Shown here: one piece after another, positions 1 to 64,000 of the stretch
Numbering within the stretch: the stretch's first letter is position 1
Layout: every line of letters starts with the position of its first letter
Assembly (NCBI GenBank): GCA_963931865.1
Contig: OZ007509.1
Span: 881,978 to 945,977, forward strand
Reading direction: 5' to 3'
DNA: 64,000 nt
Source of the DNA: Axinella damicornis
Lineage: Eukaryota > Porifera > Demospongiae > Axinellida > Axinellidae
The notes under the pieces: model-generated
Told to the model about the DNA's origin: nothing
The model's input: the letters and a program-made list of their open reading frames with translations, nothing else
The model's database searches: none
Translations under genes and position numbers: made by a program

Positions 1-2
1 TG

Positions 3-434
3 GTACGGCCACATCTGGAATATGCTGCTCCAGTGTGGTCTCCTCACTTGCAGAAAGACATAGCCATGCTTGAGAAAACCCAGCAATTTGCGAGTAGAAT
101 TTGCACTAAAAACTGGGATGCTGGCTACCATGAGCTTTTGGACATGCTTGATCTACCTTCGCTTGCACAGCGTAGACTGCACACAAGGCTGTGCTATGTG
201 TATAAGATAGTCCACGGGCTGTTGTACTTTCCCCCTGATGTTGTTGTACCTAGCAGCGCTTTATCCCACAATCCTCGTTCACATTTATTATATCAACCAT
301 TTGCACATACTAATTCATATTTGCATTCCTTTATACCTAACTCTGTTTCAAATTGGAATATGTTACCAGATTATGTTGTTTCCTCCCCTTCATTTACCTC
401 CTTTAAATATAATCTTTCATTGTTTACCTTGTAG
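3..434 (+). mobile_element. 3' end of a non-LTR retrotransposon (LINE) reverse transcriptase ORF
   Basis: An open frame entering from the window edge reads EYAAPVWSPHLQKDI, then FASRICTKNWDAGY, YKIVHGLLYFPPDVVV and NMLPDYVV, and stops at 432-434. This is the pattern at the C-terminal end of LINE/Jockey/CR1-like reverse transcriptase polyproteins in marine invertebrates, past the catalytic core. The catalytic motifs would lie upstream of the window. An A-tract follows 73 bases after the stop, as expected at a LINE 3' end. Whether the element is full length cannot be judged here. Confidence 0.8.
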
Positions 435-507
435 TAGGGTACACTACTCATTAGCGCAGCTATTTGTGTATCCTTGTTGTATTATTCAACAGAAGTTTCA
501 TAGAAAG

Positions 508-539
<32 letters not shown>
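508..539 (+). repeat. poly(A) tract, probable LINE tail
   Basis: A run of 32 A residues lies downstream of the LINE ORF stop, consistent with the 3' tail of the retrotransposon in the same orientation. No target-site duplication could be defined because the 5' end is outside the window. Confidence 0.7.
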
Positions 540-543
<4 letters not shown>

Positions 544-1145
544 CCGGTGACTCTGTTTGCTATCACTTTATACTTTCATCTCGAAGTGTGAAGTGCTCTG
601 TACCATCTGCTGACTCAGGAACAGACTTCAGAGCCTCTATGTAGAGTTCTGTCATATGTTAATGCCGGTGACTATACATTTTCTCATTCCCGCATGCATT
701 ATTTTATGTGGACTGTTTATACAATTTGCATTGCTGGAACACGGAAACTGATGTAAACCCTAACTATAGCATTCATACTTCTTGAACAAAATACCTGCAA
801 TAGCTGTCCAGGAGTTGGTTACTGCAAACGGCACCAATTTTTGTGAAGATGGTGCTCATTTTTACCCAATTCCAGTTGTCAGGTCATATCTCTCGTTCTG
901 AGTAAGCTACAAACTTTGTACATGAATTGTTGTGTAGAGCTACTGTAGCTGAGCTTGCATACCAAAAAGTATTATAATCACTACACTACATCCGAAGATA
1001 TAACCTTTCTTGTGTGATCACTTCATTACTTCAGATTTAGTCATACCGTATACTTCCGGAAATGTTCCGCGTTATGCATACGTGCCGTTGTAAATAAATT
1101 TGTACAGGCGTGAATGGATTTCCGGTACGTTGGCGATTGGACTGC
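540..1145. other. spacer without recognisable gene
   Basis: AT-rich sequence between the LINE tail and the 1146 repeat. I see no exon of the receptor family and no long ORF. The upstream exons (1-14) of receptor A should lie around here and are absent, so the stretch is probably foreign to the receptor array. Confidence 0.5.
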
Positions 1146-1262
1146 ATGGGAAAACGTAAACACATTAATAATTCTATATAACCGTATGCGAGTGACATCA
1201 TCTCATTAATTATTCATGAGCAAAATTGTGCGATTTCGCCGATGTCATGCTTCCTACCTTAA
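1146..1262 (+). repeat. 117-bp dispersed repeat, copy 1
   Basis: This stretch, from ATGGGAAAACGTAAAC to CTTCCTACCTTAA, recurs with only a few changes and in the same orientation at 6656-6772, inside the TTAA-flanked element. It ends next to the point where homology to the receptor A intron begins (about 1270), so it probably marks mobile DNA at the truncation breakpoint of gene A. Confidence 0.75.
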
Positions 1263-1331
1263 CTTCAGCACGTACATTGCAGTGGCATAGCTTCATGATG
1301 AGGGCCCGTATGTGTGTCTAAGTTATATCGA

Positions 1332-1844
1332 GGGGCAACCGCACTCCTGGTAGCCGTTGCAACGCCGGCTGCGACTCGCCCTAGCTAAAGCTAAGTATCG
1401 CAGTTAGTTCCAATTAACGCACATGCCACGTGGCAACCACGCTCAGTCGATCGCTAGCAATGGCGGCCAAAGGGAAGACACGAAGTTACTACAGCACTTT
1501 CAACTTTGCCAGCACGGTGAGTTTTGGCATGTAAGCGTCGGTGAACGACAGCGATCACGGCCATGTGGTCAGAATCTTCGTGTGCCTTTGCTAGGAACGG
1601 TACTGCCACCGGAAGTCGGAGAGAGCGCTCGAGCAATGGCGGCCACGGCGAGACATAAGCGCTTGTATCTCCACCACCAAGGTGAGTTTCAGCACAATTA
1701 TTATGCATTTGTCTAACTGCATGATAGGGATCACGACGGTGTAGTCAGAATCTCTGTAGACCTTTCCTGCGTGCTGTGAGGTTTGATTAGGTTATTTATT
1801 TATTTATTTACGCGGCACAATTTTTCCTATACCAGGAGTGTAAC
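1332..1844 (-). mobile_element. MITE-like element, copy 1 (reverse orientation)
   Basis: The sequence from GGGGCAACCGCACTCCTGG to CCTATACCAGGAGTGTAA is the reverse complement of elements at 5170-5670 and 5671-6218. Both ends share the inverted motif CACTCCTGGTA. It splits an intron of receptor A: flanking bases up to about 1331 and from about 1845 are contiguous in the matching intron of D (near 34050-34090). It has no coding capacity beyond short ORFs, so it is non-autonomous. Confidence 0.65.
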
Positions 1845-2527
1845 AAGAGGGTGATTTACTCAACCAAGTCCAGTATACTGCTGACCTCTCAAGCTACTGA
1901 TCACGACCTCTCAAGAGTGATACCATAACAGGAGTTTTGTGTAACAGTGTAAACGTTTTGTCAATCAGCAACGTCAGTTTGCACTGCAAAAGATGATTGT
2001 ATACTTTTGTACTCATGTAAGAGGTGGCTTGGTCAGTAGGGAGACTCCCAGCAAGCCACACCGGTGCTTCGTACCTGACCTGGACTTGTGACTATGTAAA
2101 TGATTGCTCAATCTGCAACTGTATAGCTGTACAGTTTGCAGTGAACAAACAGTACTAGTAGCTGCCCTGGCTTGGTCAGTAGGGAGACACCCAGCAAGCC
2201 ACAATGGGTGCTTCCTACTTCAGCAGAACTTGTAGCTAACTGTCCAATTGTGTCACTGTGTATTATGTCAACCTGTGCTCCAGTATCCACACAAGGGTTA
2301 TAATGACTGCAGTGTTGTCATGGTAATGCTGATACCACATAGATCTACTATAAGTGCATGTCCGGGAAGGATGGTGCATGGTTATGCGTGTCCACCAGCT
2401 TGTACGTATGGCATAATGTAACGTACTGCCACAGCTGCTGGCAAGCTGCGAACCCCACCATATACCCTCCCCTTGATGTTGGTTTCCTCTTTCTCTGTCT
2501 GACCAGACGTCATAGAGTTGGGCCGAT

Positions 2528-2576
<49 letters not shown>

Positions 2577-3150
2577 GCAAATGCACCCCCCTTTGGCGAC
2601 TAACTTAGACAAGTCACCTTGAACTTCAAAACTCAGGTCAGACGCGTGCGCGTGTCACGAATGCATTCACGTGACTGGTAGTGGGTATGGCAACACAAAA
2701 TTGTTTGGCCACACTTCACACAACAGTCGCTGAACCCCCCTTTCTAAATTTATAAATCCGCCACTGGGATGGGATCCTTATTTGGGTTGCAGCGGCATAT
2801 GTCGTTTCCACATTATGTTTGAGATTGTTGTGGTCTGAGAGCTGGGCTCTCCCAAGCTCTAGATGGCATTGAAAGCATCCTATTTACTTCTGATGGTATG
2901 GTGACTAATAGTGTACTTTGTTATACTTCTGATGGTGATAGGACTAATAGTGTAGTTTGTAAGTTATCTTTCTGGGCATTGGTGGTGTTTTGATAGCTAC
3001 ATTCCTAGTCACTAAAAATAATAATAATGAGTTAAATTGGATTGGTGGAATTCCAGGAATAGAGTTTCTTGGATCTACCATTGTATTAATACTCCGACAT
3101 TACACTACATGACTATTTATAGTTGAATTTTTGTCTGCATGTACCAACAG
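1845..3150 (+). other. intron 14-15 remnant of receptor A
   Basis: This stretch aligns with the intron between the last D1 exon and the first D2 exon in copies C (21856-23247) and D (34017-34908). Shared words include GGTGGCTTGGTCAGTAG and a poly-G or GGGGGG site. It shows that A once had the exons upstream. No exon is seen inside. Confidence 0.75.
2528..2575 (+). repeat. 48-base poly(G) tract
   Basis: An uninterrupted run of G residues in the receptor A intron. The paralogous intron of C has only a short G run at about 22565-22572, so this is an expansion in A or a sequencing/assembly artefact. It creates false glycine and proline ORFs on both strands. Confidence 0.85.
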
Positions 3151-4460
3151 GTCCTCAGTCTGGTGACTCCTAAACCTACTGAGGTCATCAGAACCTCCGC
3201 CTTCCGCTTCCCTGATGTAAACAGGAGCACGGACTTCCTGCCACGTGAGACAAAATGTGACAACAAAATCTGTAGACGTTTTGAAAATCACCTTTGTTTG
3301 TTTTTGAACATGTAGCGGACATCTGGAGGGTTGTACTGAAGGGTGAGACTAAAGACTACATCCACGCCAGCTTTGCAAATGTGAGAGCATGATCCATGAC
3401 TGCTTCTATTGAATGGCTGTGAACAGTATGTTACTGAGCTGACAGTTACATGGTACACAAATGTCAGTTAATACTTAGGCAGTCTGATCCATGTTTCTAC
3501 CCTTGTTTATACATGCACTTACACAGGGCTACAAGCAGTACAAGGGGTTTATCATCGCTCAGGCTCCAATGAAGTTTACATGCCGAGACTTCTGGAAGAT
3601 GATCTATGAGAGGGAGTGTGGGGTGGTCGTGATGCTGTCAGACCTGGTGGAGAATGGAAGGGTACGGTACAGCCCTACTGACTAAACTATAATGGTTATT
3701 GCACATGAATATCCAACAAACTATTTCCATGCAATCTCGGGTGCAAATCATATGACAGTATAAGCTGAAGGAGTTAGGACTATATCTCTGCCACTGTACC
3801 TGGGGAACCCTTGTCAGCGTGCTCCACAAGAGAGCTCATGCCTTATTAGTTGCTATTGCTATGATATAGGTGCTGTACAATTTTGAGGCCATCTCCCCTA
3901 CAGGAGGTGTGTCACCAGTACTGGCCCACTGGTGACACCAAGGGGGGGAAGAAGTTTGGGGAGTTCAGTGTCTCTGTCCTCCAAGCCACTCAGCAGGACG
4001 GCTTCATACAGCGCATGCTCAGTGTCACCAACCCCAAGGTAAGGGATGAGCAGATTTGTCTGTAGTTTTCTTCCGTACTCTGTGTCAAAACTCAGCACAT
4101 ATTCCTCCTTCCTTTGGTCTTGCAGTCTGGTCAGGTGCACAAGGTGACCCAGTTCCAGATGTCGTGCTGGACCCCTGAGGGTCTGTGCACCTCCCCCCGA
4201 GCCATCATTGACATCATTGAGCAGGTGTTGGTGATACAGAGGAGGACCGGAAACAGACCCATTGTGGTCCATGGCAGGTGAGTTAAGGTTACGGGTACAA
4301 TGTACCCGTTGACCGGAAGTAAAATCTAATTAGCGTGTATACAGGCAGCTGCACGTTAATGCTGAGGCCGTTGTGCGCGAAGTTAACATATCCACGCATG
4401 CGACAAAGTTTGTCTCCAAAAAGGTAATTCAGGTGGAAATAGGCATTTAAGGTAGTAAAC

Positions 4461-5072
4461 ATGGGTACCGCGATCTCCGAAACCAAGTTGATGGATAAAT
4501 GGGCAGCATCAAAGCGTACACAAGTTTCAGCAATACTTTGCATCAAACTGCTCCCTCTGCTTGAAAATGCCCTAAAACTCAATTTTAAGGCCCTCTACGA
4601 AACTGAAAAATTGGACCCTCTCCAAGGCCCCACCCACACTCTGACCCCATCATCAATACACACACAAAACAGGCCCAAAAACTACGGATGGATTTACCAC
4701 CTGCTCTCCTCACTTGCAGGCTACAGCCCAAAACTCACTGCCACCCTCAAAAACAGAGGTTTGGCTACCCTAGGCTTTCAAAAAAAATTCCACGCACACC
4801 GACTAAAACCGACTGAAGCCAAGGGCACTCTTCAAAAGGTCAACCTACCCCCTGCAAAACTAGGGATGCTTTTCCACGTTCACCTCTCGCTTACAGAGTT
4901 TTGGCCACACATCTACTTCGCCCTAACACGAAAATGGGCGGGGCCTGTAATGCCGAAAGGTCAACTCTCTAGAGTACACCTTGGCCAGGGAGCTGTCGGA
5001 TGCTGTTCACTTTCCAGGCTGTTCTTCGGCCACTTCAGCAGACCCACAAACATTCCTGCTCACTCCACCTAG
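4461..5072 (+). CDS. 203-codon ORF inside the TTAA element, function unknown
   Basis: This is the longest open frame in the element, starting MGTAISETKLMDKWAAS. I recognise no domain, no DDE/DDD triad and no zinc finger. It has many Lys, Leu and Pro residues and no low-complexity repeat. It could be a fragment of an element-encoded protein or chance. Homology search of the translation would decide. Confidence 0.2.
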   Translation: MGTAISETKLMDKWAASKRTQVSAILCIKLLPLLENALKLNFKALYETEKLDPLQGPTHTLTPSSIHTQNRPKNYGWIYHLLSSLAGYSPKLTATLKNRGLATLGFQKKFHAHRLKPTEAKGTLQKVNLPPAKLGMLFHVHLSLTEFWPHIYFALTRKWAGPVMPKGQLSRVHLGQGAVGCCSLSRLFFGHFSRPTNIPAHST

Positions 5073-5169
5073 CTATTCACACTCAGATAGCCCATAGCTA
5101 CATTCAATCAGCTAGAATAGCTTCTTATTACACTCCTGGTATAGGAAAAATTGTGCCGCGTAATGTAAA

Positions 5170-5670
5170 TTACACTCCTGGTATAGGAAAAATTGTGCCG
5201 CGTAATATAATGTAATCATTGAAACGTTTGACTATTTCGGAATGGCTTACAAAGATTCTGACTACACCGTCGTGATCGCTATGATGCAGTGACACAAAAT
5301 CAAAATAATTGTGCTGAAACTCACCTTGGTGGTAGAGATATGAACGCTTTTGTCTCGCCGTTGGCCACCATTGCTCGAGCGCTCTCTTCGACTTCCGGTG
5401 GCAGTACAGCCCTCGGGAAAGGCACACGAAGATTCTGACCACACGGCCGTGATCGCTGTCGTTCACTGACGCTTACATACCAAAACTCACCGTGCTGGCA
5501 AGGTTGTAAGTACTGTTATAATTTCGTGTCTTCCGCCATTGCTAGCGTTCGACTGAGCGTGATTGCCACGTGGCATGTGCGTTATTTGGAACTAACTGCG
5601 ATACTTAGCTTGCGCTACGGAGAGTCACAGCCGGCGTTGCAACGGCTACCAGGAGTGCGGTTGCCCCTCG
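5170..5670 (+). mobile_element. MITE-like element, copy 2
   Basis: Starts TACACTCCTGGTATAGG and ends CTACCAGGAGTGCGGTTG...CCTCG, so the ends carry the inverted motif CACTCCTGGTA. A partial duplicate of the first ~40 bp precedes it at 5128-5169. It is nested in the TTAA element and is the inverse of the copy at 1332-1844. Confidence 0.65.
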
Positions 5671-6218
5671 TTACACTCCTGGTATAGGAAAAATTGTGCC
5701 GCGTAATGTAATTAATCTAATTAACCTAATCTAAATAATCTAAATAATTAATAAACGTTTGACTATTTTCGAATGGCCTACAAAGATTCTGACTACACCG
5801 TCGTGATCGCTATGATGCAGTGACACAAAATCAAAATAATTGTGCTGAAACTCACCTTGGTGGTAGAGATATGAACGCTTTTGTCTCGCCGTTGGCCACC
5901 ATTGCTCGAGCGCTCTCTTCGACTTCCGGTGGCAGTACCGTTCTTAGGAAAGGCACACGAAGATTCTGACCACACGGCCGTGATCGCTGTCGTTCACTGA
6001 CGCTTACATGCCAAAACTCACCGTGCTAGCGAAGTTGTGAGCGCTGTAACAATTTCTTGTCTTCTCCTCGGGCCGCCATTGCTGACTCAGCTCAATCGAT
6101 CGGCGTTGACCTCATGTGGCATGTGCGTTGATTGGAATGAGTTGCAATACCTAGCTTGCGCTACCGTCGAGTCGCAACCGGTTGCAACGTGGCTACCAGG
6201 AGTGCGGTTGCCCCTCGC
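5671..6218 (+). mobile_element. MITE-like element, copy 3 (tandem with copy 2)
   Basis: Repeats copy 2 head to tail: same start (TTACACTCCTGGTATAGG), same interior and same end (GCGGTTGCCCCTCG). Internal differences show it is not an exact recent duplicate. Confidence 0.65.
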
Positions 6219-6244
6219 TAATAATGCAAATATAAACAAATAAA

Positions 6245-6510
6245 AAACCTCCCAGCACGCAGGAAGGACCTACAAAATTCTGACTAAATCTTCATGATCA
6301 CTATCGTGCAGTGACCCAACCGTACAATTTTGTTGCTGAAATTCATCTTGGTCGTGGAGTTGTGAGTGCTTTTGTCTTCCCTTCAGCCGCCATTGCTCAA
6401 GCGCTCTCTTCAACTTTCAAAGTTTCATTGCCACAAAAACTATAACTATGACCACCCAGCGAGTTGCAACCGGTTGCATCGCGGCTACCAGGAGTGCGGT
6501 TGCCCCTCGC
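6245..6510 (+). mobile_element. MITE-like element, diverged partial copy 4
   Basis: Lacks the left terminus but keeps the interior (AATTCTGACTAAATC..., GTGCAGTGACCCAACC) and the right end GGCTACCAGGAGTGCGGTTG. It is more diverged than copies 2 and 3. Confidence 0.5.
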
Positions 6511-6655
6511 TTAAAAAAAAAAGAAAACAAAAAAAGAGTGTTCAAACAAATCTTCAAAGTACCGCACGGCCACATCAGAGTACCGATTTGAAACTCGAAA
6601 GGGCCGCTAGCCGCATCAAAGAGAGAAGCCCCCCTTGTTTATTCCGGCTGCCGCC

Positions 6656-6772
6656 ATGGGAAAACGTAAACAGATGAATAACTCTAAACAACCGTATGCG
6701 AGTGACGTCATCTCATTAATTATTCATGAGCAAAATTGCGCGATTTCGCCGATGCCGTGCTTCCTACCTTAA
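6656..6772 (+). repeat. 117-bp dispersed repeat, copy 2
   Basis: Same-orientation partner of 1146-1262, with a few substitutions (for example GACGTCATC for GACATCATC). It lies downstream of the MITE cluster within the TTAA element. Confidence 0.75.
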
Positions 6773-7744
6773 ATCGCTGCTAATAACATATATCTAGTGA
6801 CAGAGCTAGTTTTGGGAGATAGAGTAGACTGTTTCTTGCTGCTAGAGAGGCAAGTCGCCGCCTCACCCGTTGTTGAACGCCATTTTCCCAGTGTACTTTG
6901 GTCTCTAGCTGGAGATGCTCAGCGAATTACTTGTCCATTTATAGCTCTGTCACTAGACATTCATGTCTTCTAACTGCGTCCTGAAGCTGAAGGTGCAGTT
7001 CTGCACACAACGAGAATGGTTTGTCGCATGCGTTCAGAATTTATACAAGTAGGTGGGAGGGGCCAAAGTGTCCAGGTAGCCACGCCTCTGCAGGAAGTTA
7101 ATCTTTCAAGCAGTAGGCGGGTCTGAATAGGTTCAAGTCCAGCACCGATTTTGTTCCTTGGCGGCGTAAGAATTGGCATGGTTGCATGAATGTAGTTGCT
7201 CTTATTGCACGGTATACGTGGGTACCCGTAACCTTAACTTGCCAAAATTTTATGCTTTTTCTTTTCTCTCCATTTGTGTCTGTGGATGCATAGATAAGAT
7301 TCAGCTGTTTTTGTATGTGTACGAGCAGGCATGTGCTAATTGTATACTACAAGAAGCTTTGTTTGCTCTGCTCCCAGATCCCTAATTCACCTATAGCTAC
7401 ATACTACATGAGCACTAGCCAGCACTGGGCACAGCAGCACTGCAGAGGTCTGACATCATGATAGAAGCTGACTTCTGCTTAGGGCACGTGCCGAATTAAT
7501 CAGCTACGCCAAGAAGCATGTTAACCTTTGTGCCATTAATCTCTCCCAAGGCCTCCATACAGCGAACACAGCAACACAGCCGTCTGCTTCTGTGAATTAA
7601 TTAAAGCTACCACAGCCAATCTCTGTTTATGGTTGTGGCCCTTTCACTAAAATATCGGGGCCGAATGACTTAATTCCGTTGACCTCCCGTTACACACAGA
7701 CGCATGCACACACACACATAATAATTTGGTATAATGATACCAGT

Positions 7745-7788
7745 AGACACATGTGCACACACACATGCACACACACACACACACACAG
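7745..7788 (+). repeat. CA microsatellite at the 3' splice site of A exon 20
   Basis: (CA)n runs directly into the acceptor AG of the exon carrying [10 protein letters not shown]. The same arrangement occurs in C, D and E, with very different repeat lengths. Confidence 0.8.
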
Positions 7789-8073
7789 TGATACGGTGAG
7801 TCGGTGTGGGGTGTTTTGTTCTCTGATCAATGCCACTGAATGCTGCAAGACGGAGGGCATTGTGGATGTGTTCCAAGTGGTGAAGGCACTCCGCATCCAG
7901 AAACCAGGCAGCGTGCTCACTGTGGTAAGCTCAAGCAAAGACCGATCGGTATGTATGTGCAGTAACACTGACCCTGGTCTCTGTCTCTTTCCTTGCAGGA
8001 GCAATATCGTCTCATATTTGACCTCATGCTATTGTTTCTTGATTCATTCAGCATTTACTCCAATTTTAAGTAA

Positions 8074-9214
8074 CTTGTTAGCAACCATTGTTCATACTTT
8101 TGTAAACCGGTCATTTGACTGCATAGCGTAAAACCAGTCTTCATAACATGTTAAGACCCCATTATGATTGCCAGGGTTCACCTCACATGGTATATGAATG
8201 AGTGACAAATTCAAATATCAAATTGAAGTAATAAAGTTTTTTAAAGTTCCTATGCGAGGCGTAGGCTTCCTGATTTAGGCTCAGCTACAGGACTGCAGAA
8301 AAGAAATACAAAAGAAATGCAATCAGACACATACTAAAAATAGATATAGTAAATGGACAAGACCATGTGCTGTGTAGTTCGAAGTTGTATGCTGACTGGA
8401 CGTTTACACAGAAGGTGAGCTGGTGGTGGGTATAGCTACTATCCTTGTGTCACTTAACTTGGCAGCACTACACGGGAGACTGAAACCATTCCATGAGTAG
8501 TACTGCACAAGGTTGGCAGAGTTGATTCAATGTGCTTCAGCCACACTCCAGCAGCACACATGCACCTGACTTACACCAACCCACCCACAGGCTGACCATA
8601 CTAGAGGTAGCTAACACGTACGTATTGATCAAAGTAGAGCAATCTTTCAGACCCAGGAGGTATGTATTTCCATACCAATATATATGCCTCCCTCTAGTGC
8701 CAGGTAGATTATATGCACTCAATGTAGGGATCAGGCATTACTGTGAGCATTATGTACACACACATGCACACACACTAATTTGACCATTTAGCAGCAATAT
8801 TTCGTACATGTTTAAGCAGGTATAAATATTAAGTCAGGAAATGTCTGTCCCGTTCTTACTACACTGTTATAATAATTCTAGCTGCAGAAGTGCTGCTGGG
8901 AAGCTTCTGCTGTGCATGTGCTCATAGTGACAAACTCTGCTCCACACCCCATCTCATGCCACACCATGGCCCAGTTTCCAAGCCTACAAGAAATTTGCAA
9001 TTGTCTCCCTGGGTGGCCCATGTCTTCACCCTCCACTACATGCTCTCCTACTCACGGTGCTTCAACTCCACCTTCTGATTCAGCATTCAAACGATAATAA
9101 TTCCATGGCATGGCCCCTCATATGATACGGGACACCGTTTGTCTCAAAATTGGTGCATACAACAACATGGAATTACTTTTAGCAGAAAAACTCATTATCA
9201 TAGTGTACATATGT
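8074..9214. other. A-B intergenic spacer
   Basis: Contains the 3' flank of A, including GTCATTTGACTGCATAGCG and an AATAAAG-like site at about 8231, followed by spacer conserved after B, C and D (for example AAGGTGAGCTGGTGG near 8413). No additional exon is visible. The spacer is part of the duplicated unit. Confidence 0.5.
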
Positions 9215-9425
9215 GACAAAATAAACCAATCTTGAGAGAAACAGTGTCCAATACTCTTCAACTCTATCTAACCATACCACACTCTACTAATAGCTTTGAG
9301 AGTGCATAATAACCGTGCAGTTGGTGGATGCAGCGTTGCCGCCAGTTATCCACATGTTGTAGTAGCTGGGGATTGTGATCGACCGAAGTGATCCAGTGCA
9401 AAAGTTGTGTAGAGTGCAGTAAGCA
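9215..9425 (+). promoter_or_regulatory. conserved 5' flank of receptor B, candidate promoter
   Basis: About 200 bp before the start codon is strongly conserved ahead of all seven first exons. Words include TAATAGCTTTGAGAGTGCAT, GCAGTTGGTGGATGCA and GAGTGCAGTAAGCAATG. I see no clear TATA box. The call as promoter rests on position and conservation, which may simply reflect recent duplication. Confidence 0.4.
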
Positions 9426-12400
9426 ATGCAGCCTTCACGCATACAGTGTTGTACACCACTGGGCCTCACTGCCGTGGTACTCTGCAGCTACTGGATGGTA
9501 CTAGCTGGAGGACAGACTTGCCCTCTCTCAGGTAACGTCATGTGTTTCCTGTAATGGCAACCACCTTTATATATCAGCACAACCTCAAAACATGCGTACT
9601 GTTGTGGGTCATATTTATTCCATACAGCTGTTCAATTTCATATTTCCATGCTTCACTTTCTGGACCTAACTCTAACTGCTTTTTCATACGAGCATGAAAA
9701 TGTTCCACGATTCAATTTTCATGACAACTACATATAGCTACATGCAGTCACCATCATGTGTGTGTATAGTGTCTTAATTTCCAACTCTTTGTGCGCACAT
9801 GATATCATTGCGGACCCTTTTATACTGCAACCACATTCACCATCATCCATGCAGTTGCTGACTATTCACTGCGTACTGTTACTGTGAGTGCTGTGAGGGA
9901 GGATGGCTCAACTCCTGGTGCTAGAGTGACCTGGAGCACAACAGTACCACCTGAGTGTGTGGCATCTGTCACAGTGGAGTTCAGAACTAGTAGCAGTGGG
10001 AGTGTAGTGAGATCCCCTAACAGTACATCAGAGACTGAGGTCATTCAGACTGGTCTCCAGTGTGGTACAACCTACTACATCAGAGTGGTGGTTACTGGAG
10101 TAGACTCACATGGTAACCTGACCAGCGACCAAGTACAAGTCTATTTTGAAGGTAAAGTTCATGTATGAATGACTTGCATGAATAATAGCACTTAACGTGA
10201 TGGGTGTTATGCCATTCAGATATACCAGCCCCAGTCAGAGTGAGAGCTGAAGCTACTGCAGACAGCACAAGTATCCAAGTGTTGTGGGAGTGGTCACGTC
10301 AGAGTGTACTGTTGTGTTTTGACAGTGTTAGAGTTGACTACCAACCTGAGGGAGGCTCTCAGATGATGTACACAGTGGACAGTGCAACAGTAACCAGTGC
10401 CACTTTGTCCAACCTCCAGTGCAACACACAGTACACCATCTGTGTTGTTGTTGTGGGTGGTAGGACTGGTACAAGGAGTCTCACCACAGTGGTGTCTCTA
10501 CCAGCAAGAGGTATTGTAGTACTTCAGCCACAATATTAGTCATACCATATTAGCTACACTTTATCCCCTCCAGCCCCTCCCACTCCCACTGAGGTCACTG
10601 TTCAGCTCATGAATGCCTCAACTGTCAGGGTAGCATGGCAGTGGACTAGTTCAGGTCCAGCTCCCAGCTGCTTCAACACCACCCGTGTGACCTACCATCC
10701 TGAGGGAGGTGGTGAGTCCTCCCTGCAGCTCAGGGACCCAGCAGCAACTGAGACTATCCTCACTGGCCTCCAGTCCAACACATGCTACACCATCACTGTG
10801 GTGGCCACTGCTGGAGAGCACAGGAGGGAGAGTGCAGCAATTGCAGTGTTCCTTCCACTAGTGCTACAAGGTATATATGCATGGTCTGCATGTGAAGCAC
10901 ACTAACCCTAAAGCCTGCTCGAAATGCTATTATTGCAGGTCCACATAATCATTCAGCAGCTGAGCTATTTACATGTCCATTCACTGGTCCCGGACCAACA
11001 CCATCCACTGACCCTGGAACCAGGGCACGGACATCTGTTGACCCTGGACCCAGGCCATCCCCTGACCCTGGTCTGCTGGCAGGAGTTGCTGTATTTGTGA
11101 TTGTGCTGGTGCTTGCAGCAGCCTGCATCTTGGTAGTACTCCTTGTCGTGTGGAGGTAAGACCTTAACCTGTACCTTTGTGAACATGAAGTTGCTGCTGT
11201 GTAATGCACTTGCCTTTCAGAAGAGATAGTCCATCTATTTGGTGTACTGCCATGTATGGCTTTCCTATAGGCAAGGTAGGAAGGGCATGAAGGTCACTGC
11301 AGTGGAATTGCCTGAAATACCAGATACTGACAGCAAAGAGGAACAAGATGCAGCTACAGCTGTTGACAACACCAGCAACGAGAGAGTTCCTAGTAAGTTG
11401 AATGTACTGGGTATATGGCATCAATTATGGTCAGTTAGCTACATTCATGAGCACAAGAGGCTAAACATACCCCAGTGTGAAAGACACATAGATCTATTTA
11501 GAGGATGAGCTATGGCTGCAATGTGTGCACATTATAGGCAGAGATACACCACACACACGTGCAAACCATGCACGCAAAGTCAGAACTTCAGTGGCAGAGA
11601 ATGGAGGCCTTTTCTGCCACATTTGACTTCACATGCAGGCACCATCTCAGGACTAACAAATTCTCCTCCTGGGTTTTACGTACTTGCACCCCAAGTGCAA
11701 AACTCTGCAAATATCACTCATTAAATTGCTACTCACATTTGTCATACACGTCAATGCTGCCCTACATATAATGGTTATGTTTATGAGCAGTGTTGCAGTA
11801 ACTAAACTAACAACACCCTCACCCACAGCCTCCCAACCGACCATTGTGGATTACCAGCAGAAGGTGCTGTCTTTGGAGGGGGAGCAGGTCACCCTGACAG
11901 TGAAGGTTGCTGGCAGCCCCACCCCCACTATCACATGGCTCTTCAATGGGAAGAAGGTGAAGGATGACTACTCCACTGAGGTGGGGAAGGATGGATCACT
12001 GACACTCACGTGTGTGGAGCTGAAGCATGCTGGCACCTACACCTTCAGTGTCAGCAACAGTATGGGCAGTGTGGAGGGGTGCACCAAACTGGTCGTCCAC
12101 ACTGAGGATGAGGACTGTACCAGTGCACCCAAAGTTGAGAGCAACCCAGTTGTCAAGGAAACGTTTGGGGAGTATGTTTCCAGCCTTCATGCACACAACA
12201 ATGGTGGCTTCATTGTGCAATACCAGGTAATAAGTTAAGTAGCTCCACATTACGTGTATACACAACACAATACAGTGGACTATCCTCCATTATAGACCTT
12301 GCCCTCTGGGGAAGAAGGCCATCAGGTGACCATAGGCAAAACCTCAGCAAACAGACTCTTGAATCGATTTAGGAACATCACCACTTGTGAGTAATAGTAA

Positions 12401-15400
12401 TAGTGCAGATACCTTCAGTAGCTGTCAGCAATTATAGTCATATATACCCGAGACATCCTGGTAACACAGACACTATACTGTCCAGGTGCATAGTATTAAT
12501 GACTATATATAATTCTGTAGTTATGTAATGAGGTGTAACACAAGTTCCTTCATGAAATTTTCTGGTTACCCTTTTAGATGATGATCATCGTATCGTTCTG
12601 GAGCCCATCACTGGAAGAGTGAATTGTGAACACGAATATATCAACGCCTCCTACATAGATGTAAGACCCTCCACACAATATACAATATGTATATCACTGG
12701 TATAGTGCTACATCTGACACACAGGGCTATTCTCAACACAGGAAGTACATTGCCGCCCAGGGTGAGCTAGTAATCAACCATTGTAGTGGTAGCTATGCAT
12801 TGACACAAACCTTTGCAGGTCCCCTCCCAAACACTGTCACTGACTTCTGGTGGCTAGTGTGGCAGGAGAGGATCCATGTAGTTGCCATGGTAACTAGTGT
12901 TGTGGAGGGGGGACAGCAGAAGTGTGAGCAGTACTGGCCCAGCCAAGGGACCCAGGAGTACGGTCCATTCAAAGTCACCCTCACAGAGCAGCAGGTGTTT
13001 GCAGACTACACCATCCGACAGCTGTATGTTACTGTGAGTGTTGTGGTAACTTTATTGTTGAGTGGCTGTCCTCATTCTTACTTATGTCTAAAGCACTGTG
13101 ACTGAAGATTATGCTACTTGAATTGTTGTAGCAGTGCACTTGTGTAATTGGCGTACTAGCCATGCATATGCCTGCATTGTCTACTCCCACAGTGTGACCA
13201 GGGTGGGAGGACTCCACTGAAGGTGACCCAGTTCCACTTTACTTCCTGGCCAGACCACGGTGTTCCAGAGTATGCTGGGCCAACCCTCAACTACCTCCGT
13301 CGGATGAAGGCCCAGGTGAAGCCCTCAGAGGGATCCATACTGGTGCACTGCAGGTCAGCACAAAATTGAGAATATGTGTTGTATGTCTTTGTGAATGGTG
13401 TGTGCAGGTTGGGTCCAAGACATGAATGGCTCGTCTTGGTGGTGTCTGTCTCCCTGCAGTGCTGGTGTCGGGAGGACTGGCACACTGATTGCCATTGACA
13501 CAGCTCTGGAGCAGGCTGCCCAGGAGGGTGTGGTGGACATCCCAGCTACTGTCACCAAGATGAGGAGGCAGCGCATGAAGATGGTCCAATCACCAGTGAG
13601 AGAAAATGACAGCTGCAAGTGTGTGTTGATAATATGTTTAAGTTCACATCGCTTGGTAACTAAAGAACTTTTGTCTCAGCCTGTTAGCTAGCAGGGTGAA
13701 ACATGCTGTGGACTTTTAATTTACAGAAGTGTGCACATGCAAGTCATGCCTTGAAATCTCAAAACTCTCTCCCCTTGTGACCGAACCAGGAACAGTATGT
13801 GTTCATCCATGATGCTGTCCTGGAGTCCCTCACTTGTGGGGACACACAGATCCCAGCCTCGGGACTGGTTGGTGCCATTGAGAAGCTGAAGCTGAGGGAC
13901 AGCAGTACTGGGAGGACAGGATTTGAGACCCAGTTCAATGTATGTCAAAGTGGCATAGCTAGCTACATATGAACTTGGGCCAGTATTACCTCTTAGTGGA
14001 ATTCCAATTTTCCAGAGGGCAACCACAGTTTCAGAGTGCATATAAACATTTGCTGTTTATCCAGAAAAAAACAACAACAAATGGCTATTAGCTATTGCCA
14101 CATTATCAAGGCCACACCACACTGTTTTTGAGTATACATTTGCGCATGCTGTTTATGCATGGAGGACAAACAGGATGGCTATTAGCTATTAGCTACCATT
14201 AACATTATATCAGGCCCACCACATGGCCCAAGCACTTGATGTTTATGAGGACAAACAGGATGGCTATTAGCTCGACCATTTGCCTGTATCAACAGGTCCT
14301 CAGTCTGGTGACTCCTAAACCTACTGAGGTCATCAGAACCTCCGCCTTCCGCTTCCCTGATGTAAACAGGAGCACAGACTTCCTGCCACGTGAGACAAAA
14401 TATTTGTATTTTGTTTTTGCATAGCTTCAGTTATGGGAGATATCATATTTTAGGGAAGCAAACGTTTTTGAACATGCAGCTGACGTCTGGAGGGTTCCAC
14501 TGAAGGGTGAGAGTAACGACTACATCCATGCCAGCTTTGCACATGTGAGAGCAGCATGACCCGTGTCACTATTTCTACTGAATGCTGAAGATCGTTGTGA
14601 GTAGATGTGCAGCACTTCAGAGCTGACACATACACTGACAGTGATCGTGGCAGTTTGATCCTGTCAGTATACTACAACTTGGCAGTGATATCTTAACTCC
14701 ATTGTTAATTGTTCAATAGTAAACTCCTGTTCAATGCAATATTTAAACAAAATGTCTTTCCTCTTACGTACGTGCACCATCACCATCTAGTCCCTTTTCT
14801 CCATTGCACACACATGCAGGGCTACAAGCAGTACAAAGGGTTTATCATCGCTCAGGCTCCGATGAAGTTCACGTGCCGGGACTTCTGGAAGATGATCTAT
14901 GAGAGGGAGTGTGGGGTGGTCGTGATGCTGTCAGACCTGGTGGAGAATGGAAGGGTAGGACTGACATTGTACCATGAACGTGTAATCTCAGTTACAAATC
15001 TCTGATGGTGAACTGAAGAGGCTATACTTCTCACAGCTAGCCTTCATTTTTGCATGCATGCTGCAAGCGATCAAAATCTTGAGGTGTAAAAGGACTGGGA
15101 ACGAGGCTAATGGTTAGCTGTACCTAAACAAGCTGTGTCACAACACCATATGAGATCTCATGTATAGATAAACTTTCTTACGTCATGCGTTTCTTCCCTG
15201 CAGGAGGTGTGTCACCAGTACTGGCCCACTGGTGACACCAAGGGGGTGCAGAAGTATGGGGAGTTTAATGTATTTGTCCTCCAAGCCACGCAGAAGTATG
15301 GCTTTGTACAGCGCATGCTCAGTATCACCAACCCCAAGGTAAGGGGTGGGCAGATTTGTCTCCAGCTATGTTATAGTGGGTATAACTACCCTGGCTCTGG

Positions 15401-16046
15401 ATCAAAACTCAGCACGTATTCCTCCTGCCTTTGATCTTGCAGTCTGGCCAGGTGCACAAGGTGACCCAGTTCCAGATTTCATGCTGGACCCCTGAGGGTC
15501 TGTGCACCTCCCCCCGTGCCATCATTGACATCATTGAGCAGGTGTTGATGATACAGAGGAGGACCGGAAACAGGCCCATTGTGGTCCACGGCAGGTGAGC
15601 CTGCTTGGTTGGGTCCTTCTCCCGTTTTACACATGTATATATAGATACAGTTGTATATAATTATACAGTAGTGTTCGCAGGTTTGTATCCTGCTGCAATT
15701 TCTGTGTTTGCATGCGTCTCTGTTTCCCTTCCACACACACACACACCACACACTTGCACTGTATGCAGTGACACGGTGAGTCGGTGTGGGGTGTTCTGTT
15801 CCCTGATCAATGCCACTGAATGCTGCAAGACGGAGGGCATTGTGGATGTGTTCCAGGTGGTGAAGGCACTCCGCATCCAGAAACCAGGCAGTGTGCTCAC
15901 TGAGGTAAGCTTGAGCATTGAGATGTGCAGACCGACTGGAATGTGACCCTGGTCTCTGTCTTTCCTTGCAGGAGCAATATCATTTCATATTTGACCTCAT
16001 GCTATTGTTTCTTGATTCATTCAGCATCTACTCCAATTTTAAGTAA
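9426..16046 (+). CDS. receptor B: intact receptor tyrosine phosphatase, 3xFN3-TM-Ig-PTP-pseudoPTP
   Basis: Exons: 9426-9531, 9855-10151, 10220-10510, 10574-10870, 10939-11155, 11271-11392, 11829-12226, 12296-12386, 12578-12660, 12725-12761, 12819-13033, 13193-13353, 13460-13595, 13790-13939, 14296-14389, 14480-14544, 14820-14954, 15204-15338, 15443-15594, 15769-15904, 15972-16046. Phases agree throughout and give 1130 residues. Order: signal peptide (1-29, hydrophobic [15 protein letters not shown]); FN3 at about 36-134, 135-231 and 232-330; Pro/Asp/Gly stalk; TM 376-402; basic RQGRKG stop-transfer; Ig-like I-set 447-535 with Trp480 but Val468 and Phe516 where the disulfide cysteines belong; PTP D1 from about 590, with FTSWPDHG (Asp739) and [10 protein letters not shown] (Cys771); PTP D2 with HGSDTVSR (1059-1066), so no nucleophile. 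D1 should dephosphorylate phosphotyrosine at the inner membrane face; the ligand is unknown. It is the cleanest reference copy for the array. Confidence 0.92.
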
Positions 16047-17029
16047 CTTATTAGCAACCATTGTTCATTGTCTTTTGTAAATTTGACTGCATAGCGTAAA
16101 ACCACTTCATAAGATGTTAAGGCCCCATTATGATTGCCAGGGTTCACCTCACATGGTGTATGAATGAGTGACAAATTCAAATATCGAATTGAAGTTTAAA
16201 ATGTAAGTTCCTATGCGAGGCGTAGCCTTCCTGAGTTAAGCTTAGCTAAGTTGGAAGTTTACGCAGACTCATTTACACAGAAGGTGAGCTGGTGGGTAGC
16301 TACTGTATACCCTTGTGTCACTTGGCAGTACTGCACGGGAGACTGCATGAAACCACTCCATGAGTTGTACTGCACAAGGGTACATGTATTTCCATACTAA
16401 TCCATGCCTTCTTATTACACCCTCTAGTGCCAGGCATATTATGCACTCAATCTAGGGATCATGCAATATGAATGGCATTACTGTGAGCATGTACAAGCAA
16501 ACACACACACTAATTTGAGCACTTAGCAGCAACGTTTCGTACGTGTTATGAATTATTGTCCTTAGTAATTAAGTCAGGAAATGTGTGTCTGTTGCATTGT
16601 ATGCATGTATAGTGCTGAGTGCAGCAAGCAATGCAGTCACTGTGCATACGGGTCTGTTGCATTGTATGCATGGCTCTTACTGCACAGTTATAATTCTAGC
16701 TGAAGTAGTGGATGCTGGAAGCTTCTGCTGTGTGCTTGTAGTGATAAACTCTGTTACATCTCCTGACACCCCATCTCACTCCACACCATGGCCCAATTTC
16801 CAAGTCTATAAGAAATTTGTCTCCCTGGGTGGCCCTTCACCCTCCACAACATGCCCTCCTACTCACGGTGCTTCAACTCCACCTTCTGATTCAGCATTCT
16901 AAAGATAAATCCATGGCATGGGCTCCTCATAGGGGATGCTGTTTGTTTCAAAATTGGAACATGGATTTACTTTCAGCAGAAACTCGTTACCATAATGTGT
17001 ACATATGCGACAAAATAAACCACAAACAG
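16047..17029. other. B-C intergenic spacer
   Basis: Duplicate of the A-B spacer with small indels, including the 3' flank GCATAGCGTAAAACCACTTC and the AAGGTGAGCTGGTGG word near 16281. No gene is seen. Confidence 0.5.
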
Positions 17030-17222
17030 TGTCCGATACTCTTCAACCCTATCTAACCATACCACACTCTACTAATAGCTTGAGAGTGCATAATAACCAT
17101 GCAGTTGGTGGATGCAGCGTTGCCGCCAGTGATCCACATGTTGTAGTAGCTGAGGATTGTGATCGACCAAAGGGCTCCAGAACATCCTGCAAGTCCTAGT
17201 ATAGTGCTGAGTGCAGTAAACA
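17030..17222 (+). promoter_or_regulatory. conserved 5' flank of receptor C, candidate promoter
   Basis: Same block as before B, with TAATAGCTTGAGAGTGCAT and CCTAGTATAGTGCTGAGTGC immediately before the start codon. Conservation is seen; promoter function is inferred. Confidence 0.4.
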
Positions 17223-20200
17223 ATGCAGTCACTATGCATACAGTGCTGTACACCACTGGGCCTCACTGCCATGGTACTCTGCAGCTACTGGATGGTACTA
17301 GCTGGAGGACAGAATTGCTCTCTCTCAGGTAACTTCATGTGTTTCCTGTAATGGCAACCACCTCTGTGTCAGCACAACTGTGTTTTAATACCAGTATTGG
17401 TGTGGGTCATTCCAAGTAGCTAGATGTTCACTTCCATATTTCCATGATTTCTGCAACTCTTCGTACTTGCTTTTCATATGAGCATGAAAATATTCCATGG
17501 TTCATTTGTTTTATGACAACTAGCCACATGCAGTCACCATCATGGGTGTATATAGTGACTTAATTTTCGTGGCGGGAGAGGGTATGGCTTAAACTCTTTG
17601 TGCACACATGATATCACTGCGGACCCAATAGCTATCAGATTCTGATTTTACACTGCAACCATATTCGCCATCATCCGTGCAGCTGCTGACTATTCTGTTA
17701 CTGTGAGAGATGATGGCCCAACTCCTGGTGCTAGAGTGACTTGGAGCACAACAGTACCACCTGAGTGTGTGGCATCTGTCACAGTGGAGTTCAGAAATAG
17801 TAGCAGTGGGAGTGTAGTGAGATCCTACACAACTACCAGTACATCAGAGACTGAGGTCATTCAGACTGGTCTCCAGTGTGCTACAACCTACTACATCAGA
17901 GTGGTGGTTACTGGAGTAGCCTCACTTGGTACAGTGAGCAGCGACCAAGTACAAGTCTATTTTGAAGGTAAACACTCTGTACTGTACAATTGTGTTGTGT
18001 GCATGCAATTAATTGTTACAGCAACTTTTACTGAATGGTGTTATGACAGATATACCAGCCCCAGTCACAGTGAGAGCTGAAGCCACTGCAGACAACACAA
18101 GTATCAGAGTGTTGTGGGTGTGGTCACGTCAGGGTCTGCTCACGTGTCTTGACAGTGTTAGAGTTGACTTCCAACCTGAGGGAGGCTCTCTGATGATGTA
18201 CACAGTGGACAATGCAACAGCAACCAGTGCCACCTTGTCCAACCTCCCGTGCAACACACAGTACACCATCAGTGTTTACGCCAGTGGTGGTACGACTAGT
18301 ACAAGGAGTCTCATCACAGTGGTTTCTCTACCAGCAAGAGGTACTGTTACTGTATACGGCAGCTGATAGACACTTAATTTAGCTACATAGTATACACTTT
18401 GCTATATTCCCCTCCAGCCCCTCCCACTCCCACTAAGGTCACTGCTCAGCTCATGAATGCCTCAAGTGCCAGGTTAACATGGCAGTGGACTAGTTCAGGT
18501 CCAACTCCCAGCTGCTTCAACACCACCCATCCTGAGGGAGGTGGTGAGTCCTCCCTGCAGCTCAGGGACCCAGCAGCAAATGAGACCATCCTCACTGGCC
18601 TCCAGTCCAACACTTGCTACACCATCACTGTGGTGGCCACTGCTGGAGAGCACAGGAGGGAGAGTGTAGCAATGACAGTGTTCTGTCCACTAGTGCAACA
18701 AGGTATATATGGTCTGCATGTGAACATAATTGATCCCTAAACCTGCTCAAAACCCTATCACTGCAGGTCCACATAATCTTTCAGCAGCTGTGCTATTTCC
18801 TACCTCAGTGTATTTGACATCTGGTCCTGGACCAATGCCATCCCCCGACCCTGGAACCAGGCCATGGCCATCTGCTGACCCTGGGGATAGGATATCCCCT
18901 GACCCTGGTCTGCTGGCAGGAGTTGCTGTGATTGTGATTGTGCTGGTGCTTGCAGCAGCCTGCATCGTGGTAGTACTCCTTGTCATGCGGAGGTAAGACC
19001 TTAACATCATTGTGAACATGAAGTTGCTGCCGTACAATGCACATGTCCCTGTTTCCTTAAGTGTAGGTTTTGCCTTTCAGAAGAGGTAGTCCATCTATTT
19101 GGTGTACTGCCATGCATGTATGGCTTTCCTATAGGCAAGGTAGGAAGGGAATGAAGGTCACTGCAGTGGAATTGGCCGACATGACAAATACTGACAGCAA
19201 AGAGCAACAGGATACAGCTGCAGCTGTTGACAACACCAGCAGTGAGAGAGTTCCTAGTAAGTTAAAATGTATATGGCATGTTACATTCATGAGCACAAGA
19301 GGCTAAACATACCCCAAGTGAAGATCTATTCATTGGAAGAGTTATGGCTCCAATGTATGCACATTATAGGCAGAGATACAACATACACTTGCGCAAACCA
19401 TGCAAAGTCAGAACTCTGGTGGCAGAGAATGGAGACCTTTTCTACCACATTTAGCTTCATGGCACCATCCGAGGACCCACAAACTCTCCTGGGTTGATCT
19501 GGGCTTTATGTGCATGGATACACAAGTTATTAGTAATTGCACCCCAAGCGTAATCTCATCACTCATTAAATTGCTACTCTCATTTGTTATGTTTCATACG
19601 CATCAATGCTGCCCAACGTACAATTGTGGTATTGTTTCATACGCAGCAATGCTGCCCAACATACAATGGTGTTGTTTCATACGCAGCAATGCTGCCCTAC
19701 GTACAATGGTATTGTTTCATATGCAGCAATGCTGCCCTACATACAATGGTATTGTTTCATACGCAGTAATGCTGCCTTACATACAATGGTATTGTTTGTA
19801 ATGTTCATCAGCAGTGTCACAATAACTAAATGACCAACACAATAACTAAATGACCAGAGCCTCCCCACCAACCATGAGCCATGTTGCCATTACCAACACA
19901 CCCACGCATGCAGCCTCCCCACCGACCATTGTGGAGTACCAGCAGAAGGTGCTGTCTTTGGAGGGAGAGCAGGTCACCCTGACAGTGAAGGTTGCTGGCA
20001 GCCCCACCCCCACTATCACATGGTTCTTCAATGGGAAGAAGGTGAAGGATGACTACTCCACTGAGGTGGGGAAGGATGGATCACTGACACTCACGTGTGT
20101 GGAGCTGAAGCATGCTGGCACCTACACCTTCAGTGTGAGCAACAGTGTGGGCAGTGTGGAGGGGTGCACCAAACTGGTCGTCCACACTGAGGATGAGGAC

Positions 20201-23200
20201 TGTACCAGTGCACCCAAAGTCGAGAGCAACCCAGTTGCTAAGGAAACGTTTGGGGAGTATGTTTCCAGCCTTCATGCGCACAACAACGCTGCTTTCTTTT
20301 CACAATACCAGGTAATAAACTTAAGCACCTCCACACACACACACAACAGTGAATTGTCCTCCGCTATAGACCTTGCCCTCTGGGGAGGAAGGCCATCAGG
20401 TGACCATAGGCAAAATCTCAGCAAACAGGCTCCTAAATCGATTCAGAAACATCACAGCTTGTGAGTCGATTAATATCTGATTTATTGTTTCTCTTTCATG
20501 ATAAACATAACGATTTCATTTTCTTTAGATGACAATCGTCGTGTTGTTCTGGAGCCCATCTCTGGAAGAGTGAACTGTGAACACAAATACATCAACGCCT
20601 CCTACATAGATGTAAGATCCTCCACACAATATACAATATGTATATCACTGGTTTATTACTACATCTGACACACAGGGCTATTCTGAACGCAGGAAGTACA
20701 TTGCCACCCAGGGTGAGCTAGTAATACTCTCAGTAGTATGCATTGAAGACTATTGACACAAACCTTTGCAGGTCCCCTCCCAAACACTGTCACTGACTTC
20801 TGGTGGCTGGTGTGGCAGGAGAGGATTCATGTACTTGCCATGGTAACTAGTGTTGTGGAAGGGGGACAGCAGAAGTGTGAGCAGTACTGGCCCAGTGAGG
20901 AGACCCAGCAGTACGGTCCATTCAAAGTCACCCTCACAGACCAGCAGGTGTTTGCAGACTACATGATCCGACAGCTGCTTGTTACTGTGAGTGTTGTGGC
21001 AACTTTATTATTGAGACATATATAGGCAGTGTGGTTACTTCTTGTCAGCAGTCCACTTGTGTAAGTTGCATACTAGCCATGCCTCAATTGTCTTCTATAC
21101 TCCCACAGTGTGACCAGGGTGGGAGGACTTCTCTGAAGGTGACCCAGTTCCACTTTACTTCCTGGCCAGACCACGGTGTCCCAGAGTATGCTGGGCCAAC
21201 CCTCAACTACCTCCGTCGGATGAAGGCCCAGGTGAAGCCCTCCAATGGATCCAAACTGGTTCACTGCAGGTCAGCAAAAAATGTCGATTAAAGGTGGGCT
21301 GGATAGGTATTGTGTATGTTGGGGGAGAATCAAAGAGATGAACATCTTGCAATTGGTGGTGTCTGATACCTACAGTGCTGGTGTTGGGAGGACTGGCACA
21401 CTGATTGCCATTGACACAGCTCTGGAGCAGGCTGCTCAGGAGGATGTGGTGGACATCCCAGCCACTGTCACCAAGATGAGGAGGCAGCGCATGAAGATGG
21501 TCCAATCACCAGTGAGAGTTGGAACTAATGCATAATATTATACGTATGACTTTACAGTTCACTTGGAATACAGCTATACTGCAGTCATCATTTATTATGA
21601 TTATTATCTACTGAGTAGAGGTTTACACACTAGTGACCCTCATGCATACCATTAACTTGTATACGAGAACTCTTCTGAGCATTATTCTCTCTCTGTGTGA
21701 TCCAGGAGCAGTATGCGTTCATTCATGATGCTGTTCTGGAGTCCCTCACCTGTGGGGACACTCAGATCCCAGCCTCGGGACTGGTCGGTGCCATTGAGAA
21801 GCTGAAGCAGATGGACAGTGAAACTGGGAGGACAGGATTTGAGACCCAGTTCCATGTACGTTGCAGTGGCAAAGTTACATGACGAGAGCCAATATGTGTG
21901 TCTAAGTTGTATCAAGTGGGTGATTTACCCAAGATTACAATATACCTACCAAGTCCAGTATACTGGAAGCTACTGACCTCTCAAGAGTGATAGCTACCAT
22001 AAACGGTAATGCATGAGAGCTTTGTAACAGTGTAAACGTTTTGTCAATCAGCAACGTCAGTTTGCACTGCAAAAGATGATTGTATACTTTTGTACTCATG
22101 TAAGAGGTGGCTTGGTCAGTAGGAGACTCCTAACAAGCCACACCGGGTGGTGCTTCGGGTGGTGCTTCGGGTGCTTTGTACCTGACCTGGACTTATGACT
22201 GTGTAAATGATTTCTCAATCTGCAACTGTACAGCAAGCCACAATGGGTGCTTCCTACTTCACCAGAACTTGTAACTGTCCAATTGTGTTACTGTGTATTA
22301 TGTCAACCTGTGCTCCAGTATCCACACAAGGATTAAAATGACTGCAGTGTTGCCATGGTGATGCTGATACCACATACTATAAGTGCCCCTTGTGGCATGT
22401 CCAGGAAGGATGGTGGTTATGCATTTCCACCAGCTTGTACATATGGCATAATGTAACATACTGCCACAGCTGCTGGCAAGCTGCATCCCCCACCATATAC
22501 CCTCCCCTTGATGGATGGTTGTCTCCTCTTTCTCCGTCTGACCAGAGATAGAGTTGGCCCGATTTGGGGGGGTAATGCAACCCCCTAACTTACGTCTATT
22601 GTACAGCAGTTTTGGATTTGTTCCGATCATCATTTTTAGTCTCCAGCACTAGACAAGTCACCTTGAACTTCAAAACTCAGGTTAGACGCGTGCACGTGTC
22701 ATGAATGTATTCACGTGATTGGTAGTGGGTGTGGCAACACAATTTTTCGGCCGCACTTCGCACGCCAGTCGCTGAACCCCCCTTTCTAAATTTATAAATC
22801 CGCCACTGGGAAGGGATCCTTATTTGGGTTGCAGCGTCATATGTGGTTTCCACTTAGTTAGAAAATGGACATCAACTGCCACACCGCATTTTGTTTGAGA
22901 TTATTGTGGCTTGAAAGGTCTGAGAGCTGGGCTCTCCCAAGCTCTATATATGGCATTGAAAGTAGCCAATTTACTTGTGATGGTATGGTGACTAATAGTG
23001 TACTTTGTAATACTTCTGATGGTGACAGGACTAGTAGTGTACTTTGTAATACTTCGGGCAGTTGTGTTGTTTTGACTACATTCCTATTTGATAAGTACAT
23101 TCCTAGTCACTAATAATGAGCTTCCACTTAAATTGGATTGGTGGAAATCTCAGGAATAGAGTTTCTTGGATCTACCATTGTATTAATACTCCTGCATTAC

Positions 23201-25456
23201 ACTACATGACTATTTATTCACAAACATTTGTCTGCATGTACCAACAGGTCCTCAGTCTGGTGACTCCTAAACCTACTGAGGTCATCAGAACCTCCGCCTT
23301 CCACTTCCCAGATGTAAACAGGAGCACAGACTTCCTGCCACGTGAGAAAAAATGTGACAACAAAATCTGTAGACGTTTTGAAAATCACCTTTGTTTGTTT
23401 TTGAACATGTAGCTGACGTCTGGAGGGTTGTACTGAAGGGAGAGACTAAAGACTACATCCACGCCAGCTTTGCACATGTGAGAGCTGATCTGCATTGAAT
23501 GGCTGTGAACAGTATACATGTATATCATTCAAGAGCTGACAGTTACATGATACACAATCATAGACAATGTCAGTTAATACTAGGCAGTCTGATCCATGTT
23601 TCTACCCTTGTTTATACATGCACTTACACAGGGCTACAAACAGTGCAAGGGGTTTATCATCACTCAGGCTCCAATGAAGTTCACATGCCAAGACTTCTGG
23701 AAGATGATCCATGAGAGAGAGTGTGGGGTGGTCGTGATGCTGTCAGACCTTGTGGAGAATGGAAGGGTAGGATACAGCCCTACTGACTAAACTATAATGG
23801 TTATTCCACTTGAATATCCAACAAACTATTTCTATGCAATCTCGGGTGCAAATCTTATGACAGTATAAGCTGAAGGAGTTAGGACTATACCTCTGCCACT
23901 ACCTGTGGAACCCTTGTCAGCGTGCTCCACAAGAGAGCTCATGACTTATTAGTTGCTACTGCTATGATATTGGTGCTGTACAATTTGAGGCCATCTTCCC
24001 TACAGGAGGTGTGTCACCAGTACTGGCCCACTGGCGACACCAAGGGGGTGCAGAAGTTAAGGGGGGGAGTTCAGTGTCTCTGTCCTCCAAGCCACTCAGC
24101 AGGACGGCTTCATACAGCGCATGCTCAGTGTCACCAACCCCAAGGTAAGGGATGGGCAGATTTGTCTGCAGCTGCACTACTAATCACTCGTGGCTTTGAG
24201 TATAGTCATTGTCTCACTGGAAGTCAAGTTGGTTAATTCACATGACATAATAATATTGGAAGGGTTATATTTGGGATTGTGTAGTGTAATGTGCACTATG
24301 CGTATCTACTAGACTTTGCCCACATGCAAACTATACTGTAAGTGATCTGTGCGGGCAAGAACAAGCCAAGTCTAAGACTGTGAATAGCTGCAGCGCACTT
24401 ACACTCCAGAACGTAGGCTCTGCTCACTTACTAAACTTACCTCCCTCCCACCTTCTTGCAGTCTGGTCAGGTGCACAAGGTGACCCAGTTCCAGATGTCG
24501 TGCTGGACCCCTGAGGGTCTGTGCACCTCCCCCCGTGCCATCATTGACATCATTGAGCAGGTGTTGGTGATACAGAGGAGGACCGGAAACAGACCCATTG
24601 TGGTCCACGGCAGGTGAGTTAACTTGCCAAATTTTTCTTTTCTCTCCATTTGTGTCTGTGGATGTATAGATAAGATTCAGCTGCTTTTGTATGTGTACAA
24701 GCAAGCATGTGCTAATTGTATACTACAAAAAGCTTTGTTTGCTCAGCTCGCAGCTCCCTAATGCCTATAGCTACATACTACGTGAGCACTAGCCGGCACT
24801 GGGCACAGCAGCGCTGCAGAGGTCTGACATCATGATAGAAGCTGACTTCTGCTTAGGGCATGTGCCGAATTAATCAGCTACGCCAAGAAGCATGTTAACC
24901 TTTGTGCCATTAATCTCTCCCAAGGCCTCCATACAGCGAACACAGCAACACAGCCGTCTGCTTCTGTGAATTAATTAAAGCTACCACAGCCAATCTCTGT
25001 TTATGGTTGTGGCCCTTTCACTAAAATATCGGGGCCGAATGACTTAATTCCATTGACCTCCCGTTACACACAGACGCATACACACACACACATAATAATT
25101 TGGTATAATGATACCAGTAGACACATGTGCACACACACATGCACACACACATGCACACACACACACACACACACACAGTGACACGGTGAGTCGGTGTGGG
25201 GTGTTTTGTTCTCTGATCAATGCCACTGAATGCTGCAAGACGGAGGGCATTGTGGATGTGTTCCAAGTGGTGAAGGCACTCCGCATCCAGAAACCAGGCA
25301 GTGTGCTCTCTGTGGTGAGCTTGAGCATTGAGATGTGCAGACCAACTGGAATGTGACCCTGGTCTCTGTCTTTCCCTGCAGGAGCAATATCGTTTCATAT
25401 TTGATCTCATGCTATTGTTTCTTGATTCATCCAGCATTTACTCCAATTTTAAGTAA
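17223..25456 (+). CDS. receptor C: RPTP with intact D1 and frameshifted D2
   Basis: Exons: 17223-17328, 17683-17967, 18050-18340, 18418-18702, 18767-18992, 19135-19256, 19914-20311, 20370-20460, 20529-20611, 20676-20712, 20772-20986, 21109-21269, 21376-21511, 21706-21855, 23248-23341, 23413-23477, 23632-23766, 24006-24144, 24462-24613, 25179-25314, 25382-25456. Domains follow receptor B: signal peptide, three FN3 (FN3-3 has a four-residue deletion after FNTT), stalk with DPG repeats, TM, disulfide-less Ig, D1 with WPDHG and [10 protein letters not shown] (Cys766). Exon 18 is 139 nt rather than 135: AAGTTAAGGGGGGGAG replaces AAGTTTGGGGAG, a +4 shift. Translation then ends at TGA 24512-24514, giving 1023 residues with D2 cut before the P-loop. 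Exons 20-21 keep good splice sites, so the lesion is recent. Active D1 signalling could remain. Confidence 0.85.
19591..19797 (+). repeat. 40-bp minisatellite, 5 copies, intron before the Ig exon of C
   Basis: Units begin GTTTCATACGCAGCAATGCT and repeat at 19591, 19634, 19674, 19714 and 19754. A and B-type introns have zero or one unit; receptor E has a longer array at 40374-41134. The unit length is not a codon multiple, so the ORFs it creates are spurious. Confidence 0.9.
21856..23247. other. long D1-D2 intron of receptor C
   Basis: A 1.4-kb intron of the A/C/D type. It includes the GGTGGCTTGGTCAGTAG segment and a short G run near 22565. Receptors B, E and F carry an unrelated shorter intron here, with repeated GATGGCTATTAGCTATT. 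No exon is seen. Confidence 0.6.
25129..25178 (+). repeat. CA microsatellite at the 3' splice site of C exon 20
   Basis: (CA)n interrupted by ATG triplets, running into the acceptor AG before the exon carrying TVSRCG. Confidence 0.85.
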
Positions 25457-26629
25457 CTTGTTAGCAACCGTTGTTCATACCTTTGTAAACCGGTCATTTG
25501 ACTGCATAGCGAAAAACCAGTCTTCATAACATGTTAAGACCCCATTATGATTGCCAGAGTTCACCTCACATGGTGTATGAATGAGTGACAAATTCAAATA
25601 TCGAATTGAAGTAAAGTTCCTATGTGAGGCGTAGGCTTCCTGATTTAGGCTCAGCTACAGGACTGCAGAAAAGAAATACAAAAGAAAGGCAATCAGACAA
25701 AAGGGCAGACAAATGTGATGTGTAGTTCGAAGTTGGAAGTTGTATGCTGACTGGACGTTTACACAGAAGGTGAGCTGGTGGGTAGCTACTACCTTGTGTC
25801 ACTTAACTTGGCAGCACTACACGGGAGACTGAAACCATTCCATGAGTTGTACTGCACAAGGCTGGCAGAGTTGATTCAATGCACTTCAGCCATAGCTACT
25901 CCAGCAGCACACATGCACCTGCAGAGCTGACACCATACTTATACCAACCCACTCCAAACCAACCCACTCCACAGGCTGACCATACTAGAGGTAGCTAAAA
26001 CTACGTACTGATCAAAGTAGAGCGATCTTCAGCCCCATGCAGGAGTTACGTATTTCCATCTATGCGTTCTTATTACACCTTCTATTGCCAGGTAGATTAT
26101 ATATGCACTCAATGTAGAGATCAATGTGAATGGCATTACTGTAGCTACAAGCACACACACACACACACACTAATTTGAGCATATAGCAGCAATGTTACTT
26201 ACATGTTTAAGCAGGTATAAATTAGTCAGGAATGTCTGTTGCATGGCTCTTACTGAACAGTTATAATTCTAGCTGCAGAAGTGATGCTGGAAGCTTCTGC
26301 TGTGTGCTCGTAGGGATAAACTCTGTTACATCTCCACACCCCATCTCATGCCCAATCTCCAAGTCTATAAGAAATTTGCAATTGTCTCCGTAGGCCTAGG
26401 TGGCCCATGTCTTCACCCTCCACTACATGCTCTCCTACTCACGGTGCTTCAACTCCACCTTCTCATTCAGCATTCAAAGGATAATAATTCCATGGCATGG
26501 GCTCCTCATAGGGGATGCTGCTTGTTTCAAAATTGGCACATGTATATATTAAAACAACAACATGGATTTACTTTTAGCAGAAACTCATTATCATAGTGTA
26601 CATATGCGACAAAATAAACCAATCTTGAA
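25457..26629. other. C-D intergenic spacer
   Basis: Duplicate of the A-B spacer, including a short CA run at about 26153-26170. No additional gene is visible. Confidence 0.5.
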
Positions 26630-26828
26630 ATAAACAGTGTCCAATACTCTTCAACCCTATCTAACCATACCACACTCTACTAATAGCTTTGAGAGTGCAT
26701 AATAACCGTGCAGTTGGTGGATGCAACGTTGCTGCCAGTAATCCACATGTTGTAGTAGCTGAGGATTGTGATCGACTGAAGTGCTCCAGAACACAAAAGT
26801 CCTAGTACAGTGCAGAGTGCAGTAAACA
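26630..26828 (+). promoter_or_regulatory. conserved 5' flank of receptor D, candidate promoter
   Basis: The same conserved block as in B and C lies directly before the start codon (CCTAGTACAGTGCAGAGTGC). Promoter function is inferred. Confidence 0.4.
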
Positions 26829-28397
26829 ATGCAGTCACTGCACGTACAGTGCTGTACACCACTGGGCCTCACTGCCATAGTACTCTGCAGCTACTGGATG
26901 GTACTAGCTGGAGGACAGACTTGCTCTCTCTCAGGTAACGTCATGTGTTTCCTGTAATGGCAACCACCTCTATATATCAGCACAACCTCAAAACATGCAT
27001 ACTGTTGTGGGTCATATTTATTCCATGCAGCTGTTCAATTTCATATTTTCATGATTCACGTTTCTGGACCTCACTCTCCTTGCTTTTTCATACGAGCACG
27101 AAAGTGTTTCCACTATTCAATTTTTATGACAACTAGCTTCATGCATTCACCATCATGGGTGTGTATAGTGTCTTAATTTGCACTTCATACTATTAGCTAC
27201 TGTGAGTGTACATGGCCAGAAATTCGCGGACACGGAGTCGGGTTTTCCGTACACGGTTCCGTATACTCAACTCCGCACACTGACGGTGAATGTATGGACG
27301 GCTATGGGAAGACGGAACTTGCAGCTCATCTGCGACTGCTAGCAGCGTTGTTTCACCGATGTAACCCCCCAGAAAGATGGCCAAGAGCGTCTACTCTCTA
27401 CCAATGTAAATACTCTGCTGTGACCTTCGCGTCAGAATTTGCAAAATGCTGTTTCTATTGCAACACTTACATGTAATACTTAACAATACTAACGAAAATA
27501 TTTTTGACACATTTTGTAAATTTAGAGACTTCCTGCTCGCGTATTTTGTAATATTTTTGAGTTGTAACCCCCTAGAACGAAAATTTGTGTTCTAAAGTGT
27601 ATATTTTTGTGTCCTGTCCACAGTTGCTAGCGGTACAGAATTTGCAAAATCATAGCAAAGTACCTACATCTTTGTAACATTTTAACGGCTAAGTTCTAAA
27701 TTACATTCCGTCTACATTCTGAGAAGCCACGTGCGGTTTGGCTGTTTACACGGATGCAGGATGTAATCTTTGAGCCCGGGTACGTGTAACTATATACCAA
27801 GTCTAAGCCCTGTAAGCTAGCTAGTCCATTCCTGCCACTGCATGGTCTTGCATCTCATCATGCCAAATGTACTGTGGCTAGCCAGAGTCGGTATTTCCTC
27901 CACTATCATTAATTTTGAGAATGAGAATCATGCATGAATCCAATGTTCACTGCTGAAAGTACTAAGTGTGTATCTGTGTGTGGAATTATGCAATCCAAAA
28001 CATGCACTGCATTTCAAGACCAAGTACATCATCGTCGCTTTTAGGCGGGCATTCCATGTTCTGGAGATCTGATGAAGATGAGGAACCTTCACTTCTTGTA
28101 TTCATTTGCTCTGAGTTCGACATTTCAGTTTACGCCTTGCTTTCTGCTTCTTCCTTTTGATGAAGGACTGTGTTTTCCCATGACTATATAATGGAAGATT
28201 GGAAACAAAAGTGTCATATACACTTTCTACCCAGCTGAAATTAGATACCAGGAGTGAAAGCATCTTTGACACACAATCGCATTGTGTGACATCACATACT
28301 GTCGAAGCATGAGTGGTGGCCAACGGAAGCCAATAAATTGTCCAGTTAAAGGCCAAGGATATTATAGGAATGGGAAGGGACTATAAATGTACATGTA

Positions 28398-29035
28398 CAC
28401 ACCACACCTGCAAGACTCGCACAGCAAGTCGCCGGCCGGATGGGTGACATGGTACAACACACACCACACCTGCAAGACTCGCACAGCAAGTCGCCGGATA
28501 GGTGACATGGTACAACACACACCACACCTGCAAGACTCGCACAGCAAGTCGGCGGATAGGTGACATGGCACAACACACACCACACCTGCAAGACTCGCAC
28601 AGCAAGTCGGCGGATAGGTGACATGGCACAACACACACCACACCTGCAAGACTCGCACAGCAAGTCGGCGGATAGGTAACATGGCACAACACACACCACA
28701 CCTGCAAGACTCGCACAGCAAGTCGCCGGATAGGTGACATGGCACAACACACACCACACCTGCAAGACTCGCACAGCAAGTCGCCGGATAGGTGACATGG
28801 CACAACACACACCACACCTGCAAGACTCGCACAGCAAGTCGCCGGATAGGTGACATGGCACAACACACACCACACCTGCAAGACTCGCACAGCAAGTCGC
28901 CGGATAGGTGACATGGCACAACACACACCACACCTGCAAGACTCGCACAGCAAGTCGCCGGATAGGTGACATGGCACAACACACACCACACCTGCAAGAC
29001 TCGCACAGCAAGTCGCCGGATAGGTGACATGGCAC
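28398..29035. repeat. 58-bp minisatellite, 11 copies
   Basis: The word CAAGACTCGCACAGCAAGTC recurs at 28411, 28473 and then every 58 bp to 28995. Units differ by GTCGCC/GTCGGC and GGTGACATGG/GGTAACATGG variants. The array leaves minus-strand frames of up to 350 codons open because the unit lacks stops, not because of coding. Confidence 0.95.
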
Positions 29036-29045
29036 ATCCACAGGT

Positions 29046-29440
29046 CAGACTGACAGCATGCACACCACAAAGCCCGACACAGATCAGACTGACAGCGTGC
29101 ACACCACAAAGCCCGACACAGATCAGACTGACAGTGTGCACACCACAAAGCCCGACACAGATCAGACTGACAGTGTGCACACCACAAAGCCCGACACAGA
29201 TCAGACTGACAGTGTGCACACCACAAAGCCCGACACAGATCAGACTGACAGTGTGCACACCACAAAGCCCGACACAGATCAGACTGACAGTGTGCACACC
29301 ACAAAGCCCGACACAGATCAGACTGACAGTGTGCACACCACAAAGCCCGACACAGATCAGACTGACAGTGTGCACACCACAAAGCCCGACACAGATCAGA
29401 CTGACAGTGTGCACACCACAAAGACCGACACAGATCAGAC
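29046..29440. repeat. 39-bp minisatellite, 10 copies
   Basis: The word CAGACTGACAGTGTGCACAC repeats every 39 bp from 29046, directly abutting the 58-bp array. Thirty-nine is a codon multiple, so a 13-residue peptide repeat (PDTDQTDSVHTTK) stays open on the plus strand, without a credible start, splice context or downstream domain. Confidence 0.95.
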
Positions 29441-32400
29441 TATTATAATACAGTGTACACAGCCCAACACAAAATATAAGACTAACAAATTATAATCAAA
29501 CACACAGCTACTCACCGTAACTCAGCCCGTATGCATCCCTGTCATTGCTGGCAGTGCTTGCTTCTTGATCTCTGTAATAGCCTTCGCGCTCAAATGCATC
29601 CACGTGCAGTTACCTTTCTTTTGATGCGGTACCTCTGTTGATACAATATGCACCAGGTGGCTTTCCTAAGGAATGTGATTAGTTCACGGTTTACATAGTG
29701 ACCGATGTGGTTTCCGTGTATGGTTTGGATACTCTTCATAACCGGATGTCCTCAGCTGCTATACTGATTTCTGGCCATGAAGGATGAGGACGTTGCAGAC
29801 CCAACAGCTATCAGATTCTGATTTTATACTGCAACCATATTCACCATCATCCTTGCAGCTGCTGACTATTCACTGCGTACCGTTACTGTGAATGCTGAGA
29901 GGGAGGATGGCCCAACTCCTGGTGCTACAGTGACCTGGAACACAACAGTACCACATGAGTGTGTGGCATCTGTCACAGTGGAGTTCAGAACTAGTAGCAG
30001 TGGGAGTGTAGTGATATCCTACACAACTACCAGTACATCAGAGACTGAGGTCATTCAGACTGGTCTCCAGTGTGGTACAACCTACTACATCAGAGTGGAG
30101 GTTACTGGAGTAGCCTCACTTGGTGCACTGAGCAGCAACCAAGTACAAGTACTTATTGTTGGAGGTAAAGTCATGTACTGTACAATTGTGTATGTTACAG
30201 CAACTTTATTGGATTGTGTTGTGACATTTCGATATACCAGCCCCAGTCATAGTGAGAGCTGAAGCCACTGCAGACAACGCAAGTATCAGAGTGTTGTGGG
30301 AGTGGTCAGGTCAGGGTCTGCTCATGTGTCTTGACAGTGTTAGAGTTGACTACCAACCTGAGGGAGGCTCTCTGATGATGTACACAGTGGACAGTGCAAC
30401 AGCAACCAGTGCCACCTTGTCCAACCTCCAGTGCAACACACAGTACACCATCAGTGTTTATGCCAGTGGTGGTAAGACTGGTATAAGGAGTCTCACCCCA
30501 GTGGTGTCTCTACCAGCAAGAGGTATTGTAGCAGCTGATAGACACTTACTTTTGCCACATAGTATGCACATTACTCTGTATCCCTCCAGCCCCTCCCACT
30601 CCCACTGAGGTCACAGCTGAGACCACAAATGCCTCAAGTGTCAGGGTAGCATGGCAGTGGACTAGTTCAGGTCCAGCTCCCAGCTGCTTCAACACCACCC
30701 GTGTGACCTACCATCCTGAGGGAGGTGGTGAGTCCTCCCTGCAGCTCAGGGACCCAGCAGCAAATGAGACCATCCTCACTGGTCTCCAGTGCGACACACG
30801 CTACACCATCACTGTGGTGGCCACTGCTGGAGAGCACAGGAGAGAGAGTGCAGCAATGACAGTGCTACTTCCACTCGTGCAACAAGGTATATATATGGTC
30901 TGCGTGTGTGAACACACAGCATTATTGATCCCTATACCTGCTCAAAACCCTATCACTGCAGGTCCACATAATCTTTCAGCAACTGTGCTATTTCCTACTT
31001 CAATGTATTCATTCACTGGTCCTGGACCAACACTACCCCCAGACCCTGGAACCAGGCCATGGCCATCTGCTGACCCTGGTCTGCTGGCAGGAGTTGCTGT
31101 GTTAGTGGTGCTTGCAGCAGCCTGCGTCTTGATAGTACTCCTTGTCGTGCGGAGGTAAGACCTTAATCTGCACCTTTGGGAACATGAAGTTGCTGCCGTG
31201 CAATGCACATGTCCCTGTTTCCTTAAGTGTAGGTTTTGCCTTTCAGAGGAAGTAGTCCATCTATTTGGTGTACTGCCATGTACGGCTTTCCTATAGGCAA
31301 GGTAGAAAGGGCATGAAGGTCACTGCAGTGGAATTGGCTGACATAACAGATACTGACAGCAAAGAGGAACAGGATACAGCTACGGCTGTTGACAACACCA
31401 GCAATGAGAGAGTTCCTGGTAAGTTGAATGTATATTATGGCATTAATTGAGTATGGTGAGTTACATTCATGAGCATGAGAGGCTAAACATACCCCAAGTG
31501 AAGTGGAAGAGCTATGGCTCCAATGTATGCACATTATAGGCAGAGATACACCATACACTTGCGCAAACCATGCAAAGTCAGAACTCCAGTGGCAAGGAAT
31601 GGAGACCTTTTCTGACACATTTAGCTCCATGGCACCATCCGAGGACTCACAAACTCTCCTGGGTTGATCTGGGCTTTAGGTGCATGGATACACAAGTTAA
31701 GAAATTGTACCCCAAGCGTAATCTCATCACTCATTAAATTGCTATTCTCATTTGTTATGTTTCATACGCAGCAATGCTGCCCTACAGACAATGGTATTGT
31801 TTGTAATGTTCATGAGCAGTGTTGAGATAGCTAAATGACCAACACCAAGATCCTACCCACCAACCATGAGCTGGGTTGAGATAACTACATTACCAACACA
31901 CCCACACAGCCTCCCCACCGACCATCGTGGATTACCAGCAGAAGGTGCTGTCTTTGGAGGGGGAGCAGGTCACCCTGACAGTGAAGGTTGCTGGCAGCCC
32001 CACCCCCACTATCACATGGCTCTTCAATGGGAAGAAGGTGAAGGATGACTACTCCACTGAGGTGGGGAAGGATGGATCACTGACACTCACGTGTGTGGAG
32101 CTGAAGCACGCTGGCACCTACACCTTCAGTGTCAGCAACAGTGTGGGCAGTGTGGAGGGGTGCACCAAACTGGTCGTCCACACTGAGGATGAGGACTGTA
32201 CCAGTGCACCCAAAGTCGAGAGCAACCCAGTTGCTAAGGAAACGTTTGGAGAGTATGTTTCCAGCCTTCATGCACACAACAACGGCAGCTTTATTGTGCA
32301 ATACCAGGTAGCTAATAAGTTAAGTAGCTCCACATTATGTGTATTTAACACAATACAGTGGACTATCCTCCACTATAGACCTTGCCCTCTGGGGAAGAAG

Positions 32401-34016
32401 GCCATCAGGTGACCATAGGCAAAACCTCAGCAAACAGACTCTTGAATCGGTTTAGGAACATCACCACTTGTGAGTAATAGTAATAGTGCAGATACCCTCA
32501 GTAGCTGTCAGCAATTATAGTCATATATACCCGAGACATCCTGGCACTATACTGTCCAGGTGCATAGTATTAATGACTTTTAATTCTGTAGTTATGTAAT
32601 GAGGTGTAACACAAGTTCCTTCATGAAATTTTCTGGTTACCCTTTTAGATGATGATCATCGTATCGTTCTGGAGCCCATCACTGGAAGAGTGTCCCCCCC
32701 CAATTGTGAACATGAATACATCAACGCCTCCTACATAGATGTAAGACCCTCCACACAATATACAATATGTATATCACTGGTATAGTACTACATCTGACAC
32801 ACAGGGCTATTCTCAACACAGGAAGTACATTGCCGCCCAGGGTGAGCTAGTAATCAACCATTGTAGTGGTAGCTATGCATTGACACAAACCTTTGCAGGT
32901 CCCCTCCCAAACACTGTCACTGATTTCTGATGGCTGGTGTGGCAGGAGAGGATCCATGTAGTTGCCATGGTAACTAGTGTTGTGGAGGGGGGACAGCAGA
33001 AGTGTGAGCAGTACTGGCCCAGCCAAGGGACCCAGGAGTACGGTCCATTCAAAGTCACCCTCACAGACCAGCAGGTGTTTGCAGACTACGCCATCCGACA
33101 GCTGCTTGTTGCTGTGAGTGTTGTGGTAACTTTATTGTTGAGTGGCTGTCCTCATTCTTACTTATGTCTAAAGCAGTGTGACTGCAGATTATGCTACTTG
33201 AATTGTTGTCAACAGTGCACTTGTGTAACTGGCGTACTAGCCATGCCTGCACTGTCTACTCCCACAGTGTGACGAGGGTGGGAGGACTCCACTGAAGGTG
33301 ACCCAGTTCCACTTTACTTCCTGGCCAGACCACGGTGTTCCAGAGTATGCTGGGCCAACCCTCAACTACCTCCGTCGGATGAAGGCCCAGGTGAAGCCCT
33401 CCAATGGATCCAAACTGGTTCACTGCAGGTCAGCAAAAAATGTTGATTAAAGGTGGGCTGGATAGGTATTGTGTATGTTGGAGGAGAATCAAAGAGATGA
33501 ATGTGTCATCATCTTGCAATTGGTGGTGTCTGATACCTGCAGTGCTGGTGTTGGGAGGACTGGCACACTTATTGCCATTGACACAGCTCTGGAGCAGGCT
33601 GCCCAGGAGGGTGTGGTGGACATCCCTGGCACTGTCACCAAGATGAGGAGGCAGCGCATGAAGATGGTCCAATCACCAGTGAGAGTTGGAACTAATGCAT
33701 ATACGTATGACTTTACAGTTCACTTGGAATACAGCTATAGTACAGTTATAATTTATTATGATTATTATCTACTGGGTAGAGGTTTACACACTAGTGACCC
33801 TCATGCATACCATTAACTTGTATACGAGAACTCTTCTGAGCATTATTCTCTCTCTGTGTGATCCAGGAGCAGTATGCGTTCATCCATGATGCTGTTCTGG
33901 AGTCCCTCACCTGTGGGGACACTCAGATCCCAGCCTCGGGACTGGTGGGTGCCATTGAGAAGCTGAAGCAGAGAGACAGTGAAACTGGGAGGACAGGATT
34001 CGAGACCCAGTTCCAT

Positions 34017-34908
34017 GTACGTTGCAGTGGCAAAGCTAGCTACACGACAAGGGCCCATATGTGTGTCTAAGTTGTATCAAGTGGGTGATTTACTCAAGAT
34101 TACAATATACCTACCAAGTCCAGTATACTGGAAGCTACTGACCTCTCCAGAGTGATACCATAAACAGTAATGCATGAGAGTTTTGTAACAGTGTAAACGT
34201 TTTGTCAATCAGTTTGCACTACAAAAGATGATTGTATACTTTTGTACTCATGTAAGAGGTGGCTTGGTCAGTAGGGAGACACCAGGCAGGCCACAATAGT
34301 GCGCTGACCTGGACTTGTGACTGTGTAAATGATTTCTCAATCTGCAACTGTATAGCTGTACAGTTTGCAGTGAACAAACAGTATATAGCTACCTTGGCTT
34401 GGTCATTAGGGAGACACCAGCAAGCCACAATGGGTGCTTCCTACTTCACCAGAACTTGTAGCTAACTGTCCAATTGTGTCACTGTGTATTATGTCAACCT
34501 GTGTTCCAGTGTCCACACAAAGGTTAAAATGACTGCAGTGTTGCCATGGTAATGCTGATACCAACTACTAAGTGTGTGCATGGACTCCATGGTGATTATA
34601 TGTATCCACCAGCTTGGACCACCGCATGTACATTATGTATGGAATAATGTACATGCGGTGGTCCAAGTGAGCAATGGCAGCCAACAGTGAGACAAATATC
34701 CAACAGCTCCGCCGACCATAGGGTTTCTTAGATCTACCATTGTGCTAGTACTCAAACATTTTACATGATTGCACTACATGACTACTAATAATTTATGCTG
34801 CTTTATTAATACTCAAACATTTACACTACATTACACTACATGACTAATTTTATTAATACTCAAACATTTACACTACATGACCAAACATTTGTCTGCGTGT
34901 ATCAACAG
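34017..34908. other. D1-D2 intron of receptor D
   Basis: A/C-type intron, shorter than in C, with the GGTGGCTTGGTCAGTAG segment and a hairpin at 34613-34667. Its start (TGTGTCTAAGTTGTATCAAG) is the uninterrupted counterpart of the MITE insertion site in A. No exon is seen. Confidence 0.6.
34613..34667. repeat. 23-bp-arm perfect inverted repeat in D intron
   Basis: CTTGGACCACCGCATGTACA... on the left pairs fully with ...TGTACATGCGGTGGTCCAAG on the right across a 9-base loop. It is absent at this place in A and C. Confidence 0.9.
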
Positions 34909-36380
34909 GTCCTCAGTCTGGTGACTCCAAAACCTACTGACGTCATCAGAACCTCTGCCTTCCGCTCCCTTGCTGTTAACAGGAGCACAGACTTCCTGCC
35001 ACGTGAGACAAAATGTGATATCAAAATCTGTAGACATTTTGAAAATCACCTTTGTTTGCTTTTGAACATGTAGCGGACATCTGGAGGGTTGTACTGAAGG
35101 GAGAGATTAAAGACTACATCCACGCCAGCTTTGCAAATGTGAGAGCATGGTCTGCTATTGAATGACTGTGAATAGTGTGTTACTAAGCTGGCAGTCACAT
35201 GATACACAATCGTAGCAAATGTCAGGCAGTCAAATCTCTTTTTGTCATTGTGTAAAAGGGTGCTCTGGCTAATCAGGGTAATAGCTCCCAAAAAGGAGGG
35301 GAAAAAACCCTTTCCTACATCCAACTGTAGCTTAGATTATTGTGATGACCTAGATGGTGGATTCGAATTGTACTTTATTCCTCTTGTGTCATCTGGATCC
35401 ATGTCTCTGCCCTTGTACACTTACACAGGGCTACAAGCAGTACAAGGGGTTTATCATCGCCCAGGCTCCGATGAAGTTTACATGCCGAGACTTCTGGAAG
35501 ATGATCTATGAGAGGGAGTGTGGGGTGGTCGTGATGCTCTCAGACCTGGTGGAGAATGGAAGGGTACGATACAGCTACTGACATTGCACCATGAGCATGT
35601 AATCTCAGTTAAAACTACAATTATTATCCAACAAATGATTTTTTCCATGCAATCTTGGGAGCAAATCCTATTACAGCAAGCTGAGAGGTCAGGACGACCT
35701 CTGCCACTACCTTGTCTGTGTGCTCCATAAGAGAGCTCATGCATTATTAGTTGGTGTGATATTGGTGCTGTACAGTTTGAGGCCATCTTCCCTGCAGGAG
35801 GTGTGTCACCAGTACTGGCCCACTGGTGACACCAAGGGGGTGCAGAAGTTTGGGGAGTTCAGTGTCTCTGTCCTCCAAGCCACGCAGCAGGACGGCTTCA
35901 TACAGCGCATGCTCAGTGTCACCAACCCCAAGGTAAGGGATGAGCAGAGTGGTCTCCGGCTATGTTATATATAACTGATCTACTCTGGCTCTGTATCAAA
36001 ACTTATAGCCCCTTTCACTTACTCACCTCCTGCCTTTGATCTTGCAGTCTGGTCAGGTGCACAAGGTCACCCAGTTCCAGATGTCGTGCTGGACCTCTGA
36101 GGGTCTGTGCACCTCCCCCCGTGCCATCATTGACATCATTGAGCAGGTGTTGGTGATACAGAGGAGGACCGGAAACAGACCCATTGTGGTCCACGGCAGG
36201 TGAGCCTTCCTGCTAGCCAGGATTGTGTTTCTACCTTTGTATTATAGTTCATGGTTGCTCTTGCATTGCCCCAAACTATAGCAGTTACACTGTCATCATA
36301 ATGAACTATTCTGAGAACAGATAAGTTAATGATTATATCACTGTACCATAGCTGCTCAGTTTTGTATGTGCATGCGCAGA

Positions 36381-36382
<2 letters not shown>

Positions 36383-36474
<92 letters not shown>

Positions 36475-36502
36475 ACACTGACACACACACACACACACAC
36501 AC
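36383..36502 (+). repeat. long CA microsatellite before D exon 20
   Basis: About 91 bp of uninterrupted CA, then CACCACACTGA, then a further 22 bp of CA. It is the longest of the four CA tracts at this homologous intron end. Confidence 0.95.
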
Positions 36503-36802
36503 CACACACTTGCACTGTATGCAGTGACACGGTGAGCCGGTGTGGAGTGTTCTGTTCTCTGATCAATGCCACTGAATGCTGCAAGACAGAGGGCATTGTG
36601 GATGTGTTCCAGGTGGTGAAGGCACTCCGCATCCAGAAACCAGGCAGTGTGCTCACTGTGGTAAGCTTGAGCATTGAGATTTGCAGACCAACTGGAATGT
36701 GACCCTGGTCTCTGTCTTTCCCTGCAGGAGCAATATCGTTTCATATTTGACCTCATGTTATTGTTCCTTGATTCATTCAGCATCTACTCCAATTTTAAGT
36801 GA

Positions 36803-37799
36803 CGTAGTAGCAACCATTGTTCATTGTCTTTGTAAACCGGTCATTTGACTGCATAGCGTAAAACCACTTCATAACATGTTAAGACCTCATTATGATTGCC
36901 AGGGTTCACCTCACATGGTGTATGAATGAGTGACAAATTCAATTATCGAATTGAAGTTTAAAATTTAAGTTCCTATGCGAGGCGTAGCCTTCCTGAGTTA
37001 GGCTTAGCTACAGGACTGCAAGAAAGAAATACAAACGAAAGGTAACCAGACAAAAGGGCAGACAAATGAACAAGGCAATGTAATTTTAGCTGTGTAGTTC
37101 AAAGTCGGAAGTTTACACTGACTCATTTAGCTACACAGAAGGTGAGCTGGTGGGTAGCTACTGTATACCCTTGTGTCACTTGGCAGCACTGCACGGGAGA
37201 CTGAAACCACTCCATGAGTTGTACTGCACAAGGGTACATGTATTTCCATACTAAGTCCATGCCTTCTTATTGCACCCTCTAGTGTCAGGCATATTATGCA
37301 CTCAATCTAGGGATCATGCAATATGAATGGCATTACTGTGAGCATTATGTACAAGCACACACACACACACACACTAATTTGAGCACTTAGCAGCAACGTT
37401 TTGTACGTGTTATGAATTATTGTCCTTAGTAATTAAGTCAGGAAATGCGTGTCTGTTGCATTGTATGCACGGCTCTTACTGCACAGTTATAATTCTAGCT
37501 GAAGTAGTGATGAGAAGCTTCTGCTGTGTGCTTGTAGTGATAAACTCTCTTACATCTCCTCGACACCCCATCTCACTCCACACCATGGCCCATTTTCCAA
37601 GTCTATAAGAAATTTGTCTCCCTAGCTGGCCCATGTCTTCTCCCTCCACTACATGCCCTCCTACTCACGGTGCTTCAACTCCACCTTCTCATTCAGCATT
37701 ATTATTGGGCTTCTCATATGGGATGCTGTTTGTCTCAAAATTGGTGAAATAACAACATGGATTTACTTTCAGCAGAAACTCGTTACCATAATGTGTACA
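36803..37799. other. D-E intergenic spacer
   Basis: Duplicate of the B-C spacer, with which it shares details such as GTATACCCTTGTGTCACTTG. No gene is visible. Confidence 0.5.
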
Positions 37800-38012
37800 T
37801 AATTATGCGACAAAATAGTGTCCGATACTCTTCAACTCTATCTAATGACCACACTCTACTAATAGCTTTGAGAGTGCATAATAACCGTGCAGTTGGTGGA
37901 TGCAACGTTGCCGCCAGTGATCCATATGTTGTAGTAGCTGAGGATTGTGATCGACCGAAGTGCTCCAGAACATCCTGCAAAAGCCCTAGTATAGTGCAGA
38001 GTGCAGTAACCA
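37800..38012 (+). promoter_or_regulatory. conserved 5' flank of receptor E, candidate promoter
   Basis: Carries the conserved block with TAATAGCTTTGAGAGTGCAT and the terminal GTGCAGAGTGCAGTAACCA before the start codon. Promoter function is inferred. Confidence 0.4.
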
Positions 38013-41000
38013 ATGCAGTCTCCACGGATACAGTGTTGTACACCACTGGGCCTCACTGCCATGGTACTCTGCAGCTACTGGATGGTACTAGCTGGAGGCC
38101 AGACGTGCTCTCTCTCAGGTACGTCATGTGTTTCCTGTGATGGCAACCACCTCTGCATGTGTCAGCACAACTGTGTTTTAATACCAGTATTGGTGTGGGT
38201 CATTCCAAGTAGCTAGATGTTCAATTTTACATGATTTCTGCAACTCTTCGTACTTGCTTTTCATATGAGCATGAAAATATTTCCATGCATGGTTCATTTG
38301 TTTTATGACAACTTGCCACATGCAGTGACTTAATTTTCGTGGTGGGAGAGGGTATGGCTTAAACTCTTTGTACACGCATGATTATAGTGCGGACCCAATA
38401 GCTAACAGATTCTGATTTTATACTGCAACCACATTCACCATCATCCATGCAGCTGCTGACCTTACACTGCGTACTGTTACTGTGAGTGCTGTGAGGGAGG
38501 ATGGCCCAACTCCTGGTGCTAGAGTGACCTGGAGCACAACAGTACCACCTGAGTGTGTGGCATCTGTCACAGTGGAGTTCAGCAGTGGGAGTGTAGTGAG
38601 ATCCTACACAACTACCAATACATCAGAGACTGAGGTCATTCAGACTGGTCTCCAGTGTGGTACAACCTACAACATCACAGTGGTGGTTACTGGAGTAGCC
38701 TCACTTAATGGTACAGTGACCAGCAACACAGTGCAAGTTGGAGGTAAACACTCTGTACTGTACAATTGTGTTGTGTGCATGCAATTAATTGTTACAGCAA
38801 CTTTTACTGGATGGTGTTATCACAGATATACCAGCCCCAGTCAGAGTGAGAGCTGAAGTCACTGCAGACAACACAAGTATCAGAGTGTTGTGGGAGTGGT
38901 CAGGTCAGGGTCTGCTCATGTGTCTTGACAGTGTTAGAGTTGACTACCGACCTGAGGGAGACTCTCCGATGATGTACACAGTGGACAGTGCAACAGCAAC
39001 CAGTGCCACCTTGTCCAACCTCCCGTGCAACACACAGTACACCATCAGTGTTTATGCCAGTGGTGGTAAGACTGGTATAAGGAGTCTCATGACAGTGGTT
39101 TCTCTACCAGTAAGAGGTACTGTTACTGTATACGCCAGCTGATAGACACTTAATTTAGCTACATAGTATACACTTCGCTATATATCCCTCCAGCCCCTCC
39201 CACTCCCACTAAGGTCACTGTTCAGCTCATGAACGCCTCAAGTGCCAGGGTAACATGGCAGTGGACTAGTTCAGGTCCAACTCCCAGCTGCTTCAACACC
39301 ACCCGTGTGACCTACCATCCTGAGGGAGGTGGTGAGTCCTCCCTGCAGCTCAGGGACCCAGCAGCAACTGAGACCATCCTCACTGGCCTCCAGTGCAACA
39401 CACATTACACCATCACTGTGGTGGCCACTGCTGGAGAGCACGGGAGAGAGAGTGCAGCAATGACAGTGTTCTGTCCACTAGTGCAACAAGGTATATATGG
39501 TCTGCATGTGAACACACAGCATAATTGATCCCTAAACCTGCACAAAACCCTATCACTGCAGGTCCACATAATCTTTCAGCAGCTGAGCCATTTCCTACCT
39601 CAGTGTATTTGACATGTTCATTCACTGGTCCTGGACCAACGCCATCCCCCGACCCTGGAACCAGGCCATGGCCATCTGCTGACCCTGGGGATAGGATATC
39701 CCCTGACCCTGGTCTGCTGGCAGGAGTTGCTGTGATTGTGATTGTGCTGGTGCTTGCAGCAGCCTGCATCGTGGTAGTACTCCTTGTCCTGCGGAGGTAA
39801 GACCGTGAACATGAAGTTGCTGCCGTGCAATGAACATGTCCCTGTTTGTAGGTTTTGCCTTTCAGAAGAGGTAGTCCATCTATTTGGTGTACTGCCATGC
39901 ATGTACGGCTTTAATTCCTATAGGCAAGGTAGAAAGGTCATGAAGGTCACTGCAGTAGAATTGGCTGAAATACCAGATACTGACAGCAAAGAGGAACAAG
40001 ATACAGATACAGCTGTTGACAGCACTAGTAAGTTAAATGTATATGGCATCAATTAAGTATGAGTTACATTCATGAGCATGAGAGGCTAAACATACCCCAA
40101 GTGAAGATCTATTCATTGGAAGAGTTATGGCTCCAATGTATGCACATTATAGGCAGAGATACACCATACACTTGCGCAAACCATGCAAAGTCAGAACTCC
40201 AGTGGCAGAGAATGGAGACCTTTTCTGCCACATTTAGCTTCATGGTACCATCCGAGGACTCACAAACTCTCCTGGGTTGATCTGGGCTTTAGGTGTATGG
40301 ATACACAAGTTATTAGTAATTGCACCCCAAGCGTAATCTCATCACTCATTAAATTGCTACTCTCATTTGTTATGTTTCATACGCATCAATGCTGCCCAAC
40401 GTACAATGGTATTGTTTCATACGCAGCAATGCTGCCCAACATACAATGGTGTTGTTTCATACGCAGCAATGCTGCCCTACGTACAATGGTTACTGGTTGT
40501 TTCATATGCAGCAATGCTGCCCAACATACAATGGTGTTGTTTCATACGCAGCAATGCTGCCCTACGTACAATGGTTACTGATTGTTTCATATGCAGCAAT
40601 GCTGCCCAACATACAATGGTGTTGTTTCATATGCAGCAATGCTGCCCTACGTACAATGGTTACTGATTGTTTCTGTAACGGACCCGAGCGGTATTAACTT
40701 GCAACAGAAGAGTAATAACGAACTTCACAATCTCAGAATCTAACAAATCTAACCACATACAAAACCAAGCACTACTTATATACTGAACAACAACAAAAGA
40801 CCATACAGACCAGCAACAAAAGTAAGGACAAGACTACAATACACAAAAGAATTCGCCCTGCGCACCAAGGGGCTCCCTCCAAAGTTGGGCCAACACTATT
40901 TAACATTAATTAACAGTTCCAGTCCTCCACAGTTTCATACGCAGCAATGCTGCCCTACGTACAATGGTATTGTTTCATATGCAGCAATGCTGCCCTACAT

Positions 41001-44000
41001 ACAATAGTATTGTTTCATACGCACCAATGCTGCCCAACATACAATGGTATTGTTTCATACGCATCAATGCTGCCCTACATACAACGGTATTGTTTCATAC
41101 GCAGTAATGCTGCCGTACATACAATGGTATTGTTTGTAATGTTCATCAGCAGTGTCACAATAACTAAATGACCAACACAATAACTAAATGACCAGAGCCT
41201 CCCCACCAGCCATGAGCCGTGTTGCCATTACCAACACACCCACGCATGCAGCCTCCCCACCGACCATTGTGGAGTACCAGCAGAAGGTGCTGTCTTTGGA
41301 GGGAGAGCAGGTCACCCTGACAGTGAAGGTTGCTGGCAGCCCCACCCCCACTATCACATGGCTCTTCAATGGGAAGAAGGTGAAGGATGACTACTCCACT
41401 GAGGTGGGGAAGGATGGATCACTGACACTCACGTGTGTGGAGCTGAAGCATGCTGGCACCTACACCTTCAGTGTCAGCAACAGTGTGGGCAGTGTGGAGG
41501 GGTGCACCAAACTGGTCGTCCACACTGAGGATGAGGACTGTACCAGTGCACCCAAAGTCGAGAGCAACCCAGTTGTCAAGGAAACATTTGGGGAGTATGT
41601 TTCCAGCCTTCATGCACACAACAATGGTGGCTTTATTGTGCAATACCAGGTAATAAGTTAAGTAACTCCACATTATGTGTACAATACAGTGAATTGATTG
41701 TCCTCCACTATAGACCTTGCCCTCTGGGGAAGAAGGCCATCAGGTGACCATAGGCAAAATTTCCGCAAACAGGCTTCTGAATCGATTCCGAAACATCACA
41801 GCTTGTGAGTCATTTTATTGTATGTATCTTAAGAGATGTGGCTTCTCTTTCATGATCTTGATATTTTGTTGTTCCTTTAGATGATGATCATCGTATTGTT
41901 TTGGAGCCCATCTCTGGAAGGGTGAATTGTGAACACGAATACATCAACGCCTCCTACATAGATGTAAGATCCTCTACACAATATACAATACAATGTCATG
42001 TGTGTCACTGGTTCTGTTACTAGCCATACATCTGACACACAGGGCTATTCTCAACACAGGAAGTACATTGCTGCCCAAGGTCAGCTAAGTAATCAATCAT
42101 TGGATCCCTTCTTAGTGGTATGCATTGACACAAACCTTTGCAGGTCCCCTCCCAAACACTGTCATTGACTTCTGGTGGCTGGTGTGGCAGGAGAGGATCC
42201 ATGTAGTTGCCATGGTAACTAGTGTTGTGGAGGGTGGACAGCAGAAGTGTGAGCAATACTGGCCCAGCCAGGAGACCCAGCAGTACGGTCCCTTCCAAGT
42301 CACGATCACTGAGCAGCAGGCATTTGCAGACCACACCATCCGACAGCTGCTTGTTGCTGTGAGTATTGTGGTAATTTTATATTGAGTTGCTGTCGTTGTA
42401 CTTAGCTATATAGGCAGTGTGACTGCAGATTACTTGAGTTCTTGTCGGCAGTCCATGGCCACTTGTGTAACTGGCGTACTTAGGCCATGCCTGCACTTTC
42501 CTCTACTCCCACAGTGTGACCAGGGTGGGAGGACTCCACTGAAGGTGACCCAGTTCCACTTTACTTCCTGGCCAGACCACGGTGTTCCAGAGTATGCTGG
42601 GCCAACCCTCAACTACCTCCGTCGGATGAAGGCCCAGGTGAAGCCCTCCAGAGGATCCATACTGGTTCACTGCAGGTCAGCAAGAAATTGAGATTTATTG
42701 ATAGGAGTAAATATGTGTTGTATGTACGTCCAGGCTCATCAAGGCGGTGTCTGTCTCCCTGCAGTGCTGGTGTTGGGAGGACTGGCACACTGATTGCCAT
42801 TGACACAGCTCTGGAGCAGGCTGCCCAGGAGGGTGTGGTGAACATCCCTGCCACTGTCACCAAGATGAGGAGGCAGCGCATGAAGATGGTCCAATCACCA
42901 GTGAGAGAGAATTGCAACTGCAAGTGTGTGTTGATAATATGTAGTCTATAAAGTTCACATCACTTGGTAAGTAAAATTGGCTCAGCCAGTAGCAGGGTGA
43001 AACATGCTGTGAAGTTTCACATGCTCATTACAGAAGTGTGCACGTGCAGGTTTAGCCTCGTTCCCAGGCAGCGTGGCCTGGGAACAAGGCTAATGCAGGT
43101 TGTGCCAATATCCCTCTCTGTGACCCAACCAGGAGCAGTATGCATTCATCCATGATGCTATTCTGGAGTCCCTCACCTGTGGGGACACCCAGATCCCAGC
43201 CTCGGGACTGGTTGGTGCCATTGAGAAGCTGAAGCAGACGGACAGTGAAACTGGGAGGACAGGATTCGAGACCCAGTTCCATGTACGTCAAAGTGGCATA
43301 GCTAGCTTCATATGAACTTAGGCTCTGTTAATTATAGTGTGTCAGTATTACCTCTTAGTGGAATTTTCCAGAGAGCAACCACAGTGCACAAAAACATCTG
43401 CTGTTCAGCTATCCAGGACAAACAAACAGATGGCTATTAGCTATTGCCATTATAATAACATTATCAGGCCACCACTCTCTTTATGAGTACATATGTAATA
43501 CATTTGCTGTTTATCCAGGACAAACAAACAGATGGCTATTACCTATACTGCCATTAACATTAATTATCAAGCCCATCACACTGTTTTTGAGTATACATGT
43601 GTACATTTGCTGTTTATGCAGACAAACAGGATGACTATTAGCTCGACCATTTGTCTGTATCAACAGGTCCTCAGTCTGGTGACTCCTAAACCTACTGAGG
43701 TCATCAGAAACTCCGCCTTCCGCTTCCCTGATGTAAACAGGAGCACGGACTTCCTGCCACGTGAGACAAAATATCTGTATTATGTTTTTGTATAGCTTCA
43801 GATATCATATTTTGTGGATTGTGTTTTGAAGCTAACTTTTGTTATTTTTGAATATGCAGCCGATGTCTGGAGGGTTCCACTGAAGGGTGAGAGTAACGAC
43901 TACATCCACGCCAGCTTTGCACATGTGAGAGCAGCATGACCTGTGTCCACTGAATGCTAATGATCATTGTGAGCATGCATGCAGACATGTGCAGCACTTC

Positions 44001-45312
44001 ACATACATTGTACACTGACAGTGATCGTGGCAGTTTGATCCTGTTGATATACCACAGCAGTGATATCATAACTTCATTTGTTAGTTGGTCAAAATAGTAA
44101 AACTCCTATTCAATGCAATATTTAGCCATAGCTAGACAAAATTTATTTCTTCTTGGGAAGGTGGAAGTGCATTACCCCCACAGTACTCCTTATGAAGTGG
44201 AAGGATCATACAATAGGTATAGCTTCATTCCCAGGCCATTCACACCGCAAGTATTTTGATTGATTGCTGTATGCAAATGCAGCATACTGCAAGCGATCAA
44301 ACACTGGCAGTGGGAATGGCCTGGAAATGGGAATATATGTTTGGATTCTGTTAAGTGCTTTATGGGGAAAGAATTCCTCTTACGTATGAGTGCCATCACC
44401 ATCTTGTCCCTTTTCTCCAACATGCAGGGCTACAAGCAGTACAAGGGGTTCATCATTGCCCAGGCTCCAATGAAGTTCACGTGCCGAGATTTCTGGAAGA
44501 TGATCTATGAGAGGGAGTGTGGGGTGGTCGTGATGCTGTCAGACCTGGTGGAGAATGGAAGGGTAGGATGCAGCTAGCTACTGACAGTGTACCATGAGCA
44601 TGTAATCTCAGTTGAAAGTTGATGAGCTGAAGAGGCTATAGCTGTGCATAGCTAGCCTCTGTTTTTTTTGCATGCATGTAAGCGATCAAAATCTGGAATC
44701 GTAAAATGCTTGGGAATGAGGCTACTGTATAGCTGTACCTAAACAAGCTGTGTCACAACTCTGTAAGGAGCTGATCTCATGAATAGATAAACTTTCTTAC
44801 TTGCTTTTCTTCCTGCAGGAGGTGTGTCACCAGTACTGGCCCACTGGTGACACCAAGGGGGTGCAGAAGTATGGGGAGTTTAATGTCTTTGTCCTCCAAG
44901 CCATGCAGCTGGACGGTTTCATACAGCGCATGCTCAGTGTCACCAACCCCAAGGTAAGGGATGAGCAGATTTGTCTGCAGCTATGTTGTAGTTGTTATCA
45001 ACTGATCTACTCTGGCTCTGTATCAAAACTCAGCACATATTCCTCCTGCCTTTGATCCTGCAGTCTGGCCAGGTGCACAAGGTGACCCAGTTCCAGATCT
45101 CCTGCTGGACCCTTGAGGGTCTGTGCACCTCCCCCCGTGCCATCATCGACATCATTGAGCAGGTGTTGGTGATACAGAGGAGGACCGGAAACAGACCCAT
45201 TGTTGTCCACGGCAGGTGAGCAAGCTGCATGGGTTGGGTCCTCCCATCTTGTACATGTGTAAGTACAGAGTTGTGAATGCAGGTTCGTATCCTGCGATTT
45301 CTGTGTTTGCAT

Positions 45313-45369
<57 letters not shown>

Positions 45370-45660
45370 TGCCACATGCAGTGACACGGTGAGTCGGTGT
45401 GGGGTGTTCTGTTCTCTGATCAATGCCTCTGAATGCTGCAAGACGGAGGGCATTGTGGATGTGTTCCAGGTGGTGAAGACACTCCGCATCCAGAAACCAG
45501 GCAGTGTGCTCACTGTGGTAAGCTTGAGCATTGAGATTTGCAGACCAACTGGAATGTGACCCTGGTCTCTGTCTCATCCCTGCAGGAGCAATATCGTTTC
45601 ATATTTGACCTCATGATATTGTTTCTTGATTCATTCAGCATCTACTCCAATTTTAAGTGA
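38013..45660 (+). CDS. receptor E: intact receptor tyrosine phosphatase, 3xFN3-TM-Ig-PTP-pseudoPTP
   Basis: Exons: 38013-38118, 38453-38743, 38826-39116, 39194-39490, 39562-39796, 39924-40027, 41252-41649, 41714-41804, 41881-41963, 42043-42079, 42144-42358, 42515-42675, 42765-42900, 43133-43282, 43667-43760, 43860-43924, 44428-44562, 44819-44953, 45064-45215, 45382-45517, 45586-45660 (stop TGA). All phases agree and give 1128 residues. Compared with B, the stalk exon is 18 nt longer (extra DPGDRIS-type repeat) and the juxtamembrane exon 18 nt shorter (no SNERVP). The Ig domain again has Val and Phe at the disulfide positions. D1 has WPDHG and [10 protein letters not shown] (Cys769). D2 has WTLEG and HGSDTVSR. 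The intron before the Ig exon carries a 40-bp minisatellite split by a solo LTR. Confidence 0.92.
40374..41134 (+). repeat. 40-bp minisatellite in E, split by a solo LTR
   Basis: Units beginning GTTTCATACGCAGCAATGCT repeat from 40374 to 40673 and again from 40932 to 41134, some with a TTACTG insertion. It is homologous to the C array at 19591-19797 but longer. Confidence 0.9.
40669..40936. mobile_element. solo LTR (258 bp) with 5-bp target duplication
   Basis: The inserted segment 40674-40931 begins TGTAACGGACC and ends GTCCTCCACA, so it has the TG...CA ends of an LTR. GTTTC lies on both sides (40669-40673 and 40932-40936). GTTTC belongs to the minisatellite unit, so the insertion point is exact. 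An internal TTATATA (about 40776) could be the LTR TATA box. No internal retroelement sequence remains, as after LTR-LTR recombination. Confidence 0.75.
43052..43093. repeat. short foldback with TTCCCAGGC ends
   Basis: TTAGCCTCGTTCCCAGGC pairs, with one mismatch, with GCCTGGGAACAAGGCTAA across a 6-base loop, just upstream of E exon 14. The same terminal motif occurs at 44223-44336, 45987-46100, near 15098-15112 and at about 60888, so it is a dispersed foldback family. Confidence 0.75.
44223..44336. repeat. foldback element in E intron 16-17
   Basis: Left arm CATTCCCAGGCCATTC and right arm GAATGGCCTGGAAATGGGAA are inverted, with inner arms around GATTGATTGC / GCAAGCGATCAA. Member of the TTCCCAGGC family. 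Confidence 0.6.
45314..45366 (+). repeat. CA microsatellite before E exon 20
   Basis: (CA)26 or so, just upstream of the acceptor CATGCAG of the exon carrying TVSRCG. Confidence 0.95.
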
Positions 45661-45986
45661 TGTGTTAGCAACCATTGTTCATTCAATTGTTGTCTTTGTA
45701 AACAGGTCATTTGACTGCATAGCGTGAAACCGCTTCATAACATGTTAAGTCCCCATTATGATTGCCACCTCACATGGTGTATGAATGAGTGAAAAATTCA
45801 TATATCAAATTAACTAAGTTCCTATGCGAGGCGTAGCCAGCCTGATTTATAGGCTTAGCTAGCTATACAGGACTGCAATATACTGCATAAGAATTCATAT
45901 CATTAAAGTTGGCCATCATGTGTAAAGAACATGTGCATTTGACCCCGGCCCCACTTGTGGTCATGGAGGGCATCCTGCATGCATAG

Positions 45987-46100
45987 CGTTGTTCCCAGGC
46001 CTTCTACATCTCCAGTTTTTGATTGTTTGTTTACATACAGTATGCAAAACTACTTGTAGGCAATCAAAACAGGTGGTGTAGAAGGCCTGGGAACGAGGCT
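45987..46100. repeat. foldback element, TTCCCAGGCC family
   Basis: GTTCCCAGGCCTTCTACATC on the left is the inverse of GGTGTAGAAGGCCTGGGAAC on the right, and TTTTGATTG pairs with CAATCAAAA inside. A half copy lies at about 60843-60900 downstream of G. Confidence 0.7.
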
Positions 46101-46159
46101 ATGCATGCAGTTATAGACGACTTAGTATATAGTAGCTATGCTAGATATCTTGGGCTAGG

Positions 46160-46326
46160 AATGAGATATGAAGCTGGGATTTGCACCATTGTGATCAGCA
46201 TGAATAGAGCATTCTGATGATGTCTGTTTTACTGTAGGTTGAATTTTGACCCAAAATCAAAGGACATCATTTGAAAGCTCTTTTCATGCTGATCACAATG
46301 GCACAATTCCAGCTTCATATCTCATT
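46160..46326. repeat. foldback (MITE-like) element with ~50-bp arms, copy 1
   Basis: AATGAGATATGAAGCTGG... GTGATCAGCATGAATAGAGC on the left matches the inverse GCTCTTTTCATGCTGATCAC...CTTCATATCTCATT on the right, with few mismatches. A second copy lies at 60945-61113 in the paralogous spacer. Confidence 0.75.
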
Positions 46327-47319
46327 CACATACCCACAGCTACCTAGTGCAAAGTTCTCATTCAAGTCCATTCCCAATACTAATTTTGGTTCATTGGTCC
46401 ATTTTGGGCAGAATAGTGCATCAGTCACCCTATAGAACAGGAGTGCTGCTTCTAAAATTGGCATCTCAAAATGTGCCATAATTGATAGAATGTATCAGTC
46501 GAATTCTATTAGTCTGGGTCCTCAGTCCACACTTGTCACTGACATCATACTCTATCAACCCACTCCTCCGGCTGATCATACTAGCTGATCCAAGTGAGCA
46601 AACGTCAGCCCCAGGAGGTATGTACACACAAACACCAGTCCATCCCTTCTTTAATAGCAATAGCTAATAAAGAAGGAATTAATTATGCCAACCATTGATT
46701 CTCGTTGAAATTTTGCTCTCTACATTGAGTGCATAAAGTCTTAGAAGCAATTAATGTGTCTTACATGATTATTTAAGCCGGCATATTACTTGTTTAATTT
46801 TTTCTCTCATTATTATTAGGAAACATTGTTTAGCCTAATGGCTCAGGGACTTCACAGGGACAGTATATAACTATGCGTTTCATTTGACCCACAAGGACTG
46901 ACTTCATTACTTCATTGGTAGTGTTACTCTCTCTAGAGTGAGTGCTGCATACTGTAGAGGGGTTCTGAGACTTGGGTCATAATTATAAGATGTAGATGCA
47001 GGTGCATGCATTGTATGTGTGGTTCTTACTGTACGTAGTTATAATTCTAGTTACAGAAGTGATGCTGGGAAGCTTCTGCTGTGTACTCACAGGGACAAAC
47101 TGTTACACCTCCTCCACACCCCATCTCATGCCACCATGGTACAATTTCCAAGTCTATATGGCACTTTTTCACTCCTGTTGGCCCGTGTCTTTACCTTTAT
47201 AGCTACATGCCCTCCTACACACATACACTCACGGTACTTCAACTCTATCAGGGACACTGTTTGTCTCAAAATTGATGCATTCTTATACTTTTAGCAGAAA
47301 CTCATATATCATGGTTTAC

Positions 47320-47668
47320 ATATTTGACAAAATAAACACAAACAGTGTCTGATACCATGATCTATCTTTAAGTAATGAACACATTCTACTAATAGGTTTG
47401 AGAGTGCATAATAACCCGTAAGGTCTCTGCTTATATTCAGTTGGTGGATGCAAGTGCTCCAGAACATCCCAGTAATTTTGCTACCAGGAATTCACTTGTT
47501 GTAGCTAGTAGCTAGTGACATCGATATCATAGCTCAGAGGACTGGAATGCTCCAGAACATCCAATTTCTCTGTAGTCTGTACAGTATAGTGCTAGCAAGA
47601 CTTAAAGTGCTTGTAGGAGTGCTAGCAACAGAAGCTAAGTCCTAGTATAGTGCAGAGTGCAGTAAACA
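47320..47668 (+). promoter_or_regulatory. conserved 5' flank of receptor F, candidate promoter (long variant)
   Basis: Shares TTTGAGAGTGCATAATAACC and GTTGGTGGATGCA with the other flanks. It has extra sequence (GTAAGGTCTCTGCTTATATT and a CTAGCAA-rich stretch) seen again before H and in part before G. This marks F, G and H as a sub-lineage. Confidence 0.4.
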
Positions 47669-50002
47669 ATGCAGTCTCCACGGATACAGTGCTGTACACC
47701 ACTGGGCCTCACTGCCATGGTACTCTGCAGCTACTGGATGGTACTAGCTGGAGGACAGACTTGCTCTCTCTCAGGTAACTCCATGTGTTCCCTTCATGTT
47801 TGTGGGTCATAGCTATTTATTCCAAGCAGATGTTCAGTTCCATATTTCCATGATTCACCTTTCTGGAACTCACTCTACGTACTTGCTTAATTTTCATATC
47901 AGCATGAAACTGTTCCTTGGTTCATTATTTATGACAACTAGCTACATGCATTCACCATCATGCGTGTGTGTATAGTTACTATTTATCTTCATACTATTAC
48001 TGTGAGTGGTGGGAGAGTGGATGGCTCAACTCCCCATGTACATATGCATGTGGACCCAATAGCTATCAGATTCTGATTTTATACTGCAACCACATTCACC
48101 ACCATGCATTCAGCTACAACGTTTGCAAACCATACTATTACTGTGAGTGCTGAGAGGGAGGATGGCTCAACTCCTGGTGCTAGAGTGACCTGGAGCACAA
48201 CAGTACCACCTGAGTGTGTGGCATCTGTCACAGTGGAGTTCAGGACTAGTCGCAGTGGGAGTGTAGTGAGATCCTACACAACTACCAGTACATCAGAGAC
48301 TGAGGTCATTCAGACTGGTCTCCAGTGTGGTACAACCTACTACATCAGAGTGGTGGTTACTGGAGTAGCCTTACTTGGTACACTGAGCAGCAGCCAAGTA
48401 CTAGTAGTTGTTGGAGGTAAATTCAAACTCACTCTGTACTGTACAATTGTGTATGCAATTAATTGTTACAGCAACTTCACTGAATGGTGTTATGACATTT
48501 CACAGATATACCAGCCCCAGTCAGAGTGAGAGCTGAAGCCATTGCAGACAACACAAGTATCAGAGTGTTGTGGGAGTGGTCAGGTCAGGGTGTGCTCATG
48601 TGTCTTGACAGTGTTAGAGTTGACTACCAACCTGAGGGAGGCTCTCTGATGATGTATACAGTGGACAGTGCAACAGCAACCAGTGCCACCTTGTCCAACC
48701 TCCCGTGCAACACACAGTACACCATCAGTGTTGTTGCTGAGGGTGGTAGGACTGGTACAAGGAGTGTCACCACAGTGGTGTCTCTACCAGCAAGAGGTAT
48801 TGCAGCAGTTATCAGACACTTTAACCACATAGTACAATACTTCAATCTGTATCCCTCCAGCCCCTCCCACTCCCACTGAGGTCACTGTTCAGGTCATGAA
48901 TGCCTCAACTGTCAGGGTAGCATGGCAGTGGACTAGTTCAGGTCCAGCTCCCAGCTGCTTCAACACCACCCGTGTGACCTACCATCCTGAGGGAGGTGGT
49001 GAGTCCTCCCTGCAGTTCAGGGACCCAGCAGCAAATGAGACCATCCTCACTGGTCTCCAGTGCAACACACACTACACCATCACTGTGGTGGCCACTGCTG
49101 GAGACCACAGTGTAGCAATGATGGTATTCCTTCCTCTACAAGGTATACTAGAATTCTGGAAGTTTGCGTTGATAATGATCACATGCATGGTATCCATCAC
49201 TGCAGGTCCACAGACTCTCTCAGCAGCTGTGCTGTCTCCTACCTCAGTGTATTTGACTTGGGTGGCTCCCTGTGACACACAGCAGTACCATATATACTAC
49301 AGGGGGACATGTGGGACCTATGTTGATGAGGACAGTTTGGATACCAGTCGTACTGAATACACACTTGATGAACTCCAAGAAGGCATCAACTACACTTTCA
49401 CTGTCAACCAGAATGGGTTTGGAGGAGGTAGAGTGCTCTCTGCTGGTCCAGTGTATGCAAGGACTTTAACAGCAGGTAACTATAATGATACTAGGAATAC
49501 GCATGCGCAGTGTCTGTGCCTCGCGCGCGCACGCTCACAATCTGTAATAGTATAGTAGGCGTGGTTTCCTGTGGAAGAAAACGAAGGTGCGAAAGTCAGT
49601 TCAGCGTGCGAAGTTTAGTTGTTCGAAGTTGTGCGAAGTTGCTGATTGAGGTTGAGGTTGAAGATGGCTAAGCGTTGCCAGGAAGAATACGAAGACGTTA
49701 GCGAGGTTATACACCCTTCGACACTGTCAACACTCTATATGTACGTACCATGGCCTAGACTAAACGTTTGTCTTACTTGTCTCCGCTAAACTCTCCTTGT
49801 ATACATCGCTTCTTCGTCAATCTGTCAGACTCTCTCTCCTTTGCCTTACTCTCTTCTGAGGCAGTGTCTCTTTTCCCTGTATAGATCGCTTCTTTGCATT
49901 TCGCACGCGCAGTACGTGCACGAGCACGGGACCACAGAAACCGCAGCGATGCAACCGCCCCCTGCCCCTCGCAATTAAAGTGTGACGGATATATATATAT
50001 AC

Positions 50003-50037
<35 letters not shown>

Positions 50038-53000
50038 CAGACGCGATGTGACTACGCTGCACGATTAGTTGCCTCGCGCTAAGGCGCTCGGCAATGAAGA
50101 TGATTGAGCTAAATTTCTTAGCAATTAGCTAGACTTGGACGTCAACGGTAGCTACTTGCAATTGGTTTATCTGCAACATTTCTATCAGAATCTTCAGGCA
50201 TACTGTGCAATGCCCAAGATCTAGCTAATTGCTAACAATGATTTTTGCTGAGCATGGTGACCTCAAACTCAACATTGTCTTCAGTCCCCTCAGGAGCCCC
50301 ACAGTCGCTGGAGGCCACATTTGTACAATTCACTGAAGTATTTCTAAACTGGAGAGAGGTACCTTATGTTCAACAAAATGGACCAATCACTGGCTATGTT
50401 GTGCAGTACTATGCAACCTGTAGTCACGGTAGAGATGTGCAGCAGACCAAGTCAGTAGTGACAACAGGAAGCATCGTTGATAGTCTTACTCCAAACACTG
50501 AGTATGCTTTCCAAGTGGCAGCAGTGAACACCAACGGAACTGGCCCGTTCAGTGAAGCCATGGGAGGTTAGTGATATATGTTACATAGCTGCACATTGCC
50601 ACCCCAGATGATGCTACCCTTTTACATAAATTACAGGTGCTCCACATGTGCAGTTGGTTGTGGTCAGTCCAGTGAACTCCACCAGTGTGACTGTCTCCTG
50701 GAGTGAGGTTCAGTGCTTCAATGGAAGTGGAGCAGTCACCCACTACCTTGTGCAGTATCATTCCATGTGTGGTGGTGCTGTGCAGAATGCAACAACTGAT
50801 GGCACAGTTCAAACTATTTCAGGCCTCACTCCAAACATTGCTGTGTACACGTTCCGAGTGGCTGCAGTTGGTACTAATCAGATGATTGGGCCATTCAGTG
50901 ATCCTGCCAATACATCTGTATCTGGTAAGTGCTCTAAGACACAATCAATACGCATGAAAATATCAGTGATGTCACTCACTGACTGCAGGTACAATACCCA
51001 TGTGTCCAGAAGAAGGCTCAGGTAATGATATAGCTAATGTAGCTCAGTAGAAAAGCACTGTGGAGAAAAATCAATTCCATATAATTATGATTGTGCAGAT
51101 GGAATCGGTTCATCCACTGATCCTAGAACCAGTTCATCCACTGATCCTGGACCCAGATCGTCCTCTGATCCTGGTCTGCTGGCAGGAGTTGTTATGTCGG
51201 TGATTGTGCTGGTGGTTTCAGCTGCTAGCATTGTAGTCCTCATTATCCTGTGGAGGTTAGATCCTACTGTTCACCTTTGTTGACATGATATTAACCGTTC
51301 CTAAGTACATGTTTTACACTGCATGGGGTAGCTATATGTAGTCCAGACTCTATTTATGGTATCCCCACATATGACTTTCCTTTAGACGTAGGCAAGGTAG
51401 AAAGGGCATGAAGGTCACTGCAGTGGGATTGGCTGAGATGACAGATGGTGACAGCAAAGAGGAACAGGATACAGCTACAGCTGTTGACAACATCTGCTAT
51501 GTTCCTAGTACGTTCAACATATAGTGTTATGGCCTATAGATATAGCATGGTAGTCAGTGCTGTATGCAGGGATTGTATAAGTCATATGACATGCGATTGC
51601 CTGTATTATAGCTAATATATGTGAGGTGCATACACATTGCTAGGTAACAACATTCACATCTTGTTGGTGTGCGTCTTATTGCTTCAAACTCCACTGGTGC
51701 ATTTACATGTCCCCATGGCAGTGATCAAGAGAGCATGATGACATCATCATCACCACAATGACGATGATGTCATAATGCGCTCTTGCAGCGCAATGCCTAG
51801 CAGGTACAGCAAATTCTATTGACATACAAAGTCCACACTTCCATAAAATACAAGACAAAGCTAATAAACCATCACATTACGGGAAGAGCTATAGCACATA
51901 AACAATCTGGACTCCAGTGGCTGCACTGTAAAAAATGAAGTGTGCACTGCACGCCAATTTGTCCCAATACACACACCAAAAGCCATTTTGGTGTGTGTAT
52001 TGGGACAAAATGGCGTGCAGTGCACACTTCATTTTTTACAGTGTGGGATTGAAGCTCTTACAGCGGCATGCCCTCTCAGGACTACAGATCGGCAAATTAT
52101 GGGTCTTTGCACTCCATTACTTTGTATACACTTGGAGTGTAAGTACAGTGTTGTGATGAATTGTGTTGTGTACCAGTGCATGCACCCTAAGTTAAGTGAT
52201 GTAGCAAGCAAGGTATGAGCAGTGTTGCAATAACTACATTACCAACACACGCACACAGTCTCCCCACCGACCATCATGGATTACAAGCAGAAGGTGCTGT
52301 CTTTGGAAGGAGAGCAGGTCACCCTGACAGTGAAAGTTGCTGGCAGCCCCACCCCCACTATCACATGGCTCTTCAATGGGAAGAAGGTGAAGGATGACTA
52401 CTCCACTGAGGTGGGGAAGGATGGATCACTGACACTCACGTGTGTGGAGCTGAAGCATGCTGGCACCTACACCTTCAGTGTCAGCAACAGTGTGGGCAGT
52501 GTGGAGGGGTGCACCAAACTGGTCGTCCACACTGAGGATGAGGACTGTACCAGTGCACCCAAAGTCGAGAGCAACCCAGTTGCTAAGGAAACGTTCGGAG
52601 AGTATGTTTCCGGCCTTCATACACACAACAACACTGCCTTCTTTTCACAATACCAGGTAATAAACTTAGCACCTCCACACATAGCTACACACAACAGTGA
52701 ATTGTCCTCCGCTATAGACCTTGCCCTCAGGGGAGGAAGGCCATCAGGTGACCATAGGCATTGCCTCATCAAACAGGCTCCTGAATCGATTCAGAAACAT
52801 CACAGCTTGTGAGCCAAGTTATTTGTATTTAATGCTAATTTATTAAGAAATGTGGTTTCTCTTTTGTGATAGATGACGATCATCGTGTTGTTCTGGAGCC
52901 CATCTCTGGAAGAGTGAATTGTGAGCACGAATACATCAACGCCTCCTACATAGATGTAAGACCCTCTACACAATATACAATATGCATATAACTGGTTTAT

Positions 53001-56000
53001 TACTACATCCAACACACAGGGCTATTCTCAACGCAGGAAGTACATTGCCACCCAGGGTGAGCTAGTAATGCTCTCAGTAGTATGCATTGAAGACTATTGA
53101 CACAAACCTTTGCAGGTCCCCTCCCAAACACTGTCACTGACTTCTGGTGGCTGGTGTGGCAGGAGAGGATCCATGTAGTTGCCATGGTAACTAGTGTTGT
53201 GGAGGGGGGACAGCAGAAGTGTGAGCAGTACTGGCCCTGTCAGGAGACCCAGGAGTACGGTCCATTCAAAGTCACCCTCACAGACCAGCAGGTGTTTGCA
53301 GACTACACCATCCGACAGCTGCTTGTTGCTGTGAGTGTTCAAGTCCTCACATTTATATCTGTATTTATATCTAAGGCAGTTTGACTGCAAGATTACACTA
53401 GTCTTGTCAGCTGCAGCCCACTTGAGTGGTAGGCTCCATGCCTGCACTGTCTACTCCCACAGTGTGACCAGGGTGGGAGGACTCCACTGAAGGTGACCCA
53501 GTTCCACTTTACTTCCTGGCCAGACCACGGTGTTCCAGAGTATGCTGGGCCAACCCTCAACTACCTCCGTCGGATGAAGGCCCAGGTGAAACCCTCCAGA
53601 GGATCCATACTGGTGCACTGCAGGTCAGCAAGAAATTTATTGTGGGCTGGATAGGAGTAGAAATGTGTAGTATGTCCAGTCTTTGTGAATGGTGTGTGTG
53701 GGTTGGGTCCAAGACATGAATGGTGGTGCGGGTTGGGTCCAAGACATGAATGGTGTGTGCGGGTTGGGTCCAAGACATGAATGGTGTGTGCGGGTTGGGT
53801 CCAAGGCATGAATGGTGGTGTGGGTTGGGTCCAAGACATGAATGGTGGTGTGGGTTGGGTCCAAGACATGAATGGTGGTGCGGGTTGGGTCCAAGACATG
53901 AATGGTGTGTGCGGGTTGGGTCCAAGACATGAATGGTGTGTGCAGGTTGGGTCCAAGGCATGAATGGTGGTGTGGGTTGGGTCCAAGACATGAATGGTGG
54001 TGCGGGTTGGGTCCAAGACATGAATGGCTCGTCTTGGTGGTGTCTGTCTCCCTGCAGCGCTGGTGTCGGGAGGACTGGCACACTGGTTGCCATTGACACA
54101 GCTCTGGAGCAGGCTGCCCAGGAGGGTGTGGTGGACATCCCTGCCACTGTCACCAAGATGAGGAGGCAGCGCATGAAGATGGTCCAATCACCAGTGAGCA
54201 GTTACAATTGATGGGGTGATAAATAGTTTTGAGTTCACATCACTTGGTAACTAAAGAACTTTTGTCTCAGGGTGAGACATGCTGTATAGTTTTGACATGC
54301 TCATTACAGAAGTGGCACGTGAAGGATGTGCCAATATCCCTCTCTGTGACCCAACCAGGAGCAGTATGCGTTCATCCATGATGCTGTTCTGGAGTCCCTC
54401 ACCTGTGGGGACACCCAGATCCCAGCCTCAGGACTGGTCGGTGCCATTGAGAAGCTTAAGCAGATGGACAGTGAAACTGGGAGGACAGGATTTGAGACCC
54501 AGTTCCATGTACGTCATAACAAGTGGACCTACACATGCTTAGGCTCTGTTGATTAGTGTGTCAGTACCGCTCACTGAAATTCAATTTCAGGGGGACCCGA
54601 ATCAGGCCTGCTCCACAGTTTCAGAGTGCACAAAAACATTTGCCAGGAGAAACAAACAGATGGCTATTAGCTATTACCATTATAATAAAATTATCAGGCC
54701 CACCACATGCACTGTTTTTGAGTACACATGCACTTTAGCTGTTTATGCATGCAGCACAAACAGGATGGCTATTAGCTATTGCCATCGACCATTTGTCTGT
54801 ACCAACAGGTCCTCAGTCTGGTGACTCCAAAACCTACTGAGGTCATCAGAACCTCTGCCTTCCGCTTCCCTGATGTTAACAGGAGCACAGACTTCCTGCC
54901 ACGTGAGACAAAGAAATTGATAATGATAAAATTGGAGCTATAACATTTGTTTTGAACACACATGCAGCTGACACCTGGAGAGTTGTACTGAAGGGTGAGA
55001 GTAATGACTACATTCACGCCAGCTTTGCACATGTGAGAGCAGCATGACCTGTGTCACTGCTTGTACTGAATGCTAAAGATCGTTGTGAGTAGATGTGGAA
55101 CACTTAAGAGATGGCATAATAAATGGTACACTGAAATCTTTGCCATGATCGCTGACAGCGATCATGGCAAAGATTTCAGTTTGATCCCTCATTATTATCA
55201 ATGAACAATTTGGTAGCTAGTGGTATCTTATATATAGCTTAGCAATAGTAAAATACCCCAAACTCCTATTCTGTGTGCTCTTCATGCATGCCGCCACCTC
55301 TTGATATAGAATACCATTAATACAAAGTTACTGTGCTGGTAATACACTTCAACCCAGCCTTCCCCAAGAGTGGTTTATTGACCTGAATCACAAGGACTGA
55401 GATGTATAGCTACATATCAACTTGGTTTCGGAGATCGCTCTACCCATGTTTCCTACATTAAGTTTGGGAACTATTTCGGATACAGTATCAATTCAGAACA
55501 TATTCAGTAGCTACCAGCATTTCAGAAGGTAGTCAGATACTGACGAGTGTTAAAAATCACTTAGATGGTTTTCAGATGTAGTCTCCGATATACAGAGCAT
55601 TTTCAGAAGATGTTATTCAGACAATTTTCAGAAACAGTCTTATGATGTAATAGGTTTGGATTCTGTTTATTGGGAAACAATTGCTCGCTTCATCATCGTC
55701 CAGATCATCCAGATCTGTTTCTCCATTTTTGCAACTGTGCACACATGCAGGGCTACAAGCAGTGCAAAGGATTCATCATTGCCCAGGCTCCAATGAAGAT
55801 CACATGCCGAGATTTCTGGAAGATGATCTATGAGAGGGAGTGTGGGGTGGTCGTGATGCTCTCAGACCTGGTGGGGAATGGAAGGGTACGGTACAGCCCT
55901 GCTGACATTGTAGCTGCATGAGTGTGTAGCTATACATATCAGTCGCATGGTGAGCTGAAAAGGTCAGGCTACCTCTGCATATAGTGTTACGTACCTTAAC

Positions 56001-56461
56001 AAGTTGTGTCACAATACCATGTGAGATCTCATGAACAGATAAAGTTCTTTGATAATTCTCTCTTCCCTGCAGGAGGTGTGTCACCAGTACTGGCCCACTG
56101 GTGACACCAAGGGGGTGCAGAAGTTTGGGGAGTTCAATGTCTCTGTCCTCCAAGCCACACAGCAGGACGGCTTCATACAGCGCATGCTCAGTGTCACCAA
56201 CCCCAAGGTAAGGGGCGGGCATGTGTGATTGTCTGAGTTATTCATAGTTGTTATACCAATATGTTGGCTTTGAGTAATATTATGTGCTTGTGCACACTTC
56301 CACATTCTGTAGCTATCTGAACTTAGTCCCTGCTCACTCAGTACCTCCTGCCTTTGATCTTGCAGTCTGGCCAGGTGCATGAGGTGACCCAGTTCCAGCC
56401 CTACTGGAATGTGACCCTGGTCTGTCTCTTCCCTGCAGGAGCAATATCGTTTCATATTTGA
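47669..56461 (+). CDS. receptor F: six-FN3 RPTP with intact D1 and deletion-truncated D2
   Basis: Exons: 47669-47774, 48114-48416, 48506-48796, 48861-49142, 49206-49475, 50285-50566, 50637-50924, 50989-51021, 51099-51255, 51386-51507, 52259-52656, 52718-52808, 52873-52955, 53020-53056, 53116-53330, 53463-53623, 54058-54193, 54359-54508, 54809-54902, 54968-55032, 55751-55885, 56073-56207, 56366-56461. The 1309-residue product has a signal peptide, six FN3 (the last three without counterpart in B-E), a short linker, stalk, TM ([18 protein letters not shown]), Ig without disulfide cysteines, and D1 with WPDHG and [10 protein letters not shown] (Cys1039). A deletion fuses exon 19 after TQFQ to the intron just before the last exon. 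The frame reads on through the old acceptor to TGA 56459-56461, removing the D2 WPD and P-loop region. Catalysis by D1 should be unaffected. Confidence 0.85.
49476..50284. other. F intron with ~750-bp CpG-rich insertion
   Basis: The corresponding intron in G is only 56 bp (59439-59494). The extra DNA contains CpG-rich CCTCGCGCGCGCACGCTC and a short ORF from ATG 49664 ([15 protein letters not shown]). An alternating AT tract follows at 49989-50037. The content resembles a promoter or 5' exon of an unrelated gene or element, but I cannot name it. Confidence 0.4.
49989..50037. repeat. AT/TA microsatellite
   Basis: (AT)n interrupted by two ATAC units, inside the insertion in the F intron. Confidence 0.9.
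51924..52043. repeat. 58-bp-arm, nearly perfect palindrome upstream of F Ig exon
   Basis: CACTGTAAAAAATGAAGTGT... to ...ACACACCAAAA (51924-51981) is complementary to TTTTGGTGTGT... to ...TTTTTTACAGTG (51986-52043), with a 4-base loop and one unpaired position. The other receptors do not have it in this intron. It is a foldback transposon or a long hairpin precursor. Confidence 0.9.
53701..54030 (+). repeat. 30-31-bp minisatellite, 11 copies, in the intron that splits the D1 P-loop of F
   Basis: GGTTGGGTCCAAGACATGAA repeats at 53701, 53731, 53762, 53793, 53823, 53853, 53883, 53914, 53945, 53975 and 54005. Receptor B has one unit at the same site (about 13407). C and D have none there. The long minus-strand ORFs over it are artefacts. 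Confidence 0.95.
55130..55180. repeat. 24-bp-arm perfect hairpin in F intron
   Basis: ACTGAAATCTTTGCCATGATCGCT and its exact inverse flank a 3-base loop (GAC). B and E have unpaired sequence at this point (ACTGACAGTGATCGTGGCAG), so the arm was copied in inverted form in F. Confidence 0.9.
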
Positions 56462-57419
56462 CCTCATGCTAGTGTTTCTTGATTCATTCAGCATCTACTC
56501 CAATTTTAAGTGACGTATTACCTTCATTGTCTTTGTAAACCGGTCATTTGACTGCATATGCATACTTCATAACACATGCATGCACTTAAGGCTCCATTAT
56601 AATTTCCAGGGTTCACCTCACATGGTGTGGATGTAAGTGACAAATTCAAACTCTAATTGAAGTTTCATTGTTTACGTTCCTATGGAATCTGTTGTCTGCC
56701 TGATTTACAATGTAGGCTCATGGGGACTATACAAAAATAATAAACGGCAACCATACAAGGATGGCAGAGTTGATTCAATGCTACTCCATCAGCACACACC
56801 TGCAGAGCTGACTTACCCACTCCACAGGCTGACCATACTAGAGGTAGCTAAACTTCTGATCAAAGTGGAGCAATCTTTAGCCCCAGATTAGCGGCATAGA
56901 TTGGTATTGAGTTTTGTGTATCTATGCCGCTCTAGTGACAGACATACTATGCACTCAATGTACTGTGAGAATTATGTACACACCCACCCACTATGTGAAC
57001 ATTTAGCAGCAATGATGCTTATATACATATATAAGCAGGTAGCTAATAGCAGGTAGCTAATAGCAGGTAGCTAATATACCTAGTAAGTGAAATTTTCAGG
57101 AAACATCTGTTGTTTATACTCCACAATCATAGTTCTAGCTGCAGGAGTTAAGCTTTTACTGTGTGCTCATAGTGCGCTGTTACATCTCCATCTGCCACGG
57201 CTCAATTTCCAAGTCTGTAAGAAATTTCTCTCCCTAGCTGGTCCATGTCTTCACCCTCCACTACATGATGTATCCACTACATGCCCTCCTAGCTACTCAC
57301 AGTGCTTCAACTCTATCTTTTGATTCAGCATTATTATTGGGCTTCTCATATGGGATGCTGTTTGTCTCAAAATCGTTGCGTACATAAAACAACAATATAG
57401 ATCTATGAAACCTAGTGTA
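56462..57419. other. F-G intergenic spacer
   Basis: Starts with the old last exon and 3' flank of the PTP genes (ATTTGACTGCATATGC), then a shortened spacer. It includes a 12-bp-arm stem-loop (AGCGGCATAGAT / ATCTATGCCGCT, 56890-56931) and triplicated AGCAGGTAGCTAAT near 57035-57075. No gene is seen. Confidence 0.5.
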
Positions 57420-57671
57420 CATATGCAACAAAGTAAACCAAGATTGAGACAAACAGTGTCCGATCCCCTGACACCTCAACTCTATCTAATCATAGTAATG
57501 ACCACATTCTACTAATAGGTTTGAGAGTGCATAATAACCAGTAAGGTCTCTGCTTATATTCAGTTGGTGGATGCAAGTGCTCCAGAACATCCCACAAACG
57601 TTCTATGATAGTGCAGAGTATAGCGTTGAGTATATAGTGCGTGCAGAGTATAGTGCAGAGTGCAGTAAGCA
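57420..57671 (+). promoter_or_regulatory. conserved 5' flank of receptor G, candidate promoter
   Basis: Has the F/H-type GTAAGGTCTCTGCTTATATT and the general GTTGGTGGATGCA, then a locally expanded stretch of AGAGTATAG(C/T) repeats before the start codon. G therefore probably shares control with the phosphatase receptors. Confidence 0.4.
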
Positions 57672-60600
57672 ATGCAGTCTCCACGGATACAGTGCTGTAC
57701 ACCACTGGGCCTCACTGCCATGGTACTCTGCAGCTACTGGATGGTACTAGCTGGAGGCCAGACTTGCCTTCTCTCAGGTAATTTCCTGTGACCGTAACCA
57801 CCTCTATATATCAGCACAACTTCGATTCTAGCATTTCAATACTGTTACGGGCCTTCAATTTCATATTTCATGATCCACTTTTCCATAACTCGATCACTCT
57901 CCCATATGAGCATAGCAAATTCCATGCCATTATGTGTGTGTGTAGTTAATCTTCATACTATTAGCTACCGTGAGTGCAGGGAGAGTGGATGGTTCAACTC
58001 TTTGTACACACATGATATATTGCGGACCCAATAGCTATCAGATTCTGATTTATACTCAACCACATTCTCCATCATCCATGCAGCTGCTGACTATTCACTG
58101 CGTACCGTTACTGTGAGTGCTGTGAGGGAGGATGGCCCAACTCCTGGTGCTAGAGTGACCTGGAGCACAACAGTACCACCTGAGTGTGTGGCATCTGTCA
58201 CAGTGGAGTTCAGAACTAGTAGTGTAGTGAGTTCGTACACAACTACCAGTACATCAGAGACTGAGGTCATTCAGACTGGTCTCCAGTGTGGTACAACCTA
58301 CTACATCAGAGTGGTGGTTACTGGAGTAGCCCCACGTGGTAACCTGAGCAGCAACCAAGTACCAGTCTATTTTGAAGGTAAAATACAATAGTTCATGTAT
58401 GAATGACTTGCGTGAATAATAGCACTTAACTTGATGAGTGTTATGCCATTTCAGATATACCAGCCCCAGTCAGAGTGACAGCTGAAGCCACTGCAGACAA
58501 CACAAGTATCCAAGTGTTCTGGGAGTGGCCACGTCAGAGTGTACTGTTGTGTTTTGACAGTGTCAGAGTTGACTACCAACCTGAGGGAGGCTCTCAGATG
58601 ATGTACACAGTGGACAATGCAACAGCAACCGGTGCCACCTTGTCCAACCTCCCGTGCAACACACAGTACGTACACCATTGGTGTTGTTGCTGAGGGTGGT
58701 AGGACTGGTACAAGGAGCCTCATGACAGTAGTTTCACTACCAGCAAGAGGTATTGTAGCACTTGTTATAGCTATTTACATACGTACTTCTTTTAACCCAT
58801 CATGTTTTACCCCTCCAGCCCCTCCTACTCCCACTGTGGTCACTGGTCTGGTCACCTTAACAGGTATTAGGGTAGGATGGCAGTGGACTAGTTCAGGTCC
58901 AGCTCCCAGCTGCTTCAACACCACCAGTGTGACCTACCATCCTGAGGGAGGTGGTGAGTCCTCCCTGCAGCTCAGGGACCCAGCAACAACTGAGACCATC
59001 CTCACTGGCCTCCAGTGCAACACACGCTACACCATCACTGTGGTGGCCACTGCTGGAGAGCACAGGAGAGAGAGTGCAGCAATAGCAGTTTTTCTTCCTC
59101 TACGAGGTATACTAGAATCCTGAAAGTTTGAGTTGATATGATCACATGCATGGTCTCTATCACTGCAGGTCCACAGACTCTCTCAGCAGCTGTGCTGTCT
59201 CCTACCTCAGTGTATTTGACATGGGTGGCTCCCTGTGACACACAGCAGTACCACATATACTACAGGGGGACATGTGGGACCTATGTTGATGAGGGCAGTT
59301 TAAATACCAGTCAAAATCAATACACTCTGGTTGGGCTCCAAGAAGGCATAGACTACACCTTCACTGTCAGCCAGACTGGATTTGGAGGAGGTAGAGTGTT
59401 CTCTACTGGTCCAGTGTATGCAAGAACCTTCACAGCAGGTACGTATGATGAACTTGGGGTTGGGTGAAATTACCGTACTATTTTGCACACTTAGTCCCCG
59501 TAGGAGCTCCACGGCTACTTGAGGTCACATTTGTACAACACTCAGAAGTAGATCTCATCTGGAAAGAGGTGCTTTGTGTTCAACAAAACGGACCAATCAC
59601 AGGCTATGTTGTGCGATACTATGCAACCTGTGGTCCTGACAGAGATGTGCAGCAGACCAAGTCAGTAGTTACAACGGGAAGCATCATTGATGGTCTTACT
59701 CCAAACACTGAGTATGCTTTCCAACTGGCAGCAGTGAACACCAATGGAACTGGCCCGTTCAGTGAAGCCAGCAGACTGGGAGGTAACAACCAACGTACAT
59801 GGTGTATCAGTCTTGCGTATCCCTCTAGCTACTTGTGATGCCAGTTGAATGTTTGACATTCCTTAGTCCCATGTTCTGCATGTATCTCGACTGACTAATT
59901 TTACGTATATGATTGTGCTCAGGAGCACCACGGCTGGTTGTGGTCAGTCTAGTGAACCCCATCACTGTGATTATCTCCTGGAGTGAGGTTCAGTGCTTCG
60001 ATGGAAGTGGAGCCGTCACCCACTACCTTGTGCAGTATCAGTGTGATGGCACTGTCCAGAATGTGACAATGGATGGCATAGTTCAAACTGTCTCAGGTCT
60101 GACTCCAAATGCTGCTATGTACACATTCCGAGTGGCTGCAGTCGGGATTAATGAGATGATTGGGCCATTCAGTGATCTCGTCAATGCATCTGCGCTTGGT
60201 AAGCACACTTGATGAGTGCACCTTTTATGCAGTGTATACGTAAATCAAGCATAAATGTTTCCACACAGGTGAAACACGCATGCCTCTAGATCTAGAAGAG
60301 GAAGTCTCAGCTGCCACAGTAACAGGTAATACAGTGACAGGTATATACAGTAACTACAGCTTCAGAGTTGCATAATTATTTATACGCCTTCATTAGGGGA
60401 CACTTCATTGGGGGCTTGGACAGTGGCAGGAGTTGCCATTGCAGCAGTGCTGGTCCTCCTGGCAGTGGTCCTTGTAGAGTCTACCGTCATCTGGTACCAG
60501 CAGAGGTAAGATGGAACCCTATAATCATAGCAACAGCCTAGGGATTGGATGTGGCTTAAATTTGTCTGCACATGCAGAGGTCCATATTTAGAGTGAAATT

Positions 60601-60755
60601 TTGTTTACCATGTTAATTAGCGTAGCTAATTGCCCTGCAGGGCCACACCTAAGACCACTGAGATCCCTATGAAGGAGTGTTCAGCCTATGGAAAGATTGA
60701 AGGTGGTGATGGGAGGGAGGAGAACTACATTTACGAACTCCCTCGTGTACAATGA
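57672..60755 (+). CDS. receptor G: six-FN3 receptor with short tyrosine tail, no Ig or PTP; 4-bp frameshift in FN3-2
   Basis: Exons: 57672-57777, 58084-58377, 58455-58749, 58819-59106, 59169-59438, 59495-59782, 59923-60198, 60269-60325, 60397-60505, 60641-60755. Ignoring one lesion it encodes 697 residues: the same signal peptide and six FN3 domains as F, a linker, TM (VAGVAIAAVLVLLAVVLV) and a roughly 40-residue cytoplasmic tail ending EENYIYELPRVQ. The tail also contains AYGKIEGG. Tyrosines at YGKI and YIYEL are candidate phosphorylation/SH2-docking sites. The TM and tail exons are unrelated to those of the PTP copies. A tandem duplication of GTAC at about 58667-58674 shifts the frame in FN3-2 and gives a stop at 58691-58693 (212 residues). 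Either this allele is null or the base call is wrong; all other exons and splice sites are intact. Confidence 0.8.
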
Positions 60756-62629
60756 TGTTATCATTAAAGTTGGCCATCATGTGTAAAGAACATGTGCATT
60801 TGACCTCCCACTTGTGGAGGGCATCCTGCATACATCTATGCAAAACTACTTGTAGGCAATAAAAACAGGTGGTGTAGAAGAAGGCCTGGGAACGAGGCTA
60901 TGCATGCAGTTATAGAAGACTAGCATGCTAGGTATCTTGGGCTAGGAAGGAGATACGAAGCTGAGATTTGCACCATTGTGATCAGCATGAATAGAGCATT
61001 CCGATGATGTCTGTTTTACTGTAGGTTGAATTTAGACCCAAAATCAAAGGACATCATTTGAAAGCTCTTTTCATGCTGATCACAATGGCACAATTCCAGC
61101 TTCATATCTCATTCACATACCCACAGCTACCTAGTGCAAAGTTCTCATTCAAGTCCATTCCCAATACTAATTTTGGTTCATTGGTCCATTTTGGGCAGAA
61201 TAGTGCATCAGTCACCCTATATAGAATAGGAGTGCTGCATGCTTCTAAAATTGGCATGTCAAAATGTGCCATAATTGTTAGAATGTACTTTGCCAAGTTG
61301 CGACAACCACAGAGTATACATATACAGTGCAGAGCAGCTAGTGGGGAGCCAGAGCACATGTTTGTACACAGTTGTGTGTCCTGTACAAACATGCTGAGTG
61401 GTATAGTAGAGAATGGCCAGGTTCAACTGCAAGGGTAACTCTAGGTCAGACTATGGCCGGAGTGGTTAATGGGAAATACCACAAGAGACGATGAGGCATG
61501 CACTGCCCAACTGTAAGGATAATATTATAACTGTAAATTCTGATACATTGATATCCCTGCTTGCTACATTGGGGTGTAACACCAGAGTGCATGTATGATT
61601 CCAGATCGCAGTCTTACGAGCATTGCATGAGTGTACCACCAGAGTGCATGATCTCATTCTTACGAGCAACAATAATTGATCCTGACCACTCCAACTGCAA
61701 GAGAACCCAGCTGTACCGACACAACTGATTCAATGCTTCAGCCATGCACACTCCATCATCACACACTTGTCACTGACATCATACTCTATCAACCCACTCC
61801 TCCTGCTGACCATACTCTATCAACCCACTCCTCCGGCTGACCATACTATATAGCTGATCCAAGTGGAGCAAACGCTAGCCCTAGGAGGTATGTACACACA
61901 AACACCAGTCCATGCCTTCTTTATTAGCAATAGCTCCTCCCAATTAATTATGCCAACCATTCTCATTGAAATTTTGCTCCCTACATTGAGTGCATAATAT
62001 ACCTGTTTCTATTATGTATGGACAGTCATGGAAGTTCTGAACTACGTGAACTCTTAGAAGCAATTAATGTTTCTTACATATTTAAGCCAGCATATTACTT
62101 GTTTAATTTTATTTCATTTTTATCAGGAAACATTTGTTCAGCCTAATGGCTCAGGGTCTTCATAGGGAGGGTATAACTATGCATTTAATTTGACCCACAA
62201 GGACTGACTTGATGACTTCATTGGTAGTGTTAGCTACTCTCTCTAGAGTGAGTGCTGCATACTGAGACCTGGTATATGCGCTATATAAATATATGATCTA
62301 GAATCAGGTGCATACATTGTATGCGTGGTTCTTACTGCAGTTACAATTCTAGTTGCAGAAGTGATGCTGGGAAGCTTCTGCTGTGTACTCATAGTGACAA
62401 ACTCTGCTCCACACCCCATCTCACACCACCATGGTCCAATTTCCAAGCACTTTGTCACTCCAGTTGGCCCATGTCTTCACTTCATACATGCCATCCTACA
62501 CACATACACTCACAGACTTCAACTCTACCTTTTGATACAGAGACGCTGTTTGCCTCGAAATTGATGCATTCATAAAACAACAATATGAATTTATATTTTT
62601 AGCAGGAACTTATCATAGTTTACATATGC
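60756..62629. other. G-H intergenic spacer
   Basis: Closely matches the E-F spacer from 45893 onward, including CATTTGACC, the foldback at 60945-61113 and ACAAACACCAGTCCATGCC. ORFs of 126 and 96 codons here coincide with repeat sequence on opposite strands and are not supported. No gene is seen. Confidence 0.55.
60945..61113. repeat. foldback (MITE-like) element, copy 2
   Basis: Same inverted arms as 46160-46326 (GTGATCAGCATGAATAGAGC and its inverse). The flanks are also homologous, so the copy came with segmental duplication rather than independent transposition. Confidence 0.75.
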
Positions 62630-62997
62630 GACAAAATAAACACAAACAGTGTCCGATACCATGAACCTCAACTCTATCTAATCATAGTAATGACCACACT
62701 CTACTAATAGGTTTGAGAGTGCATAGTTCCATAATGGTCTCTGCTTATATTCAGTTGGTGGATGCAAGTGCTCCAGAACATCCCAGTAATTTTGCTACCA
62801 GTAATTCACGTGTTGTAGCTAGTAGCAATTTGAAATTACATTGATATCATAGCTCGGAGGACTGGAGTGCTCCAGAACAGCCAAAGTTGGCATTTCTCTC
62901 TGTAGTCCGTACAGTATAGTGCTAGCAAGTGCTAGTAGGAGTGCCAGCAACAGAAGCTAAGTCCTAGTATAGCTACAGCGCTAGAGTGCAGCAAGCA
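62630..62997 (+). promoter_or_regulatory. conserved 5' flank of receptor H, candidate promoter (long variant)
   Basis: Matches the F flank, including CAGTAATTTTGCTACCAG and CAACAGAAGCTAAGTCCTAG, ahead of the start codon. Promoter function is inferred. Confidence 0.4.
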
Positions 62998-64000
62998 ATG
63001 CAGTCACTGTGCATACAGTGCTGTACACCACTGGGCCTCACTGCCATGGTACTCTGCAGCTACTGGATGGTACTAGCTGGAGGACAGACTTGTTCTCTCT
63101 CAGGTAACTTCATGTGTTCCCTGTAATGGCAAATAGCTGTTCCTCTGTGTTAGCACAACTGTGTTTTAATACTGATGGGGGTCATAGCTATTTAGTCCAA
63201 GCAGATGTTCAGTTCCATATTTCCATATGCATGATTCACTTTTCTGGAACTCACTCTACGTAGCTACTTGCTTTTCATGAAAATGTTCCTTGGTTCATCA
63301 TTTATGACAACTAGCTAGCTACGTGCATTCACTGTCATGTGTGTGAATTTATCTTCATACTATTGCTGTGAGTGGTGGGAGAGTGGATGGCCATGTACAT
63401 AGCTATGTGGACCCAATAGCTATCAGATTATGATTTTATACTGCAACCACATTCTCCATCATCCATGCAGCTGCTGACTATTCACTGCGTACTGTTACTG
63501 GGAGTGCTGTGAGGGAGGATGGCCCAACTCCTGGTGCTAGAGTGACCTGGAGCACAACACTACCACCTGAGTGTGTGGCATCTGTCACAGTAGAGTTCAG
63601 GACTAGTAGCAGTGGGAGTGTAGTGAGATCCTACACAACTACGAGTACATCAGAGACTGAGATCATTCAGACTGGTCTCCAGTGTGAAACAACCTACTAC
63701 ATCAAAGTGGTGGTTACTGGAGTAGCCTCACTTGGTAACCTGAGCAGTGACCAAGTACAAGTGCGAGTGGATTTTCAAGGTAAAATGGCAAGTTAATTAT
63801 ATGTGCATGAATAATAGCAAATTAAACTTCATGGGTTTGCCATTTCCCAAACCCAGTCAGAGTGAGAGCTGAAGCCACAGCAGACAACACAAGTATCAGA
63901 GTGTTGTGGGTGTGGTCAGGTCAGGGTGTGCTCATGTGTCTTGACAGTGTTAGAGTTGACTACCGACCTGAGGGAGGCTCTCTGATGATGTACACAGTGG
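62998..64000 (+). CDS. receptor H: 5' part of another FN3 receptor, continues beyond the window
   Basis: Exons seen: 62998-63103 (signal peptide, [19 protein letters not shown]), 63471-63779 (FN3-1, slightly longer at its end: VRVDFQG), and 63857 to the window edge (FN3-2). The usual acceptor of exon 3 is deleted (TTTCCCAAACCCAG in place of TTTCAGATATACCAG). The AG at 63855-63856 restores the frame with loss of a few N-terminal residues of FN3-2. The tail type is unknown. Its 5' flank groups it with F, which predicts six FN3 domains. Confidence 0.8.

Follow-up and report, generated by a model that had tools for sequence, protein, structure and literature searches.

Gene copy B of the analysed window, a stretch of 64,000 nucleotides of the Axinella damicornis genome (C5:881978-945977), and its neighbouring copies encode what are, judged from their sequence, almost certainly type I receptor tyrosine phosphatases with an immunoglobulin (Ig) domain in the cytosol, membrane-proximal to the first phosphatase domain (D1). 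The statement as a whole, that this cytosolic Ig between the membrane and D1 serves as a shared docking or spacer module, has in our estimate a probability of about 0.65.

Copy B comprises 21 exons and 1,130 codons that are open throughout and end in TAA, and all 20 of its introns are GT-AG. The domain order runs from a signal peptide through three fibronectin type III (FN3) domains, a transmembrane (TM) segment, and a basic juxtamembrane stretch to an I-set Ig domain, followed by the phosphatase (PTP) domains D1 and D2 (Table 1). The three FN3 exons matched Pfam fn3 with E values of 7.4e-6, 1.8e-10, and 1.5e-8. Exon 7, with an AG acceptor and a GT donor, is entered in phase 1 and left in phase 0, and its translation matched Pfam I-set with an E value of 2.7e-15 (56.6 bits, against a cut-off of 23.7). 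Signal peptide and TM calls were made by mean hydropathy over 19 residues with a threshold of 1.6, rather than by a trained predictor, and the only two stretches of copy B to exceed this value were the signal peptide and the TM segment itself. The predicted topology has a single TM upstream of the Ig and no second one after it. The Ig and the first part of D1 are encoded together in exon 7, which leaves no room for a TM between them. Against solved structures, the cytoplasmic part of copy B was best matched by RPTP sigma, alpha, and LAR, with two PTP matches to RPTP sigma, whose D1 alignment begins within exon 7, at ETFGEYV.

Table 1. Positions in the window of the exons of copy B and of the TM-to-Ig portion of copies C to F.
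Feature	Position	Strand	Remarks
Copy B, exon 1	9426..9531	+	Signal peptide with the start codon; hydropathy peaks at 1.72 (residue 8)
Copy B, exons 2-4	9855-10151, 10220-10510, 10574-10870	+	Three FN3 domains; each phase 1 to 1
Copy B, exon 5	10939..11155	+	Sole TM segment, residues about 376-402; mean hydropathy 3.58
Copy B, exon 6	11271..11392	+	RQGRKGMK basic juxtamembrane stretch and acidic linker; in phase with exons 5 and 7
Copy B, exon 7	11829..12226	+	Cytoplasmic I-set Ig without canonical Cys pair, then start of PTP D1
Copy B, exons 8-14	12296..13939	+	PTP D1 with WPDHG
Copy B, exons 15-21 and stop	14296..16046	+	PTP D2, catalytic Cys replaced
Copy C	18769..20311	+	TM exon 18769-18987; juxtamembrane 19136-19255; Ig exon 19916-20311
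Copy D	30964..32307	+	TM exon 30964-31149; juxtamembrane 31298-31417; Ig exon 31912-32307
Copy E	39564..41649	+	TM exon 39564-39791; juxtamembrane 39925-40041; Ig exon 41254-41649
Copy F	51077..52656	+	TM exon 51077-51253; juxtamembrane 51393-51491; Ig exon 52261-52656

All 15 copies read in C5:690001-945977 (256 kb) follow the order TM, juxtamembrane, Ig, D1, although one of them, at C5:847k, has a broken Ig exon. These 15 include all five window copies, for which a reading made earlier from the sequence alone had placed the Ig exon after the TM and a basic stretch and before D1; the exon coordinates agree with it in each case. TM exons were read in 15 of about 46 genes of the array, the remainder being read at the Ig exon only, eight of them as DNA. 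In three of three diverged paralogues, on contigs C4, C2, and C13, a strong hydrophobic segment likewise lies upstream of the Ig. With an FN3 ectodomain, a signal peptide, and one TM, these proteins have the features of receptor PTPs, but the position of the Ig after the TM in 15/15 copies is unlike known layouts, in which an Ig, if there is any, is N-terminal to the TM. The juxtamembrane exon itself occurs in two versions. Nine of the 15 copies have VDNICYEK/ERV, which includes a tyrosine (copy F, for example) and resembles an ITIM, and six, copy B among them, are free of tyrosine.

Within the phosphatase part, the D1 motifs WPDHG, VHC, and AGVGRTG were present in 15/15 copies, so that both the WPD loop and HCX5R are in place and D1 is predicted to be an active phosphatase domain. 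In D2, glycine replaces the catalytic cysteine (VVHG) in 14 copies, the 15th being unread at this site, and the motif DTVSRCG is found in all 15. By its motifs, D2 (window 15443-15904) is a pseudophosphatase. RPTP sigma/LAR and RPTP alpha/epsilon share with copy B the type I layout, an FN3 ectodomain, an active D1 with WPD and HCX5R, and a D2 without activity motifs; copy B differs in having an Ig between TM and D1. Our search of the literature, which covered open-access papers and few subscription papers or preprints, found no description of a cytoplasmic Ig in a receptor PTP. The parts are known, and the arrangement appears new to the searched literature, though databases already contain gene models with it.

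In membrane receptors, Ig domains are generally assumed to be extracellular, where their disulfide can form. The disulfide sites of this domain, assigned by the usual I-set pattern, are exon positions 24 (Val468) and 72 (Phe516), and the residue numbers given earlier for these two and for Trp480 were exact in the 1,130-residue model. Cysteine was found at neither site in any of 135 listed homologues, 26 copies from this genome, or three diverged paralogues. Among the listed homologues, position 24 is V in 118, I in 10, M in four, A in two, and L in one, and position 72 is F in all 135. Read as DNA, the 26 copies have V and F throughout; 14 of them are from C5:690001-945977, and of the other 12, four lie on C9, C12, and C13. 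The paralogues, which are 41-55% identical, have I/F, L/F, and V/L. The 135 homologues are those listed (120 plus 15 new) of 191 and 257 found, and they do not amount to 135 independent cases, since P0005 and P0008 are the window's own and P0124 and P0125 are the C4 and C2 paralogues. As a control, 7/7 I-set domains that this genome encodes in non-family proteins retain both cysteines; four of these are similar copies and two are identical, which leaves about three independent cases. On these alignments, the absent B-F disulfide is a family trait. The sequence-only reading had pointed to the same substitutions in all five window copies. The sites are indeed alike, but they do not count as independent evidence, because synonymous divergence over the Ig among these copies is only 3-4% and such near-identical genes are not five separate cases; the independent evidence in the sequences is that of the diverged paralogues and of other species.

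A substitute disulfide between Cys505 and Cys528 of copy B (exon positions 61 and 84) was considered and rejected. Cysteine occurs at position 61 in 22 and at position 84 in 113 of the 135 listed homologues, so the two are not retained as a pair and a substitute bond is unlikely as a family trait. Sequons were absent from the Ig in 122 of the listed homologues and numbered one in the other 13, though four are present in the PTP portion of copy B, which is cytoplasmic, and this makes sequons a weak witness on the side of the membrane occupied by the Ig.

The Ig core is otherwise well kept. W36, G68, and Y70 are invariant in 135/135 listed homologues, and a further mark of the family is His at position 66 (134/135), where Ig domains usually have Asp. 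AlphaFold2 predicted a confident Ig fold (pLDDT 91.6, pTM 0.81). Top Foldseek and VIA rows include MLCK/telokin, twitchin, titin, and obscurin, and a weaker first model ranked MLCK, titin, and telokin high. Extracellular Igs (Sidekick-2, contactin, MuSK) match the fold equally well, however, and we therefore rejected the fold as evidence for cytosolic ancestry and see no special kinship with cytosolic I-sets. MLCK, twitchin, titin, and obscurin are kinases or scaffolds without a TM, and their cytosolic Igs either lie beside a catalytic domain or serve to bind partners. Copy B shares the I-set fold and the cytosolic setting with them but has phosphatase domains and a TM, making this a likeness of layout only.

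Homologues in other sponges were sought with residues 375-720 of copy B, and 120 of the 239 proteins found are listed. A survey of these 120 with a family-type Ig profile, which could miss a very different Ig, found such a domain ahead of D1, and either downstream of the final TM or in a protein with no TM, in two, Geodia barretti P0136 and Ephydatia muelleri P0148. The other 118 have no family-type Ig between TM and D1, seven of them having no TM at the threshold. In both positives, the I-set lies directly before D1 and its disulfide sites are without cysteine. The E. muelleri gene model (Em0019g593a) has a TM near 567-591, a Pfam I-set at 625-711, and a PTP domain from 788, with G and F at the disulfide sites, and thus gives a positive answer to the search of other sponges for the TM-Ig-PTP order. 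It differs from copy B in its ectodomain, is 40% identical over 72% of the searched region, and has a D2 that is incomplete in the model. The G. barretti protein (RPTP epsilon-like), with V and F at these sites, is modeled as Ig-PTP-PTP with neither signal peptide nor TM; it starts with MGNKSS, which resembles a myristoylation start, and may be a partial gene model or else a cytosolic form with a lipid anchor. Two Amphimedon queenslandica proteins (P0149 and P0172) have a related D1 (47-49% identical over about half of the searched region) and a D2 with SDTVSR, but they are without an Ig by Pfam and retain the D2 cysteine (VVHCSDTVSRSG). Gene structure, the three diverged paralogues, and the E. 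muelleri model together bear out the earlier claim of a real internal Ig module; the roles suggested along with it, namely positioning or regulating the phosphatase or binding a cytoskeletal partner, are candidate functions.

In a D1 tree of 22 rows, the window sequence grouped with Geodia, Ephydatia P0148, two Amphimedon rows, and one JGI row at 80/78, which is not strong. Identity between the window and Geodia D1 is 60% over 266 columns. The other forks of the tree are open, and placement relative to R2A (LAR) and R4 (alpha/epsilon) is unsupported either way. Mapped onto this tree, the Ig requires two changes, and no bootstrap tree could do with a single change, though the starred branches still allow a single origin.

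The genes belong to a very large tandem array (C5:704987-1439394), in which at least 45 Ig exons, complete or almost so, reach ≥91% identity. Beyond C5, at least four more Ig exons were found, on C9, C12 (two), and C13; these counts are lower bounds, with 150 of 220 candidates scored. Between the copies of C5:690001-945977, dN/dS was calculated by the Nei-Gojobori method with a bootstrap over codons. The FN3 exons gave 1.22 (0.82-1.99), 1.04 (0.71-1.59), and 0.95 (0.64-1.46); because these intervals include 1, they do not demonstrate positive selection. For the Ig exon the value was 0.26 (0.15-0.43), and for the Ig codons alone 0.33 (0.14-0.86). The juxtamembrane exon stood at 0.63 and the signal exon at 0.31, and the tested PTP exons ranged over 0.09-0.33, save exon 18 at 0.55 (21 matches, more than one per gene). 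The Ig exon is under purifying selection, akin to the cytoplasmic PTP exons. A tandem array with FN3 dN/dS near 1 is a candidate diversifying receptor family.

Synonymous divergence among the 26 copies, taken in 12-codon windows, is 0.01-0.05 in codons 13-96 of the Ig exon and 0.14-0.48 in the rest of it. This homogenized Ig core corresponds to 11867-12118 in the window and recurs in the 25 other copies, also across contigs. In the intron upstream of the Ig exon, 41-59% of aligned sites differ, with 18% in its last 50 bases. Against the diverged paralogues, synonymous divergence of the Ig is 0.60-0.63, and Ig codons are thus not frozen in general. Localized gene conversion is probably the simplest reading of the uniform core in these alignments; alternatively, selection on synonymous sites within the array may account for it.

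Two further features of the window were noted. A unit at 57672-62997 has its own first exon and FN3 exons, and a search of it for TM, Ig, and PTP exons found none before the next first exon at 62998; it may encode an ectodomain by itself or serve as an alternative start cassette. Long open frames of short tandem repeats, on either strand, lie at 28346-29495 and 53561-54201, in introns of copies D and F, and look like non-coding minisatellites. A pattern scan of other genome and viral contigs matched 4 and 36 stretches, none of them a relative.

We propose that the Ig would act as a constitutive docking or spacer module that links variable FN3 ectodomains to the phosphatase. Many receptors would share one uniform cytoplasmic unit, the Ig with an active D1, beneath freely varying FN3 domains, so that different outside cues would couple to the same inside partner or substrate. 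Docking in particular is favored because the Ig stays uniform while the ectodomains above it change, and because partner binding is seen in other cytosolic Igs; as gene conversion alone could yield the uniformity, the argument is not a strong one, and we judge the chances of a docking role to be evenly balanced.

The main rival to docking, possible though clearly the less probable of the two, is that the Ig acts in cis, packing on the start of D1 or mediating dimers and so setting phosphatase activity. The Ig lies about 20 residues ahead of the first D1 helix within the same exon, and F112, G113, V116, and H120 at the start of D1 are nearly invariant among the 135 listed homologues, both of which would fit direct contact. 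Against such packing, the linker (residues 93-132) is unstructured and of low confidence in a model of the whole exon (pLDDT <50) and differs in length and sequence between paralogues and between species. It is unlikely that the Ig is instead a spacer with no activity, or a domain that once belonged to the ectodomain, became stranded on the wrong side of the membrane, and is tolerated without a function of its own. The 5' border of exon 7 is in phase 1, as in the FN3 exons, the Amphimedon relatives manage without the domain, and gene conversion can account for its uniformity; the invariant tryptophan, glycine, and tyrosine of the core nevertheless speak for constraint, as does the dN/dS of the Ig codons, with its wide interval.

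An extracellular or secreted Ig, produced by transcripts that skip the TM, is very improbable. The phases of copy B would let exons 5 and 6 be skipped jointly with the frame intact, while skipping exon 7 alone breaks it. Yet with Ig and D1 start in one exon, such a product would place the phosphatase outside as well; apart from the signal peptide, it would have no further hydrophobic segment above 1.6, and the Cys pair is absent from every listed homologue. An assembly or gene-model artefact or a pseudogene, which the broken exon of the C5:847k copy might suggest, was rejected on the strength of the clean copy B model with its open frame over 21 exons and GT-AG introns; the genome's tally of intact Ig exons (at least 49), cytoplasmic-exon dN/dS well below 1, and related gene models in named sponges stand against it too.

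A receptor PTP family that has a disulfide-free internal Ig across several lineages of demosponges would demonstrate that Ig domains were built into phosphotyrosine signaling on both sides of the membrane in early animals. With one exon present in many natural copies, the role of a juxtamembrane Ig is directly testable. The large array with its loosely constrained ectodomains is a candidate family of sponge recognition receptors. More tentatively, and rather improbably at present, the array could be a recognition system of at least 45 tandem receptors in which FN3 domains diversify, conversion keeps the Ig uniform, and all members share or compete for one partner through the Ig. If this is true, the cytosolic Ig would be the common signaling adaptor of a sponge family that tells self from non-self or senses microbes.
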